Positions 1 to 58,209 of a stretch of DNA of 58,209 nt are shown here, one piece after another. Where the stretch lies: the NCBI RefSeq assembly GCF_003697815.1, contig NZ_RDQG01000056.1, forward strand, positions 1 through 58,209. Reading direction: 5' to 3'. A program made the position numbers and the translations under genes. The stretch comes from Halalkalicoccus subterraneus. GTDB taxonomy: Archaea; Halobacteriota; Halobacteria; Halobacteriales; Halalkalicoccaceae. The first letter of the stretch is position 1. The number at the start of each line of letters is the position of its first letter. The notes beneath the pieces were generated by a model that worked only from the letters and a program-made list of their open reading frames with translations, was not told the DNA's origin and searched no databases.

Positions 1-425
1 GAGTTCCGAGAACTCGTCTTGATGTGTGCCGTCCACAACATCAGGCAGACCGTGAACCAGTGAAATCAAACTACGTCTGGCGATTCACCACGGCCGATAT
101 CCCCACAAATGCAACGGTAGTTCTTCCTGTATTTGCCGTACAACGCGATGAGCGGTGGTATACGGATCCGGATACATTTAATCCAGATCGATGGCGAGGG
201 ACGTCTGCTATCGAAGCGGAAAACCCGAACTTCGCATATTGTCCATTTGGTGGTGGACCAAATGTCTGTATTGGAGAAACGTTCGCAAAAGCTGAACTCA
301 AAACAGCGCTTGCGATGATTCTTCGTGAGTGGGAATTTCGACCAGTAACAGAAGAGTTTGAACGGGCAATTGCGATTACTGCTCAACCTCGAAAAGAGCT
401 GCTTGTCGAGGTTATTGAGCGGTAA
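1..425 (+). CDS. Cytochrome P450, C-terminal part (5' end outside window)
   Basis: This is the C-terminal quarter of a haem-thiolate monooxygenase. The haem-binding loop is visible as FGGGPNVCIGETFAKAE, where the Cys is the axial haem ligand and the following helix (L helix) is typical. The preceding segment RDERWYTDPDTFNPDRW is the usual P450 'PERF/W' region. The frame is open back to base 3, so the gene should continue to the left; a GTG at 24 would give only about 133 residues and cannot encode a working enzyme. The first 20 or so residues of this frame match P450s poorly, so the gene may already be frameshifted or truncated upstream. No partner ferredoxin or reductase lies downstream. Family is sure; integrity is not. 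Confidence 0.8.
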   Translation, partial: VPRTRLDVCRPQHQADREPVKSNYVWRFTTADIPTNATVVLPVFAVQRDERWYTDPDTFNPDRWRGTSAIEAENPNFAYCPFGGGPNVCIGETFAKAELKTALAMILREWEFRPVTEEFERAIAITAQPRKELLVEVIER

Positions 426-555
426 ACAGACAAAAGGTGCTATACAGTAATCTCTTCCTCTAAGACAGAACAGACGTTTTTCTCAGAGATCTAGAAGAAC
501 TATGTGGTCCATTGAGAGTGATGTAGAGGGAACCAAACGTCTCGATTAATCGGAT

Positions 556-699
556 GTCGATCTCGTCTTTGGACTCGAGCGCAATATGCCGCGCCCATGT
601 GCGACCGATGCCGACTACTACGTCTTAACCGATAACGTGCTCTCGGAGTACATCTGCAAGGACGATCTTGAGGAAACTGTTGAGTGGGTACAGGCGTGA
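556..699 (+). pseudogene. Unrecognised coding remnant
   Basis: An open frame of 47 codons without a good start codon ends in TGA. It reads through residues such as DADYYVLTDNVLSEYI and DDLEETVEWVQA, with the acidic composition of a haloarchaeal protein. I do not recognise the family. It is probably the 3' tail of a decayed gene. Confidence 0.3.
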
Positions 700-768
700 G
701 TTCGTTTCCTACTAGTCGCAGAGGCCTCCTTGCATCTACCTCTCTCTAATCAGAGTGAGCATGAATGA

Positions 769-816
769 GGTCCCGACCCTGAGGCCGTGGTCGGGACCGG
801 GAGGGTTGCCCCTCCC
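769..816 (+). mobile_element. IS200/IS605-like right-end hairpins, no transposase
   Basis: Two stem-loops lie back to back. GGTCCCGACC (769-778) pairs perfectly with GGTCGGGACC (789-798), and GGGAGGG (799-805) pairs with CCCTCCC (810-816), followed by ATGAAAC. Haloarchaeal IS200/IS605 (TnpB) elements end in similar structured sequences, by recollection of the family. No tnpA or tnpB frame lies beside it, so this would be a solo end or the relic of an excised element. Confidence 0.4.
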
Positions 817-839
817 ATGAAACAATTGTATAGACTACT

Positions 840-1146
840 TATTAGTTACCAGTACGATAATATATTTATTTATGCACTACTATCCCACCACTTTAGTATA
901 GAATTATAGAGTGTTAATACGTTCTTTCTATTATACAAATGGCTCTAAATACAATAGCATATATTCTCTCCGGCGCTAGTGGTAGCTGCTCAGGCGTGAC
1001 TGACCGTTTAGTCTACAGGAGGGCATGCATGCCTGAGTGCTGTGAGGAGTGCTGGAGTCAACTATGGCCTCAGTCCTGCACTTCTCTTCAGATCAGGCAC
1101 ATACCCTGCAGTTAGATACGATACTACTCCGTATTAAATATAGTAC
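840..1146. other. AT-rich gene-free stretch
   Basis: The stretch just after the hairpins (about 840-960) is AT-rich, with tracts such as ATAATATATTTATTTAT. No convincing reading frame, repeat or RNA gene is seen on either strand. Confidence 0.5.
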
Positions 1147-1254
1147 TCACACGATTTTAGACTCGGTTTCGAGGACGCCGACCTCGTGGCCACGCGCAGC
1201 TATATCACGAGCACACTGCCCGCCAGCGAGGCCCGCGTCGGCGTTCACAATCAT
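1147..1254 (-). pseudogene. N-terminal fragment of an FAD/NAD-binding oxidoreductase
   Basis: From an ATG at 1254 the frame gives 35 residues reading MIVNADAGLAGG, then CARDIAARGHEVGVLETES, then a stop. This is the Rossmann beta-alpha-beta start of amine-oxidase or phytoene-desaturase-like flavoproteins (normally VVGAGLAGL...AARGHEVTVLE). The first glycines of the GxGxxG motif are changed and the rest of the enzyme is missing, so it is a remnant. Confidence 0.5.
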
Positions 1255-1355
1255 ACCGGCCTTCTGCCGCCCCAGTTTTCTTTCAGACCTGTGGTTATCG
1301 ACCATAATCGAACATTCAGTTGTTTGATTATAAGAATCCTCTTCGACACAGTAGA

Positions 1356-1664
1356 TTACATGTGTTTCTCGTTATCTCGAGAGTTACCACTATCAACATC
1401 CGCTGTAATCCGTTCGAACGTTTCCTGATGACCGGCAAATTCATCAGTTGTAAAATATAGTTTACCATACTGATTATTAGTTGTTGTGACGAGCCCATGA
1501 TCCGTCAGAAGTCCAAGATGGTGACGAACAGTCTTATAATTCAGATCTAATTCAGTAGCGAGTTGATTAGCATTTTTGGGTTGCTCACGAAGCGACCGAA
1601 GTATACTGATTCTATTCGCTCCTCCTTGCATCCCGGCAAGGAGATAGACTAAACTCTTCTCCAC
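1356..1664 (-). CDS. Winged-helix (ArsR-like) transcriptional regulator
   Basis: A protein of 102 residues from a GTG start. Residues about 14-65 form a winged HTH: NRISILRSLREQPKNANQLATELDLNYKTVRHHLGLL, with the recognition helix around YKTVRHHL. The N-terminal KSLVYLLAGMQGG is common in a haloarchaeal family of small ArsR-like regulators. It starts 18 bp after gvpM on the same strand, so it is probably co-transcribed with the gas vesicle genes and could be a local regulator. No metal-binding cysteines are present, so metal sensing is unlikely. The ligand and target are unknown. Confidence 0.7.
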   Translation of the reverse strand: MEKSLVYLLAGMQGGANRISILRSLREQPKNANQLATELDLNYKTVRHHLGLLTDHGLVTTTNNQYGKLYFTTDEFAGHQETFERITADVDSGNSRDNEKHM

Positions 1665-1682
1665 AATTATTATTCTCGCGAA

Positions 1683-1976
1683 TCAGCCATTCTGGTGATT
1701 TCCTTCTTCAGAAGTGGTGCCATCGAGAGTCGGATCTCTCCCGTGCTGAGCAAGATACTCATCATCAATATGGCGCACTGCTGGATCCCAGTCGGTCATG
1801 ATACCGTATTTGACCATGAGTTCCATATTAGCGATCGCTGCCTGGAGGCGCACAGCGACAAGTGGAATGTCATTCACCGTGATTAGGAGATCTGCATTGA
1901 GAATCGCGCCCTTGTTCAGGGCCCGGTTGAGGAGGCCAGCAACACCTTCTTCGACGGATTCGTCTTTTGGTTCCAT
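1683..1976 (-). CDS. gvpM: Gas vesicle protein GvpM (GvpA/J family)
   Basis: A protein of 97 residues. Residues about 8-64 form the GvpA/GvpJ/GvpM core: LLNRALNKGAILNADLLITVNDIPLVAVRLQAAIANMELM, then KYGIMTDWD. It follows gvpL with a 2-bp gap and is last of the J-K-L-M order, which is the order of haloarchaeal gas vesicle clusters, so M rather than A or J is chosen. GvpM is a minor, hydrophobic accessory protein thought to nucleate gas vesicle assembly with GvpF, J and L. It has no GvpA partner in this window. Confidence 0.8.
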   Translation of the reverse strand: MEPKDESVEEGVAGLLNRALNKGAILNADLLITVNDIPLVAVRLQAAIANMELMVKYGIMTDWDPAVRHIDDEYLAQHGRDPTLDGTTSEEGNHQNG

Positions 1977-1978
1977 TT

Positions 1979-2752
1979 CTACCTATCCTCGGTGCTGGCT
2001 ACAGTATTTCCCAAGGCTCCGACAAACGAATATGGGAGCCAAGGACCAGTGAACACGACTTCAACGCCATCCTCATCGTTGATCTCATCTAATTCCTGCT
2101 TTAGTCCCTGTATCTCCTGATCGGAAACGAGACAGGACACCGTGAGGACATTGCGTCCTCGCTCTTTGTCGGGCTCTTCATCGAGATCTTCTTCAGTGGC
2201 CTCAATAACGGCTGAATCAATCCGCTGGAAGTACAACTGGAACCGGTCTTTGATGTTCGCAGCTATCTCCTGTTTGCGCTGTTTATCCCGTTTCATCTCT
2301 TCGAAAAACGCTGCGCCACCAGCGTCTTCGGTTTCGGTCGGCTGTGTAGCTTCGTCAATCAACAGCTCTTCTTCACAATAGATACGTACGCCGTATTCGT
2401 CCATTCCGGCCAGCATCTCTAATCTCTCAGAAATTTGCTCGATATGGGTCACAAGAAAACGGCGGATGGCATGTTCGCTTTCGAAGATCGTATCGAAAGT
2501 CATCGGAAGAGCCGGTCCAAGTTCGGCTGCTACACGTTCGATGGTCTCGTTGTGCTGTTTGATCCACCTCTCGGCCTGCTCTCTCTCGTCAGTATCGTAT
2601 GCTTCATCTGGGCACTCATGGACGACTGCCCCCACTCCGTCTTCGATGAGTACTAAGACCGGTTCCTCATCGACTCCGCTTCCGAATGAGTGCCCGTCTT
2701 CGATCTCAGTATCGATATCAGCGAAACAATAGGCATACAGACTATCACTCAT
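1979..2752 (-). CDS. gvpL: Gas vesicle protein GvpL (GvpF/L family)
   Basis: A protein of 257 residues of the GvpL/GvpF family. It begins MSDSLYAYCFADID, has the central AAELGPALPMTFDTIFES segment seen in GvpF/GvpL, a long helical middle (about 105-190), and ends VVFTGPWLPYSFVG, a family signature. It overlaps the end of gvpK by 8 bp and lies between gvpK and gvpM, which makes it GvpL rather than GvpF. In Halobacterium GvpL binds several other accessory proteins during assembly. The gene looks complete. Confidence 0.82.
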   Translation of the reverse strand: MSDSLYAYCFADIDTEIEDGHSFGSGVDEEPVLVLIEDGVGAVVHECPDEAYDTDEREQAERWIKQHNETIERVAAELGPALPMTFDTIFESEHAIRRFLVTHIEQISERLEMLAGMDEYGVRIYCEEELLIDEATQPTETEDAGGAAFFEEMKRDKQRKQEIAANIKDRFQLYFQRIDSAVIEATEEDLDEEPDKERGRNVLTVSCLVSDQEIQGLKQELDEINDEDGVEVVFTGPWLPYSFVGALGNTVASTEDR

Positions 2753-3146
2753 TCCGATCGGCCTCCGAGGTATCGAGAGTAGACCCAGATTGAGAGTCAG
2801 TGGAGTCGATCATCGGTCCTTGCGCTCGCTCTTGTTCTGCGATCTCCTCAACCCATGCGTTGGGATTGATTGCAGTATTGAGGACGTCATCGACAGTTCG
2901 GTCGAGCTGTTTTTTGGTTTCAGAAGCCGTCTCGTCGAGGTCATGTTCGTCTTCGATCTGCCGGATGGTTTCATCCAGATCCATCAGTGACTGCCCGAGC
3001 TGTTCGGCCGCTTCATCGTCGAGAACGCCTTTTTCGACCAAATTGAGCGCTTGTTCGTCGATGACCTCCTTGAGAATCTCGACAACGGCCATAATAAGCC
3101 CCAGCAACCCCTGTTCGAGTTCTTCCTCGTCGACCTCCACCGTCAT
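2745..3146 (-). CDS. gvpK: Gas vesicle protein GvpK
   Basis: A protein of 133 residues. The family core covers about 6-75: EELEQGLLGLIMAVVEILKEVIDEQAL, then RIEKG-type VEKGVLDDEAAEQLGQSLMDLDETI. The C-terminal 60 residues are acidic and low in complexity. It is separated from gvpJ by about 100 bp and overlaps gvpL. GvpK is an accessory protein required for gas vesicle formation in haloarchaea. It appears intact. Confidence 0.82.
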   Translation of the reverse strand: MTVEVDEEELEQGLLGLIMAVVEILKEVIDEQALNLVEKGVLDDEAAEQLGQSLMDLDETIRQIEDEHDLDETASETKKQLDRTVDDVLNTAINPNAWVEEIAEQERAQGPMIDSTDSQSGSTLDTSEADRNE

Positions 3147-3245
3147 CGGGCATCGGCCTCTTGTGGTGGGCTGTCTGATCTGTACCGTCGTTTCAATCCA
3201 GCGGCGTTAGTAAACACAGTTTTCCTCACTCTACTTGTTTGTAGA

Positions 3246-3695
3246 CTAGTCGTGATCATTATCGACTTCCAGCTCGTCGGTAACGACCTCCATTGTGTGG
3301 TCAGGCGAGGACTCAAGAGAATTAGGTTCACTCGGGGAGTCTGCTTGGTCGTCTAAGCGCTGTGCTCGAGCACTTTGCCAACCACACCAGGGACACTCGT
3401 CGGTAAGAAGGACCTCTTTTTCGACGCGCTTTCCACACTGAAGGCATGCCTCATTGCGCGCTTTCGCTTCGGCGAATGCTCGTGTTTCTTCCGTGCCAGC
3501 GGGAAATTCAAGGCCATACTCAGCTGCTGTCTCGAACGAGGCTAATGCGGCACGAATCTTGATGCCGAGCAGTTCTGTCCCAGCGACATCAATAACAACG
3601 TCAGCATTAATGACTAACCCCTTATCGAGGATTCGATCGATAGCACCTGCAAGACCATCGTCTAACTGCTGATCTCTGGTCGGTTCGACGCTCAT
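3246..3695 (-). CDS. gvpJ: Gas vesicle protein GvpJ with added zinc-ribbon-like motif
   Basis: The start at 3695 (MSVEPTRDQQ) is chosen because GGGAGATC lies just upstream and the family core follows at once; a longer frame from 3770 runs through the probable promoter. Residues about 10-70 match GvpJ: INADVVIDVAGTELLGIKIRAALASFETAAEYGLEFPAGT. After this comes CLQCGKRV...CPWCGW, two CxxC knuckles that would form a zinc ribbon, followed by an acidic tail. The standard GvpJ tail, as I recall it, has no cysteine pairs. It is the first gene of the J-K-L-M set and faces the TetR gene across a 224-bp region. Confidence 0.8.
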   Translation of the reverse strand: MSVEPTRDQQLDDGLAGAIDRILDKGLVINADVVIDVAGTELLGIKIRAALASFETAAEYGLEFPAGTEETRAFAEAKARNEACLQCGKRVEKEVLLTDECPWCGWQSARAQRLDDQADSPSEPNSLESSPDHTMEVVTDELEVDNDHD

Positions 3696-3765
3696 TACTG
3701 ATCTCCCTGCCGCGTCGTTTGGTGGTCCGTCCCTTCGTGCACGACCTGGTTGCGGAGCCTCATAT

Positions 3766-3783
3766 ACCAAACGAACGTTCGGT
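3766..3783. promoter_or_regulatory. Probable TetR operator between gvpJ and tetR
   Basis: ACCAAACGAACGTTCGGT contains the perfect palindrome CGAACGTTCG (3772-3781) with partly symmetric flanks. It lies in the divergent promoter region, 71 bp above the gvpJ start and 137 bp above the TetR gene. Size and symmetry suit a TetR dimer site. That the neighbouring TetR binds it is inference. Confidence 0.55.
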
Positions 3784-3919
3784 AGACAATAAGTACTCTG
3801 CTTACCGAGTTCCCTTCAAGGGATGTCAGGTTATAGACTCCTAGGTGGGGGAGATAGGTGCAGCGAAGATGTACCTCCGAAGGGTAAAGTAGTAATTAGC
3901 GTATCACTGAACGTACTCT

Positions 3920-4528
3920 ATGGCACAGTTCGTTCCCTTCGATGGGGATCCGGTAACGACACCAGATCAGATCCTCTGGGCGACGTATAAAGCTCTCTAT
4001 CAGTATGGCTATGCCGGGCTCTCGATTCAGCGGATTGCCGACTTTACCGATATTAACAAATCCTCGATATACTATCACTATGAGAACAAAGACGAACTCC
4101 TGCTTGCGTTTCTTGAACGTGTACTGGAAGATATCCAAGAAGGATTCAAGGTAGAATCCAAGATGGATCCAGTTGCTGACCTTCGACTGTTTATCGATCA
4201 GATTTTTGCGTCAACGGATGCCGATCCTCAAGAGACGACTCTTCCATTAGGAGCCTACGTCGAGATACGAGCCCAAGCCGTCTCCAATGCAGCCTATCGA
4301 GAACGAATCGTCGATATCGATGCTGCACTGAAGGAGCAATTGCAATCAATTTTGCAAGCGGGAATTGATCAAGGTGTTATGCAGGATCTGGCTGTCGAGC
4401 AAGTTAGTGAATACATCTTGACGACGATTGCAGGAGCCATAGAGCGCTACGCAACAACTGACGCGATCGCTGTGGATGCTGTCCGAGCAGAACTTAATGA
4501 ATATCTTGAGCAGCGTATTATCGTCTAG
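3920..4528 (+). CDS. TetR/AcrR family transcriptional regulator
   Basis: A protein of 202 residues. The N-terminal HTH (about 14-60) reads ILWATYKALYQYGYAGLSIQRIADF, then INKSSIYYHYENKDELL, the standard TetR DNA-binding helix-turn-helix. The rest is the helical ligand-binding domain (LGAYVEIRAQAVSNAAYRER). It is transcribed away from the gvp genes, and the palindrome at 3766-3783 between them is a candidate site for control of both sides. The ligand is unknown. TetR proteins beside haloarchaeal exporters use similar palindromes, but no exporter is present here. Confidence 0.85.
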   Translation: MAQFVPFDGDPVTTPDQILWATYKALYQYGYAGLSIQRIADFTDINKSSIYYHYENKDELLLAFLERVLEDIQEGFKVESKMDPVADLRLFIDQIFASTDADPQETTLPLGAYVEIRAQAVSNAAYRERIVDIDAALKEQLQSILQAGIDQGVMQDLAVEQVSEYILTTIAGAIERYATTDAIAVDAVRAELNEYLEQRIIV

Positions 4529-4658
4529 GAATAATGAGTATAATGCGTTAAAATGGGATCTATTATCAACTGAGTCTACTGGGGATGCTACTGTACGTTT
4601 CTGCTTGGTATAGCATGAAGAGGACGCACAGTAGAACCGTCTTAAGAAGCGTGTAGAG

Positions 4659-5540
4659 TTACTGGAGGTGCCCACTCAAAACCGGCAGTACGCGCCCACC
4701 GACTTCAATCTCGATATCGTCTGCTGATTGGGATGCTCGGAGCTGGAGGAGTGAGGGACGATTTATCTCGTATCCCTGTTCGACAGTCACCTCGATCCTA
4801 TCAGCATCAAAATAATCGTACTGAACGAGGTAAGCGGCAAGACATCCATTCGAGGAACCAGTCGCAGGGTCTTCCGGGACGCCCCCACAATCGGCAAACA
4901 CGCGGACGTTCAGGTCGTTATTGCCGTACGTCTCAGGAGCGAACACGAGGAGGTTCACATTGCCGATCGGATCGATAAGATCACTGTAGTATCGGTCTAG
5001 TTGCGTCTCGGCTCGCTGAACGGCATCGAGAGAGGTCAACGGGACAATAACGGTTGGAAGGCCTGTCGAGACGAGTGTGATTGGATACTCGTCGATATCA
5101 GATTGATTGAGCCCAAGGATATCTGCGATTAGATTCGGTGCGAACTCTTCTTCAAAAGAGGGCTGGATCTGTTTCATCCAGTAGATCTCATCATCGCCGT
5201 CTGCTTCGACCCAAACAGGGATTTCGCCCACGCCAAGGTTGAGTGTGAGTTGATCTGGACGATCGTCTGTGAGATACTCACGAATTACGAACGCTGTACC
5301 CAGTGTTGGATGGCCAGCAAACGGGATTTCCTCGGCGGGGTCAAAGATTCGAACGTCATATTCACCGACGGTTGTGTCGGCTGATTCGATGAAAGTGGCT
5401 TCGGAGAAGTTCGTCTCGCGGGTGAACGCAAGCATCTCGTCGGTGGAAAGATTGGCAGCCTCACGAACGACTGCCAGTTGATTACCTGTGTATGTTCCCT
5501 GTGCGAATACATCGACGATATGGACCGGGTTAGTGGCCAT
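4659..5540 (-). CDS. PhzF family isomerase/epimerase
   Basis: A full-length protein of 293 residues of the PhzF (diaminopimelate-epimerase fold) family. Features: VDVFAQGTYTGNQLAVV at the start, the likely catalytic Glu47 in TNFSEATFIE, IPFAGHPTLGTA at about 93-104, and CGGVPEDPATGSSNGCLAAYL in the second half, the substrate-binding loop of the family. PhzF acts in phenazine synthesis, but most archaeal members have unknown substrates and no other phenazine genes are near. It ends facing the TetR gene. No signal peptide is present, so it is cytoplasmic. Confidence 0.85.
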   Translation of the reverse strand: MATNPVHIVDVFAQGTYTGNQLAVVREAANLSTDEMLAFTRETNFSEATFIESADTTVGEYDVRIFDPAEEIPFAGHPTLGTAFVIREYLTDDRPDQLTLNLGVGEIPVWVEADGDDEIYWMKQIQPSFEEEFAPNLIADILGLNQSDIDEYPITLVSTGLPTVIVPLTSLDAVQRAETQLDRYYSDLIDPIGNVNLLVFAPETYGNNDLNVRVFADCGGVPEDPATGSSNGCLAAYLVQYDYFDADRIEVTVEQGYEINRPSLLQLRASQSADDIEIEVGGRVLPVLSGHLQ

Positions 5541-5620
5541 CTCATTGATCTACGTCTTGCACGCGAATAAGGATACTATAGTGAGCAAGACAGTTATCCT
5601 CGCTTTCGTAAGGTGCTGTG

Positions 5621-5670
5621 TTCGAAACGCGTGAGTTCGAAGTTCCACGCCGAGGGGTGCGCGTTTCGAA
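5621..5670. repeat. 50-bp perfect inverted-repeat unit
   Basis: TTCGAAACGCG (5621-5631) is perfectly complementary to CGCGTTTCGAA (5660-5670), with a 28-base loop. It lies 80 bp above the PhzF start in otherwise gene-free DNA. It could be a miniature element, an RNA hairpin or an operator. Its size resembles the 44-46 bp CCTTGTGCAAC elements elsewhere, but the sequence differs. Confidence 0.45.
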
Positions 5671-5689
5671 GAGGAGAGACAGCGTCAGC

Positions 5690-6115
5690 TACACAGTACC
5701 AGAACGATAGGAAGTCCATCTCCGATTCCGAGAGATCATCAGGGAGAAATTACTCGGAGTTGTCACTAGGAGAGGAGGGCGTGCCTAGTGAGGGTAGCTC
5801 GGACTATGCCCCTGTTGGTAGGATATCACGTTCTCTGCGGGAGTGCTCGAGATCCCGATCACAACGATCGTGATAGCGGTCGGCTGCTTCCTCCTCGATA
5901 ACGACGAGTTTCTTCCCACATTGTTTCGTCTGCTCGACATCGTCTTTCCCCAGCTTCTCGAGGAAATCCATGATACGGGCCACAGTCTGAGTGTGTAGCT
6001 TCGAGCCTTCAGCCGCGGTGAGAACCTTCGCGATCGTCTGGCTATCGAGTACGAGCCCAGCAGGTCCCGTCTCGGCGTAATCGTGAACATTACGTGCAAC
6101 AGAAGCGAGCGCACT
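5690..6115 (-). pseudogene. Decayed 3' copy A of the coiled-coil plasmid gene
   Basis: On the minus strand this encodes DYAETGPAGLVLDSQTIAKV, then HTQTVARIMDFLEKLGKDDVEQTK and GKKLVV. This matches the C-terminal third of the intact protein at 32985-33698 almost residue for residue. The N-terminal coiled coil is missing and the last residues are shifted out of frame (LEHSRRERDILPTGA instead of IEQPPAGGVMS). The bases beyond the stop (about 5690-5805) also resemble the 3' flank of the intact gene, for example CTCGGAGTTGTCACTAGGAG. A frame can be drawn from 6163 to 5804, but it is a truncated gene, not a working one. Confidence 0.7.
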
Positions 6116-6288
6116 TCTGGTTGGCCGTGGGCTCACGATCAGTAACATGCTCTGAGAGTACACAGATGCAGGCCCTGACTGACATTCATCCGTGCGATTG
6201 TTACAGTATATTATATTGACAAAATCATTACGTCCACTTCAACTAGTTATTACTGAAAATCTATAACTCTCCTCTGCGCTATCCTAGC

Positions 6289-8880
6289 TCAATCATCCTC
6301 CGCTTGTGGAGCTAATTCGATTGTCTTCGTACAGGCGTCTTCAACGGCCTCACGGGTGTAGAGTAGTGGGAAGTACTCACCATTGACGAACATATCAAGT
6401 AGGTTGTCGTAGAACGGGCTTTCAGGATCACCGGACTGACCGGGCACACTCATCGCTAGTGAATTATCCCATCCGCCGACGTCGATAACCATCCGCCATG
6501 ATGCACCGGAGGTCAACTGGAACTCATCGTTGTAGTTTGCGTTCCACACTGTGTACCCGCTTCCACCCATTGGCTCTGGTCCAACATTTAACGTTTCAGC
6601 AGCGTCTTCATCAACGCCGGACGACATCGCATGCTCAAAGAAGGCCTTCTTCAAATCGCCCCATGCCCACTTATCTCGATTCTCGCCAAGTAACTCCTCA
6701 ACCTCATCAAGTGCGTCAGAGAGGGTTGAGAGTAACAACTCATCACGAGTAGCAACAGGATCACTGCCGAAGCGCTGCTCGGGCTCCTCAATTGCCTCAA
6801 GCAGTACGCGAATATCACCCGTTCCGATGTGGTCAAACGCCTCTTTCCCGATAAGTTCAATGGTAACTGCTTCTTGAAGGTGCTTCTCGAACCAGACTTC
6901 TGCCAAGGCTGCTTCGCCTGAATCAGCATCCAGAACAGCATCCCATGCTGTAAGCCAGTCGCGAGCTTCGACCAACCGATCCTCATTCGGGTCGGTTTCA
7001 GCAAGCGCTTCGGTAATGATCCGAATAGGAATTGAGAGAAAGTCCGTCTGCAGGTCAGTCGAATCCTGAAGCGAGTGTTTATTCTCCTCGTCAAATTCGC
7101 TAAGAACTTCTGCGATTCGCTGGTACCGATATGGTGCTACCCACTCAAAGCCAATTGGCGGATCGTCTACTGGGTAATCGTCAGGGAGATTGAAGTGGTT
7201 CGCTGTTGCGAGCCAGCCTCGGTCAGGATTGACCTCCCGCGGTAGATTGGATTGATGTTGATATCCATCCCACTCATAGCGGCCGTCCCCGGGGACTGGA
7301 AGCAACCCGTCCCAGTTAGGTCGAACGGGTGTTCTCCCACCTGGAAACCATCCGATGTTTCCGTCCGTGTCGGCAGCGACTTGGTTCTCCGGCGGCGCAC
7401 CCCATCCCTGCATGCCCGCTGTGAGTTCGCCCTCCATCGCGTCTTGGAATTCGTCAATATTCTCAGCACGCATATATCCGATCCCGCCGAAGTAAGCCGT
7501 CGTTCCGGGATCTGTCCAGACAGTTCGGACCGCGAACGCGATGTTCTCGTCGTGATCCTCGTAGATCACCGGCCCATGTTGAGTGAATTTCAATTCGACT
7601 TCTTGATCATCGCCGTCTCTGATCTCGAAGGTTTCCGTTTCCACCTCCATGGACTCCCAATCATCCTCGTAGCGGTACTCGTTTGGATCATCCGGGTTCG
7701 TCTCATAGACATACAGATCTTGTTGGTCGATATAGAAGATCGTGAGTCCGAACGCTGTATTTCCATTGTGACCAATCGAAATCCCCGGAAGCCCCGGCTC
7801 GCCCGCTCCAATGACGTCGAACTCAGGGGAACTGATATGCGCGATATATCGTAGTGAGGGAACGTTATGGGCACGGTGCGGGTCGTTCGCGAGAATCGGT
7901 CGCCCTGTTTCGGTGAGTTCAGGCCCGACCACCCAGTTGTTACTTGCAGATGGTATCTCCTCTTTCTCGTCTGCCCAATCCGATTTGTCAGACGTTTCTT
8001 TGCCACTAGAACCGTCACCGTTCGTGAGGACCGAGAGATCATCGAGAACCTCAGGATTACGAATGTCGTCCTCGTCGAACGAAACACTCGTATGTGACAT
8101 GGTTGCCGCCTCAAAGACATCAAGAACGTCTTCGGGGATCAGCTCAAGATCAAGTCCATCCGGGATTTCGATTTCCCAATCTTCGGGGTCAAGCCACTGG
8201 CGGACCCGTTCAACATCCTCGTCGAATTCTCGGAGCGTGATCGCTCGCTCAACTTCACTCGAAACGTTGAGCGTGATTGCATGGACGCGCATTCGAACGA
8301 TGTCTTCTGGTTTCCAGCGCCGTGGTTCGTAATCGAGTGCTTGAAACTCGACCGGTAACAAATCAGGATCTTCTTTGGTTTGATCGATAAACGCGTTAAC
8401 GCCGTTGGCAAACCCAGTAGCGATCGTTTCTGCATCGGGTCCATAGGCCTCCCACTCCTCATCGATATCGCCGCGATAACTGAAGAGGCGCGCACCACGA
8501 TCGTGTTCGATCCATTCATCACCGAATACCTCCGATAGTTCGCCCGACGAACGCCGACGCCAAAGATCGATCTGCCAGAGGCGATCACGTGCAGCGTTGA
8601 ACCCCTGTACAAACGCGATATCCTCTACATCCTCGGCATACATATGGGGAACACCCCACTGATCGACGAGGATCTCTGCGGATTCTTTTAATCCCGCGAC
8701 TTCATACGAGGCTGATTCTCGTTGTTCTGGCGCTTTTTTGGTGGCAGCAGCGGCGAGCCCACTAAGTTGGATTGCGCCAAGAGCACCGGCGGTAAGTCCG
8801 CCGAATTCACGCCGTGAGAGTGGCCACGTGCCGAGTTGATCTGGTTCTTCTCCGCGATGGGATGAGTTATCATCTGCCAT
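6289..8880 (-). CDS. Tat-exported penicillin acylase family hydrolase
   Basis: The start at 8880 (MADDNSSHRG) gives 863 residues; an ATG 15 bp upstream is also open. A Tat signal is seen as PLSRREFGGLTAGALGAIQLSGLAAA, so it is exported folded. The family signature GVPHMYAEDVEDIAFVQGFNAARDRLWQ lies near residue 75-105. The autoprocessing site is PSASNNWVVG, whose Ser (about 313) would become the N-terminal nucleophile of the beta chain, with NDPHR following. Members are Ntn-hydrolases cleaving amide bonds of beta-lactams, acyl-homoserine lactones or related amides; the natural substrate here is unknown. The gene stands alone with repeat debris on both sides. Length suits the family and it looks intact. 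Confidence 0.88.
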   Translation of the reverse strand: MADDNSSHRGEEPDQLGTWPLSRREFGGLTAGALGAIQLSGLAAAATKKAPEQRESASYEVAGLKESAEILVDQWGVPHMYAEDVEDIAFVQGFNAARDRLWQIDLWRRRSSGELSEVFGDEWIEHDRGARLFSYRGDIDEEWEAYGPDAETIATGFANGVNAFIDQTKEDPDLLPVEFQALDYEPRRWKPEDIVRMRVHAITLNVSSEVERAITLREFDEDVERVRQWLDPEDWEIEIPDGLDLELIPEDVLDVFEAATMSHTSVSFDEDDIRNPEVLDDLSVLTNGDGSSGKETSDKSDWADEKEEIPSASNNWVVGPELTETGRPILANDPHRAHNVPSLRYIAHISSPEFDVIGAGEPGLPGISIGHNGNTAFGLTIFYIDQQDLYVYETNPDDPNEYRYEDDWESMEVETETFEIRDGDDQEVELKFTQHGPVIYEDHDENIAFAVRTVWTDPGTTAYFGGIGYMRAENIDEFQDAMEGELTAGMQGWGAPPENQVAADTDGNIGWFPGGRTPVRPNWDGLLPVPGDGRYEWDGYQHQSNLPREVNPDRGWLATANHFNLPDDYPVDDPPIGFEWVAPYRYQRIAEVLSEFDEENKHSLQDSTDLQTDFLSIPIRIITEALAETDPNEDRLVEARDWLTAWDAVLDADSGEAALAEVWFEKHLQEAVTIELIGKEAFDHIGTGDIRVLLEAIEEPEQRFGSDPVATRDELLLSTLSDALDEVEELLGENRDKWAWGDLKKAFFEHAMSSGVDEDAAETLNVGPEPMGGSGYTVWNANYNDEFQLTSGASWRMVIDVGGWDNSLAMSVPGQSGDPESPFYDNLLDMFVNGEYFPLLYTREAVEDACTKTIELAPQAEDD

Positions 8881-9018
8881 GTGTGGGAGAAACAACTTAC
8901 GCTATCTACAAATAGATTCTTCGTATCATTTGTTCATTAAATGGTCACAATAATCATATCTATACTGTCGGAGTGTTGGAATTATTTAACAGGAAGATAA
9001 CTCTTGGAGAGTCATTCT

Positions 9019-9090
9019 TTATTGAATCCGTCGGAGCCAAATCGCAAGCCGACTGCCGATAACTGCAAACCCTACGAGTATGAGAAACAT
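9019..9090 (-). pseudogene. C-terminal tail of a membrane protein
   Basis: A 23-codon frame reads MFLILVGFAVIGSRLAIWLRR and ends in TAA: one hydrophobic helix followed by arginines, as at the end of a transporter. The upstream part is gone; decayed repeat copy B begins right beside it. Family unknown. Confidence 0.35.
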
Positions 9091-9325
9091 CGTTGAGACC
9101 GGAGTATCAACGATTGTGATAGCAGTCGGCTGCCTCCTCATCAACGACAACGAGCTTCTTGCCACACCGTTTCGTGCGCTCGACGTTGTCTTCCCAACTT
9201 CTCAAGGAGATCCATGGCCCAGACCACCGCTTGCGTGTGAGACTTCGTTCCCTCTGGTGCTGTGATGGCCTTCGCGATTGTCTGACTATTACTGATGACG
9301 TCAGTATCCTCTCGGCGTCATTGAG
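9091..9325 (-). pseudogene. Decayed 3' copy B of the coiled-coil plasmid gene
   Basis: On the minus strand this still encodes CGKKLVVVDEEAADCYH (compare RGKKLVVVDEEAADRYH in the intact protein) and, after frameshifts, pieces of the FLEKLGKDDVE and SQTIAKVITA segments. The frame is broken several times. It is the most degraded of the longer copies and lacks the conserved 3' flank. Confidence 0.6.
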
Positions 9326-9438
9326 CACGTCCCGTCAATGACGCTGACACAGTGCTAGTTAACTATGAGTGTCTGATTGTTAACGTGTTTCCGTATAAAA
9401 GACTGCGTGGGACGGCATCCCTATTGAATAGAGACGGA

Positions 9439-9463
9439 GATAACACTCCTCCTGTGTGTTATC
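9439..9463. repeat. Small inverted repeat
   Basis: GATAACAC (9439-9446) pairs with GTGTTATC (9456-9463) around a 9-base loop. It lies in gene-free DNA and its role is unknown. No poly-T run follows. Confidence 0.35.
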
Positions 9464-9515
9464 GCGTACCACCCCTCGGCGATAGCACAACGAAGTGTCT
9501 AAAGGCCTCAGTCGT

Positions 9516-9557
9516 GGGTGAGTCCACCTGCTATCCATGGGCATTGTGGACTCACCC
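9516..9557 (+). mobile_element. IS200/IS605-like right-end hairpin, second site
   Basis: GGGTGAGTCCAC (9516-9527) pairs perfectly with GTGGACTCACCC (9546-9557), followed by CTCCCATAGGAAAC. The layout, a long stem and then CTCCCAT..GAAAC, matches the site at 769-816. No transposase or TnpB frame is present. Probably a relic of the same class of element. Confidence 0.35.
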
Positions 9558-9655
9558 CTCCCATAGGAAACAAGAGCGACACTGGCCTACATGTGTCAGG
9601 GTATAAATCCGTAGTGATAATCAGATACTACTGGTGATAGCACGGTGTGGTAGTC

Positions 9656-9701
9656 CCTTGTGCAACAATAATCGTCCCTGAGAGGTGACCGTTGCACAAG
9701 G
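9656..9701. repeat. CCTTGTGCAAC inverted-repeat element, copy 1
   Basis: CCTTGTGCAAC (9656-9666) and GTTGCACAAGG (9691-9701) are perfect 11-bp inverted ends around 24 unrelated bases. The same ends at nearly the same spacing recur at 22410, 24527 and 55787. They look like terminal inverted repeats of a miniature element, or a conserved RNA hairpin. Confidence 0.65.
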
Positions 9702-10388
9702 CGAGAGAGAACGAGTGCGATCCAGTGTTAGTTGATTCCAAATGGGCGAGGTGGGGGCCCAACTGCCCATTCATCACGATCTCATCAGGGAGTATCTGGT
9801 GGGGCAAGACATGGCGGACGGGCATGCCATCAATACCAGATTGCCGCCTCTAATGTACAATCCGGCAACTATTACCTCAACTGCATTCGCAAAAAATCCT
9901 TCGGCGCTATTTTTTGACCGTCTTCATCGAAGCATGTACCCAACGTTTGCCCTATCGGCAGATTACGGTTTCTTCGGGATCGAACGCCGGATCGAGGTGG
10001 ATCTCGTCGAGAATATCCATGGCAACGAAAGTAAGAAGACACGCCGTTTAGAGAGACGTCTCGACTGAATCCTTGTCTGTCACCTCGAGTTATGCAGTTG
10101 GGTGGCGACAGTGTTGAGATAGATCCCTGCCTCGTTCGGAAAAGGACTAACTGATTCATTTCGATCTGCTGACTCAAGACTCGTTCAGCAGTCACAGTGT
10201 TGTGACGGGTGAACCAGCTGTTTTTGCTCCCTGGACTACTCCAGCTGAGAACCGGATTCCCATACTCGTAGAGAGAGAGAGAACGATAGGCAGACATCGT
10301 CATCGTCACGGCTATTGGAATCAGTATGGAATGTTCAAGCGGTACTTCGAGACGGGAAAGTACGGGAGATCTCATCATATCTTTCTCC
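9702..10388. other. No convincing gene; short coding remnants
   Basis: On the minus strand a 22-codon frame from an ATG at 10020 (MDILDEIHLDPAFDPEETVICR, stop at 9952) and a piece further down reading DGMPVRHVLPHQILPDEIV look like scraps of real protein, but I recognise neither. A longer minus-strand frame (10378-9872) has an atypical, weakly acidic composition for a haloarchaeal protein and is not called. Confidence 0.35.
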
Positions 10389-11690
10389 CTAGGACCGCTG
10401 CGTCCGTGCCATCCAGGTTTCCGGGTTCTGCCTTTTCACTTGAAATGACTCCAGTCCGCCCTCCTTGTCGACTATCTCAAGTAGGTACTCTCGCACTGGT
10501 GTCGGGTCGCGGTCGCTGATAATGAAGAACCATTCACCGGACGCTACGTTCTCGAATCCTTTCTTCACGCGTTCGCGGCGCTCCTCTGGCGGTACATCAC
10601 GTAGATCGATACCCCGCTCGGGCACGTCCACGTTCCAGATTTCTTTGATCCGGTTCTGCACAGCAATTCTGAGTTCCCGCGCATATTCGGTCACCCCTCC
10701 GTGTGTCGGCCGAGGTGTCTCCTGCATCTCGGACGTGAAGGGGATCTCCGCCAGCACGGGCACCTCTAGGGCCTCTATTAGATCCGAACCCTCAAATAAC
10801 TCGTGAGGGTGACCACACCCCTCGCAGACGAACTCACCCATGTTCGCGACGACTCCGAGCACTGGGACGTCGTTCTCCTCGAACAACTGGAGGGAGCGGT
10901 GAGTATCGGATACTGCGGCGTGGAATGGGGTGGTGACGAAGACGACACCGTCGACGGGGACGTCCTGCAGTGTCGTCAATGCAACGTCACCGGTTCCCGG
11001 GGGCAGGTCCAGCACGACGGTGTCCGGATCCGACCAGGCAGTTTCCTCGAACAGTTCCGAGAGGGCATCATGGGCCATCGCTCCACGCCAGGCCAATGGT
11101 GCACTTGAGGACAGCAGCCCAACGCTCATCACCTCAAGGCCGTCGGCGTCGACCGGGATCGGATTGCCATCCTTGTCGGAATGGACCGGTCCGCTGATCG
11201 ACAGCAGTTCTGGAACATTCGGGCCGTGAATGTCGGCGTCAAACAGACCGACATTCTGATCCTCCGTCGCGAACGCACAAGCCAGTGAGGTCGCGACAGT
11301 GGTCTTCCCGACACCACCCTTCGCGCTGGCGACGGCGATTACGCGATCCGCGGTACCGATGCCAACCGCCCGCCCCTCCATCTTCGGTCGCGGTTGGACG
11401 TGCTCGACATGGGCACGTTCAACGCTAGGCACCTCGGAGACCGCCTGCATCAACGTCATCGTTACCGACTGGGTCTCTTGAGGAGGGAAGTCACTTAGGT
11501 CGACATCGATAGTGAGGTGGCCGTCGTTCGCCCGGATGTCCTCGATCAGACCAGCCTCAAAGACAGTCATCTCAGCCTCTGGGTCACGGACCTTCCGCAA
11601 CGCTGCCTCAACCTCGTCCATGTCGATCGCTGACGTATCTTCGCTCTCTTGTTCGTCTCTATCGTCGGCGTGTCGATCGTCCTGTACCAT
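10389..11690 (-). CDS. Mrp/NBP35-type P-loop ATPase with MIP18 and DUF2249 domains
   Basis: The start at 11690 (MVQDDRHADD) is chosen because the acidic N-terminus and domain homology begin there; a longer frame runs through the HEAT gene. It has 433 residues. About 25-100 is a MIP18/DUF59-like domain (VEAALRKVRDPE). About 115-350 is the Mrp ATPase with a deviant Walker A SAKGGVGKTTVA (122-133), DADIHGPNVPELL, DLPPGTGDVAL and a CEGCG pair for Fe-S binding. The last 70 residues (RGIDLRDVPPEERRERV...GEWFFIISDRDPTPVREYL) match DUF2249. Mrp proteins carry Fe-S clusters to targets. Being last in the nar operon, it may mature the NarG/NarH Fe-S clusters; that is inference. Confidence 0.85.
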   Translation of the reverse strand: MVQDDRHADDRDEQESEDTSAIDMDEVEAALRKVRDPEAEMTVFEAGLIEDIRANDGHLTIDVDLSDFPPQETQSVTMTLMQAVSEVPSVERAHVEHVQPRPKMEGRAVGIGTADRVIAVASAKGGVGKTTVATSLACAFATEDQNVGLFDADIHGPNVPELLSISGPVHSDKDGNPIPVDADGLEVMSVGLLSSSAPLAWRGAMAHDALSELFEETAWSDPDTVVLDLPPGTGDVALTTLQDVPVDGVVFVTTPFHAAVSDTHRSLQLFEENDVPVLGVVANMGEFVCEGCGHPHELFEGSDLIEALEVPVLAEIPFTSEMQETPRPTHGGVTEYARELRIAVQNRIKEIWNVDVPERGIDLRDVPPEERRERVKKGFENVASGEWFFIISDRDPTPVREYLLEIVDKEGGLESFQVKRQNPETWMARTQRS

Positions 11691-11691
11691 A

Positions 11692-12552
11692 TTAGAGATC
11701 CGGTCGTCGATTAAGTCGGCTCTCGCCGGGCAGGTCCGCGCTGTCGTTCTCCAAGCCACCGGTGAACTGTCGCCGGAACTTGCCGGCGTCGATGTCCAGT
11801 GACCGCGCCGCAGTGCTCCGGACAACCTTCGGTTCGTCCTTGTTGGCGGCAATCTCCTCCAGTCGCTGTTCCGCACGCTCATCGTCGATCCCGGCCAGCA
11901 AGTGGGCGGCCCACTCTCGCATTCGCTCGCTGTCGTCGTATGAGAGGTCAAGCATCGTCTCTAGGGTGTCCTCACCACGAATCTTGAACAGGGAGATAGC
12001 TGCGTTCCGCCGGACAGCGTGGTGGTCGTCCTCGAGTAACGCTTCGAGGTATTCCTCGTATGCGGTCCGGTCGATACGATCCAGCGCCACGGTCGCCTCT
12101 GCACGGACCCAAGGGTCCTTGTCAGCGAGCATCTGTCGGGCGGCCTTACCGGCGTGTTCGCTTGTCTCTTCGCTCGCGCCGTCACCGGCAAGGTTGCCAA
12201 GCGACTCGACAGTGAATTGCCGGACGTCACTATCCTCATCCGCCAGCCCGATCTCAATAAGGGCGTCCAGAACGCCCTCTGCCGGTCGTTCCTCGCCCAG
12301 CGCAAGCGCTGCACGTCGACGTTCGACGACGTCGCTCGACGCCAGATCTTCGATCAGGTCCACCGCGGAGTGCTCGGCGACCGGCCCTAAGTCCGTCGCC
12401 TGAAGTTCCCGCGGCGTCGCCTCGCCTAATGTCACGTCCCGGCTCACCTCGATATCCTCTAACCCCTTAGGCTCCTCGCCGAATCCCGGGCTCTGTTCCG
12501 GATGGACGCGAGGGTCCGTCGGGCCGTCGGTCGCTTCCTCGGGATCTCTCAC
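11692..12552 (-). CDS. HEAT-repeat protein of the nitrate reductase operon
   Basis: A protein of 286 residues with an acidic, disordered first 60 residues and then four or five HEAT-like helical repeats: SSDVVERRRAALALGE, then DEDSDVRQFTVESLGNLA, KDPWVRAEATVALDRID, HHAVRRNAAISLFKIRG and SERMREWAAHLLAGI. Such repeats bind other proteins. It overlaps the membrane protein gene by 4 bp and ends 1 bp before the Mrp-type gene, so it is translationally linked. A role in assembling the enzyme is likely but not shown. No signal peptide is present. Confidence 0.7.
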   Translation of the reverse strand: MRDPEEATDGPTDPRVHPEQSPGFGEEPKGLEDIEVSRDVTLGEATPRELQATDLGPVAEHSAVDLIEDLASSDVVERRRAALALGEERPAEGVLDALIEIGLADEDSDVRQFTVESLGNLAGDGASEETSEHAGKAARQMLADKDPWVRAEATVALDRIDRTAYEEYLEALLEDDHHAVRRNAAISLFKIRGEDTLETMLDLSYDDSERMREWAAHLLAGIDDERAEQRLEEIAANKDEPKVVRSTAARSLDIDAGKFRRQFTGGLENDSADLPGESRLNRRPDL

Positions 12553-13511
12553 TTTAGGACCTCCTTGGTGTTCCGATCATGTGAATCCTTGCCGATGAGT
12601 CGTTCGGTCGAAACGAGTGCCAGCGTCGCACCCAGCAACACCGCCGTCGCTCGCGGCAGCGTCGCCGGGACGCCAACGAACAGTAGAAGACCGGCACCGA
12701 TCGACAGACTGTGTTCACGGCGACGGAGACCGCTGACCGCTGTGGCCGTCCCGCCGCCGAGGGCGAGCGCGACCAGCAGATGAGGTACGTCGACGACGGC
12801 GAATCCTACCAACAGGCCGCTCCCGACGACGAACGGTCGTGTCACGCTCGCGTAGACGACGAAGGCAAACGCTAGGACGCCGGCGACAAGTGCGACCCAG
12901 TCGCCTTCCGCAAGGACTCCGAGAGCTGCAAGGCCCGCAAGCGCAAGGAGACCACCGAAACCACGGAAGCCAACTTCGATTAGTCCGACGTTGCTTGCGA
13001 GCGAGACGGCAACACCGGTGATTATGAGAGTTCCAACAGCAGCCCGACTCCCCTCGCGATAGGTCGCCGGTCGACCGAGGCCCCCAAACAATGCGAGGGT
13101 GCCGCCGCCGATGACGGCAGCGACTGCCGGCAGGGTCGCGCTCTCGCTGATCGTCGCCAACAGACCGAATACGCCAGCGAAGAGGAGCCCAACGCGAATA
13201 TCGTCCTGTCGCGTCGCCAGTGCGATCACGACGAGTGTGACTGCGACGACAGCCGGCGTTCCATTGACCGTGAGCGAGCGAACGATCTCCGGGATGACGA
13301 GTGGTCGATAGGGTAGGTTCCGAACGACGTCGATCGTCGTCGTAGATGCAACCATCACGAGCGCGACGACACCGGCTGCAAAGACGATTTGGTCACGACT
13401 GACGGCAAGACGTGTCCAGTCCCAATCGAGGCGGGCCATCGGACGGGTATCCCCGCTCGGTCCTTCCCCCTCGCTTGCTGTCGGTCGCTCACTCGAGGAT
13501 TCGTTGCTCAC
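12549..13511 (-). CDS. Multi-pass membrane protein of the nar operon
   Basis: A protein of 320 residues. After about 40 acidic soluble residues there are roughly nine hydrophobic segments rich in Ala, Gly and Val (for example IVFAAGVVALVMVAS, AAVIGGGTLALFGGLG, LLVALALGGGTATAVSGL). I recognise no family motif. It overlaps narJ by 4 bp and the HEAT gene by 4 bp. It lacks the nitrate/nitrite motif of NarK (MFS), so it should not be called a nitrate transporter. Confidence 0.6.
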   Translation of the reverse strand: MSNESSSERPTASEGEGPSGDTRPMARLDWDWTRLAVSRDQIVFAAGVVALVMVASTTTIDVVRNLPYRPLVIPEIVRSLTVNGTPAVVAVTLVVIALATRQDDIRVGLLFAGVFGLLATISESATLPAVAAVIGGGTLALFGGLGRPATYREGSRAAVGTLIITGVAVSLASNVGLIEVGFRGFGGLLALAGLAALGVLAEGDWVALVAGVLAFAFVVYASVTRPFVVGSGLLVGFAVVDVPHLLVALALGGGTATAVSGLRRREHSLSIGAGLLLFVGVPATLPRATAVLLGATLALVSTERLIGKDSHDRNTKEVLK

Positions 13512-14236
13512 GTTCCTTCGACCTCCTCATTATCCTTACGGGCAGCCAGATCCTCTAGGTCGGCGCTCGTGAATCGATCCAAAAAGCCACCGAGCCGGCC
13601 ATAAAGGCCGGTACCCGGTTCCGATCCAAGTGTCTCAACCAGTCCCTCAGCAAATACCCGGAGATGACGGTCGTGGAAGTCCAAACGTGCAGCCGCGACG
13701 TTGGGGTCGACGGCGGCCTCGCGACGACAGAGATATCCCATGAACTCCAGTTCGAGTCGTAGGTGGTCGTGGTTGCGACGCACCTCTTGGTCGACCTCAC
13801 AGCCGAAGTACTCGTAGGCTCGCGCCAGATCGAGGTTGACGTCGTTCCAGGAGACGTTCGGCCGGTAATCGGTCTCGTATAGCGAGACTGGAGGACCTTC
13901 GTTGTGAACGGTCCCGTCTGTCTTATCGACGACCTCTGAGTAGCCGACGACGAACAGGTCATTGTACCGCGCCGAGAGATCCTCTCGATCTTCCTCAACG
14001 GTAAGGTCCGGTGGCTCGACGTCGAGGGTAGTCCGGTTGAGGAGTGCGTCGCACTCGGCAGTGATCTCGCCAGCGGACAGCACAGCGTACAGCTCCTCGT
14101 CGGCTTCGGTAAACAGCTGAGCCATCAGTGCGTAGATAGCACCGCGAGCGCCAGCATCCACATCGAGGTTCTTGACCAGATCGTTCGTCCTAGTCACGGA
14201 TTCGATCCGTTCATCATCGTCGGTCGCCACGGTCAC
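13508..14236 (-). CDS. narJ: NarJ/TorD-like nitrate reductase chaperone
   Basis: A protein of 242 residues, all helical, of the TorD/DmsD/NarJ family. Signs are GAIYALMAQLFTEADEELYAVL at the start, the central PPVSLYETDYRP (the family's 'P-x-S-x-Y' loop) and VRRNHDHLRLELEFMGYLCRREA, then LRVFAEGLV. These chaperones bind the Tat signal or the apo-molybdoenzyme and hold it until Mo-bisMGD is inserted. Its place three genes after narG fits that. It overlaps both neighbours by 4 bp. Confidence 0.82.
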   Translation of the reverse strand: MTVATDDDERIESVTRTNDLVKNLDVDAGARGAIYALMAQLFTEADEELYAVLSAGEITAECDALLNRTTLDVEPPDLTVEEDREDLSARYNDLFVVGYSEVVDKTDGTVHNEGPPVSLYETDYRPNVSWNDVNLDLARAYEYFGCEVDQEVRRNHDHLRLELEFMGYLCRREAAVDPNVAAARLDFHDRHLRVFAEGLVETLGSEPGTGLYGRLGGFLDRFTSADLEDLAARKDNEEVEGT

Positions 14237-15051
14237 TCACCCCTCGTTCGGCGGACGCCCTCGATAGTCACCAGCGTCGTGAAAACGATCCCAAGGCCGG
14301 CAACGAGCCAGAGGATCATCTCGTAGGGCGGACCCTGCGGGCCCGGACCGAGCGCAAGGTAGTGCCATTCGCTGGTCGCTTTCGCACCAGAGCGCTCCAT
14401 GTCCGATCCGTTCCAGACCGCGACGGCGGCGTCAACGTCTTGCTCCGCAGAGAAGGATGTCCGGTTATCGCCCGCTCCGTCCAGCGGTCGCGACAACACC
14501 ACCTGCCAGCGACCGTCGCGGTACGTCGCATCGCTCTCTAAGTTGCGGTCATCAAGGGTTGTAGTCGTTCCTGGTCCCCCGGCCAGGAGTTCCTGACTGT
14601 CGTTCAGTCCGCTCCAGTACCAGACGTTAACCTGATTGTCAGTGCTACCCATGGCAATCGGTGGTCGCGCGCTCTCGTTGACGGGTACTTGGATTGCGAC
14701 TGCATCGGCAAACTGGCGTACGTTGTCGGCGCTGGTATCTCTCGTCGGATCGTCCCAGGACAGACGAATGTACAGCCGCTCATCGGTCCGCGCGCTGGCG
14801 ACGCGTACCTCGTCGATCGTACTGTTATCACCACCGGGGACAGCCGCACCGGAACTGCTGAGAGAGACGCCGGCGGACGGAGCTTGGTCCCACCTCTCGC
14901 CGTCGACCGCATCCAGCGTGGCACCGTTATCCACGTTTGTAACCGGGATTTCGTAGGCCGGCCGGGCCGACACCAGTGTTGGTACGGCAAGCGTCGTTAC
15001 CACGATACTGACGGCAAGTAGTGCCGCCAGGAACATCGGTCTACGGTCCAT
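14233..15051 (-). CDS. Exported haem-domain (ethylbenzene dehydrogenase gamma-like) subunit
   Basis: A protein of 272 residues. Residues 1-29 are a signal sequence (FLAALLAVSIVVTTLAVPTLVSA). The middle (about 35-230) has the EB_dh/DMSO-reductase gamma fold: an ERWDQAP-like start, LYIRLSWDDPTRD, FADAVAIQVPV, VNVWYWS and DGRWQVVLSRPL. A C-terminal helix (about 243-263, ILWLVAGLGIVFTTLVTI) anchors it outside the membrane. Relatives bind haem b through Met/Lys or His and pass electrons to the Fe-S subunit. Beside narGH it is the likely link between the outward-facing NarGH and the cytochrome b/Rieske pair. Confidence 0.75.
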   Translation of the reverse strand: MDRRPMFLAALLAVSIVVTTLAVPTLVSARPAYEIPVTNVDNGATLDAVDGERWDQAPSAGVSLSSSGAAVPGGDNSTIDEVRVASARTDERLYIRLSWDDPTRDTSADNVRQFADAVAIQVPVNESARPPIAMGSTDNQVNVWYWSGLNDSQELLAGGPGTTTTLDDRNLESDATYRDGRWQVVLSRPLDGAGDNRTSFSAEQDVDAAVAVWNGSDMERSGAKATSEWHYLALGPGPQGPPYEMILWLVAGLGIVFTTLVTIEGVRRTRGE

Positions 15052-15111
15052 CTGCCCTCCCCCAGCCTGGTATTGTCACCGTCGGGCACGTCGGCCGAGT
15101 ACCGGATCCCA

Positions 15112-16161
15112 TCAGTCGAACACCTCCAGACGGTACTGATCCGCAGTGTCGGTCGTCGTCAACATCTCCATGACCTCGCTTTCTTCACCGCGTTCGACTT
15201 TCGCTCGCTCTCGTTCGATCGTGTTCAGTGCCTCGTGGACGTCGGGACCGAACAGCTCTTCGAGGTAGCTCCGGGGGATACGTTCGGACTCAATTGACTC
15301 ACCGCTCTCGGAGTGCTGTGGCGGTGCGAATGGCGGAATGTAATAGACGTTCGGTTCCGTGCGGTATTCGGGATGAAGGCGCACGGCGACCTCGTGCTCG
15401 TTAACGAGCTTGTGAATCGGACCCTCCTCGTCGTCAAGGTAGCCGACTAGGCGGAGTTGAGGTGGACAATCCTCCGCACAGGACGGTGGCATGACCTCAC
15501 CCTCCGGCCCCTCGCCCTCGATACGCGGGTAGCAGAAGATACATTTCTCGGAGGTCTTCTTCATCGCATTGTAGTAGACTTTCCTGTAGGGACACCCCTC
15601 GACGCAGTAGCGATAACCACGGCAGCGGTCTTGGTCAACGAGGACAATGCCGTCCTCCTCTCGTTTGTACAGCGCTGAGCGCGGACAGGCCTCAACGCAG
15701 GAAGGGTGAGTGCAGTGATTGCAGATCCTGGGGAGATAGAAGTAATAGGAGTTGGGGTACTCGCCGGCACCCTCGTCCTCGTCGAAGTTCGGTCCCCAGT
15801 CGGGCTGTTCCATCGGCCGCAAGGGCTCGTCGCTGCCTTCGTACATCACCTGCTCGTGATTGAAATTCCAGGCGCGGCCGTACTCTTCTTTATTCTGTAA
15901 CTCGCCGGGCGTGCGTTCCTCGCCCTCTTCGTCCCAGCCACCGCCCATCTCCTCCCAGTCCCGTGGGTAGCCCGAACCGGGCTTGGTCTCGACGTTGTTC
16001 CAGTACATGTACTCCCGGCCGCCGCCGTCGGTCCAATTGGTCTTGCAGGCGATGGTGCAAGTCTGACAGCCGATGCACTTGTTCAGATCCATCACCATCG
16101 CGACCTGGTGATCGATGCCATCGGCGAGACCGACTTCAGTGCCATTACCGGCCTGACTCAT
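15112..16161 (-). CDS. narH: Respiratory nitrate reductase Fe-S (beta) subunit NarH
   Basis: A protein of 349 residues with four cysteine clusters: C29xxCxxCxxxC ([11 protein letters not shown]), [24 protein letters not shown] and CIFC...CAEDCPP. In the third group a Tyr replaces one Cys, as Trp does in E. coli NarH, giving a [3Fe-4S] cluster; the others carry [4Fe-4S]. No signal peptide is present; it would be exported with NarG. It overlaps the narG stop by 4 bp. Function: electron transfer from the haem or quinol-side subunits to the Mo centre. Confidence 0.93.
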
Positions 16162-19100
16162 CGGCCGTCACCTCCCTTTAGGCCGCCGATTCCATCGATC
16201 AGATTGTTCGATCCATCGGTAGTCGCATTGTCGTCGCCGGTTTCGTTTTCGGTACCATCGTCTTCGCCGGTGACGGCCGGCCGTTCGGATTCCTCGTCGG
16301 CATCGGCGTCGGCGCTCTCCCCGACCCGTTCGACCTCGACGCGGACGTCACTATTGACGCCGGTCGGGCCCCAGTAGTTCGGACGGAAGGAGAGGTGTTC
16401 GCCGGTGTCTTCGGGGTACTGAACGAGCTGAGTAGGTTTCATGTACATGGACACGAGTGAGTTGAAGTTGTTGCGATCGGGGAACTGGAACCGCTCCCAA
16501 GCGAAGTACATCCGAGCCGTACCGGGTTCGCTACTGGGATAGCGCTTGGCCTGAATCTCCAGTTCGCCGACGTCGTTGTACAGTCGGACGGTGTCCCCGT
16601 CTTGGATGTCCCGTTCGTCCATGTCCTCGGGGTTGAGGTAAACGACGGGTTCGCCCCGCTGAAGCCGGAGCATTTTCGTCGAATCCCGCCAGGTCGAGTG
16701 GATTGACCACCGGCCATGAGGCGTGTTGTACCGCAGGGGGTACTCCTCGCGGTCCTGCAGCGTCGGCGACTCCTTGTGAGTCGGCAGCTGCTCGTTGAGG
16801 TCGAGAAACCAGTCGTGATCGACGTAGTACTGCTGGCGGCCGGTAAAGGTCGGCCAAGGCTGTTTATCCTGGACATACCGCTGCCAGGCGGTGAACGGTT
16901 CGCCCTCCTCTATGTCCGAGGTCCAGTGGTCACCGACCGCGAGGAAACGCTGGGGCTGCTCATCGATGTCTTCGAAGGTGATTTGCTCGTCAGAGTCCTC
17001 AGGGTTGGTCTCCTCGGAATGTTCGAGGATGAACTCACAGGCGGCGCGATCGTCGGCCAGCGCACCCTCCTCACCGGTTTCCCAGTCGCGAACGAAGTCA
17101 TCGTGGACGCTCTGCAGGTCAATCTCGCGATCGTAATCGCGATCCGCTACTGGCTCGACTCCGCGATTCTGGGCGACTTCCTGTATCTTTGCGGCCAACT
17201 CACGGAAGATCTGCCAGTCGGTCTTCGATTCACCCAGCGGTTCGACTGCCGGCGTGAACGGATGGACGTAGCTGTGCATATCCGTCATCGAAAGGTCGTA
17301 CTTTTCATAATGACTGGCCGTTGGCAGGACGATGTCGGAGTACAGCGCCGAGGAGTCCATCCGGAAATTGATGTCGACGATCAGATCGAGCTTCGGCCAC
17401 AGCTGCTCCTCTATGGCGACGTTGCCCTTGGACTGGTTGAAGTAGTTCCCTCGCCACATAAACAGGACACTGGGATCGGGACGGGAGCCGCCCTCTCGTT
17501 CGGCGGGGTATACCGGCATCCAGCCACGGTCGATTGACTCCTGAATCAGCTCCGCCGTCCCCTCGTCGACGTTCTCGAGAATGTTACAGTGGAAGTACGT
17601 CCACAACGTCGTCGGAACGGCGCGGACGTTGCCGGTCGGATACGAGAGGTTCCGCCAGCCGTTATACGTCCAGATCTTCTCCTGCCCGACGTAGTGGTCG
17701 AAGCCGGTGCCCTGCCGGCCGAGATTACCCGTCAGCGTCACGAGTAACTGGATTGCACGGTTGCCCAGATCATTGTGGTACCAGTCGTTGACGCCCTTGC
17801 CGTGGATGATTTTCCCCCGTTCGACATTCGCGAACTCGCGAGCGACCTCCTGGTGGGTTTCGCGGCCGACGCCGGTGACCTCGTTGACGTACTCGGGCGT
17901 GTACTGGGCGAGTTCGTCCTGGAGGTTCTCCCAGACCGAACGGACCGACACTTGGCCGTCGGTCGTCGAGACCGACGTATCGACCGAGAGCTGCGGATCG
18001 AAGTTGAGTTCAATGGTCGCCGTGTCGTCGTGCTGGCCGTCCCGATCACCTAGAGATGCCGGCGCGGTCCGCAGACCACCGCCACCATCCTGCATCACAA
18101 AGACCTTCTCGGGGTCATCGACCCCTCCACCGAGACCGTCGACCTCGGCGGCCCGCAGGAACTTGCCGGTATCCTCTCGGACTAGCAACGGCATGTCGCT
18201 CTGTTCTTTCAGGTGGGCTTCGTCGTAGAGACCCTCCTCGACGATCGTCCGGGCCATGCCCAGCGCCAACGCGGGGTCGCTACCGGGTTCGGGGCTCAGC
18301 CAGTCGTCACAGTGGATCGCCGTCTGGGAGTAGTCCGTGAAGACGCCAACACGTTTCGTGTCGTTGTAGGCCGCCTCGAGGAAGTACTTCGCGTCGGGGA
18401 TGCGCGTGACGTTGATGTTCGAACCCCAAGCGATGATGTAGTCAGCGTGATACCAGTCGGCACTCTCGGCGTTGTCCGTCTGGGTGCCCCATGTAATGGG
18501 CTCGCCCGGCGGCAGGTCGGAGTACCAGTCGTAAAAGGACAGCGTCACACCCCCCAGTAGGTCAAGCAGGCGGCTCCCAGAGGCAAATGAGACTGGGCTC
18601 ATCGCGGGAATAGGAGTAAAGCCGTTGATACCGTCGTACTCCCCTGCCTGGACCGTGTTCACCACTTCCTCGGCAATTTCGGTCAGCGCCTCGTCCCAGG
18701 AGATCCGTTCCCACTTGCCTTCCCCGCGCTCGCCGGTGCGGCGCAAGGGGTGGAGTACGCGATGATCGGCGTTAACGTAGTCGGAGTAGCAGGCACCTTT
18801 CTGGCATCCACGTGGGTTGGGATCCGGTGCGCTCTCGTCGAACTGGGGGTAGTCGCCGGCCTGCGATTCACGCCAGACTTGGCCATTGCGAACGTAGACC
18901 TCCCACGAACAACTACCGGTGCAGTTGACGCTATGGGTCGAGCGGGCCGTCGAGTCCCAGTCCCACTGCTCACGGTAGAGGTCCTCCCAGTCGCGGTAGG
19001 GGTAGTCGCCGATCGGATCGTCAACGACCTGGAGTGTCTCCATCTCCCCTTGCTGGGCGAGACCGACGCCGGTAACCCCCAGCGCCGTACCAAGACCGAT

Positions 19101-19184
19101 CCCTTTTAGGAAGTCTCGGCGTGTCGTGTCGGTACCACTGGTAGCCGATTCCGAGTTGTCATGGAAGTCGTTACTGTCACTCAT
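16158..19184 (-). CDS. narG: Respiratory nitrate reductase Mo-bisMGD (alpha) subunit NarG
   Basis: A protein of 1008 residues with a Tat signal (TRRDFLKGIGLGTALGVTG, about 21-40), so the active site faces outside, as known for archaeal pNar. The FS0 cluster ligands are H84-x3-C88-x3-C92 and C127 (RGCQKGAC). The Mo ligand Asp lies in FYDWYSDLPP (Asp223), matching Asp222 of E. coli NarG. The C-terminal pterin-binding domain begins around 780, and the last 70 residues are a low-complexity acidic tail. It reduces nitrate to nitrite with NarH. The gene is intact and lies centrally in a tightly overlapping operon. Confidence 0.95.
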   Translation of the reverse strand: MSDSNDFHDNSESATSGTDTTRRDFLKGIGLGTALGVTGVGLAQQGEMETLQVVDDPIGDYPYRDWEDLYREQWDWDSTARSTHSVNCTGSCSWEVYVRNGQVWRESQAGDYPQFDESAPDPNPRGCQKGACYSDYVNADHRVLHPLRRTGERGEGKWERISWDEALTEIAEEVVNTVQAGEYDGINGFTPIPAMSPVSFASGSRLLDLLGGVTLSFYDWYSDLPPGEPITWGTQTDNAESADWYHADYIIAWGSNINVTRIPDAKYFLEAAYNDTKRVGVFTDYSQTAIHCDDWLSPEPGSDPALALGMARTIVEEGLYDEAHLKEQSDMPLLVREDTGKFLRAAEVDGLGGGVDDPEKVFVMQDGGGGLRTAPASLGDRDGQHDDTATIELNFDPQLSVDTSVSTTDGQVSVRSVWENLQDELAQYTPEYVNEVTGVGRETHQEVAREFANVERGKIIHGKGVNDWYHNDLGNRAIQLLVTLTGNLGRQGTGFDHYVGQEKIWTYNGWRNLSYPTGNVRAVPTTLWTYFHCNILENVDEGTAELIQESIDRGWMPVYPAEREGGSRPDPSVLFMWRGNYFNQSKGNVAIEEQLWPKLDLIVDINFRMDSSALYSDIVLPTASHYEKYDLSMTDMHSYVHPFTPAVEPLGESKTDWQIFRELAAKIQEVAQNRGVEPVADRDYDREIDLQSVHDDFVRDWETGEEGALADDRAACEFILEHSEETNPEDSDEQITFEDIDEQPQRFLAVGDHWTSDIEEGEPFTAWQRYVQDKQPWPTFTGRQQYYVDHDWFLDLNEQLPTHKESPTLQDREEYPLRYNTPHGRWSIHSTWRDSTKMLRLQRGEPVVYLNPEDMDERDIQDGDTVRLYNDVGELEIQAKRYPSSEPGTARMYFAWERFQFPDRNNFNSLVSMYMKPTQLVQYPEDTGEHLSFRPNYWGPTGVNSDVRVEVERVGESADADADEESERPAVTGEDDGTENETGDDNATTDGSNNLIDGIGGLKGGDGR

Positions 19185-19378
19185 TGTTGATCAATAAACA
19201 CAGTTAGCAGTCCGGAGACGACCCCTAGCGCCGCGAAGGTGAGACCGATCGCGGTCGCGCCACCAACGTGAAGGCCGGCGCCGATCAGGACGACTCCGAG
19301 TAGTTTACTCGCTCGATCCACCCAGCGGTACCTGCGTTCGGACAGTGTTCGCTTCCGGTCCTCGTAGTGGTTACTCAT
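19181..19378 (-). CDS. Small two-helix membrane protein between narC and narG
   Basis: The start at 19378 ([16 protein letters not shown]) gives 65 residues, overlapping the cytochrome b stop by 8 bp and the narG start by 4 bp (ATGA), so it is embedded in the operon. After a basic and acidic N-terminus come two hydrophobic helices ([15 protein letters not shown] and [20 protein letters not shown]). No cofactor ligands stand out except one His. It may stabilise the membrane complex; the function is unknown. Confidence 0.65.
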
Positions 19379-20813
19379 GGGTGTCCTCCGATCGGTGGTC
19401 GTCCTCGTTGGTGGTCGGCTGTGTCTCGTTCGACGTGTCGACGCGACCCCGTTCACTGCCCCCATCACCAATGGCCAAACTGCCGGCCCATCCGCTATCG
19501 TCGAAGCCACCGAGGACGGCGTAGGTTGCGAGGCCGGCGAGGATGGGACCGATAATCAGCATCGCAGTCAGATACGGCCTGATTGCGGCCGTCGTCGACC
19601 CAACGAGATCGGCAACGATGACGTCCATGCCGGCAATCGAGGCCAGCATCACAAAGACGATCCCAGCGATGCCGACCGCAGTAGGGAAGGGCCGCTCTAG
19701 GGGGTTAGCTCCGAAGTGGGTCGGTTCCGACTCGTAGTCGATGAACGGCCAGACGGCGACGGCGACGAACACCAGTCCAGGCAACAGCAGCCCACCAATG
19801 AACTCGGAACTGATGTGGATCCCAAGCAGGTCAAAACTCATCCAGGACGGTGTCAGTTTCAGGAAGCCGTACCCCCACATCAGGAACCAGTCGGGCATGA
19901 CCAGTGAGGGCGTACTCGCTGGGTCGTTCGGGCCGTACTCGGCGATGTTGTGGACGGGAAGGAACCCGGCCAGCAACGAGAGCACTGCCAGCGTCAGGAA
20001 GAAGACGACGGCACTGATCGCGGCCTGATTGGGTACCATCGGCAGGCCAACCACGACGCTATCGTCGTCCCGGTCGACGTGCTCGCGTCCACGCACATCT
20101 TCGTCACGTGGGGCCTCCGTATGCTTCTGGCGTATCAAAATGAAGAAATGTACGCCTAGTAAACCGGCGATTGCCAGAGGTATCACGAGGACGTGGAGGA
20201 AGAAAAGTCTGGGCACGGTTGCAGTTGAGGGGAAATCACCTCCGAAGACGATCTGACCGATAGCGTCGCCAATCAACGGTATCGACGTGGCGATGTTGTA
20301 ACCGATGCCTGCGGCAGTGGTGGCGAACTCGTCGAAGGGCAACACGTAGCCAGTGTAGGCCGCTCCCATTGCAAGACCGGCGAGAGCAGTCCCAACGAGC
20401 CAATTGATCTCGCGGGGATTGCGATACGCACCCGTGAAGAACACTCGTAACATGTGCAATCCGATTGAGGCAACGAATAAGTGAGCCGCCCAGTGGTGCA
20501 TTCGCCGAATAAACATGCCGAAGGGCACGTCATAGGTGATGTTGAGGACACTGACGAACGCCTCAGGAATCTCCTCGCCTTGGTACTCGGCGATGCTACC
20601 CTCGTATACGACGTCCGAGGTACTCGGCTCGAAGAAGAAGCCAAGGAAGATGCCCGTCAGTACCAGCAACGAGAAACAAAAGGCAGCAATTTCCCCGAGC
20701 AGGTACGAATCCTCTGCGGGGAAGGCCTTTCCAAGGAACGCCTGGTCCTTGCTGAGATTGAGTCGATTATCGAACCAACCATAGAGACGGTTGAGTCGTC
20801 CCATCTTACTCAT
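19371..20813 (-). CDS. narC: Cytochrome b of the nitrate reductase complex (NarC)
   Basis: The start at 20813 (MSKMGRLN) follows a strong GGAGGGG and overlaps the Rieske stop by 8 bp. It has 480 residues. The N-terminal cytochrome b part has haem ligands in [11 protein letters not shown] and [21 protein letters not shown], and [18 protein letters not shown] is the quinol-site loop. The C-terminal part ([16 protein letters not shown] like subunit IV of b6f) is fused, with about 8-10 helices in all. With the Rieske protein it forms a bc1-like quinol oxidase branch feeding NarGH, as described for the Haloferax mediterranei nar cluster. The tail after 430 is hydrophilic. Confidence 0.9.
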
Positions 20814-21540
20814 CCCCTCCTGCCCCGACAGAGCCATCAAAATCCCCGACGGCGATTAGTTCCCCGCCGCCTGAAACGGTGATCGGGAGCTGTGGGAGCG
20901 GGCGTGGCGGCGGGCCACCGGTCACGCTGGCGCCTGAAAGTGGATCGAAGCGACCCGAGTGACAGGGACAGACCAGCGTATCACCATCACGGTCAGCAAC
21001 CATACAGCCTGCATGCGTACAGACCTTTGAGTAGGCAGCGTAGCCGGCGGTGGTATACGCGAGTTTGGTCGCGCCACCATAGGCCTCCGTCGGGAAACGT
21101 ACGAGCAGCGTCGGTGCCTGATCAATACCCGGTCGTGGCTCCGGAAAGACGGTCAGTTGTTCGCCCTCGGCCAAGCGGCCTTCCTCGATCCGTTCGCCCT
21201 CGCTATCGACGAGGGCGACACCATCGGAGAAGACGGGCCCGGTATAGGAACGCTCAAAGACCCGGGTCAGACCCGCGAGTGGTACAGCGAGGGTGCCGAC
21301 GGCGGTCAGACCGCTGATGGTCGCCAGCACTTTCGCATAATCCCGTCGTTCCATCATCGCCCGGTTGTCACGCCAGAACTCCTTGTAGATGCTCGGCGCT
21401 TCAGCTGTCTCTGTCCTAGAACATGGACAGTCGTCGACAGGGGCTTCGCTGCTATCACCCGTGTTGGCCTCCGAATGCTCCCCGGAGTCTACTGTCGGAT
21501 ACGACCGCGAGAGGATCTTGCGTTGTGTGTGTTCCTCCAT
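20806..21540 (-). CDS. narB: Rieske [2Fe-2S] protein of the nitrate reductase complex (NarB)
   Basis: A protein of 244 residues. Cluster ligands are C174 and H176 (CTHAGC) and C191 and H194 (CPCHSG), with C179 and C193 forming the usual disulphide. A Tat-like [27 protein letters not shown] (about 64-90) is the membrane anchor, so the cluster domain lies outside. The acidic N-terminal 60 residues carry an extra CPC of unknown use. It abuts the narA-like gene (shared base at 21540) and overlaps narC. It receives electrons from quinol through cytochrome b. Confidence 0.9.
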
Positions 21541-22115
21541 CAGTGATCCCTCCGTTCGGCCACCTCAACGTGTGGCATGAACCAAGCGTAGTAGGAAACA
21601 GTCAATCCGGTGAGTGACATGAACATGCCAAACGCATAAAGGCCAAAATACTGGGTCCGTGCCAGCGTAAGATATTCACCCATGAAAAGCGCAGCAAAGA
21701 TGATCGTTAGGACGGTTAATCCGCCCATCGCGATCAGCCCCTCGATAGCGTCACTCGAAGGGTGATACGCAGTGATCCAGCGGTCCTCGGTCTCAATCCA
21801 AGGAGCCATGAAACCGCTACCGTCAGTGATAATCGTATCGGTCTCGGCGGTAGGTCTGGCGGCTTGGTCCATAAAACGGTGGAAGAACGCCGTCACTCCG
21901 ACGAGACCAAAGAGTGCGACCCACACGATCACGCCCACCTGACTCGGAGAGAGCTTATTGGGTGTATCGACGATCCCATCCAGCGGTCGAAGCTCACTGA
22001 CGCTGTGATCGATTTCGATCTCCTCGGACGGCGGCTCGCCCTGTAACCCAATGAACCACATTGGGATCAGGACTGCAAGGAGGATACCGACTATGACAAT
22101 CGTGCGACGGTCCAT
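21540..22115 (-). CDS. narA: Membrane protein opening the nar operon (NarA-like)
   Basis: A protein of 191 residues with four hydrophobic segments: VIVGILLAVLIPMWFIGL (about 6-23), VGVIVWVALFGLVGVTAFF (60-78), LIAMGGLTVLTIIFAALFMG (126-145) and FGLYAFGMFMSLTGLTVSYYAWF (155-177). No cofactor motif is evident. Its position just before the Rieske gene matches the hypothetical narA of haloarchaeal nar clusters, so the name rests on synteny. The promoter should lie in 22116-22250. Confidence 0.65.
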   Translation of the reverse strand: MDRRTIVIVGILLAVLIPMWFIGLQGEPPSEEIEIDHSVSELRPLDGIVDTPNKLSPSQVGVIVWVALFGLVGVTAFFHRFMDQAARPTAETDTIITDGSGFMAPWIETEDRWITAYHPSSDAIEGLIAMGGLTVLTIIFAALFMGEYLTLARTQYFGLYAFGMFMSLTGLTVSYYAWFMPHVEVAERRDH

Positions 22116-22409
22116 GGCTTATTAGGGATCATTACCGAGCCTCGCTTCGATCACTGCTTTTGCATATCTTCAAAGGAAAGTTCAATCAGTTAAGCTTTTC
22201 CCCGAACATATTTGGTCCTTTAAGTCGAGAAAAATAAGGATGAGAGAATTGTATTCCAAATTCTTCATAACCGAAACCGACCGCCGTAGTTGTACTAGTG
22301 AATGGCTCGATTCGGAATGTTGTAAGATATATTCGTGCTTCTGACGCCCGGTACGTACCGGCGGAATAGTATGAACGCAACTATGTTAGGAGTGTTTCAG
22401 AAACTGGGG
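22116..22409. other. Upstream region of the nar operon
   Basis: There is no gene here. On the minus strand an AT-rich CTTAAA-like box near 22212-22220 is a possible TATA element for nar. I looked for the CGAA-N4-TTCG motif linked to the haloarchaeal regulator NarO and found no clear copy. Confidence 0.35.
22348..22361. promoter_or_regulatory. Perfect 14-bp palindrome CCGGTACGTACCGG
   Basis: A perfect even palindrome lies about 230 bp above the nar operon start. It could be a dimer binding site or the trace of an insertion target. No partner regulator is adjacent. Confidence 0.35.
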
Positions 22410-22455
22410 CCTTGTGCAACATAACTCGTCGAGAAGGTCTCGACGTTGCACAAGG
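22410..22455. repeat. CCTTGTGCAAC inverted-repeat element, copy 2
   Basis: CCTTGTGCAAC (22410-22420) and GTTGCACAAGG (22445-22455) are perfect ends. The inside also has a stem, GTCGAGA-AGG-TCTCGAC, so the whole unit can fold into one long hairpin. It directly abuts repeat copy C through GCATTGTCTGACTGAT. Confidence 0.7.
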
Positions 22456-22464
22456 CATTGTCTG

Positions 22465-23005
22465 ACTGATCACACCGTGGTGTGATATGGTTCCGAAGGT
22501 AGAACCAGAGAAATCGTTTCTACTCCCTCCACTACTACTACACCAAGGGAAGGCTGCTCGGAATTGTGACTAGGAGCGGGGGGCGTGCGTGGGGTGGTTG
22601 GTTCGAACTCTGCTCCTTGTTGTTATCCCGTTGGTAGGACATCCTGCTCTCTTCGGGGGCGTGCTCAGTATCCCGGTCACAACGATCGTGATATCGGTCA
22701 GCTGCTTCCTTCTCGATAACGACGAGCTTCTTGCCACGTCATTTCGTCTGTTCGACGTCGTCCTTCCCGAGTTTTGCGAGGAAGTCCATGACATGAGCCA
22801 CAGTTTAGGTGGGAGGCTTCGACCCTTCCGCGGAGTGATGCTACGTGATCGTTTGGCTATCGAGTACGAGCCCAGCAGGTGCCTTCTCGGCGTAGTCCTT
22901 CACGTCCTGTGCGATGAATCGAGCGCGTTTCTGGTTGGTGGTGAGTTCGCGATCGGAGACGTACTCGGGAAGCGTACAGATCCGTTCTAACGTGGTCTGT
23001 AGTAG
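22465..23005 (-). pseudogene. Decayed 3' copy C of the coiled-coil plasmid gene
   Basis: It matches 32815-33345 in order, starting at the TCACACCGTGGTGTGA hairpin (22470-22485), through the 3' flank, and then the coding part (minus strand: LLGSYSK-type remnants, AGLVLDSQT, FIAQDVKDYAEKAPAGLV-like stretches) up to the CRICTLPEYVSDRELTTNQ segment. Several indels break the frame. It is the longest of the decayed copies. Confidence 0.7.
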
Positions 23006-23101
23006 GTCAATAGCCACTAATCGGTCCAGTAGTCGATTACTTTCACATTCTTGATCCCGTCGCGTTCAAATAGTTGCGACTCTCATAGAGCATCCTGTCA
23101 C

Positions 23102-23690
23102 TTACACGTCAGAAAGGCGTTTGATCGTATTGACGACTATATTGACTCCGATCTCAAGCGACTCTTCATCGATATCGAATCGCGAGGTGTGGTGTCCGGA
23201 CGGATTGCTGGCGCCGATTCCAAGATAGGTCGCCTGTCCACCGTCGGATTGAACGCGTTTGATGAGATAGGACGCATCCTCGCTAGCGCCGAAGTCCTCT
23301 CGGTCAGTTACGGTCGTGACAGCATCAGTTGATTGAGCGGCGTCAGCAACCGTTGTGACGAGCTGATCATCGGCGGTAAAGGTCGTCGTCTTCCCATACA
23401 GGCTCGTCGTATAGTCAACGCCATGCATTCCGGCAGCGTGTTCGATGATACGGTCGACAGAAGCAAGCATATAGTCATTTAGATTAGCGGTTTCACCGCG
23501 TACTTCGACGCGCATCAAAGCATGGTCAGAGATGACGTTTTGTGCGTTTGGTGAGTGAACTTGCCCAACATTGATTCGCGTTACACTGTCTCCGTGGCGC
23601 GGAATCGCATAGAGATTCTGAATAGCGGTCGCCGCCGCTTGGAGTGCATTCCATCCTTCATGTGGTGCTTTGCCGGCGTGTGCTGATGAC
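23102..23690 (-). pseudogene. M20 peptidase (amidohydrolase), C-terminal fragment
   Basis: It encodes SSAHAGKAPHEGWNALQAAA (the M20 dimerisation-domain signature), then GEDFGASEDASYLI-like and GIGASNPSGHHTSRFDID at the C-terminus, where the metal-ligand His of the second half is kept. It resembles AbgA/AbgB and indole-acetyl-amino-acid hydrolases. The N-terminal 150-200 residues with the first metal ligands are missing. Homology starts right after the stop codon of the PemK-like toxin gene (23694), so the gene was cut there. The intact 3' end stops near copy C. Confidence 0.75.
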
Positions 23691-23693
23691 GCG

Positions 23694-24044
23694 CTATAGA
23701 TGTCTGGTGAGCGTTTCCCGAGCACGATCCGTAAGAGCTGTTGAGAGGCGTCCTTGCCAATGGTCGAGATCATCTTGCGCAAGTGACTGAACACCCCAGG
23801 GGACGATCCGACTAGAGCGAGGTGTTCCACCGCGAATCCAGGCCATATCGGGGATCTCGATCAATCCATCTAACCACGATCGTGTCGTGAGAGTCAGTGC
23901 AATATACTGCTCACCGTAGAACGGTTTACCCTCATGATTCGACAGAATGAGCCAGGGGCGAGCCGTTTCTGATCCTTTGAATGGGTCGGCCCCATAGACG
24001 ACGTCGCCCGGCTCATAGAGAGGGGATGAGGGTGACTCAGTCAC
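23694..24044 (-). CDS. PemK/MazF-like toxin
   Basis: A protein of 116 residues. YEPGDVVYGADPFKGSETARPWLILSN (about 10-36) is the MazF/PemK start, with the conserved GDVV and RPWLIL. It continues QYIALTLTTRSW and ends WQGRLSTALTDRARETL. Family members are ribosome-independent mRNA endonucleases. It overlaps the winged-helix gene by 4 bp (ATGA), a standard antitoxin-then-toxin layout in haloarchaea. Its stop lies exactly at the break point of the M20 gene. Confidence 0.75.
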   Translation of the reverse strand: MTESPSSPLYEPGDVVYGADPFKGSETARPWLILSNHEGKPFYGEQYIALTLTTRSWLDGLIEIPDMAWIRGGTPRSSRIVPWGVQSLAQDDLDHWQGRLSTALTDRARETLTRHL

Positions 24045-24427
24045 GAGGAGTCGGTATTGTTGTCTGACTGGAGGCTTGGATGTGGTTCGGCCGGTGCGTG
24101 TGCTTCCCAGTCGTCTGTTGCTTCTGCTCCGAGTTGGTCGTTGAACAATTGGGTTGCACGCTCATAGCCCGCTGAATGCTGTAATCGCTCTGTGTCGTTT
24201 GTCAGTGCCCAGTAGGCGGACTTGTGTTCGACGAGCTCTCGGGATTTCAGACGAGTCAGCGCTGTGCTTACTGTATCCGGTTCGAGATCGAGCTGTCGAG
24301 CGATCTCTGTGGCCTTGAACGCTCGATCTCGGTGAGCAGTAAGGAAGGCGAGAACTTGGTCTGGAACCGAGACGTCTCTCAGCTCGTCCTCAGTCGCCCG
24401 CTCGAACGTCTCGCGGTCGATCGACAT
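24041..24427 (-). CDS. Winged-helix antitoxin (MarR-like) partner of the PemK-like toxin
   Basis: The start at 24427 (MSIDRETFERAT) is chosen over an upstream in-frame ATG because the upstream part is non-homologous and overlaps the next repeat. It has 128 residues. The HTH covers about 24-75: VPDQVLAFLTAHRDRAFKATEIARQLDLEPDTVSTALTRLKSRELVEHK. An acidic, probably disordered tail (about 95-128) would bind the toxin. It is likely an autorepressing antitoxin. Confidence 0.75.
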   Translation of the reverse strand: MSIDRETFERATEDELRDVSVPDQVLAFLTAHRDRAFKATEIARQLDLEPDTVSTALTRLKSRELVEHKSAYWALTNDTERLQHSAGYERATQLFNDQLGAEATDDWEAHAPAEPHPSLQSDNNTDSS

Positions 24428-24526
24428 TGCTGTTCTCTCTATTGATAGTCGTTGAATCGATATGAACGTTCGGACTGTAGGTGTCGATGGCTTCGAAAGT
24501 GTTGATGGGAATCGATTGCTAGACGG

Positions 24527-24571
24527 CCTTGTGCAACTTTCGATCATACGAAGAGGATTCATTGCACAAGG
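24527..24571. repeat. CCTTGTGCAAC inverted-repeat element, copy 3
   Basis: CCTTGTGCAAC (24527-24537) pairs with ATTGCACAAGG (24561-24571), with one terminal mismatch inside. As at copy 2, it is followed at once by GCAGTGTCTGACTGAT and the TACACCGTGGTGTGA hairpin of a decayed repeat copy (D). Confidence 0.65.
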
Positions 24572-24579
24572 CAGTGTCT

Positions 24580-24815
24580 GACTGATTACACCGTGGTGTG
24601 ATATACTTCCGAAGGCAGAACCAACAAAATCGTTTCGACCTCCGCCACTACTACTACACCAGGGTAAGGCTGCTCGGAGTTGTGACTAGGAGAGGAGGGC
24701 TTATCCGGGGTAGTTGGTTCGAACTATGCGCCTTCCTCTTGGTCCGTTGTTAGGACATCACGCTCTCTGCGGGGGGTTGCTCGATATCCCGATCACAACG
24801 ATCGTGGTAGCGCAT
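24580..24815 (-). pseudogene. Decayed 3' copy D: flank plus last codons of the coiled-coil gene
   Basis: This copy keeps the whole 3' flank, hairpin (24586-24601), CTGCTCGGAGTTGTGACTAGGAG and GTAGTTGGTTCGAACTATGCGCC, but only the last 20 or so codons of the gene. On the minus strand these read RYHDRCDRDIEQPPAESVMS, in frame with a short unrelated upstream piece starting at 24944 (MLAFPNERGKTSLLKLL), giving a chimeric 64-residue frame (24944-24750). Confidence 0.65.
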
Positions 24816-24996
24816 AGTCGCCTTTGACCTATGAAGGTATGATTTCTTCCTACAGCCTTCGTCTACTTGATTCCGCCCTTTTAGAACTTCTTTGAGCAGT
24901 TTGAGAAGAGATGTCTTACCTCGTTCGTTTGGGAAAGCCAGCATTATAATATATATGTTGTAAATAATTTTATGTATTCTAATAGTGATATTCTAA

Positions 24997-25965
24997 GTGG
25001 CTAATAAGAATACGATCTCACGGCGGCAGGTGATGAAAGCAGTAGGAGGAGGAATAGGTCTCACAGTTGGTTCGAATGCTTTTGCAACTAGAGCAAAGGC
25101 AGTAGACTCTGTTACAGTACGCCAGAACAACCGTGACTTGCGGGGTCAACAAGAACGCTGCATAATCAGCGAGGATCTCCATTCCGCGCTGAAGATACCA
25201 ATAAATGGACAGATACGTGTCGGAGGACAGAATGATGAGACAAAATACGAATCCGGGTTGTATACAGTTACGGAGACCAATCTTGAATCGACTACAGTCG
25301 AGATGAGTAAAGACGGATTAGACCGGCTTGACTTTACGAACAATTCATCTGGATTTGTTGATCCGAATGCACCCCATCCAGAATATGAGACGAGAGAGAT
25401 GGCGGACAAAAACGATGAATACGTCGAGATACTCGTTGATAATGAGGAGCAGTCAGACCTAGTTGCGTGTGCACCTCATGGGGGCTGGATCGAATACCGA
25501 ACTGATGCGCAATCAGCATACGTTGCTACTGCATTAGACGTAACTGAATGGTCATGTGCAGGTTACAACAGTGGAGGAGGAGCGTATGACCGATGGCACA
25601 TTACGTCAACAGCGATTGATAGACGGTCGTTCCCGAAGCTAGACAGTATTGGCGATCGAGAATTTACGCACGCAGTGAGTTTCCATGGGTTTTCCCGCTC
25701 AGGAGTCGTGATTGGTGGTAATGCGGACAATGATCTCAAGAAGAGAATGCGTGATGAAATAGACTCACTGACTAATGGGAAGTATGATATCACTCTTGCT
25801 GATAGTGATAGTCCTTACTCGGGTACTTCCTCCGAGAACTTCGTCAATTGGCTCACTAAAGACGGAGATGGAATCCAAATAGAACAAGGGTGGGAGGCAC
25901 GGACCACCGATTGGAAAACAATTGCGACAGCAGTTGTCAAAGTATATAGAGATCGGGTCCTGTAA
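24997..25965 (+). CDS. Tat-exported poly-gamma-glutamate hydrolase (1)
   Basis: A protein of 322 residues from a GTG start. The Tat signal is TISRRQVMKAVGGGIGLTVGSNAFA. The poly-gamma-glutamate hydrolase (PghP/YjqB, UPF0714) motifs are CAPHGGWIEYRTD (about 158-170; His161 and Glu166 are likely zinc ligands), a His near 201, and VSFHGFSRSGVVIGG (His230). Family members cut poly-gamma-glutamate at gamma-glutamyl bonds. Its neighbours are capC and capB, so it could trim or release the polymer outside the cell. It is notably AT-richer than hydrolase 2 and only distantly similar, suggesting separate acquisition. Downstream is a hairpin with a T-run. Confidence 0.78.
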   Translation: MANKNTISRRQVMKAVGGGIGLTVGSNAFATRAKAVDSVTVRQNNRDLRGQQERCIISEDLHSALKIPINGQIRVGGQNDETKYESGLYTVTETNLESTTVEMSKDGLDRLDFTNNSSGFVDPNAPHPEYETREMADKNDEYVEILVDNEEQSDLVACAPHGGWIEYRTDAQSAYVATALDVTEWSCAGYNSGGGAYDRWHITSTAIDRRSFPKLDSIGDREFTHAVSFHGFSRSGVVIGGNADNDLKKRMRDEIDSLTNGKYDITLADSDSPYSGTSSENFVNWLTKDGDGIQIEQGWEARTTDWKTIATAVVKVYRDRVL

Positions 25966-25992
25966 CGACCTAGTTCAAATATAATATTGTAG

Positions 25993-26015
25993 TATTTTCG
26001 CCGCAAAAATATTTT
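25993..26015 (+). terminator. Hairpin with T-run after hydrolase 1
   Basis: TATTTT (25993-25998) pairs with AAAATA (26006-26011), followed by TTTT. It lies 28 bp after the stop. The stem is weak and AT-only, but the placement suits a terminator. Confidence 0.4.
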
Positions 26016-26223
26016 TAGATGAATTTCTACGCGTGTTATTACTTACCATCTGACTAGCTGTGGTGTTATCCAACCTACATTCAGTGATAGAAACCCCGGT
26101 GACTAAGGGAACTCAAAGAGTAGGAATCCAATACGATGTTTAAGGGGAAGGGAACATGATTAGTGGCAATGGGCCAATGTATTATTTCAGACCAAGCGTA
26201 CCATCTCGCAGGGCGACAACAGA

Positions 26224-27384
26224 ATGATCGCTGCGGTTGCAATTACAATTCTTGGACTACTGCTTGGAATCGGGATTGTACAGCGAACTGGACTACGTGT
26301 AGGGGGTGTTATTGTAGTTCCACTGTTAGCTGTTTACTCGCTCTATACGATTGCAGCATTACCAGTGTTTATTCTCAGTACGTTAGTAGCGTATATTGGC
26401 GTTGGGCTAATCCGTAGTCGGACATTGATTCATGGGCGACAACTACTCCTGGCCAGTCTAGGGGTCGGAGTTACTGTCCCATTGGTTGCAACAGTCATTT
26501 TTGAGATCTGGCCGCTCTTCGATAGTCTTGCTGAAATAGCCTTTATTGGGACAATTCTTCCTGGGATTGCAGCCTATAATTTCCACAAAATCGGTACAGA
26601 AGATCGTCTCACTGATATCGCGGTCAGCTTCGGTGTTCTCGGAGGCCTGATGATCTTTGGTGCAGCCCTTGTCAATCCGACGCTCGCAACATCAGTGAGT
26701 CCTGGACTGACATCAATTCTATTCACACCCAGCTCCGATATTGCTCAGTTCAACGGGGCTGTTCGGGGTGCGGTTGCCTCAGCAACCTTCTTGCCTCGGG
26801 AGCCAACCGTTCTTTTGCTGTTAGCGGGGTTGATTGCTTCCGAGAGTGCCCATTCACGGTGGGGTGTTCGAACTGGTGGTCTGATCGCTGTTCCACTATT
26901 GGTTGTGCTGGCATTGACCAACGTGTGGACAATCCCAGTATATCTCGGTGGACTTGTGGTTGTCTATGGTGCGATCAATCTAATTCATCGACAGACACTC
27001 TTGTATGGCCGTGTGCTCCTTAGCCTCGGACTTGTTGTATCAATGCTCTACGTCAGTGTTGTTGCGGCTGTACTCAGTACTGTCACTGGATTTCTCCTGT
27101 ATTTCACAGCGATTCTGGCAGGAGTGGGGGCCTACAATTATCACATGGTCGCACCGGCTGAGCGTCTCGAATCGGCTGCACTCGCAGCAGGATTGTTCAG
27201 TGCATTAATCGCGATCACTCGTGCACTTGTCGAACCGACTGAGGTTGGCGCGCTTGCAACGGTTTCCTCGATCCATATAGCGGTCCTTGGAGGGAGCGTT
27301 ATCGGGGCTTGCTATGCAATGTATCGACTCGAACAACGACGCCGTCCGGTTGCACGGCACCATAGCCGAGGGGTGAACATTTGA
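26224..27384 (+). CDS. capC: Poly-gamma-glutamate synthase membrane subunit CapC/PgsC (duplicated form)
   Basis: A protein of 386 residues with about ten membrane helices. It consists of two CapC-like halves: the first has RTGLRVGGVIVVPLLAVYSL and YIGVGLIRSRTLIHGRQ (about 20-72), the second RWGVRTGGLIAVPLLVVLAL and YGAINLIHRQTLLYGRV (about 219-270). A single half is about the size of the Bacillus PgsC, so this is a fused duplication, which I recall as usual in haloarchaea. It ends 1 bp before capB. Together they polymerise and export poly-gamma-glutamate. The long 5' region (25966-26223) includes a TTTAAG box near 26140. Confidence 0.85.
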   Translation: MIAAVAITILGLLLGIGIVQRTGLRVGGVIVVPLLAVYSLYTIAALPVFILSTLVAYIGVGLIRSRTLIHGRQLLLASLGVGVTVPLVATVIFEIWPLFDSLAEIAFIGTILPGIAAYNFHKIGTEDRLTDIAVSFGVLGGLMIFGAALVNPTLATSVSPGLTSILFTPSSDIAQFNGAVRGAVASATFLPREPTVLLLLAGLIASESAHSRWGVRTGGLIAVPLLVVLALTNVWTIPVYLGGLVVVYGAINLIHRQTLLYGRVLLSLGLVVSMLYVSVVAAVLSTVTGFLLYFTAILAGVGAYNYHMVAPAERLESAALAAGLFSALIAITRALVEPTEVGALATVSSIHIAVLGGSVIGACYAMYRLEQRRRPVARHHSRGVNI

Positions 27385-27385
27385 G

Positions 27386-28699
27386 ATGGCATCTAGAAAC
27401 CTCAATCAATCCGAATCAACCACCGAACCGCTCCGACAGCGAATCGTGAATCTTATTGAAACCATTACGACGAGCTGCACTCGTGGACGCCACCACCAAA
27501 GCCGGCTTGATGAAATCGACCCGAAAATCGTTGTTTCAGGTACGAGAGGGAAATCCAGCCTCACACAGTGGCTCTACGAAATCCTCCAATCGCGTGATTA
27601 CAATACGTTCGCGAAGATCACGGGCAACCGACCAGTCACGGAACATGGGGGAGAGACGTACGACATCAAACGAGGCAATCGTGTCACGTTATACGAGAAC
27701 GAACGTGAACTTCGAAAGCATACCCCTGAGGACGCAATGGTCGTCGAGAATCAGGCGATCTCATCATACACGACCCGGATGGTCAATCAGTCGTTTACAG
27801 ATGCTCGCGTCGTCGTTCTGAGCAACGTTCGAGAGGACCATCTTTCGACGCTTGGTAGTGACCGCTATCAGGTTGCTCGAGGACTCGTCCGTGCGATTCC
27901 AGCAGGAACGCATGTCGTAAATGCTGAACGGGATCTACATCTCCGATCGTATCTTGAAGAAGAAATCCATCGGCGTGGAGCGACCGTTTCGCATGTCACT
28001 GTCCCTGAAGAATACGAATCCATTCCGGGAATCGAATCGATTTATGCACTGAATCACGTGCTTGCGGCGATCGGTGAAGCGCCCCTCACAGAGGATTCAT
28101 TGGAAGCATATCGTGATGAGATGCGTGTCGAATGGACGGACCTTCCAAACGGGAAAGTGTACAATGCTGCAGAGGTCAATGACGTGCAGTCGACCGAGAT
28201 GGTCCGTCAGGCTCTCCTGGGTGAAAACGAGGCTACAGAGGAAACACCTGTTACACCGTTTCTCTACTTGCGGGGTGATAGACGTGGAAGGACGGTTTCG
28301 TTCTTGCACTATCTCAACGAGCTCTACGAGGAGAACGAGCGTGCATTCGAGACGGTGCATGTTGGTGGCGAGACGACTGAGGTATTCAAACGAAAAGCCC
28401 AGTTCCCGGTTGAGATCCACAATACCGATGTTGAGAGTGCTGGAGAAGTATTGGATGCGCTGCTTGAGACTGGATATCCCGCATTTCTGATGGGCAATAC
28501 AGTCGCGGAATTCATGCGCGAGTTCGAAACTGAGATCGACCGTCGCGAGAGTATTACCCAACTCGATGTTCAGTCCCAACAGACGGTTGGAGATACGGCC
28601 ACCACTATCACTGATGGTGGGTATCCTAGAGAGGAGCTTCCGGGACCTCCAGTACCATCTCCCCAAGCCGAGAACAAATCTGATCCCGACGGAGAGTGA
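27386..28699 (+). CDS. capB: Poly-gamma-glutamate synthase ligase subunit CapB/PgsB
   Basis: A protein of 437 residues of the Mur-ligase superfamily. The P-loop is VVSGTRGKSSLTQWL (about 49-63). AKITGNRPV, MVVENQAISSYTTRM and VVVLSNVREDHLSTLG (about 145-160) follow the CapB pattern. It activates the glutamate chain with ATP and adds glutamate, working with membrane CapC. The last 40 residues are a Pro/Glu-rich tail. It is translated just after capC (1-bp gap). Confidence 0.88.
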   Translation: MASRNLNQSESTTEPLRQRIVNLIETITTSCTRGRHHQSRLDEIDPKIVVSGTRGKSSLTQWLYEILQSRDYNTFAKITGNRPVTEHGGETYDIKRGNRVTLYENERELRKHTPEDAMVVENQAISSYTTRMVNQSFTDARVVVLSNVREDHLSTLGSDRYQVARGLVRAIPAGTHVVNAERDLHLRSYLEEEIHRRGATVSHVTVPEEYESIPGIESIYALNHVLAAIGEAPLTEDSLEAYRDEMRVEWTDLPNGKVYNAAEVNDVQSTEMVRQALLGENEATEETPVTPFLYLRGDRRGRTVSFLHYLNELYEENERAFETVHVGGETTEVFKRKAQFPVEIHNTDVESAGEVLDALLETGYPAFLMGNTVAEFMREFETEIDRRESITQLDVQSQQTVGDTATTITDGGYPREELPGPPVPSPQAENKSDPDGE

Positions 28700-28722
28700 T
28701 GGTATCTACCCTCGGAAGGACC

Positions 28723-28739
28723 ACCGTCTCGGAGACGGT
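28723..28739. terminator. GC-rich hairpin after capB
   Basis: ACCGTCTC-G-GAGACGGT is a perfect 8-bp stem 23 bp after the capB stop. No T-run follows, so it could instead be an operator for the downstream hydrolase gene, which starts at 28927. Confidence 0.4.
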
Positions 28740-28926
28740 CCGTGAGAGATCGGCATATATCCCCCCAATAAGGGGTTGTCTCCGGTAACAGTGAGTGGGT
28801 GCGATCTGAGAGGGATTCCGCCCCCTCACTAGCCCGTTTTACGCAGAGAGGGTGCTGTGCGATGGGGCTCTCTTGAAGACGGGATCGAATCGAGCGAGCA
28901 AACGAAACAGTCACATAACGCATATA

Positions 28927-30039
28927 ATGGCAAAAGATACGACCAATTCAAAGCAGTCACGACGCGGATTCCTCGGGGGGTTAGTTGCAACACCCGTTTT
29001 ACTGGGTGGGGCAGTCAATGCCTACGAATCCTCCGCTCGTGACGAATCAGTACAGTCAGTCAACTCTCGAGCGATCGATCGATCGGGTAGTCAGACAAGC
29101 GCGACACTTGGCTATCCGATTGATGACGAACAGTTCAATACAGAGACGTTCACATACGTCTCCGCTGATAGCGACCTGCTCGGTGAGGTCGGTCGAACGA
29201 TTGGTGAACAAATCCGCCTTCGACGTACCGACGAGGACACGAAAAACGAGTACGCCGTCTATACGGTGCGTGAAGAGAAAAACGAAGGCGAGCAACTTGT
29301 TCGATCGAACGATGCCGGACGTGCCCGGCTCGACATCGCAAATACCTCGTGGGTCCAGACGGGTGATCGTCGGTTGTTCTGCCCGCGTCCACAGCAAGAT
29401 GCACCGATCAACGACGAGGACGAGACGGCCATCGAAGTCGATCCGATGGTCGTCCATCCTGAGCTCGACGAGAGTGAGGCACGCGAGCAAAACGAATATA
29501 TCGAATTCGGTGATCAAGCCGGTTCGAATGCGATCATCCTTGCACCACACGGTGGAGACGTTCAACCTGAGACGGATCGTCAGGCCGAACACGTCTCGAG
29601 TCTCCTTGGTGAGGGCGTCTCCCTATGGGGGACCAAGGGCTATCGAAAGGGTGGCGGTGCATTCATCCGCTGGTACGTGCCGTCCTACAACATGTCGTAT
29701 ACCTCGTACCCGTTCCTTGCCGAGATGGCAGAGACGGAGTACGAATACGCTGTCGCGTTCCATGGAACCTGTACCCAGAACGTCCAAATCGGTGGACAGG
29801 CACCGGAAAGCTTCCGGGTAGAAATCCGCGACGCAATAAACAGCGTTCTCGAAGAAAAGGATGCACAGCAGCGTGCAGTCCTTGGAACCGGAGAGCATCG
29901 TGTTGATGGCGATAATACGCTCGCCAACCGTCTTGCAACTCGGTGTGGCGTCTGGATTGGCCAGGACGAAACAACGCGTGCGGAACACGGTGAGGAAGTT
30001 GCTACGGCAGTTGCGGATGTCCTTGACTCGCGTGTCTGA
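28927..30039 (+). CDS. Tat-exported poly-gamma-glutamate hydrolase (2)
   Basis: The start at 28927 (MAKDTTNSK) directly precedes the Tat signal QSRRGFLGGLVATPVLLGGA; an upstream in-frame ATG adds 25 unrelated residues. It has 370 residues. Hydrolase motifs are ILAPHGGDVQPETDRQ and VAFHGTCTQNVQIGGQ, with AFIRWYVPS in between matching DRWHITS of hydrolase 1. It probably cuts extracellular poly-gamma-glutamate. Its base composition resembles capB. It lies downstream of capB on the same strand and faces capA. Confidence 0.78.
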   Translation: MAKDTTNSKQSRRGFLGGLVATPVLLGGAVNAYESSARDESVQSVNSRAIDRSGSQTSATLGYPIDDEQFNTETFTYVSADSDLLGEVGRTIGEQIRLRRTDEDTKNEYAVYTVREEKNEGEQLVRSNDAGRARLDIANTSWVQTGDRRLFCPRPQQDAPINDEDETAIEVDPMVVHPELDESEAREQNEYIEFGDQAGSNAIILAPHGGDVQPETDRQAEHVSSLLGEGVSLWGTKGYRKGGGAFIRWYVPSYNMSYTSYPFLAEMAETEYEYAVAFHGTCTQNVQIGGQAPESFRVEIRDAINSVLEEKDAQQRAVLGTGEHRVDGDNTLANRLATRCGVWIGQDETTRAEHGEEVATAVADVLDSRV

Positions 30040-30069
30040 GGACAAGATCTTCCTCCACTCGGTACTCGA

Positions 30070-30095
30070 ACGGAGTTAGTTTCACTCCGTTTTTT
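30070..30095 (+). terminator. Hairpin terminator between hydrolase 2 and capA
   Basis: ACGGAGT (30070-30076) pairs with ACTCCGT (30084-30090), followed by a T-run (TTTTTT to 30095). It has the shape of an intrinsic-type terminator for the plus strand and overlaps the capA stop codon on the other strand. Confidence 0.65.
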
Positions 30096-32289
30096 ATTCG
30101 CTGCTTGAATCCGGATTGCTCGTTTCTTCGGCAAGTGGCGACCAACTGATTTCCTGATTAGATTCGACCGAGGGCTGATTGGCCTTGAGGTCAGCTGTTA
30201 TTTCTCCGTCCAGATAGAGGTGATCGTACTGATGGCCACCGGAAATAGAAGGGTCAGCCCACTCAATCAGTCGAATATCGTCGAGGAGGACTTCACGAAC
30301 GCCGCCTTCTTCCGGTGGCTCCAAGAAGAAGAACATATCAATGAATTCGGCGTTTGTTGGCGGATCGAGATGCCAGACGAGTCGGTGCCACTCTCCAGTG
30401 CTCGAATCCGGTTCGAGTGATTCAGTTGTAAAGGAATTACCCCGGCTCTCACCATACCAGGAAACGAGAATTTCGAAGTTCGCGTTCTCGGAATACTGAT
30501 AGAGTAGATTGAGTGTATACCCCTGTTCATTCTCCAGAACCGGGAGGCGGTATCGGGGAGACAAGAGTGCTCGATCCTCATTACCCTCATGACGAGTTAA
30601 CCGGGCACCAGCATGGCCGTTGTGACCGGTATTTGGCGTTATTGTGGGGTCTGATTCCCGCCCATAACGCCACAGGGGACCTTCAAAACGTTGTCCGTCG
30701 ATAGTTGTGTCCTCAAAATCACCCGTAAGAAGGCGATCACGACCGAGTTGAGCGTCTCCACTCGATATTGACATTTCTTCGATCCAACCCTGCTCCTGAG
30801 TATAGATTGCTTCGGTCCCCTCGAACGACCGCTGTTCCTGGTTAGTACTGGGAGTCTCGTCAGAGACGTGGGCTGGACCTGTCGTCCATAGTTGATGCTC
30901 GGATAGACCTACAGTGTCTGGAGAATGACCGGCGGTAGTTTGGAGAACGTGATCTCGCGGACGTCCGATAATACCTTTCGGGAGATAGCCCTCCAGAAGG
31001 AGGGGTTCGATCGATGTCTCGACGACACCATCTGCAGTCACGTGAGCAGTAAAGACATAGGAGTCAAGCGTTTCCCAGAGTTCTTGATCAAAGACGAAGT
31101 TACCTACGCTCCATGCGATTGTCCCATCCTCATATGGTTCGATTCCACCGGTTACGTGAGGATGGTGATTAACGACTAAATCAGCGCCAGCCTCAATTGC
31201 TTCTTCGCTTAGTGTTCGGATTCGCTCATCGGGATCGCGTACATACTCATCGCCACCGTGGATCTGGACAACGACGGCATCAGCGTTCTCCGTTGCTTGT
31301 TGAACGGCTGTTTGAAGACGATCGGTCGTTGGCTCTGCAACACCAACCGAAGCAGGAATTGTCCGTTGTTCACCGTTGTGTTCGAAACGGTGTCGACTCT
31401 TCTCACTCTGGTCAGCCGACCAATCGATGTCAACGCTCTCACCAACGATCGTTGTGCAAGAAATATAGGCGACTGTTAGTCCATTCTCTTCGATGTAGGC
31501 CGGCTCCCATGCCTCGTCACTAGAGAATCCCGCACCGGAATAGGCAATGTCGTGCTCATCAAGCGAATCGATTGTATCTTCTAATCCGATATCAAGGGCG
31601 TCAAAAACGTGGTTATTGCCGAGTGCAGTGTATTCGACACCCGCTTCAGCAAGTACTTGGGCTGCAACGGGATGACTGACGTACGAGAATGTCTTCTCAG
31701 GATGACGAAGGTCAGTAGTCGTGAGCGGTGTCTCGAGATTGATCGAGGTAATATCGCCTGCTGCCAAAAAGGGTTGGATCCCCTGCAGTATTTCACGGTG
31801 GTCTTCAAGCCGTGTTTCAGGGTTAATCTGATAGCGAGGGGAGAGTGAATCGTGGTTTGGCTCGTAGAATCGCCGCCCAAACATCACATCGCCGGCGAAT
31901 TGGAGCGAGACTGCTCCTTCTCGTTCAGTCACTGTCTGGGTAACTGTCTCTCCAGGACCGACAGCCTGCATTTCAGTTAGATACTCCTCGTGCTCAATTC
32001 GGAGCCACACTGGTCGCCGAAGGTCAATCGAGAAAGATCCATCTTGATCGGTCGTCGTGTCTGCAATAGTGGTATCCCCCTCCCGAATTGCTGTAATGGT
32101 TGCGTCGGTAATCGGATCGCCGCCTTGTGTGATAACGGTACCACTTACCGGATTTGAATCCGGGAGTGACTCCTCGGAGTCAGCACCTCTATCGGTTAAT
32201 CCAAGATCTGATACGCAGCCTGCTGTGCTAGCGAAAAGACCAGTCCCTAGTCCCCCCAAAACAGCCCTCCGATTAAACCCACTACCCAT
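30094..32289 (-). CDS. capA: CapA/PgsA-type poly-gamma-glutamate protein, Tat lipoprotein with extra domains
   Basis: The start at 32289 (MGSGFNRRAV) gives 731 residues. A Tat lipoprotein signal is seen: NRRAVLGGLGTGLFASTAGC, with the Cys for lipidation at about 24. About 45-125 is a carboxypeptidase-regulatory-like beta domain (VSGTVITQGGDPITDATI...DQDGSFSIDL). About 130-440 is the CapA metallophosphatase-like core: LQFAGDVMFGRRF, SINLETPLT, TALGNNHVFDALD, VVQIHGGDEY and VVNHHPHVTGG. About 510-690 looks like a carbohydrate-binding jelly roll. CapA/PgsA acts in transport or anchoring of the polymer. It is on the opposite strand to capCB, convergent with hydrolase 2. Confidence 0.85.
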   Translation of the reverse strand: MGSGFNRRAVLGGLGTGLFASTAGCVSDLGLTDRGADSEESLPDSNPVSGTVITQGGDPITDATITAIREGDTTIADTTTDQDGSFSIDLRRPVWLRIEHEEYLTEMQAVGPGETVTQTVTEREGAVSLQFAGDVMFGRRFYEPNHDSLSPRYQINPETRLEDHREILQGIQPFLAAGDITSINLETPLTTTDLRHPEKTFSYVSHPVAAQVLAEAGVEYTALGNNHVFDALDIGLEDTIDSLDEHDIAYSGAGFSSDEAWEPAYIEENGLTVAYISCTTIVGESVDIDWSADQSEKSRHRFEHNGEQRTIPASVGVAEPTTDRLQTAVQQATENADAVVVQIHGGDEYVRDPDERIRTLSEEAIEAGADLVVNHHPHVTGGIEPYEDGTIAWSVGNFVFDQELWETLDSYVFTAHVTADGVVETSIEPLLLEGYLPKGIIGRPRDHVLQTTAGHSPDTVGLSEHQLWTTGPAHVSDETPSTNQEQRSFEGTEAIYTQEQGWIEEMSISSGDAQLGRDRLLTGDFEDTTIDGQRFEGPLWRYGRESDPTITPNTGHNGHAGARLTRHEGNEDRALLSPRYRLPVLENEQGYTLNLLYQYSENANFEILVSWYGESRGNSFTTESLEPDSSTGEWHRLVWHLDPPTNAEFIDMFFFLEPPEEGGVREVLLDDIRLIEWADPSISGGHQYDHLYLDGEITADLKANQPSVESNQEISWSPLAEETSNPDSSSE

Positions 32290-32548
32290 AGCGCTAATCT
32301 GGAGAAGGAAATTCAAGACAGTTCGCTTCTATGATCTCTTTGCTAGTGATTCTGTAGTTGAGTGTCGAATAGACCCAATCAGACGGCCTCCGTTCGTCTC
32401 ATGTACTGCGTTATATTATAACTAGGATATCAAATGATAAAGGAGTGAGTTTAGTGGCTACAAACCTACGTTCTTCTTATATTTAGTAAATTCTAGTATT
32501 TCTGTTTCTTGGTAAAGCATATGTGTGGTTAGCGTAAATTCACTACCA
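32290..32548. promoter_or_regulatory. Divergent promoter region of capA and the small gene at 32549
   Basis: An AT-rich 259-bp region separates two divergent genes. TATATTATAACTAGG near 32411 and TATATTTAG near 32477 are possible TATA-like boxes. No clear operator palindrome is seen. Confidence 0.35.
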
Positions 32549-32812
32549 ATGAAATGGTTGCAGGAGTGGTTACCCTCTGTTTCGTTTGAAAATGTACGCG
32601 CGCGGAATTTCGAACGCTGTGTAGAGCAAGGGGCAGGAACACGGATTATCGATCGAAAATCAACTGCCACTGGACAACGGGTAACAGTCCGCCTTGCCCC
32701 GGATTCGTCGATCAATCAAGATCTCCTGCAACTCATCAACACATCGAGTGTCGAGATGACCGGTATCTCTACTGAAGAGGGCTCAACCTATCTTAAGGTT
32801 GAGATAGACTAA
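32549..32812 (+). CDS. Small conserved-looking haloarchaeal protein, function unknown
   Basis: The start at 32549 gives 87 residues: MKWLQEWLPSVSFENVRARN, then GQRVTVRLAPDSSINQDLL and GSTYLKVEID. It is alpha/beta and acidic with no membrane segment. I do not recognise the family. It ends 5 bp before the conserved 3' flank of the coiled-coil gene and is convergent with it. Confidence 0.5.
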   Translation: MKWLQEWLPSVSFENVRARNFERCVEQGAGTRIIDRKSTATGQRVTVRLAPDSSINQDLLQLINTSSVEMTGISTEEGSTYLKVEID

Positions 32813-32817
32813 CTATC

Positions 32818-32984
32818 TAATCACACCGTGGTGTGATATGGTTCCGAAAATAGAATCGACGAAACCGTTTTTCCTCCCTCTACTACTCCTATAACGGGAG
32901 GAGGCTGCTCGGAGTTGGAACTAGGACGGGACGGCTTGCCCGGGGTAGTTGTCGTCAGCTATGCGCCTTATTGTTGTCCCGTTG
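32818..32984 (-). repeat. Conserved 3' flank of the coiled-coil gene (repeat unit, copy E)
   Basis: This 167-bp flank carries the TCACACC-GT-GGTGTGA hairpin (32821-32836) and blocks such as CTGCTCGGAGTT and GGGGTAGTTG. The same sequence, in the same order, follows decayed copies C (22465-22650) and D (24580-24749), and partly A. It is more conserved than the coding remnants, so it may be a functional end of the repeated unit. Confidence 0.65.
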
Positions 32985-33698
32985 TCAGGACATCACGCCT
33001 CCTGCGGGGGGTTGCTCAATATCCTGGTCACAACGATCGTGATAGCGGTCGGCCGCTTCTTCGTCGACCACGACGAGCTTCTTCCCGCGACGCTTGGTTT
33101 GCTCAACGTCGTCTTTCCCCAGCTTCTCGAGGAAGTTCATGACACGGGCCACAGTTTGCGTGTGAGGCTTCGATCCTTCGGCGGCAGTGATGACCTTCGC
33201 GATCGTCTGGCTATCGAGCACGAGTCCAGCAGGCGCCTTCTCAGCGTAATCCGTCACGTCCCGTGCGATAAAGCGAGCGCGTTTCTGGTTGGTCGTGAGC
33301 TCGCGATCGGTGACGTGCTCGGGAAGCGTACAGATGCGTTCTAACGGTGTCTCGGTGGTCGTGGTCTGGGAGTCGGTCTCCTCGACGTCGACGGTAGTGG
33401 TCGCGTCGGGCGTTTCCTGGAGCGTTGTCTCTAACTCTTTGGTCTGGTCTTCGACGTCGGTGATCCGGCCGCGAACGTCCGCGAACTCCGAACCGGCAAA
33501 GCGCTTGTACTCGGTGAGCTCTGCTTCAAGCTCCTCGATCCGGTCGTCCTTGCGTTCGAGTTGGCCCTCGAGTTCTGCAACGCGATCAGTGAGCGCCTCG
33601 AGCTGTTCACAGACCGACGCAAGCGTTGACTCTTCGGTCTCGGTCGCGGGCTGGTCGGTGGCGGTACTGTCGGTACTCGTGGATGTGGGTTCAGTCAT
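32985..33698 (-). CDS. Coiled-coil protein of haloarchaeal plasmids (parent of the repeats)
   Basis: The start at 33698 (MTEPTSTSTD) gives 237 residues. The first 35 are Thr/Ser/Glu-rich. About 28-105 is a coiled coil (EQLEALTDRVAELEGQLERKDDRIEELEAEL). The C-terminal half (about 125-230) is a small helical, possibly winged-helix domain: TTNQKRARFIARDVTDYAE, AGLVLDSQTIAKV, and HTQTVARVMNFLEKLGKDDV, ending in a basic KKLVVV segment. It is the third gene of a minus-strand operon behind two zinc-finger genes. Function unknown; a DNA-binding plasmid maintenance role is a guess. Four 3' fragments of it lie elsewhere in the window. Confidence 0.65.
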   Translation of the reverse strand: MTEPTSTSTDSTATDQPATETEESTLASVCEQLEALTDRVAELEGQLERKDDRIEELEAELTEYKRFAGSEFADVRGRITDVEDQTKELETTLQETPDATTTVDVEETDSQTTTTETPLERICTLPEHVTDRELTTNQKRARFIARDVTDYAEKAPAGLVLDSQTIAKVITAAEGSKPHTQTVARVMNFLEKLGKDDVEQTKRRGKKLVVVDEEAADRYHDRCDQDIEQPPAGGVMS

Positions 33699-33873
33699 CG
33701 GAAACGTGGTGTGTCGCGGGTGAGACGATCGGGCCCGTCTCATGGCTAACAAGCGATTCGACGGCGTAGCTGCGTGGCGTCACTACACTCAAGGTATGGG
33801 GTGTTACAGGCGGGGCTCTCGATGGGCGTGCAGCGCTGGCGCTGTGCGAAAGCCCGCCCATTGCTGGTACGGG

Positions 33874-34641
33874 TTACTCCTGGCGCTGGTGGAGCTGGGT
33901 GCGAACGCCCGTGCGTGTGGCCGGACTCGTGGCGCGTTGGGTCTGGGTGTCCGTGTCGGTGATCGCCGGATCGCCGTCGGGGTCGGTCTGCTCGGCGGCG
34001 TCGGTCGGATCACCCGTACAGGCCCGGACGTGTTGGGGCCAGGCGCTCATCCCAACCGGCACGTTACAGTGGGGACAGGGCTTGGTGGCCTGTTCGCCCT
34101 GGCGGGCGATCTGGCAGTTCTCGCACTTGCGGGCCGTGCTCGCCTCGGCTTGGGCGAGTGGAACTGGCGTGTACTGGGCGTTCGTCTCACAATTACACAG
34201 CGGCTGGCCCTCGCCGTCGTCGATATGATAGACCGCGCTTGCGGGGTTCTGCGTGTGGGTGTCTCGAAGGAGTGCCGTCGGGGGGTCTTCGTCGTGGGTT
34301 TCGGCACTGCCCTGGCTCGGGGCGCTTGCATCGAGTGTCGTGATTTCGCCGAGTGTCTGGAACTCACTTTGGGTGCGAACGTCCAGCGTTCGGGTGAGTT
34401 GAGACTGGAGGAGGTGTTCGCTTAGTCCCAGGGTTGGGTTGGTGAGTTCCTCGGGGGTGCACTCGCGACAGTAGCAGCGTTCGATGGCGAACGTGGGGGC
34501 GTCTTCTTGTCGGGCGGCGTAGATCGTGACCTGTTCGCCTTCACGCAGGGTTCGGCTGCAGGCGGTGCACTCGGGGTTGGTTTTCGAGAGTCGCGCGCCG
34601 GCGAACAGTTGGGTACTGTCGGTGGGGATTTCGGTCAGCAT
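33874..34641 (-). CDS. Zinc-finger protein, function unknown
   Basis: A protein of 255 residues. It has cysteine pairs at CTACSRTL and CYCREC in the first 60 residues, and CNC, CENC and CPHCNVPVGMSAWPQHVRAC in the second half, the last a C2HC-type finger. The region between is low in complexity and acidic. It overlaps the 34635-34841 gene by 7 bp. I do not recognise it, but such cysteine-rich proteins beside coiled-coil genes are common on haloarchaeal plasmids, as I recall. Confidence 0.6.
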   Translation of the reverse strand: MLTEIPTDSTQLFAGARLSKTNPECTACSRTLREGEQVTIYAARQEDAPTFAIERCYCRECTPEELTNPTLGLSEHLLQSQLTRTLDVRTQSEFQTLGEITTLDASAPSQGSAETHDEDPPTALLRDTHTQNPASAVYHIDDGEGQPLCNCETNAQYTPVPLAQAEASTARKCENCQIARQGEQATKPCPHCNVPVGMSAWPQHVRACTGDPTDAAEQTDPDGDPAITDTDTQTQRATSPATRTGVRTQLHQRQE

Positions 34642-34841
34642 CGGTCGGCCACCTCACAGTCCGCGGCGTGGAAGGCCTCGCGGTGGAGGTCCTGCTCGCG
34701 AATGGATTCTCGGTCGCAAGACTCGCAGCGCCAGTAGGTGGTGGCGTTCGCGACCGTTGGGGGTTCGCGGTGGGGACCGGTGATTCGGTTCGCTTGTTCG
34801 GAGGCGATACTGTTTTCTGGGGTAGAGTTGCTAGTGCTCAT
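34635..34841 (-). CDS. Small zinc-finger protein
   Basis: The start at 34841 (MSTSNSTPENS) gives 68 residues. The C-terminal part YWRCESCDRESIREQDLHREAFHAADC has a CxxC plus downstream His/His/Cys, a C2H2/C2HC-like finger. It is first in the operon leading to the coiled-coil gene and faces the wHTH gene at 34990 across a palindrome. Confidence 0.55.
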   Translation of the reverse strand: MSTSNSTPENSIASEQANRITGPHREPPTVANATTYWRCESCDRESIREQDLHREAFHAADCEVADRC

Positions 34842-34939
34842 TGCTGGTTCTCCAGCACGAGAGGTCGGTGGCATCAACACCGGCCTCAGAGACCTTCTGA
34901 GGCAGCTCGTGCTCAATCAAATATACTGGCTGTAGCCAC

Positions 34940-34964
34940 TTAACCCTTAGGTACTAAGGTTTAA
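34940..34964. promoter_or_regulatory. Operator-like palindrome in a divergent promoter
   Basis: TTAACCCTTAG-GTA-CTAAGGTTTAA is a 25-bp inverted repeat with one mismatch, centred between the zinc-finger operon and the wHTH gene at 34990. It is AT-rich at both ends and could overlap TATA elements. The neighbouring wHTH protein is the natural candidate to bind it. Confidence 0.5.
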
Positions 34965-34989
34965 TATCTACTCCATATACCCTTTAGAG

Positions 34990-35226
34990 ATGAGCCAGAT
35001 AACTATTATCCGAGATCGAATGCTGAATGAAGATGATCTTGGGCCAGCAGATGAAGCGTTACTCGATATGTTAAATGAAGGACGAATTACGGCTCCGTAT
35101 GCCGCTGATGAAACGGGTTATAACCTTCAGTACGTCCGTGATAGACTTGGCCGATTGGTTGAGCATGGAAACGTACGCAAGGTGTATGAGGGATTATACG
35201 AACTCACCAAAGACCCGAGGTCATAA
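34990..35226 (+). CDS. Small winged-helix DNA-binding protein
   Basis: A protein of 78 residues: LGPADEALLDMLNEGRITAPYAADETGYNLQYVRDRLGRLVEHGNVRKVYEGLYEL. Helix 2-turn-helix 3 is AAYAADETGYNLQYVRDRL-like and GLYEL closes the wing. This family of minimal winged-helix proteins is frequent in haloarchaea. It is divergent from the zinc-finger operon; local autoregulation is inferred. Confidence 0.7.
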   Translation: MSQITIIRDRMLNEDDLGPADEALLDMLNEGRITAPYAADETGYNLQYVRDRLGRLVEHGNVRKVYEGLYELTKDPRS

Positions 35227-35351
35227 TCTACTAAGAGAATTTTCAAACGGATATGGCATACTCCGGACGGTCTAGGCATAATAAATATCTAAAAGTCCAG
35301 TATAGGATCGGTACTTGAGAAATTAAACGAGGATCTTCATAATTAACCTAA

Positions 35352-37475
35352 TCAGTATACTCGGAATGTGTCTAGATATTCTTCAATCACTCTCTGCTCC
35401 TCGAGTGTAATATCGAACATATTATACACTATCTCATTTATCTGCTCTTCCAAATCATTAAGATCGGTTTCAGAGACGATCGTTTCATCTAATTGCCGAG
35501 CCTTTAGCAGTGTATCAACCCCATTGTCACTACGCGGAATCGGAATTGTCGTCGTTTCTCCGCTTTTAACGTTTCGCCCATTAACAGCTTCGCATACGTA
35601 TGTCGCTCGGCGTTTCCTCATATCTGGATCGGCAGTGTGCATTGCCGCGTCAGCAATCACGTCTGAACGGCCAGCCTGCACCGTGAATCCACTATTGGCT
35701 TCATTGACCTCAGCGTTCACAGGATACCGGCGTGTCTGCCATTCGTATGTAATGTACTCTAACTCACCATCATACTCACCGAGGTATGCCTCAGGAAATC
35801 GCTCGATTTTACTGCTTGTATCTAACGCTGCCGTAATTGTTGAGATAAGATTCTGGATCTGGGTACGACAGTCATCATCACCCCAGGAAATTGGAAGCGG
35901 AGTCAGATAGTTTGTTGTGGATTTGTAATATCCATCTACCTTCAACGTTGTATAATGTTTGAGATAGAAATCTAACGCATTCGAGTTTAGCAGCGCGGCG
36001 AATATCTCGGTTCGATCCCTAAATTCGTCTTTGAGCTGGACACCGTATGCAGACTTGAAGTACCACGTCCCGACGTTGTCGACCATAAACGTCGCTTCTG
36101 CTGCAATTTCAGGGCAGATAAGTTTTGGATCTTCGAACCTCGTCAAATTCTGTGGGCGGCCAAACCCGTACCAATCATCCCGGTCTTTAAATCGGCCACC
36201 ATCACGACCCTCTAAGATGTCTCGATGTTCCGTCAGGTATGTCCATGTTAACGGGAGATCATTCTCTAACTGTTCTTGGCTGATGATATTTGATGTGAGG
36301 CGGCCATCAGAATTGCGTTCAATAGTATATGGTACAATAGCGTGCTCCCCGGACCAGTCCCCACGCCATCGATTGATGTCGCGGCCTTGCAACCACGGGC
36401 GCAGTGTCGTCGTCTCAATTTCGTACTCCTGTTCCTCTCCTTTCGGAACAACTGTTACCGTTCCATTAGTGTCATCAGCACCAATCCGATCAGCATCAAC
36501 TGGTGTGACGAGGAATACATTGTTCGCGCTAGTTTGTGTCCCAACAAATACCGAATCAGTCACATCACCTACAGTTCCATCACTCGCCACGTTCATCTTG
36601 TGAATAATATCCAGCTCTTCTGGCGGCATTAGCGACCAATACCCGTCGTCTAAGTCCCCCTGAGGATAGTCAAATACATCAATCAAATCATCTTTATATC
36701 CAGGATCATCTCGATGATTCCGGACTGCTTCAACAACTTCTGTGTCCAGATCACGGTTCGTCGGAGCTTTCGTATCAGCTTTTACTCGAACACACCGAAT
36801 ACTGTTGGTTTCACGTTCACTCGAATCCGATTCCTCTTCGAGGATAACGATAGCTGGATAGTTTTTCGCATCCGCAAACACACCAGAATCACGGAAATCA
36901 TATACTTCTTCGATGCGGGCCTCATTGAGTAAGACACGCCGCAAACCCTCACCATAGTCTGTATTCATGAATTGGTTCGGGGTGATGAATCCCAGCTTCC
37001 CACTCCCCTCTTTCAGCCAGTCAAGCCCTCGCTCGTAGAATGGACAGTAGAGATCGTAGTTTCCCGTCGTCGATTCATAGAGCTGATCCAACATTGCCTT
37101 CTGCCCATCAGGGAGGTTCTGGATACGGACATAGGGCGGGTTCCCCACAACGTAGTCATACTCCATGTAATTCTTAACGACAAGCGCGAGGATCGTATCC
37201 TCAAACATCTTGAAAAGGCGCCCGTCGCCGTGCTCTTCCTCGAGATAACGGACCGTACTGAGGATATCATTGACGTACGGAACGAAGAACTCCTCGACAC
37301 CATCGTACTCGCGTGTCGTGTAGCGGTTGATCCTCTGCGATAGCCCACCACCGTACTCCCACATGCCCTCGCTCATGTGGAATTTGACCACGTCCAGGAC
37401 ACCCTGTAGTGCCGCAAAATATTCCCCGAAATTCCGCACGTCGGAATTCAACCGTACCGTCTCGAAGAGTGGCAT
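35352..37475 (-). pseudogene. Type IIG (Eco57I-like) restriction-modification enzyme, C-terminal half
   Basis: A frame of 707 codons. VVGNPPYVRIQNL (NPPY at about 112-115) is motif IV of N6-adenine methyltransferases, followed by LGFITPNQFMNTDYGEGLRRVLL and VYDFRDSGVFADAKNYPAIVIL. From about 300 on is a TaqI/Eco57I-type target recognition domain (TLRPWLQGRDINRW, then SAYGVQLKDEFRD). SAM-binding motif I (DPACGSG) and everything before it are absent: the frame opens right after a stop with IPVYRTD-like MPLFETV. The missing N-terminal half appears at 51360-52671, on the same strand and beyond the DISARM block. It may still be translated but would not bind SAM. Confidence 0.75.
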
Positions 37476-37628
37476 TCGTACTCGTTGAACACCGTCTTAG
37501 CCTGATAATGGACGCAATCGACTTGTCCTGAATAAAGGATCTTCTTCGACACACGTGGTTAGAGATGCGGCGGGATTGTTCTCATCTCACCGGGTAGGAA
37601 TTGGAGTGCATACTTGACCGGGTGAGGG

Positions 37629-37633
37629 TTTAA
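37629..37633 (+). promoter_or_regulatory. TATA-like box of the HNH-like gene
   Basis: TTTAA in GGGTTTAACCGG lies 36 bp before the ATG at 37670, a spacing that fits a short-leader or leaderless haloarchaeal transcript. Confidence 0.35.
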
Positions 37634-37669
37634 CCGGCATTGTGGGCTACTCTAAACCAGAGTTAGTAC

Positions 37670-38326
37670 ATGGAACCAGAAGATAAGTTCGGGAATGAGA
37701 TCTACTCCAATATTTACGAGGAACTTTGCGAATATGGTGCTCGATTAAAACAGGTAGGGTATCAGGAGTCCCGTAACAAACCAAACCTCTTCTACTACGA
37801 GAAGACGCCTGGTATCATGTTCTTCATGGATATGCGTGGAACACAACAGGTGAAAATTTGGGAGGACACTCGACCCCTATTTTACTGGAATATCGATCTC
37901 ACTATGCCGGATTGGGGCAGGCGATGTCTTCTCAAGCAAGAACGGGAGCGATTAATGAGTCATCAAGTTCCGCTACGCATCAGTTTCTACGCTGGCATGG
38001 GAAGTGGCTTCGCAGAAGCCGATAATTCGAAGGTGCCGGATCCATTTGGAGGACCCGACGGGTACTGCCGTACCTGCGGTGAGGACTTGAGTTCGAATGA
38101 GATGCTTTGTTCGGAAGACTGTGAGAGAGACCAGCACCCGAACCGATTCTGTGAATCCTGTAACGACCGGCTGGAGTGGGATCAACTCATTCGTCACCAC
38201 GTCAGTTACTACCCCGAAGAGATAGTGAATGTGTGCCGGTCCTGTCACCGGAAAATCCATCTTGAGGACTCCTTCCATCCCGAGCTTACGCCACCACAGG
38301 AAGACATAGAACGCTTCTATGAGTGA
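37670..38326 (+). CDS. HNH-like zinc protein beside DISARM
   Basis: A protein of 218 residues. The N-terminal 120 residues are unrecognised. The C-terminal part has C133xxC136, then C147 and C151, C161xxC164 (CESC), H176-H177 (LIRHHVSYYPE) and C189-R-S-C192-H193...H197 (CRSCHRKIH). This HH...CxxCHxxIH layout is that of HNH endonucleases with a structural zinc. It lies 267 bp before the 5-methylcytosine methyltransferase on the same strand, so a nuclease partner to DISARM modification is plausible but inferred. It is not one of the standard DISARM genes. Confidence 0.6.
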   Translation: MEPEDKFGNEIYSNIYEELCEYGARLKQVGYQESRNKPNLFYYEKTPGIMFFMDMRGTQQVKIWEDTRPLFYWNIDLTMPDWGRRCLLKQERERLMSHQVPLRISFYAGMGSGFAEADNSKVPDPFGGPDGYCRTCGEDLSSNEMLCSEDCERDQHPNRFCESCNDRLEWDQLIRHHVSYYPEEIVNVCRSCHRKIHLEDSFHPELTPPQEDIERFYE

Positions 38327-38593
38327 CTCGTTAACGGGTGCTACAGTGATTGAGCGAAATCACGGACGGTATTGATTGCATCTTCTCGGGAATCCACTGC
38401 ACGGACCATTCACCACCTTACCAATCGGCTACCCCGGGTCAAGGAGGACCGAGAAACGTCTGGTTCGCTTCGACAGTCCATTTGCCATCCGGTTTCCCAT
38501 GTAGTTCGATCTTGAGAGTTAGTCATCAAATGAGTGAGTTTGGATGTGGCTTATGTTTATAAGACGTCGAAACATAGAGAAGATCAAGAACCT
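38327..38593. other. Gap between the HNH-like gene and drmMII with a coding scrap
   Basis: On the minus strand a 22-residue frame, MVRAVDSREDAINTVRDFAQSL with stop, is protein-like and may be the tail of a lost gene. Upstream of the methyltransferase start, TTATGTTTATAAG near 38550 holds a TATA-like box. Confidence 0.3.
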
Positions 38594-39715
38594 ATGGATC
38601 TGACGGCTGTTGACTTATTCAGTGGCGGCGGTGGCGCGTCACTTGGTATCCACCGTGTTGACGGGATAGAGTTGCGAGGAGCGGCGGAAATCAATGATGA
38701 GGTCTGTGATCATTACAATAAGAATCTCCCTGTGGAGGCCGCTGATATCGACCTTACCGATGAAGACGCCTTAAATCAGATCTGCGCCAAGTACGACTTG
38801 AAACCAGCAGACATTGATCTTGTCATCGGTTGCCCACCCTGCCAGAAGTACAGCAGTCTCCAAGACACAACACCGCCACTTGAAGACGGTCCGAAAAACA
38901 AACTGCTCAATGTCTACATCGACCTAATTCTCAAAATAGCCCCTAAAGTTGTCGTGTTCGAGAACGTCCCCGGGTTAATGTCTGAGAAGAACGAGCAATA
39001 CCTAGAGGATCTCAAGTATCACCTTCGGAAATCCAATTATGGATTCGATCTGAAACGTCTCTGTACAGCGGATTACGGCGTACCACAAGACCGCGATCGA
39101 GTAATCGGTATTGGGATTCAGGGCGTGTCGAGTGAGGAAGTCTCACTCCCGGAACCTACACACGCCCCACCTGAGAAGGCTGATGCTGAAGGAAAGAAAC
39201 CGTATCGGACAGTGGCCGATGCGATCGATGACCTCCCACCCCTAGAAGCAGGGGAAACACGCAGTGATCTGCCATTCAATGGTCACCGAGCGCGGAATCA
39301 CCGAAAGAAGACAATCGAATTCATGAAGCAGATCCCTCAAAACGGAGGAAGCCGAACGGATCTGCCCGACGAAGACCAGCTAGAGTGTCATAAGAACTTG
39401 GAGAACAAAGCCAGTGCTGGGAACGTGTACGGTCGCATGGCCTGGGAAGAGCCAGGCCCAACACTTACTGGCCGGTGTACTTCCCCCAGTTCTGGTCGAT
39501 TCGTCCACCCTGAACAACACCGTGGGATTAGTCCCCGAGAAGCAGCACGGATTATGACGTTCCCGGACGACTACGATCTCCCAGAATCGAACGGGACTGC
39601 AGAACGTCTAATTGGGAACGCTGTACCGCCGGACTTCATTGCGACTGTCCTGACTACCTTCCTCACAGAGCATAAGGATCTGATCAAAGAACCTCAGGCG
39701 CAGACAGCAGACTAA
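38594..39715 (+). CDS. drmMII: DISARM DNA (cytosine-5) methyltransferase DrmMII
   Basis: The start at 38594 (MDLTAVDLF) places motif I at the N-terminus as usual; an upstream frame start adds 20 unrelated residues. It has 373 residues. Motifs: I DLFSGGGGAS (7-16), IV GCPPCQ with catalytic Cys83, VI FENVP, VIII PQDRDRV, a target-recognition region (about 190-300), IX RCTSPSSGRF and X GNAVPPDF. It marks host DNA with 5mC so DISARM spares it. It is transcribed against the drmE-A-B-C operon, with only 1 bp between the two stop codons. Confidence 0.88.
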   Translation: MDLTAVDLFSGGGGASLGIHRVDGIELRGAAEINDEVCDHYNKNLPVEAADIDLTDEDALNQICAKYDLKPADIDLVIGCPPCQKYSSLQDTTPPLEDGPKNKLLNVYIDLILKIAPKVVVFENVPGLMSEKNEQYLEDLKYHLRKSNYGFDLKRLCTADYGVPQDRDRVIGIGIQGVSSEEVSLPEPTHAPPEKADAEGKKPYRTVADAIDDLPPLEAGETRSDLPFNGHRARNHRKKTIEFMKQIPQNGGSRTDLPDEDQLECHKNLENKASAGNVYGRMAWEEPGPTLTGRCTSPSSGRFVHPEQHRGISPREAARIMTFPDDYDLPESNGTAERLIGNAVPPDFIATVLTTFLTEHKDLIKEPQAQTAD

Positions 39716-39716
39716 G

Positions 39717-40058
39717 TTAGGCTGGTTCCTGTCGCGTTCGTAGCTCTTCCAGAATTGCCCATTCAAGCCCCGCAGCTAGTGCTGCTCCCGGATAAGCGTA
39801 CCAGAAGTCCACGCTCCCCATCTCACTGATGTGCTGCATCACGTGATCATTCGCGTCCCCGTCGTAGAATTCATCGGGATATGTCTCAACTAATTGCTGC
39901 AGCTCGTTCAGGACATCTTTTGTGTTGTGTTTGAGCAGGTACGACTCGTGCGTCAGAGACCGAACAACAGATTCGACATTTTCGTCTTGCCCTCCCGCTC
40001 GTTTCTGAGCAAGGTCAGCAAAAGCGGTGATTTTCTTTTCCATCGACTCTGCGTTCAT
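39717..40058 (-). CDS. Small helical protein in the DISARM operon, function unknown
   Basis: A protein of 113 residues, mainly helical: KKITAFADLAQKRAGG, VVRSLTHESYLLKHNTKDVLNELQQLV, then WYAYPGAALAAGLEWAILEEL. There is no membrane helix or catalytic motif. It is the last gene of the drmE-A-B-C transcript, 83 bp after drmC, and its stop is 1 bp from the drmMII stop. I know of no standard DISARM component of this type, so it could be an accessory or regulatory part of the local system. Confidence 0.55.
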   Translation of the reverse strand: MNAESMEKKITAFADLAQKRAGGQDENVESVVRSLTHESYLLKHNTKDVLNELQQLVETYPDEFYDGDANDHVMQHISEMGSVDFWYAYPGAALAAGLEWAILEELRTRQEPA

Positions 40059-40141
40059 AACGGGTTTCCATTCGTCGTCGTACAGACTGTCGACATGACT
40101 CGCGGGGGAGTATAACGCTACGGGATATTATCGAACACCGT

Positions 40142-41059
40142 CTAGAGAGGTACGCTGTCCGATTGTGAGAAAATCGCATCGAACACCTCGGTGACCTCGG
40201 AAACAATTTCCCCTTCAAGAATGACTCCAAACTCGAAATTCCCACGGAGGTTCAAGTCGGTCAGATTTGCGCTACCGATGTAGCATTTCTCACCATCCAC
40301 CGAGATTATCTTTGCGTGAACTGCACCGGTCTGATAACCGGAATTGGATGTTTCATAGAAGTCTCGGATAGCAACATTCTCGACTTCCCCAGAATCAAGC
40401 GCCTTCACGATTGCTGTCACCGCATCTAATGCACGACTATCAGCATCTACGCCGGTAACCTCTCGTGTTAGTATTCGTGTTTCAATTCCTCGACGAGGTA
40501 ATGCAGCAAGATCTTCGATAATCCACTGTTCAGGATCAAAGTATGGATTCGCTATTCGAACCGTGTCGGATGCGTCCATCAGCATTCGACGAAGCGCAAT
40601 GTCGAGCCTACCCACATCAGCTGAGATATCGTCTTTGACCCCCCGAGGTAGCGTGGCTACTAACTTAACATCGGTTTCAGAGGGGGTAGACGGTTGTAAC
40701 TGTTGTATTGCCAGAACAGCGACGATTTGCTGATCCAACACCCGGATAGCGTCATCAGGATTCACACTGAAGGTGTACGTACTATACCCGCCCGATGCCG
40801 TTCGGGTTTCAGTAGCTGCATGAGTGTTGGCAAGCGAAACCATCACTGCGTTAAATTCCGCCATCTTCAATGGTCGAACTGCCTCTGAGATGTCCAGTAA
40901 CTGAGTGTCTAGGTCTGGCTTTGTGATTTGGACATCCTCTTGGTCAAACGCTGCAAATGCAGCCTGCAGATGCTGTAGGCGAGTAGTATCCTGAACCACT
41001 GCTGCAGCGGTGTAATCCTGGCACAACGGTGATCCATCAGAGAGGTCCGGGGTGGTCAT
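40142..41059 (-). CDS. drmC: DISARM protein DrmC (phospholipase D fold)
   Basis: A protein of 305 residues with one PLD motif, H248-A-K250 followed by S263-A-N265 (VHAKIISVDGEKCYIGSANLT). IANPYFDPEQWIIEDL (about 169-184) is the usual mid-domain segment of DrmC. One HKD motif per chain implies a dimer for nuclease activity. In published bacterial DISARM the PLD gene is not essential for defence. It starts 7 bp after drmB. Confidence 0.85.
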   Translation of the reverse strand: MTTPDLSDGSPLCQDYTAAAVVQDTTRLQHLQAAFAAFDQEDVQITKPDLDTQLLDISEAVRPLKMAEFNAVMVSLANTHAATETRTASGGYSTYTFSVNPDDAIRVLDQQIVAVLAIQQLQPSTPSETDVKLVATLPRGVKDDISADVGRLDIALRRMLMDASDTVRIANPYFDPEQWIIEDLAALPRRGIETRILTREVTGVDADSRALDAVTAIVKALDSGEVENVAIRDFYETSNSGYQTGAVHAKIISVDGEKCYIGSANLTDLNLRGNFEFGVILEGEIVSEVTEVFDAIFSQSDSVPL

Positions 41060-41066
41060 TCAAGCA

Positions 41067-42980
41067 CTACAGTTGGGAGATGTCGTCCGGGATACCGTTG
41101 CTAATGCCTTCATCCCAGAACCCGACGATGTCACTTTTACTTCGAACTATGCGCCGATCGAGATGATGATTGATCGCTTCGCAAGAGGTTTCTTCGATGT
41201 GGAGGCATGCGTCACAGGCTGCACCAGCGGGGTTCTCACGGCAGGTTGCGTCAATCAGGCACTGGTCAGCCAAGTCTCGGGCATCGGACACCCACGGGTG
41301 GAGGCGTGTTTTGAACAGTGTAAACATACTCCCAAGTGCGAAGTTCTCAGTGCTTGCTGCGTAGACCGCGATTGCAGGGATGACTGGGAAGATACGCTCG
41401 CTTAGGCTTGAAGTTGCGAGTCCACACTGCTCACCTGCACGGGCAAGTAGACAGTGACTGAGAGAGTGGAGTAATCGGTACACCCATCGAGTGATATCAT
41501 GTTCGATCGGTGTGAATGGATTGTCTAACTCTGTGGTTGCGATGTTGTTTAGGAACCACTCTTTCAGCGCTGCTTCGTCTGACGTGTCTGGACGTTGTTC
41601 AGCCGTGATTACGTTATTCGCCTCTAACCAATTGATGATGGCTGTACGGTCAATTTCGAAGATTATTGCTTCGCTCGGTGTGCGATCTGCGAAGATCGGT
41701 GTCGTTGCCCGTTCACGTGGATGGGGGAAACTCCGCAAATCAACTTTGTTTGACTGGGAGTCTGCTCGGGTGTACCCGTACAAGATGTTCAGTAAGGGGA
41801 ACTGGTCAACGATCCACGCCTGTCGAATGTGAGACGCTGTGAGCTGGGGACGATATCGCCCGCTCTGCGGGTGTCGCTCTCGGAAATCTGAGTCCTGTAG
41901 GAAGTGACTCAGTGACTTCGGGATGGGGTGGCGAGTATCTTTGAGATCGTCCATATCGCCTTCGTAGCCGTTCGTCGATCGTTGAAACGTGAACAACTGG
42001 TGGGCGATATTTGAGTAGGCCAGTGCTCGGGTTCCTTCTTCAACATCACCTTCTGTGTCTGGAGGTGTGATGTGTTCGGTTTCTGCGACCAGGGTTTCTC
42101 TTCCGTGGACATCCTGGTCCATGTCGTCGAACATTTCCTGTGCATCTTCTTCTCCCAGTCGATTGACCCACTTCTGGTACTTGTCTACCATCCCTTCTGT
42201 GGTTGCCAGATTTTCGATGGTATTGCTCTCCAGATCTGCGAGTCCCAAGTGCGCAGCCATCAGAACATGTGCCCACGATTCATCTTTAGGGATGTCTTCT
42301 GCTTGATCTCCGATGTACGGAATATCAACTTCAACCGCTTTCTCTGAGTAGAAGATACGGCTACTTGCTGTCGGAAGCGGGCCTTGCATGCCATTGCAGA
42401 CGCCACAGGAACTGCTTAGCACATCAACAGTGTCACCGCACTTGTTACATTCGTATCGCCACATTGCAGGTTCACTTGCCCGCTTGTTAAGGCGGATATC
42501 ATCGAACCCGTGTTGACTGCACCCGCGGTTGGGACTTGCGTCCTCTAGTCGCCCACAAGTACAGACATTGACGAATGGTAGTTGAGTGATTGATTCTCCG
42601 CACGCTCGACACTGTCCATTTGATGGGAGGTATCCCGGTTCAGTGGCGGTGTGGACTTTTCGGCAACTTTTATTTTCACAGTAGAACACCAGTGGGAACA
42701 GCCTCCCTTCGATCTTCAGGGGACGGTATAGGTCAATATCGTCTGCTGAGATGTTCTCCCATTCATCTGCTGTGGTTCGATTTCTGTATCGACCGATGCG
42801 ACTCTGGATGATTTTTGCAACGCGTTCACGGTCAACATCGTCAATCTCTTCGACGCGTCCCCAAGGGTTGGTTTGCATCGTGAGCCCCAATTGACCAAAG
42901 TCAAAGACGTTGCGGGCCCCGTAACTGTTGAGTATTTGTGCCACCCCTCGTTCCATCTCGAATTCTGAGTTTCTTGACAT
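41067..42980 (-). CDS. drmB: DISARM protein DrmB (DUF1998, zinc-binding)
   Basis: A protein of 637 residues. Zinc-type cysteines lie at C101/C106, C124xxC127, C140/C142, C178xxC181 and C192xxC195. The C-terminal DUF1998 signature is CRENPAGAACDACLHIEETSCEAINHHLDRRIV (split here as CRENPAG, CDACLHIEETSCE and NHHLDRRIV). DrmB pairs with the DrmA helicase as the DNA-loading core of DISARM. It is separated from drmA by 2 bp and from drmC by 7 bp, one transcript. Confidence 0.88.
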   Translation of the reverse strand: MSRNSEFEMERGVAQILNSYGARNVFDFGQLGLTMQTNPWGRVEEIDDVDRERVAKIIQSRIGRYRNRTTADEWENISADDIDLYRPLKIEGRLFPLVFYCENKSCRKVHTATEPGYLPSNGQCRACGESITQLPFVNVCTCGRLEDASPNRGCSQHGFDDIRLNKRASEPAMWRYECNKCGDTVDVLSSSCGVCNGMQGPLPTASSRIFYSEKAVEVDIPYIGDQAEDIPKDESWAHVLMAAHLGLADLESNTIENLATTEGMVDKYQKWVNRLGEEDAQEMFDDMDQDVHGRETLVAETEHITPPDTEGDVEEGTRALAYSNIAHQLFTFQRSTNGYEGDMDDLKDTRHPIPKSLSHFLQDSDFRERHPQSGRYRPQLTASHIRQAWIVDQFPLLNILYGYTRADSQSNKVDLRSFPHPRERATTPIFADRTPSEAIIFEIDRTAIINWLEANNVITAEQRPDTSDEAALKEWFLNNIATTELDNPFTPIEHDITRWVYRLLHSLSHCLLARAGEQCGLATSSLSERIFPVIPAIAVYAASTENFALGSMFTLFKTRLHPWVSDARDLADQCLIDATCRENPAGAACDACLHIEETSCEAINHHLDRRIVRSKSDIVGFWDEGISNGIPDDISQL

Positions 42981-42982
42981 GG

Positions 42983-45900
42983 TTATTTCCGGTACTCCTT
43001 CACTAACCGCGAGGTGTCGCTGTCGAGGGCGATCGTGAGTTGTTCGTCAATGTCTCGGAGATTCCGCATCGGTGTTCGAACGGAATCGTCTCGTTCCAAG
43101 ACACCTAACGGGATGAAGTTATTCTCGTCCGTGTTCCGGTCGTTTGCGCGGCTGTCTGGAATCCGATTTTCTTTGTCGAGGCAGGCGTCCCAGAGGCGAT
43201 CGAATTCTTCTTTGATTTGTTTCCGGTATAACTCAACACCACTTCGTGGGTCGTTGTCATTTACTGATACGACGTCTGCCTCGTCAATGCCGTATGCATC
43301 AGTAACGAATTCGAAGAGCCCGTCATAGGAGAGTTCTCCACTACGTGCAGCTTCCTCGAATCCGTCGAACATGTACACCCGCTTGGAGGTCCCGGAATCA
43401 TCCTCTAACTGGAAGTCGTAGTACTGGAGCAGAGCGGCACAGAAGACACCGGGGATTGTACACTGAATAGCGAATTCTGCCCAGCGTTCCAGTGGCGTTG
43501 CTTCGACCAGCAGGTCCTGATACGCTTGGTACTGCTGGAATCGAGTGTAGTAGGAGCGGTCACGTACACGGACAGGGTTGTGAAGCATGAACACCGTCCC
43601 TGGCCACTCTCGACCGACACGCGAGTACGATTGAATGTATTCTGCTGTCTGACGTGGTAACCCGAAGAATCCGATGAAGTTGAGCCGTCCAATGTCAACA
43701 CCGTGGCTGATCATGGAAGTAGCAATCAGCATATGGACGGGGTCAATTCCGTCTTCATCGTGATTCAGGAGTCTCCGCATGATTTCTCGGACATCACCGA
43801 GGTTGGTTTCTCCTGTCAGGAGCTCGCCTCGAAGTTCCGTATACGGATCGGTGTCGTCATTGAGATGCTGGTTAATCATCGTGCGGAGAACGCGCATCAT
43901 CAGGTCTGTGTTGTCTTTCGAGTAGTGGTAGGAGACTTGGACCTCGTAATCATCCAAGACCGCCTGCAGAGCCTCCTCGCGTTCCTGTGGGTCTCCTGGG
44001 ATGGCCGCGTCATCGATGTTGTAGGTATCGTTTACTTCTTGAATATCCTGAAACAGTTTTTCTGTGTCCGCCCGGTACTCTTGGATAATTCTGGCGTACT
44101 CTTCATGCACTTTCTCGATGGCGTAGGTCCGACTGACACTCCGTGGAATCGCGCCCACCATTTGTCGCTGGTTTCGAATCGGGTCTGCGTACGCGTAGAA
44201 TGATTGACGGAGTCGCGGTCCTTTTTCTGGGAAGATGTTAGATGGCTTCTGGTAAAGAGCACGAACCTGCCGTTCAGCGCCTTCAATCGTTGCCGTCGCA
44301 GCAACGACCTTCATGTTCCAGTCTCCACCAGTGACCCGATCGTTGTACGCTTGAAGGAAGGTCTCGTAGTGACTGTCGAATGCTCCGAATTCCTCCCGTA
44401 GAAGGTGTAGTTCGTCTTGGATCAGTAATGACGGGGGATCAACTGGGTCAACTTCTTCCCAGTCTTCTTCGGAGCAATGCCCATCACCCAAAATCGCACT
44501 TTCTTGGACCACGCACTCACTTTCACCGGCGTACCCATGTTTTTCACATCGTATCTTGGCTTGCCCAAAGAGTGTCCGCATTCTTCGTTGCATCCCGATG
44601 ATGCTGATCTTGTCAATCGTTGAGACGACAAATGTTGGTGAATAGCGGTAGACTTCACGGTCGGTGATATAAATCGGGAGTTCAGTCTCACTGCACTCGT
44701 CGTTGGTACACTGGTGGATGATTCGCCCTCGCTCTCTGTCACCTGTTATTTCAACGGTTTCTTTCTGACAGAAGGGGCACTCATCAACATAGAGCAAGTT
44801 TTCTTGCACTTCCTCGTCCTGCTGGGCTTCACGGAGTTTGTTTCGCCCTTCCTCTCGGAGAGCATTTGGTGTGTTTTGTTTTCCTACCAAGTACCCAATG
44901 GAGAACTCTTCACCTCCGATGTCGTATTCTCGTCGTAGGAGCTCCGCTTGTGCCAAGACGTTCGCTGCACGTTGGAGTTGCTGTAGGGAGAGGAACCGGA
45001 GTGGGAATTTTGTAAAGGCAGTCATTCCGTAGCCTTTCCCGCGAAGGCGATCGTGGAACGCGGTGAAGGTGACTACACCGAGGTACGCTTCGGTCTTTCC
45101 ACCACCGGTTGGGAAGTAAATGATGTCCGCTGCGTCTAAGCTGTCGGTCATCCCTTCTGACTCGAAGTCAATATTGACATCTTCGTCTACTCCGGACGCT
45201 TGTTTGAGCATATCCGGGATAGACATGACAATGAAGACGATTTGGAACATCCGCCACCGGTCAAACCCAAGATTGGCAAATGCTTTGTTGCATAGCTTGA
45301 AGGACTTGTACGCCCGTTCATCTTTTCGGAGGCACTCGATGCCAGTCTTGAAACGTTCGTGTTCGTACTCGAACGCGGCTACTGCATCTTCGAAGTCATC
45401 TTCGGCTTCAACGGATTTCCCCTCCGTCATTTCATCTTTGATCGCACGATAGTCCTCAGCAGCCTCTTCCATCGTCGAGGAAATACGCTCAAGCCCCTCG
45501 AAGACTTCCTCACGGCCGTTCGCTCCTGCAAGGACCTCCATCGGAGCAACAATGTCCGCGGGATTTCGACTTAGGTACTTGGCTTGCTCGTATGTGGGGA
45601 CGGTTTCTGTTCGGACTCCTATCGCATCGCTTGGGCCCGGATTTTTAGTATCACCGAATACGGGCTCTACTGCGCAATTCTCACCGACACCGTGAATTGT
45701 TCCATCGTACTGGTACTCGTCTTCGATTTCTTTTGATTTGAAAGCACCCAGCTCACATCCATCTAATTCGGCTTTCACGCCGACGTCGAAGAGAGTTGAA
45801 CGCCAGTCCTCATACTCAGGGTCAGTCGAAGTTTCAAAGTCCTCACCGTGAGTGTTCACAAGCCGAGCCGTAACTGTGATGTACTCCTCTTCTGAATCAA

Positions 45901-46747
45901 TTGGACTATCGTATCGGGCATTGAGTTCCAGACGAGCCTGCCAAAGCGGATCGATGGTAGTAGAAGTGTAAACCTCGTTCAGGTAATTCTGGAAGGCCTT
46001 TTGACTTTGGAGAGCTTGTACTGGTACTTGGTTAGCGGTGCCCTCCCCAACACCCTCTTTTCTCTCCCGGAAAGAGTTCTGTACACTCTTTGCCCGTTCA
46101 GTTGCGTCGGCGAGATCCAGAACTATCTTCTGGGGACTGTTCCCTTCGAGAAGGGTATGGATGTCCGACCCAGTGAGTTTGTAGGAGTCGAATTTGAACG
46201 GAATTTGTTCGTATACCCTGGTGAGTTGTTCATACCCATCAGCCTCGATTTGTTCTAATTCGACCTCTTCATCATCCTGATCAGAGTCGGGTTCGGTTTC
46301 TTCCAGCAGAACATCTGCATCCTCGTTGTCGTTAGCTTTGTTTCGTTGCTCGTCAAGTGTCGGGAACCGTCTCTGATAACCAGACGCTTTTGGTGTTACC
46401 TCGATTGTCGCGTCATCTTCGATATCAGCAGGAACGCGGAATTTTACCCCGATAGTAAACGGCGAAAGATCGTCAGAAAAATTCTGGAGAGTGTCATCTT
46501 CTGCCTGTGCTTCTCTGTATTCATACTGACTTACGAGCGCCCCAGCGAAATATTGGTTTGATGGTTGCGCTCCGTAGAGCGTTTTGGCGACCTCTCCTCG
46601 ACCGGTTAGTCTGTCGATGAGTTGGTCGGTTATTGCACGGTTCACCAACTGGTGGCGGGGGTACGCAGAGTCGTCACCAGAGTCGTATGCTTCGTCGGGT
46701 GGGCGAGTGAACCGCGGGGCATCTTTTTGGGGAAAAGAACGTTCCAT
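42983..46747 (-). CDS. drmA: DISARM helicase DrmA
   Basis: A protein of 1254 residues, an SF2-type helicase. Walker A is YFPTGGGKTEAYLG (about 542-556), the DExH box is DELHLLREEFG (about 778), motif III VVAATATIEGAERQ, motif V SMISHGVDIGRLNF, and motif VI SYSRVGREWPG (about 1035-1045). A zinc knuckle CPFC...CTNDEC lies between Walker A and the DExH box. The N-terminal 450 residues are the DISARM-specific part. With DrmB it forms the complex reported to bind unmethylated or 5'-ended DNA. It follows drmE after 89 bp. Confidence 0.9.
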   Translation of the reverse strand: MERSFPQKDAPRFTRPPDEAYDSGDDSAYPRHQLVNRAITDQLIDRLTGRGEVAKTLYGAQPSNQYFAGALVSQYEYREAQAEDDTLQNFSDDLSPFTIGVKFRVPADIEDDATIEVTPKASGYQRRFPTLDEQRNKANDNEDADVLLEETEPDSDQDDEEVELEQIEADGYEQLTRVYEQIPFKFDSYKLTGSDIHTLLEGNSPQKIVLDLADATERAKSVQNSFRERKEGVGEGTANQVPVQALQSQKAFQNYLNEVYTSTTIDPLWQARLELNARYDSPIDSEEEYITVTARLVNTHGEDFETSTDPEYEDWRSTLFDVGVKAELDGCELGAFKSKEIEDEYQYDGTIHGVGENCAVEPVFGDTKNPGPSDAIGVRTETVPTYEQAKYLSRNPADIVAPMEVLAGANGREEVFEGLERISSTMEEAAEDYRAIKDEMTEGKSVEAEDDFEDAVAAFEYEHERFKTGIECLRKDERAYKSFKLCNKAFANLGFDRWRMFQIVFIVMSIPDMLKQASGVDEDVNIDFESEGMTDSLDAADIIYFPTGGGKTEAYLGVVTFTAFHDRLRGKGYGMTAFTKFPLRFLSLQQLQRAANVLAQAELLRREYDIGGEEFSIGYLVGKQNTPNALREEGRNKLREAQQDEEVQENLLYVDECPFCQKETVEITGDRERGRIIHQCTNDECSETELPIYITDREVYRYSPTFVVSTIDKISIIGMQRRMRTLFGQAKIRCEKHGYAGESECVVQESAILGDGHCSEEDWEEVDPVDPPSLLIQDELHLLREEFGAFDSHYETFLQAYNDRVTGGDWNMKVVAATATIEGAERQVRALYQKPSNIFPEKGPRLRQSFYAYADPIRNQRQMVGAIPRSVSRTYAIEKVHEEYARIIQEYRADTEKLFQDIQEVNDTYNIDDAAIPGDPQEREEALQAVLDDYEVQVSYHYSKDNTDLMMRVLRTMINQHLNDDTDPYTELRGELLTGETNLGDVREIMRRLLNHDEDGIDPVHMLIATSMISHGVDIGRLNFIGFFGLPRQTAEYIQSYSRVGREWPGTVFMLHNPVRVRDRSYYTRFQQYQAYQDLLVEATPLERWAEFAIQCTIPGVFCAALLQYYDFQLEDDSGTSKRVYMFDGFEEAARSGELSYDGLFEFVTDAYGIDEADVVSVNDNDPRSGVELYRKQIKEEFDRLWDACLDKENRIPDSRANDRNTDENNFIPLGVLERDDSVRTPMRNLRDIDEQLTIALDSDTSRLVKEYRK

Positions 46748-46836
46748 ATTGGGATGTATCCTCCTTTGCTTCAGTCAGGTATAAAACCAATCCTCCTGGC
46801 GTTTCGTAGAGCAAGGGGTCAGAATCAAATGCGATC

Positions 46837-49347
46837 CTATACGGCACTTTGCCACCGGCCCACTGAATTCAAGGGAACTGTCCCAATATCCTGGATATCA
46901 GTTACGGTGTGAACCTTGACAAATGGACGTCCAGAGTCATCTGTAGGATCAAGGTCAGACAACCGGATATCTAATTCCTCATCGATAACCGGGTCACTCC
47001 CATCATCCTGCATTAGCGCCTCTTGACTCCTCTGTTTCAGCAAATCAATAAATCCACTCTTAATACGCCGAATTTTGTGGTTTGCTGTCCATACATTTTC
47101 GAATTCTTCTAAGACTTCCTCCATCTCATAAGCGCGTGCTAACGCATGCAGACTGTCTTTTGACCTTGGAAGATGGATATCTCCAGAGTACCAAGCTCGG
47201 TACGTTGACCGTCTCTTGTTCACACCCTCATCCTCTAACCGCTTAATGAACTCGTCTAGGCTGTCTCCACGCCGTTCAATTTCGGTGTGGAGTTGGTTTT
47301 TCCACAGGCGGGCGTACCCAATGAGGTCAATGTGCCCACTATCTAGTAGTAACTTCTCCACAGAGTCCCGAATCGCATCTTGATCCTCAATAGCGACTAC
47401 TTGCTCTCCGGGACGTATCGAGCTTACTGGCTTCTTCACCGTTGTTCCCGCATCTGGATCGACCACCTCCAACGAATCCCCCGACTGAAGCGTAACCGCC
47501 TTCCCATCTTGGACTCGGACTTCTACGCATCCTTCGACTTGACGATTCGTTCCTGCTCGATTTCGTTGACCGTTACTTCCAGAACTTCCTGTGTCCGGAT
47601 CATACACAGCACTGTCCGAGTCAAACGCTGGAATAGTTCCGTTGATGAGGTCCTCGATTGAATCATCAGATTCACGCTCTACCAATTCGTAATCATCGAA
47701 CGGTGTGTCGAAACTGCTTTCGACATTTCCTGGATCAGGGATATCGATAGTAACTCCATCATACGGCCCGGAATCAGTCGGTGAAAGCGTGTCAGGGATA
47801 TCAAAGGTGTCATTGTCAGGAAACATCCTAGGAGCAGAAATCGTTTCCAGTAGTTGTGACTGAAGGCCTTCGCTGGTTGGATTTGGAGTCGATTCTCGCA
47901 TCTCTTGGTTGAGTAACCGGACTTGTGAGTGGAGAAGCCCCAACTCGTGCTCGTAAGCCAAGACACCGACATGTGATGCTTGGGGTGTACGGAGTAACCA
48001 ACGGTGTTGGTATTTTGGTGGACCGTAGAGAAGCAAGTGGTCTGCGGGCTCGGCATTGGGAAGTGACCGGGGCGTATGAAGATGAATATGACGGCGCGCT
48101 TCCGAATGAAATCCTGCTCGTTTGATCCGTAAGTCAGCTTGGAGGGCTTGGCGGGCAGGTTCGTCCGGTAATACTATAATGAGATTCTCGTCTTCATCGA
48201 CCACTTTCTGCATAGCGGTGAGGACCGCCCCTCGCTTCCATTTCTGGGAGTTCGTCTCTGTCAGTGCATCACGGAGTTCACAGAGTCCATAATGCACGTG
48301 TTCAACCGGGGTACGCCCTGCTGCAGCATCACCGCTCAACCCATCCATTATGTGCTTGACTTGGCTAATACGCCCGGACAGAGTCGTGGCTTTCCCATGC
48401 TCAGAACGGTAATTATCACTGTATTCCAAACTCGATAGCAGACGAGTGAAGCCGTTAATTGCCCGTTTTGCGACGCCTACAGCAGCGTAGAGTTGCTTCT
48501 CGTCGATGTCTTCCGCTGCATCTTCTAACTCTTCGAATGCGTCCCAGAGGTCAGCAAAGGCGTCTACAACAGGCCCATCAGTACATGCATGTATTTGGTG
48601 AGTCTGTCCGCTCGCTTTCTGTTGAATCAGCCGTCGCTCCCGTCTGGTGCAGTCTGGGATTGTCTTCTCTGATTCGTTTACGGAACCGGTAGACTTGGCG
48701 ATTTCCGACTGAAGAGCGTGTGGCGTCCATGCCCAGACCGCATCGAGATCATTTTTGATGCGTTGGTAGACAGGCCCGAGGGGATCCCTGATGAAGTATA
48801 CGGAGCTCGGGATCTCATTCCGGGAACGCCACTCTTGGAAGCGTTCCCAGCGATCGTCTTCGAACTTTACTGCATCATCGTAAAATACTGTACGGATATC
48901 TCCACTGATATCGTCATTTGGAATCCGAGTGCTGTAACGAGTGAATATGACACCAGGTGGGGCATCAGCACTACGGACATGTTGTGTCCGGTAACTGAGT
49001 TCCTTGTCTGCTTTTACCGTTGCAAGCGCCCATTTTGCAGTACTGTACTGCATTCCGTTCTCTAAGTTCTCATACCGATCACGAATCGAAGTGTTTGGTG
49101 AAATGATGAAGACCGGTGTGAGCGAGGACATGTCTTGGAAGAGGGCTGCCAGTGCATAGTAATCCAAAAGCCCGCTGTGGAGTGTAGGTGTAATAACACC
49201 AATGTCTTTCCCTAATTCCACGCTGGATTGAATGAGATCCGTATGGAAGGTTTCGGTTGCTGGAAGCTCGTAATTGCCGCCATCTAAGCGAAGATGGGGT
49301 AATTCGATAAGATTGAGATTCTGTAGAGGTGTATCTGACCGGCTCAT
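46837..49347 (-). CDS. drmE: Class 2 DISARM protein DrmE
   Basis: A protein of 836 residues, first of the DISARM operon. The N-terminal 230 residues have a degenerate helicase-like fold (IGVITPTLHSGLLDYYALAALF, TPVFIISPNTS, TVFYDDAVKF). The C-terminal part has LWKNQLHTEIERRGDSLDEF and VNKRRSTYRAWYSGDIHLP, a helical DNA-binding-like segment typical of DrmE. Presence of drmE and drmMII, and absence of the SNF2-like drmD, marks the system as class 2. Its exact activity is not known. It is divergent from the orc1-like gene. Confidence 0.82.
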   Translation of the reverse strand: MSRSDTPLQNLNLIELPHLRLDGGNYELPATETFHTDLIQSSVELGKDIGVITPTLHSGLLDYYALAALFQDMSSLTPVFIISPNTSIRDRYENLENGMQYSTAKWALATVKADKELSYRTQHVRSADAPPGVIFTRYSTRIPNDDISGDIRTVFYDDAVKFEDDRWERFQEWRSRNEIPSSVYFIRDPLGPVYQRIKNDLDAVWAWTPHALQSEIAKSTGSVNESEKTIPDCTRRERRLIQQKASGQTHQIHACTDGPVVDAFADLWDAFEELEDAAEDIDEKQLYAAVGVAKRAINGFTRLLSSLEYSDNYRSEHGKATTLSGRISQVKHIMDGLSGDAAAGRTPVEHVHYGLCELRDALTETNSQKWKRGAVLTAMQKVVDEDENLIIVLPDEPARQALQADLRIKRAGFHSEARRHIHLHTPRSLPNAEPADHLLLYGPPKYQHRWLLRTPQASHVGVLAYEHELGLLHSQVRLLNQEMRESTPNPTSEGLQSQLLETISAPRMFPDNDTFDIPDTLSPTDSGPYDGVTIDIPDPGNVESSFDTPFDDYELVERESDDSIEDLINGTIPAFDSDSAVYDPDTGSSGSNGQRNRAGTNRQVEGCVEVRVQDGKAVTLQSGDSLEVVDPDAGTTVKKPVSSIRPGEQVVAIEDQDAIRDSVEKLLLDSGHIDLIGYARLWKNQLHTEIERRGDSLDEFIKRLEDEGVNKRRSTYRAWYSGDIHLPRSKDSLHALARAYEMEEVLEEFENVWTANHKIRRIKSGFIDLLKQRSQEALMQDDGSDPVIDEELDIRLSDLDPTDDSGRPFVKVHTVTDIQDIGTVPLNSVGRWQSAV

Positions 49348-49553
49348 GGCATCCTTGACCGGGATTGGAGGCTACCTTTTCGGGGAGTGAATTCGTAGTG
49401 GAGGCCTATCATAACCGACTGTCGTGGCACTTTGAATGGTAAGTATGTATGGACCATGTAAAAGGAATTGGGTGGTGCACGCATACCATTCGGAAGATTC
49501 GGAAATGACACCCTTCCAATTATTACCCTGGCCAGTTCTGTCGACACAAACTC
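49348..49553. promoter_or_regulatory. Divergent region between drmE and the orc1-like gene
   Basis: It is 206 bp long and carries the promoters of both genes. It contains GATTCGGAAATGACACCC (about 49496-49513), which recurs as GATTCGGAAACGACACAC after the orc1-like gene (about 50598-50615). This is a candidate repeated protein-binding or origin element. Confidence 0.45.
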
Positions 49554-50557
49554 ATGATCACAGACGCACGGGTTCTTCAACCCGAATTCATCCCACAGGA
49601 GGTGAAACACCGGGACGCAGAGGTGAATTACCTCTCAAGCGTCCTGCAACCAATCCTTGACGGCCGAACCGCTGACCCATCTTTCCTCCACGGCCCATCC
49701 GGAGCAGGGAAAACCTGCATCGCCCAATACCTCGTGGAACAATTACGCGAAAATGTCGTCGAACTCAACCACCAGTACGTCAACTGCTGGGAAGACCACA
49801 GCCGCTTCAAAACCCTCTACCGGCTGCTTGACGGCATTAACCAAACAGTCGATATCCACCGGCAATCAACCCCGAAAGACGTTCTTCTCGAACGCTCCGT
49901 GACGCAGACGGTACCCCATATGTCGTCATCTTGGATGAAATAGACCAACTCGAAGACAAATCACTCCTATACGACCTGTACCGCATCCCGCATCTCACAA
50001 TGATTCTCATCGCCAACAACGAAGAGGGCCTTTTCGATCCGATCGATGACCGGCTGAACAATCGGCTCACCGACTGTGAGCGGATCCACTTCCAATCATA
50101 CCACGAAGAAGAGTTAGTTGCTATTCTCCACGATCGCGTCCGGTGGGGGCTCGCAGAAGATATCATCGACACACCACTCCTGGAGTTAGTCGCGGCAAAC
50201 GCCGGGGGAGATGCCCGCGTCGCTATTGGGATCCTTCGACGAGCTGCTCGAACAGCGAAGGACGACCGTATGGACGGTATCACTGCGGACATTATTCGGA
50301 AGGTGACTCCGGAAGCCAAAACGGAAATTCGGCAGAAAACCGTGAACCGTCTCACCACCCACCAGAAAATCCTGTTCAACATAATTACAGAGAACCGGGA
50401 AATCGAGCCACAGCGACTCTATGACCTGTACTGTGACCGTTCCGAAGACCCGAAGACCAAACGCATGGTTCGGAACTACCTTTCCAAGCTCGAACACTAC
50501 AATCTCATCACTGCGGAAGGTAACACGAAATCCCGGATTTACCGAGTACAACCGTGA
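49554..50557 (+). pseudogene. Orc1/Cdc6-type AAA+ ATPase, one-base frameshift
   Basis: Two frames together give a normal Orc1/Cdc6: Walker [16 protein letters not shown] at about residues 43-57, Walker [13 protein letters not shown], sensor-1 LIANNEEG, AANAGGDARVAIGILRRAA (sensor 2) and a C-terminal winged helix (HQKILFNIITENREIEP, then LSKLEHYNLIT). At 49890-49900 GAA CGC TC CGT GAC GCA GAC lacks one base compared with E-R-L-R-D-A-D. A C before TC restores a single frame, so the loss is recent or a sequencing error. Family members bind origin repeats and load the MCM helicase. Divergence from drmE suggests it arrived with the DISARM block. Confidence 0.78.
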
Positions 50558-50654
50558 GACCGTAGTTCGCCATACATTCAGGCATACTGGTTGGTGATGA
50601 TTCGGAAACGACACACAGTTGCCTATTGTCGTAGGTGATGCCCCACGAAATGTG

Positions 50655-50858
50655 ATGAACGACCCACCCCCAAGCAACGCTATTGACCAGGTATCGAATC
50701 GTGTGTTCAATGAATGGTATGCGGAACAGCAGTTCGAGAGAAACATCTTGGAGGGGAAGGCGTATTTCAACGGTGCGTCTCCACCGAAAGACCCGGAATA
50801 CCATACGCCAAGTAAACTACTGCAGTGTCCCCGGAAGGGTCACCACAGCCGTTTCTGA
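50655..50858 (+). CDS. Short ORF, unrecognised (possibly a fusion scrap)
   Basis: A 67-residue frame starting MNDPPPSNAIDQVSNRVFNEW, with RNILEGKAYFNGASPPKDPEYHTP, is charged and protein-like. Its end runs into the transposase remnant in another frame, so it may be truncated. Family unknown. Confidence 0.3.
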   Translation: MNDPPPSNAIDQVSNRVFNEWYAEQQFERNILEGKAYFNGASPPKDPEYHTPSKLLQCPRKGHHSRF

Positions 50859-51172
50859 CGAATCTTGATGTGAGCGATGAGATTGCGCTTGATCGTCGGT
50901 GGGCAACCGAACAGATCGAGCAGTACACCGATCGTGGCGCTATCGAGAACTCTTACTCGTCGATCAAAGAGGCAGCTGCGTGGACGACGTCGCCGGAATT
51001 CGAGGTGCGTTGGTTCCACTTCGCGTTCGGTTGTGTCGTGTACAATATGTGGCTGTTAGTGGATTTCCTGGCACAGGAGCGTATTGGTGTGATCGAATCG
51101 CGGGAGAAACCGCGGATCACGCTGTCACGGTTCCTGGACTGGTTAGATGAGGAGCTGGTTACACTCCTGTGA
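50850..51172 (+). mobile_element. IS transposase remnant, C-terminal third (DDE type)
   Basis: The frame encodes PFLTNLDVSDEIALDRRWAT, YTDRGAIENSYSSIKEAAAW and EVRWFHFAFGCVVYNMWLLV. The Glu in RGAIENSYSSIK is the last residue of a DDE triad of the IS4/ISH3-like haloarchaeal type, with the helical YREK-like region after it. The first two thirds are missing, so it cannot transpose. It lies between the orc1-like gene and the broken restriction enzyme, exactly where a rearrangement is inferred. Confidence 0.7.
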
Positions 51173-51360
51173 AATCCGTTCCGGGTTAGAGCTTCTTGAG
51201 CGACAGCCTTCGGCAGTAACTCGTTTTTCGGTTGAATTTTCGTTCCTGTGCACGAGTTTTAGCTAACCGACAGTTCAATCGGTTGCTTTTCGGCGTAGAT
51301 CGGCGTCCTAAAGCCTGAGAACTGGGTTTCTCGTGAACGTTTTGACCGGCATTCGCAACT
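51173..51360. other. Junction DNA next to the broken restriction enzyme
   Basis: This stretch supplies the out-of-frame tail of the N-terminal enzyme fragment and contains GCACGAGTTTTAGCTAACCGACAG. It has no gene of its own. It may be the end of the IS whose transposase remnant lies just before it. Confidence 0.4.
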
Positions 51361-52671
51361 CAACATAATACGCTCCGAAGAGACGCCATACTCGTAATCC
51401 ACACCGTCCATGATGTAGTCGATGACTGGTTGGGGTGTGTAGAATTCGCCAAGCGCCTTGCGTGTCTCTGGGTCGAAATACTGCTGGTAGAGATCACCGA
51501 GCGGGTCGCCTTCGATACGGGAGAAATCGAACTTCAACACAGCAAAAGCAACGCGAGCAACAGCGCGACTGAACCGCTCACGTGTTGCAGGGCTCACCTT
51601 TGTCACGTCGCTGCCCTGCTGTGCAACGTCGCGAAATCGACTGAACTGATCGCGATGCTGACTGGCGGTCTGCTCGCCATAACCGTCGGTCCACCAGATG
51701 AAGATGTCGTCCTCAAACAGGCTCTCGACGAGCTGGCGACGCATCTCCTCGATCATGCCGTTCGCCGCAATCGGGTACGCGTCGAGGTCGATCGTACCAC
51801 TAAACCCGCCACCGAGCTCGTTGAAATAGCGCTCAAGCCCCCGATTGGTCGGGAAGAAATCGTGATCCTCTGTCGCCTTTGCAAGCAATAAGCGCGCTAA
51901 CAGTGCGTGCCCACTCTCAAGACAGAACATGAAATCACGGAGCGATTGCTTTCCATCGATGAACGGCTCCCACGAGTCGGGCGTCTCATTAGGGACGTTC
52001 GCATAGCTCGCCTCCCAAAAGTCGTACGCTCCCGCAACGAACTTCGCGTTCTGCTCGTCGCGGAGTTCCTCTAGCAGGTCCGTCATTGCAACAATGAGAT
52101 CAGCAAATGGACTGTCTTCCTCTAAGCGAAAGGTATCGAAGAAGTGCTCACGACCGAGCTCACTATCGAGGCTCACTTCATTGAGTGAGCCAAGATACTC
52201 GGTAACGCTATCGGGGTCAGTAATATCCCACTCCGGTTTGCGAAGCGCTGATTGAATATTGGTCGCGTCGCTTGTCGTTACGTCTGAGAGGGTGACCGTG
52301 ACTAGCGGAGTTCGATCATCCTGCCGATACAAGCGAAATTCCTCTCCATTCGTGAGGACCCCGTAGTCGGCTTGGAGCTCTGTCACGTAGTGAAACAGCT
52401 GATCCTCGTGAGGGGAGAGCGCACGACCTGCAGTTTTGAATTCGTAGACTGCTGTTACGGACTCGTTCTCGTCCAAGGTAACATAATCAGGTCGGCGCTG
52501 ATCAGGTAGCGACCATTCGCTTCGGAGATCGTATCCGGCTCCTTCGTAGCCGAGTGTTGAGTAGAAGTGCTCGTTGAGAAACGCGTTTTCAACGTCTTTC
52601 TCGCTCATCTCCTCGTTAATACGTGACCCAATACCAGAGAGAACCTCAATAAAGTCCGCGTCAGCGCTCAT
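51259..52671 (-). pseudogene. Type IIG (Eco57I-like) restriction-modification enzyme, N-terminal half
   Basis: The start at 52671 (MSADADFIEV) is an ATG; a GTG 12 bp up is also open. About 470 residues. The N-terminal nuclease domain has a PD-(D/E)XK motif: PDYVTL (Asp62), then AVYEFKTAG (Glu77 and Lys79). QLFHYVTELQADYGVLTNGEEFRLY follows as in type IIG and type I HsdR-like domains. The methyltransferase starts LGEFYTPQPVIDYIMDGVDYEYG and stops being homologous at SERIML, just where motif I (DPACGSG) should begin. The last 33 residues are foreign. The rest of such an enzyme is found at 35352-37475, in the right order and strand. Confidence 0.78.
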
Positions 52672-52885
52672 ATAGAGTGCCACTCAGAAAGGGATCAAAA
52701 AGCCAGTGGAAGGATGAGATCAGTCAATTGTGGTTTGTATGGTATCTCACTGTGTAGTTCAGCTGGCTTTTTTGTATTCTCTAGTATGATGAGTAGGTCG
52801 ATAAAAGGTAATAATAGAGGTATCCTCATTTGGATTTCATTTTTACAACAAAAGATTATTCAGTATGTGTGATAGAGTATCTCAC

Positions 52886-53167
52886 ATGGGGGCATCATAC
52901 ACAGTAGTATGTGTAGACGTGAATCAGTCATCTAGCTACGACGATTGTCGCTGTATCGAGTATATTGGATTCGAAGGAAAAACCACAGACGTAGTGAGGA
53001 AAACACCAGCGGAAGCCTATGAGATGATTGACGATCCAGGCGATACCGCTACCATCGAAGGAACGAGTACTGAGCTAGAGCAAGCAACAAGGGGAGGTAC
53101 CAGATATGTTCGAACTCAGAGTAACGATACAATGAGTGATAATTTACTCCAGCAGGATAGTTGTTAG
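52886..53167 (+). CDS. DUF3892-like small protein
   Basis: The start at 52886 (MGASYTVVCVDV) fits the family; an upstream start adds 7 residues. It has 93 residues: DVNQSSSYDDCRCIEYIGFEG in front and GTRYVRTQSNDTMSDNLLQQDSC at the end. DUF3892 proteins are small alpha/beta proteins of unknown function with these conserved cysteines and the DNLLxLxxC-type ending. It stands alone after an AT-rich gap. Confidence 0.65.
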   Translation: MGASYTVVCVDVNQSSSYDDCRCIEYIGFEGKTTDVVRKTPAEAYEMIDDPGDTATIEGTSTELEQATRGGTRYVRTQSNDTMSDNLLQQDSC

Positions 53168-53264
53168 ACCTGTCTGTATGTGTATTATTGGATAGGGAAC
53201 AGATATGTCACTAGATCATGGAAACAGATATCAGACTCGGTTACCAGTGAAAATCTAATCAGTG

Positions 53265-54026
53265 CTATCTGAATCGGAAGGCATCAAGTAATCGTCCTCT
53301 ACGCGACCTACGCTGCAGTTCAACGTCACTTGCACTGTTTTTGAAAGACACAGTGTATTCGATTGGCTGGACGTTGTCAGCCTGAAGCCGCAAAAAGGCT
53401 TCTTCAATATGTTCTTCATCCAAGTACTGCGTCGAGATTTGTCGGCTCATCTCTACTCGATCGGGTGCTGCGATAGGATCATCTGCTTCATCAAAATAGA
53501 GATCTCTCTCCTTCAAGAGATCAGTAGGACCATCAGTAGAGGCTTGAATTAGTTTGTATCGGGTCTTGTCTGCTAAACCAGACAAGCTAGGGAAATGGAA
53601 ATCAACGTGGACCTTATCGGGAGAACCAATACAAACATGATGAGTTCGCTCTGATAGGATATCCGCTCTGATATCCAAATTCTCTAAGCGATGTTCGGTA
53701 TCTCGATATTGATCAACCCAGCCAAGTGGCGTCAGCATTCGAAAGAGATGTTCTTCGCCTGCGTCTACTTTGGTCCCATAAAACCACAATTCGACAGTGC
53801 AATTATAGGCTGGTCTTCTCCCTACGTTCTTGACCGGAATATCAAACCGATTGGTCTCAATTGATATCGGCTTCTTTTCTACTGCTGAATTAGGGATTCG
53901 TAACTTGGGTCGCGTCACCCTCGCCCACAAAACGTGTGCAGCAAACGGGCCCCATATAGCTAAGAGAACTACTGCAACTGCCTCAGAGAATATGGACGAA
54001 GTAACGGTGTCAAATATTCGGCTCAT
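53265..54026 (-). CDS. Membrane-anchored protein with Ig/CARDB-like domain (2)
   Basis: The start is the ATG at 54026. It has 253 residues. One N-terminal helix (about 13-33, VAVVLLAIWGPFAAHVLWA) anchors it. Then comes a beta domain, FDIPVKNVGRRPAYNCTVELWFYG (about 63-86), resembling the NLGRTPGMDLKVEFITG segment of the neighbouring gene. The remainder is mixed alpha/beta and ends with basic RRSRRGRLL. No catalytic motif is seen. It follows the 54149-55018 gene by 122 bp on the same strand. Confidence 0.5.
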   Translation of the reverse strand: MSRIFDTVTSSIFSEAVAVVLLAIWGPFAAHVLWARVTRPKLRIPNSAVEKKPISIETNRFDIPVKNVGRRPAYNCTVELWFYGTKVDAGEEHLFRMLTPLGWVDQYRDTEHRLENLDIRADILSERTHHVCIGSPDKVHVDFHFPSLSGLADKTRYKLIQASTDGPTDLLKERDLYFDEADDPIAAPDRVEMSRQISTQYLDEEHIEEAFLRLQADNVQPIEYTVSFKNSASDVELQRRSRRGRLLDAFRFR

Positions 54027-54148
54027 CAATTCAGATAGGTGAAGTTGGTAGATAGACCATTCTGCTCCGCTCGCAATTTAGGTTTTGGGATGTATTCGCT
54101 ATCAATAGCTGTGTAATTGCTGGTAGTAGTGAAAGAGTCGATAAAGAT

Positions 54149-55018
54149 CTACCACTGATCGAACTCATGTATTTCTGAAGATATTTTATATTCCATCGAA
54201 TCATTGTATCGCCTTCCATGTTCTAATGCTGCTCGCATTCCGCCGTAAGATTCTAGTGACGCTAAATAATCAAATATTGGTTCCCGATATTCATCATCTA
54301 GTCCCTTATAAACAAGAGAAGCTTTTATTCTAATATACTCAATATTTTCGAAATCATCGTCACGGCTTTTCATGAATTCTAGGGCTCTCTGCTTCGTTTG
54401 TGCTTTTTCCTCATTATGCCAGACCATCATCAATGGCTCGCCGATATAGATGACCCCCTGCTCAGTAGCCTCAATGTTTTCACCCCATTCAGAAAACCAC
54501 TGCTCATCAGCTGATTTCCTTCTAATAGATATTGTATTTCTCCCAGATGATAGCGGAACATCACGTGGAAACCCTGTGATAAACTCAACTTTCAAGTCCA
54601 TTCCGGGAGTTCGGCCGAGATTAGAGACTTTCAACTCGAGTGCAGAAGTACTATACCGACTGTTATCGGGTTCTGCGGGTCGATATCCCTCCACCTGAAG
54701 AAGTGGCCGTTCAGTGCGTTTGGATAGCTCCTGTTGTGAGTGCATCAACTCTGCTTGCTGTTGTTGTATTTTAGAAACCTCTTCCTGCAAATTGGTCTGT
54801 CTTACTGTTTCGGACGCTTGAGTTTTTTGTGCAGATGCCATTCTAAGGTAAATGAAAATTAGGGCTCCAATGAGTACTACATTCAATAAAATATCAAATG
54901 CTGATAGGAAGAGGGGGCTGAATAAAATATCTGGATTAATATAGAGTAGCGCGCTAAACACTGATAGTGTAATTAGGATTGAAAGCAATAAATCGGACAA
55001 TAAATCGTCTCTTGTCAT
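54149..55018 (-). CDS. Membrane-anchored protein with coiled coil and Ig/CARDB-like domain (1)
   Basis: The start at 55018 (MTRDDLLSDLL) is preferred over an upstream in-frame start. It has 289 residues. Two N-terminal helices (LLLSILITLSVFSALLYI and ILLNVVLIGALIFIYLRMA) precede a Gln-rich coiled coil (about 65-105, EEVSKIQQQQAELMHSQQEL), then the beta domain with LELKVSNLGRTPGMDLKVEF. It ends with helical residues. Codon use is AT-rich like its neighbour. Function unknown. Confidence 0.5.
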   Translation of the reverse strand: MTRDDLLSDLLLSILITLSVFSALLYINPDILFSPLFLSAFDILLNVVLIGALIFIYLRMASAQKTQASETVRQTNLQEEVSKIQQQQAELMHSQQELSKRTERPLLQVEGYRPAEPDNSRYSTSALELKVSNLGRTPGMDLKVEFITGFPRDVPLSSGRNTISIRRKSADEQWFSEWGENIEATEQGVIYIGEPLMMVWHNEEKAQTKQRALEFMKSRDDDFENIEYIRIKASLVYKGLDDEYREPIFDYLASLESYGGMRAALEHGRRYNDSMEYKISSEIHEFDQW

Positions 55019-55192
55019 CGGATTAAGATCGGTATTTAATTGCCTGCAGATCAATTGTCTTGTCAGCTCGTCCTGGCTTCGATTCAATAGCAAATGAGCC
55101 CACATCAACAGAGGAAATCATATCAATCAGATTCGAGCGCAGGACCAAAATACTGAGTGACTGCAATAGCCCATTCGAAGAGCTCCTGAAAG

Positions 55193-55729
55193 ATGAATAT
55201 GGACCACGACGAGGTCAAACAATGGAGTGAGCAGTACGACGCAAACTACGACCCGGATCTCAAAGAGATCGAGGAGACTCTTACCACAGCCCTCGGAGAA
55301 CAGCACTACATAACACAGGAACAGCTTGAGAAGGTGATGCAGTGGAAGCTAAACGCCCAACGCGGACGACGAGATCGATACATTGAATGGATGTCCGAGG
55401 TTCCTGCAGCGTTCGTCCAACGAATAAGCCAAGCAGCGTTCCTCGTCAACGATCCGAAGCTCCAGCTGGAAACCCTCACGTCAATCCCTGGGATCGGGCC
55501 TGCGACCGCAACAGTCGTTCTCGCGTTTCACGATCCGATGAACTACGCAATCGGTGATCGATATATCGTTGCAGCCCTCTTTGGTGAGGATCGAGCACTA
55601 CGGTTCTCTGACTACCCGCGACTCCTCACTGAACTCCATGACCGGAATCCGGGTGAGTTCGATCTCCGAACTGTCGAGAAGGCGTATTACCAGCAGTATC
55701 GAGAGACGCACGATGTCGGTCGCTGGTGA
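55193..55729 (+). CDS. Helix-hairpin-helix protein (HhH-GPD-like fold)
   Basis: A protein of 178 residues. TSIPGIGPATATVVLAFHDP (about 101-120) is a helix-hairpin-helix, with AIGDRYIVAALFG after it where DNA glycosylases carry their second segment. The catalytic Lys/Asp pair of HhH-GPD glycosylases is not clearly present (Asp in IGDRYI could be the Asp). The N-terminal 90 residues are helical. It may bind DNA; enzyme activity is uncertain. Confidence 0.55.
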   Translation: MNMDHDEVKQWSEQYDANYDPDLKEIEETLTTALGEQHYITQEQLEKVMQWKLNAQRGRRDRYIEWMSEVPAAFVQRISQAAFLVNDPKLQLETLTSIPGIGPATATVVLAFHDPMNYAIGDRYIVAALFGEDRALRFSDYPRLLTELHDRNPGEFDLRTVEKAYYQQYRETHDVGRW

Positions 55730-55786
55730 GGAGCGTATCCGTTGGCTAGAACCAACAGCGGGTAATCGCTCTTCAAAGAGAGTCTG

Positions 55787-55830
55787 CCTTGTGCAACACC
55801 TCGCATCCAAGGACGTTTTGTTGCACAAGG
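55787..55830. repeat. CCTTGTGCAAC inverted-repeat element, copy 4
   Basis: CCTTGTGCAAC (55787-55797) and GTTGCACAAGG (55820-55830) are perfect ends around 22 bases that differ from the other copies. It sits 58 bp after the HhH gene, far from any repeat of the coiled-coil family, so the element also exists alone. Confidence 0.65.
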
Positions 55831-56008
55831 CCAGCCACGTCAAGAGATGGTAAGTCCTTGTACACAATCACAGAAGTAAAATCAGTACTCTGTTGAAATT
55901 TGCAGACTGTGATAAGAATAGCGTGCTGCATAGAGAGACTGAATACAGAATATCTCCTTGGTTCAACCCACAGGCCGAAAACAGCTGTTCGGTTCGGTTA
56001 TGAACTAA

Positions 56009-57373
56009 TTACGCAAAGTCACTATCAAGAACCTCTGCAAGAGTTTCTTCATAGAGTTCATCAATCCGTCCAATCAAAGAGTGGTTCGACACGATGTGGT
56101 CGTCGACAGCAGTGGCTAATGCAGCAATATAGCCAGTGAACAGGCTGTCATGTTCGTCAACATCGATCTCGTAGGTGCCCTCGACGACGTTCGATTTTCG
56201 ACTACGCCGTTCAGATCTCTCTGGGAGGGCAGCAGCAATTCCATCATCCGAATTGAATCGTTCCGCGAATCGCGGATAGAATTCGTCATTGCCGGAGGGT
56301 GCATTTCGGAGGTAGAACGTTAACTCGTGATCGCCAAGCACAGTCTCTCGGTCGAACTCCGGGCGGTGAAGAAATCCGATACGTGCGTTGGGCTTCTCGT
56401 TTCGGTAGACCGGTTCACCACGGTCTAGGTGGGTCCACCACTCCGTTGGGAACAGCCATGACCACTTGCCGTTAGCTTGGCGACACAGCCAGTAACGGCG
56501 GCGACCCTCTCCGTCTGGAAGTTGAAACATTACATCCTCATCAGGTGCCGGCGGGACACCCTCAGGGGCCTCAACGATTTGAGCATCATTAAGGGTAGTA
56601 GCGAGCCGGCGCCCCCAGTTACCAATGAGATTATTCCACTCGTTCTGGAACGCACCCTGGGCTTCGTTGATTTCGTCGTAGTAGTCAACGTACAGGCCAG
56701 CCTTTTCAGTCTCATTTCGTTCGTGATCAGTCATCGTGAGTTCAGTTTCGATTGTGTCAATGAAGTCGTCCAGTTGCCCGGTTGTACGCGCTGGATAGCT
56801 GCCATAATCCGATTCTTGAACGACTCGGAGTTGTGCGGCGATCCACGACCATCCTATAGCGATAAAGACGGGTGACTTGGGTAGCGACCGATCAGGTGTA
56901 ACATAGAGGTAGTGCCGACAATCCTCCGGGACAGCAGTGGGATCAAGGTCAATGTTCTTGAACGTCTCGGCAGTGGCGTACTTCGGTGTTTGTCCGTCAC
57001 CCTCTGTGGAGTCGATCTTCAACTCACAGAGGACGAACCACTCTTCTTTACACCAGACCAGAAGGTCGAGCCGACCATTTGGAATCGGGACTTCGGTCGC
57101 CACATTGATGTCTTCGAGGTCAAATCGTGAGAATTCGAAGTTGATATCGTCTCGGTTACTCAGGCCCTGTAGGAACTGCTCTACCGCGGCATAGTCAAGC
57201 CCGTGGGGTTCCTTCGGCGAGAGGAAATAGGCAAGGAAACGCTGCCAATCGCCTTCTTGTCGACTCAGTCCAAGGAGCTGCAGCGTCGTCGGAGGCGGTT
57301 CTTCTGTCTCTGGAAGTCGCTCTAGTTGACGATGTAGTTCGTCAAAACGCCGGGTAAGGGTGTTCTGAGTCAC
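56009..57373 (-). CDS. PD-(D/E)XK nuclease superfamily protein
   Basis: A protein of 454 residues. The likely catalytic segment is GRLDLLVWCKEEWFVLCELKIDSTEGDGQ (about 98-126): Asp in RLDLLV, then E-L-K in CELKID. DWQRFLAYFLSPKEPHGLD near 40-58 is the common N-terminal part of this restriction-like group (PDDEXK_4). C-terminal segments such as RIGFLHRPEFDRE and FYPRFAERF are unrecognised. Many relatives are orphan defence-type nucleases. No partner methylase is adjacent; its neighbours are the HhH gene and DUF4268. Confidence 0.68.
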   Translation of the reverse strand: MTQNTLTRRFDELHRQLERLPETEEPPPTTLQLLGLSRQEGDWQRFLAYFLSPKEPHGLDYAAVEQFLQGLSNRDDINFEFSRFDLEDINVATEVPIPNGRLDLLVWCKEEWFVLCELKIDSTEGDGQTPKYATAETFKNIDLDPTAVPEDCRHYLYVTPDRSLPKSPVFIAIGWSWIAAQLRVVQESDYGSYPARTTGQLDDFIDTIETELTMTDHERNETEKAGLYVDYYDEINEAQGAFQNEWNNLIGNWGRRLATTLNDAQIVEAPEGVPPAPDEDVMFQLPDGEGRRRYWLCRQANGKWSWLFPTEWWTHLDRGEPVYRNEKPNARIGFLHRPEFDRETVLGDHELTFYLRNAPSGNDEFYPRFAERFNSDDGIAAALPERSERRSRKSNVVEGTYEIDVDEHDSLFTGYIAALATAVDDHIVSNHSLIGRIDELYEETLAEVLDSDFA

Positions 57374-57582
57374 GAGTGTAGTTCATTCTATCGCCCAATC
57401 AAGCTATTGCTACTCCAGATATGCTCTTGAGTGGATGCTCCGTGAGAGACGCGCTCTGTATTCAGTACGTCTGCGCAAGTTGTCAGCAGTTGAGGACCGT
57501 ACTGTCGTGCTCAATACAGCAATTGATGGGTACCAAACCTGCATAGAGTATTATTACTCCGCATGATAGTCCGCCACTAGAA

Positions 57583-58209
57583 ATGACTCCCGACATTGGA
57601 AGCATCGAAGAACACGAACTCCGAAGCGTCTGGCCGCACGAAGAACACGATTTCACGCGGTGGTTGCTGGAGAACATCGATCACCTCACTGCTAAACTGG
57701 AAATCGAGGTCGAAGACGTCTCTCGCGAGGAAGCAGTCGGGAGTTTCTCCGCTGATATTGTCGGCACTGAGATGAACACCGGTCGACCCGTCGTCATCGA
57801 AAACCAGTATCAGACGACGGACCACGATCATCTCGGCAAGCTACTCACCTATTCAGCTGGGAAGGACGCTGGCTTCACGATCTGGGTCGCCGAAAAGTTC
57901 CGTCCCGAACACAAGAGCGTTCTCGAGTGGCTCAACGAGAGTGGCCCGAAAGACGTCCGGTTCTTCGGTATCAAGCCACGGGTCATCTCGATCGATGGGA
58001 CCGACGCAAAAGGATTCGAGTTCGAAATTGTGGTCGAACCAAACGACTGGGAACGAGAACTAACGGGAGGACTCAGCGACACCGAACGGACGTATCTGGA
58101 GTTTTATGAAGCACTCACGGAGGCGTATTCACAACGACGACCCGACTGGTACAAACTGACACCACAACCCCAGAGTTGGCAGGTGTTCGGAGCGGGCATT
58201 GGAGGTCTC
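57583..58209 (+). CDS. DUF4268-type protein, 3' end outside window
   Basis: The first 209 residues are visible. FSADIVGTEMNTGRPVVIENQYQTTDHDHLGKLLTY (about 49-84; Asp in ADIV, then E-N-Q) is a PD-(D/E)XK-like core often found ahead of DUF4268, and FTIWVAEKFRPEHKSVLEWLN follows. The DUF4268 part begins around 170-209 (YLEFYEALTEAY). Family members are linked to restriction or DNA recombination functions, but activity is unproven. The frame is open to the window end. Confidence 0.65.
   Translation, partial: MTPDIGSIEEHELRSVWPHEEHDFTRWLLENIDHLTAKLEIEVEDVSREEAVGSFSADIVGTEMNTGRPVVIENQYQTTDHDHLGKLLTYSAGKDAGFTIWVAEKFRPEHKSVLEWLNESGPKDVRFFGIKPRVISIDGTDAKGFEFEIVVEPNDWERELTGGLSDTERTYLEFYEALTEAYSQRRPDWYKLTPQPQSWQVFGAGIGGL

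Follow-up and report, generated by a model that had tools for sequence, protein, structure and literature searches.

Two pieces of what appears to be a single restriction-modification gene lie nearly 14 kb apart on the same strand of a contig from Halalkalicoccus subterraneus, with a DISARM system between them. Are they truly parts of one gene, and if so, how was it split? The window examined is the whole of contig C56 (58,209 bp), which belongs to a 3.61-Mb draft genome in 101 contigs. We consider it very likely that a single type IIG gene was interrupted here by a 13.9-kb foreign block, carrying DISARM and the remains of a plasmid-type orc1 gene, that replaced 442 bp of the original coding sequence.

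Two halves of a type IIG gene

Both half-genes are on the minus strand and both reading frames are open. The N-terminal half (51365-52683, with start codons GTG at 52683 and ATG at 52671) encodes a PD-(D/E)XK nuclease domain (HSDR_N, E = 2e-7), a helical region, and the start of an N6-methyltransferase that stops at the residues SERI, before motif I. Its frame runs on to 51259, inside insertion sequence (IS) DNA. The C-terminal half (35352-37490) starts at an internal methionine and spans VQRVRMPLFE, then NPPY, and then the target-recognition domain, with matches to Eco57I (E = 3e-30) and TaqI_C (E = 8e-12).

A search of the genome with the C-terminal half revealed an intact paralog on contig C16 (P0003, L005:8284-12183), in which HSDR_N, N6_Mtase, Eco57I, and TaqI_C all reside in one frame of 1299 amino acids. 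Window positions 51365-52711 are 91.5% identical in DNA to L005:10865-12211, and positions 36844-37490 are 91.2% identical to L005:9776-10422, in the same sense in both cases. At the protein level the halves match P0003 residues 3-440 and 586-1299 with E values of 0 and 1.5e-291, which excludes chance. The C16 copy is the nearest relative of both halves (over the conserved parts, its protein is 97% and 95% identical to theirs). Furthermore, full-length homologs of 1239-1326 residues are present in 14 other sampled haloarchaeal genomes, and the relative is full length in 28 of the 32 named records that hold one, some members being common to these two sets. Each half aligns to its own end of every full-length homolog. 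As judged by these alignments, the two halves once formed the opposite ends of a single type IIG gene.

A preliminary description of this DNA had placed both halves correctly, with bounds now refined to those given above, and the strand and order that it expected of an insertion into one gene are those of the intact C16 paralog. Its prediction that one homolog would match the two halves and leave a gap in the middle is likewise borne out by this paralog and by the full-length haloarchaeal homologs. Neither of the contrary outcomes named beforehand was seen: the halves share their nearest relative rather than belonging to different subfamilies, and they do not overlap.

The original gene, which joins a PD-(D/E)XK nuclease, an N6-adenine methyltransferase, and a target-recognition domain in one chain, is of the type IIG (Eco57I-like) kind. 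Residues D66, E81, and K83 are invariant in the aligned nuclease domains of these enzymes, and the PD-(D/E)XK residues are preserved in the N-terminal half in the window. Identity with the BREX protein PglX was considered for the split gene and rejected, as P0003 scores 149.6 bits where the cut-off for BREX-2 PglX is 400. The two restriction-gene loci are homologous in DNA as far as a point 28 bp upstream of the gene. In the upstream region of the intact copy, L005:12220-14793 encodes an 857-amino-acid protein with PHP and SMC/AAA-type ATPase domains.

The absent piece corresponds to L005:10423-10864, or about residues 440-587 of P0003. These 442 bp encode approximately 147 residues, twice the gap of 60-80 residues estimated earlier, and within this genome the stretch was found in the C16 copy alone. 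It includes motif I (DPSCGSGTF, with the consensus DP(S/A)CGSGTF across the alignment) and the VGLDIHPFAV region, both of which are found in 15 of 15 aligned full-length sequences. Thus, motif I, expected of a type IIG enzyme, is today absent from both halves of the window copy, and neither half holds the whole SAM-binding fold. An N6 methyltransferase that lacks the motif I stretch is not expected to bind SAM. The window enzyme is therefore presumably dead as a methyltransferase, and hence as a type IIG restriction enzyme, which agrees with the earlier suggestion that neither half would bind SAM alone.

The inserted block and its probable source

The block that replaces the lost 442 bp is 13,874 bp long (37491-51364), as delimited by the positions, 37490/37491 and 51364/51365, at which base-by-base homology to the intact gene breaks. 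Its first 179 bp (37491-37669) have no relatives in 392 genomes, and matches start with the HNH-like gene at the left edge (37670-38326, plus strand). This gene encodes 218 amino acids with a weak zinc-ribbon match only and has relatives at 67-71% DNA identity in three haloarchaea. Next is a drmMII-type 5-methylcytosine methyltransferase gene (38534-39715, plus strand; DNA_methylase E = 1e-54, DrmMII E = 1e-49), whose product is 78% identical to the DISARM-linked methyltransferase of Halobacterium salinarum. The protein matches DrmMII, although other methyltransferase models score higher, and its gene occupies the same position as in H. salinarum. A predicted product of 113 amino acids is encoded between this gene and drmC.

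Four genes on the minus strand then follow, each complete by its PADLOC match: the PLD-like drmC (40142-41059; E = 8e-58, profile positions 7-291 of 295), drmB (41067-42980; E = 1e-150, 3-645 of 649), the helicase gene drmA (42983-46747; E = 0, 10-1229 of 1235), and drmE (46837-49347; E = 2e-126, 8-791 of 821, with Pfam DrmE_C). The near full-profile matches of the drmA/drmB/drmC core, plus drmE and drmMII, are those of class 2 DISARM. By gene content, this is a complete class 2 system with intact reading frames and a predicted antiviral role.

The remainder of the block is less well preserved. An orc1/cdc6-like gene (49554-50557, plus strand) carries a one-base frameshift at about codon 114, such that two parts of one orc1 lie in different frames. 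The shift is a single gap in the DNA alignment when compared with genomes G018 and G049 and with H. salinarum, in each of which orc1 is one gene. It is followed by the first ~60 codons of a truncated gene for a Cas4-like PD-(D/E)XK nuclease (50656-50836, plus strand), which match the start of a 378-amino-acid nuclease of G018 that itself matches the cas4 and PDDEXK_1 profiles. This truncated start is fused to a transposase remnant. The preliminary description had recognized the HNH-like gene, DISARM, the orc1-like gene, and the transposase remnant, but it missed the frameshift in the orc1-like gene and overlooked the truncated Cas4-like gene.

Orc1-like and Cas4-like nuclease genes are also paired at L029, L030, and L009 (haloarchaeal genomes G018, G049, and G089), where the stretches examined contained no DISARM gene. 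The sequence TTCGGAAAYGACAC is present at 49493 and 50596 in the window, just before the orc1-like gene and the Cas4-like nuclease gene, respectively. G018 and G049 have near-copies in the corresponding positions, and near-copies also precede ISH3-like transposase genes. Perhaps TTCGGAAAYGACAC is a shared promoter or operator. We had considered it as a left end of the IS, but dropped this idea because it also precedes orc1 and nuclease genes in other genomes and so is not diagnostic of the IS.

Window positions 40164-50550 are collinear, in one alignment, with plasmid DNA of H. salinarum. The plasmids concerned (NZ_CP128378.2 and relatives) share the order and orientations of drmMII, drmC, drmB, drmA, drmE, and orc1, and the drm proteins are 67-87% identical between them and the window. 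The orc1 of the window is found in ten Halobacterium records and its DISARM stretch in six. This collinearity suggests that the DISARM-orc1 part is probably an older unit that came from plasmid DNA. There are differences as well. The orc1 of the H. salinarum plasmids is annotated as one intact gene whereas that of the window is frameshifted, and the 38 kb examined around the plasmid-borne DISARM of H. salinarum contain no half of a restriction gene. Also, no DISARM gene is near the restriction-gene homologs at 32 named loci, a sample in which the two therefore do not recur together.

The two joints and the order of events

The two ends of the block differ in character. At the right end (50834-51364, plus strand) is the 3′ part of an ISH3-like transposase gene together with the right end of the IS, which consists of GTGAACGTTTTGACCGGCATTCGCAAC followed by a loose NCNAC and terminates at the joint. 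The remnant has 75% protein identity to transposase residues 448-584, and positions 51203-51361 have 94% DNA identity to a Natrinema plasmid. A relative of the transposase at L027 matches the NCBIfam ISH3 model with 96 bits (E = 2e-27), which is under the curated threshold of 225. Of 392 genomes from the order, 21 have this conserved right-end sequence. Its last base in the window is 51364, and the very next base, 51365, is the first that is homologous to the restriction gene. Since the consensus is weak over the five outermost bases, the IS could also be taken to stop up to five bases earlier; whichever length is chosen, the conserved motif marks the right joint as an IS terminus. The right side would therefore have been made by transposition or by an IS-mediated rearrangement. 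A transposase remnant at one edge had been described before, and to this we add that a conserved IS end reaches the joint exactly.

At an almost constant distance beyond the IS right end, many copies have a palindrome resembling GTATAGCGNTATA with TTTAT after it (L026, L095, L100, L101, L103-L108, L110, and L112). The window copy lacks this palindrome. The pattern suggests that the ISH3-like element prefers targets beside promoters.

No IS end is present at the left joint (37490/37491), and no second IS right end exists in the window or elsewhere in the genome. A comparison of both joints for direct repeats or a target duplication yielded nothing beyond a 3-bp AAC, whose right copy belongs to the IS end motif. 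With a single IS right end in the window and no duplication at the joints, the block is not a composite transposon. As a rule, simple transposition duplicates a few bases of its target without losing any, and so the loss of 442 bp needs a second event. Likewise, a left joint with neither an IS end nor a target duplication calls for at least one further deletion or recombination. Thus, no single clean insertion accounts for the whole arrangement.

We propose that the 13.9-kb foreign block entered the type IIG gene and took the place of the 442 bp that encode its SAM-binding heart. Transposition or an IS-mediated rearrangement would have made the right joint, and a later deletion or illegitimate recombination would have made the left one. 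The cell would have gained DISARM and lost one restriction specificity while keeping the C16 paralog with its different target-recognition domain. Because so similar a paralog is retained on another contig, loss of the window copy would have cost that one specificity. We infer the order of these events, the plasmid source, the loss of activity, and a recent date. It had been suggested that DISARM destroyed the gene by landing in it. The gene is indeed split by a DISARM-bearing block, but landing is just one possible order because it was the IS that made the right joint, maybe before or maybe after DISARM was present.

The target-recognition part of the window copy (35352-36843) is 75% identical to its counterpart in genome G097 and about 50% identical to that of C16. 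The two copies in this genome therefore probably recognize different target sequences. For comparison, the N-terminal half is 64% identical to G097; a higher identity to G097 in the target-recognition part is a sign that domains have been swapped among type IIG genes.

The date of the break can be approached through codon comparisons with outgroups. The N-terminal half of the window copy has accumulated 1-4 non-synonymous versus 18-27 synonymous changes, and the first 220 codons of the C-terminal half have 0-2 versus 9-17. The branches leading to the window copy and the C16 copy show similarly few amino-acid changes, and this comparison gave no sign of decay or relaxed selection in the halves. 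This would mean that the gene broke recently compared with the time at which the two copies diverged, unless the halves are still under some selection. To us, the break looks recent.

These data bear on a different history, in which the ISH3-like element killed the gene first and DISARM-orc1 was joined later, via the IS, into a gene already dead. The position of the right joint exactly at the IS end fits such a course, as does the truncation of both the IS and its neighbor genes, which indicates several rearrangements. However, neither a second IS copy nor any different IS end lies at the left joint, and the halves lack the decay that a long dead period would leave. We view this history as a real possibility with somewhat less than an even chance. 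It is also conceivable, with odds a little lower still, that the block arrived at or near the gene by recombination and that an IS-mediated adjacent deletion, which began at the right end of the IS and extended into the restriction gene, then removed the 442 bp. After an adjacent deletion the IS still has its end, now bordering the new joint, as is seen at 51364, and a deletion of this kind would account for the lost target DNA. Nevertheless, it does not explain the mechanism of the left joint, and nothing in the sequence singles out such an order.

It is very improbable that the halves are still functional, either as separate nuclease and methyltransferase/specificity polypeptides or by co-assembly with the C16 enzyme. 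The open frames, the intact nuclease residues, and the rarity of amino-acid change would all suit continued function, but motif I and its ~147 residues are only in the C16 copy, the C-terminal half starts internally, and a whole SAM-binding fold is in neither half. An assembly artefact that misjoined unrelated stretches at the restriction-gene copies is scarcely credible even for a draft of 101 contigs with two similar gene copies, since the copies differ by 9% (in our estimation too much for easy confusion by an assembler), the single-copy IS end and a contig with no N make repeat-driven misassembly unlikely, two false joints in one consistent order would be needed, and complete plasmids have the same DISARM-orc1 order.

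No related genome with an empty site, as had been hoped for, was found: within the genus there is no unsplit ortholog at the same locus, where the flanking DNA is largely multicopy, and the unsplit version is instead the paralog at another locus of the same genome. The left flank of the window matches genome G005 of the same genus from C3:247889, and a Halalkalicoccus jeotgali plasmid (NC_014299) matches there too. Positions 32812-34846 and 55186-55938 represent two sequence families that have many copies in the genome and across the genus.

Defense turnover and known cases of split restriction genes

The locus offers a base-exact snapshot of defense turnover, which includes the part of the enzyme that was lost, the system that replaced it, and the end of a mobile element at one junction. 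With the intact sister gene, the genome also supplies a natural control on whether the split enzyme is dead. There is also a practical consequence, in that annotation pipelines may count one broken restriction gene as two. It is tempting to speculate that IS-joined DISARM-orc1 units travel between haloarchaeal plasmids and other replicons, and that they replace restriction genes where they land, trading one specificity in a single event while a paralog protects the cell. We regard so general a scheme as unlikely at present.

A limited literature search found no published account of DISARM inside a restriction gene. The locus adds a new and clear example to a known type of event, in which mobile DNA breaks a restriction gene. 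In Helicobacter pylori NY40, the R.PabI gene is split by nested integrative conjugative elements (PMC4615327). As in the window, mobile DNA cuts a restriction gene, and a rearrangement has occurred at one end of the insert in a related strain (PMC4615327). Target duplications accompany the integrative conjugative element in H. pylori, whereas the insert in the window, a DISARM block, has an IS at one joint and came with a loss of target DNA.

A second parallel comes from plasmid pHV4 of Haloferax volcanii, on which a type IIG gene exists as two fragments, HVO_A0006 and HVO_A0237 (PMC5867850). As with the halves described here, one is a nuclease piece and the other a methyltransferase/target-recognition piece, although no DISARM is mentioned for that pair (PMC5867850). 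Deletion of both fragments left the 6mA methylation motif unchanged (PMC5867850). When plasmids were searched with the enzyme family of the window, none of the records with E below 1e-60 was from Haloferax. Therefore, the two Haloferax fragments probably belong to a different type IIG subfamily from that of the window gene.
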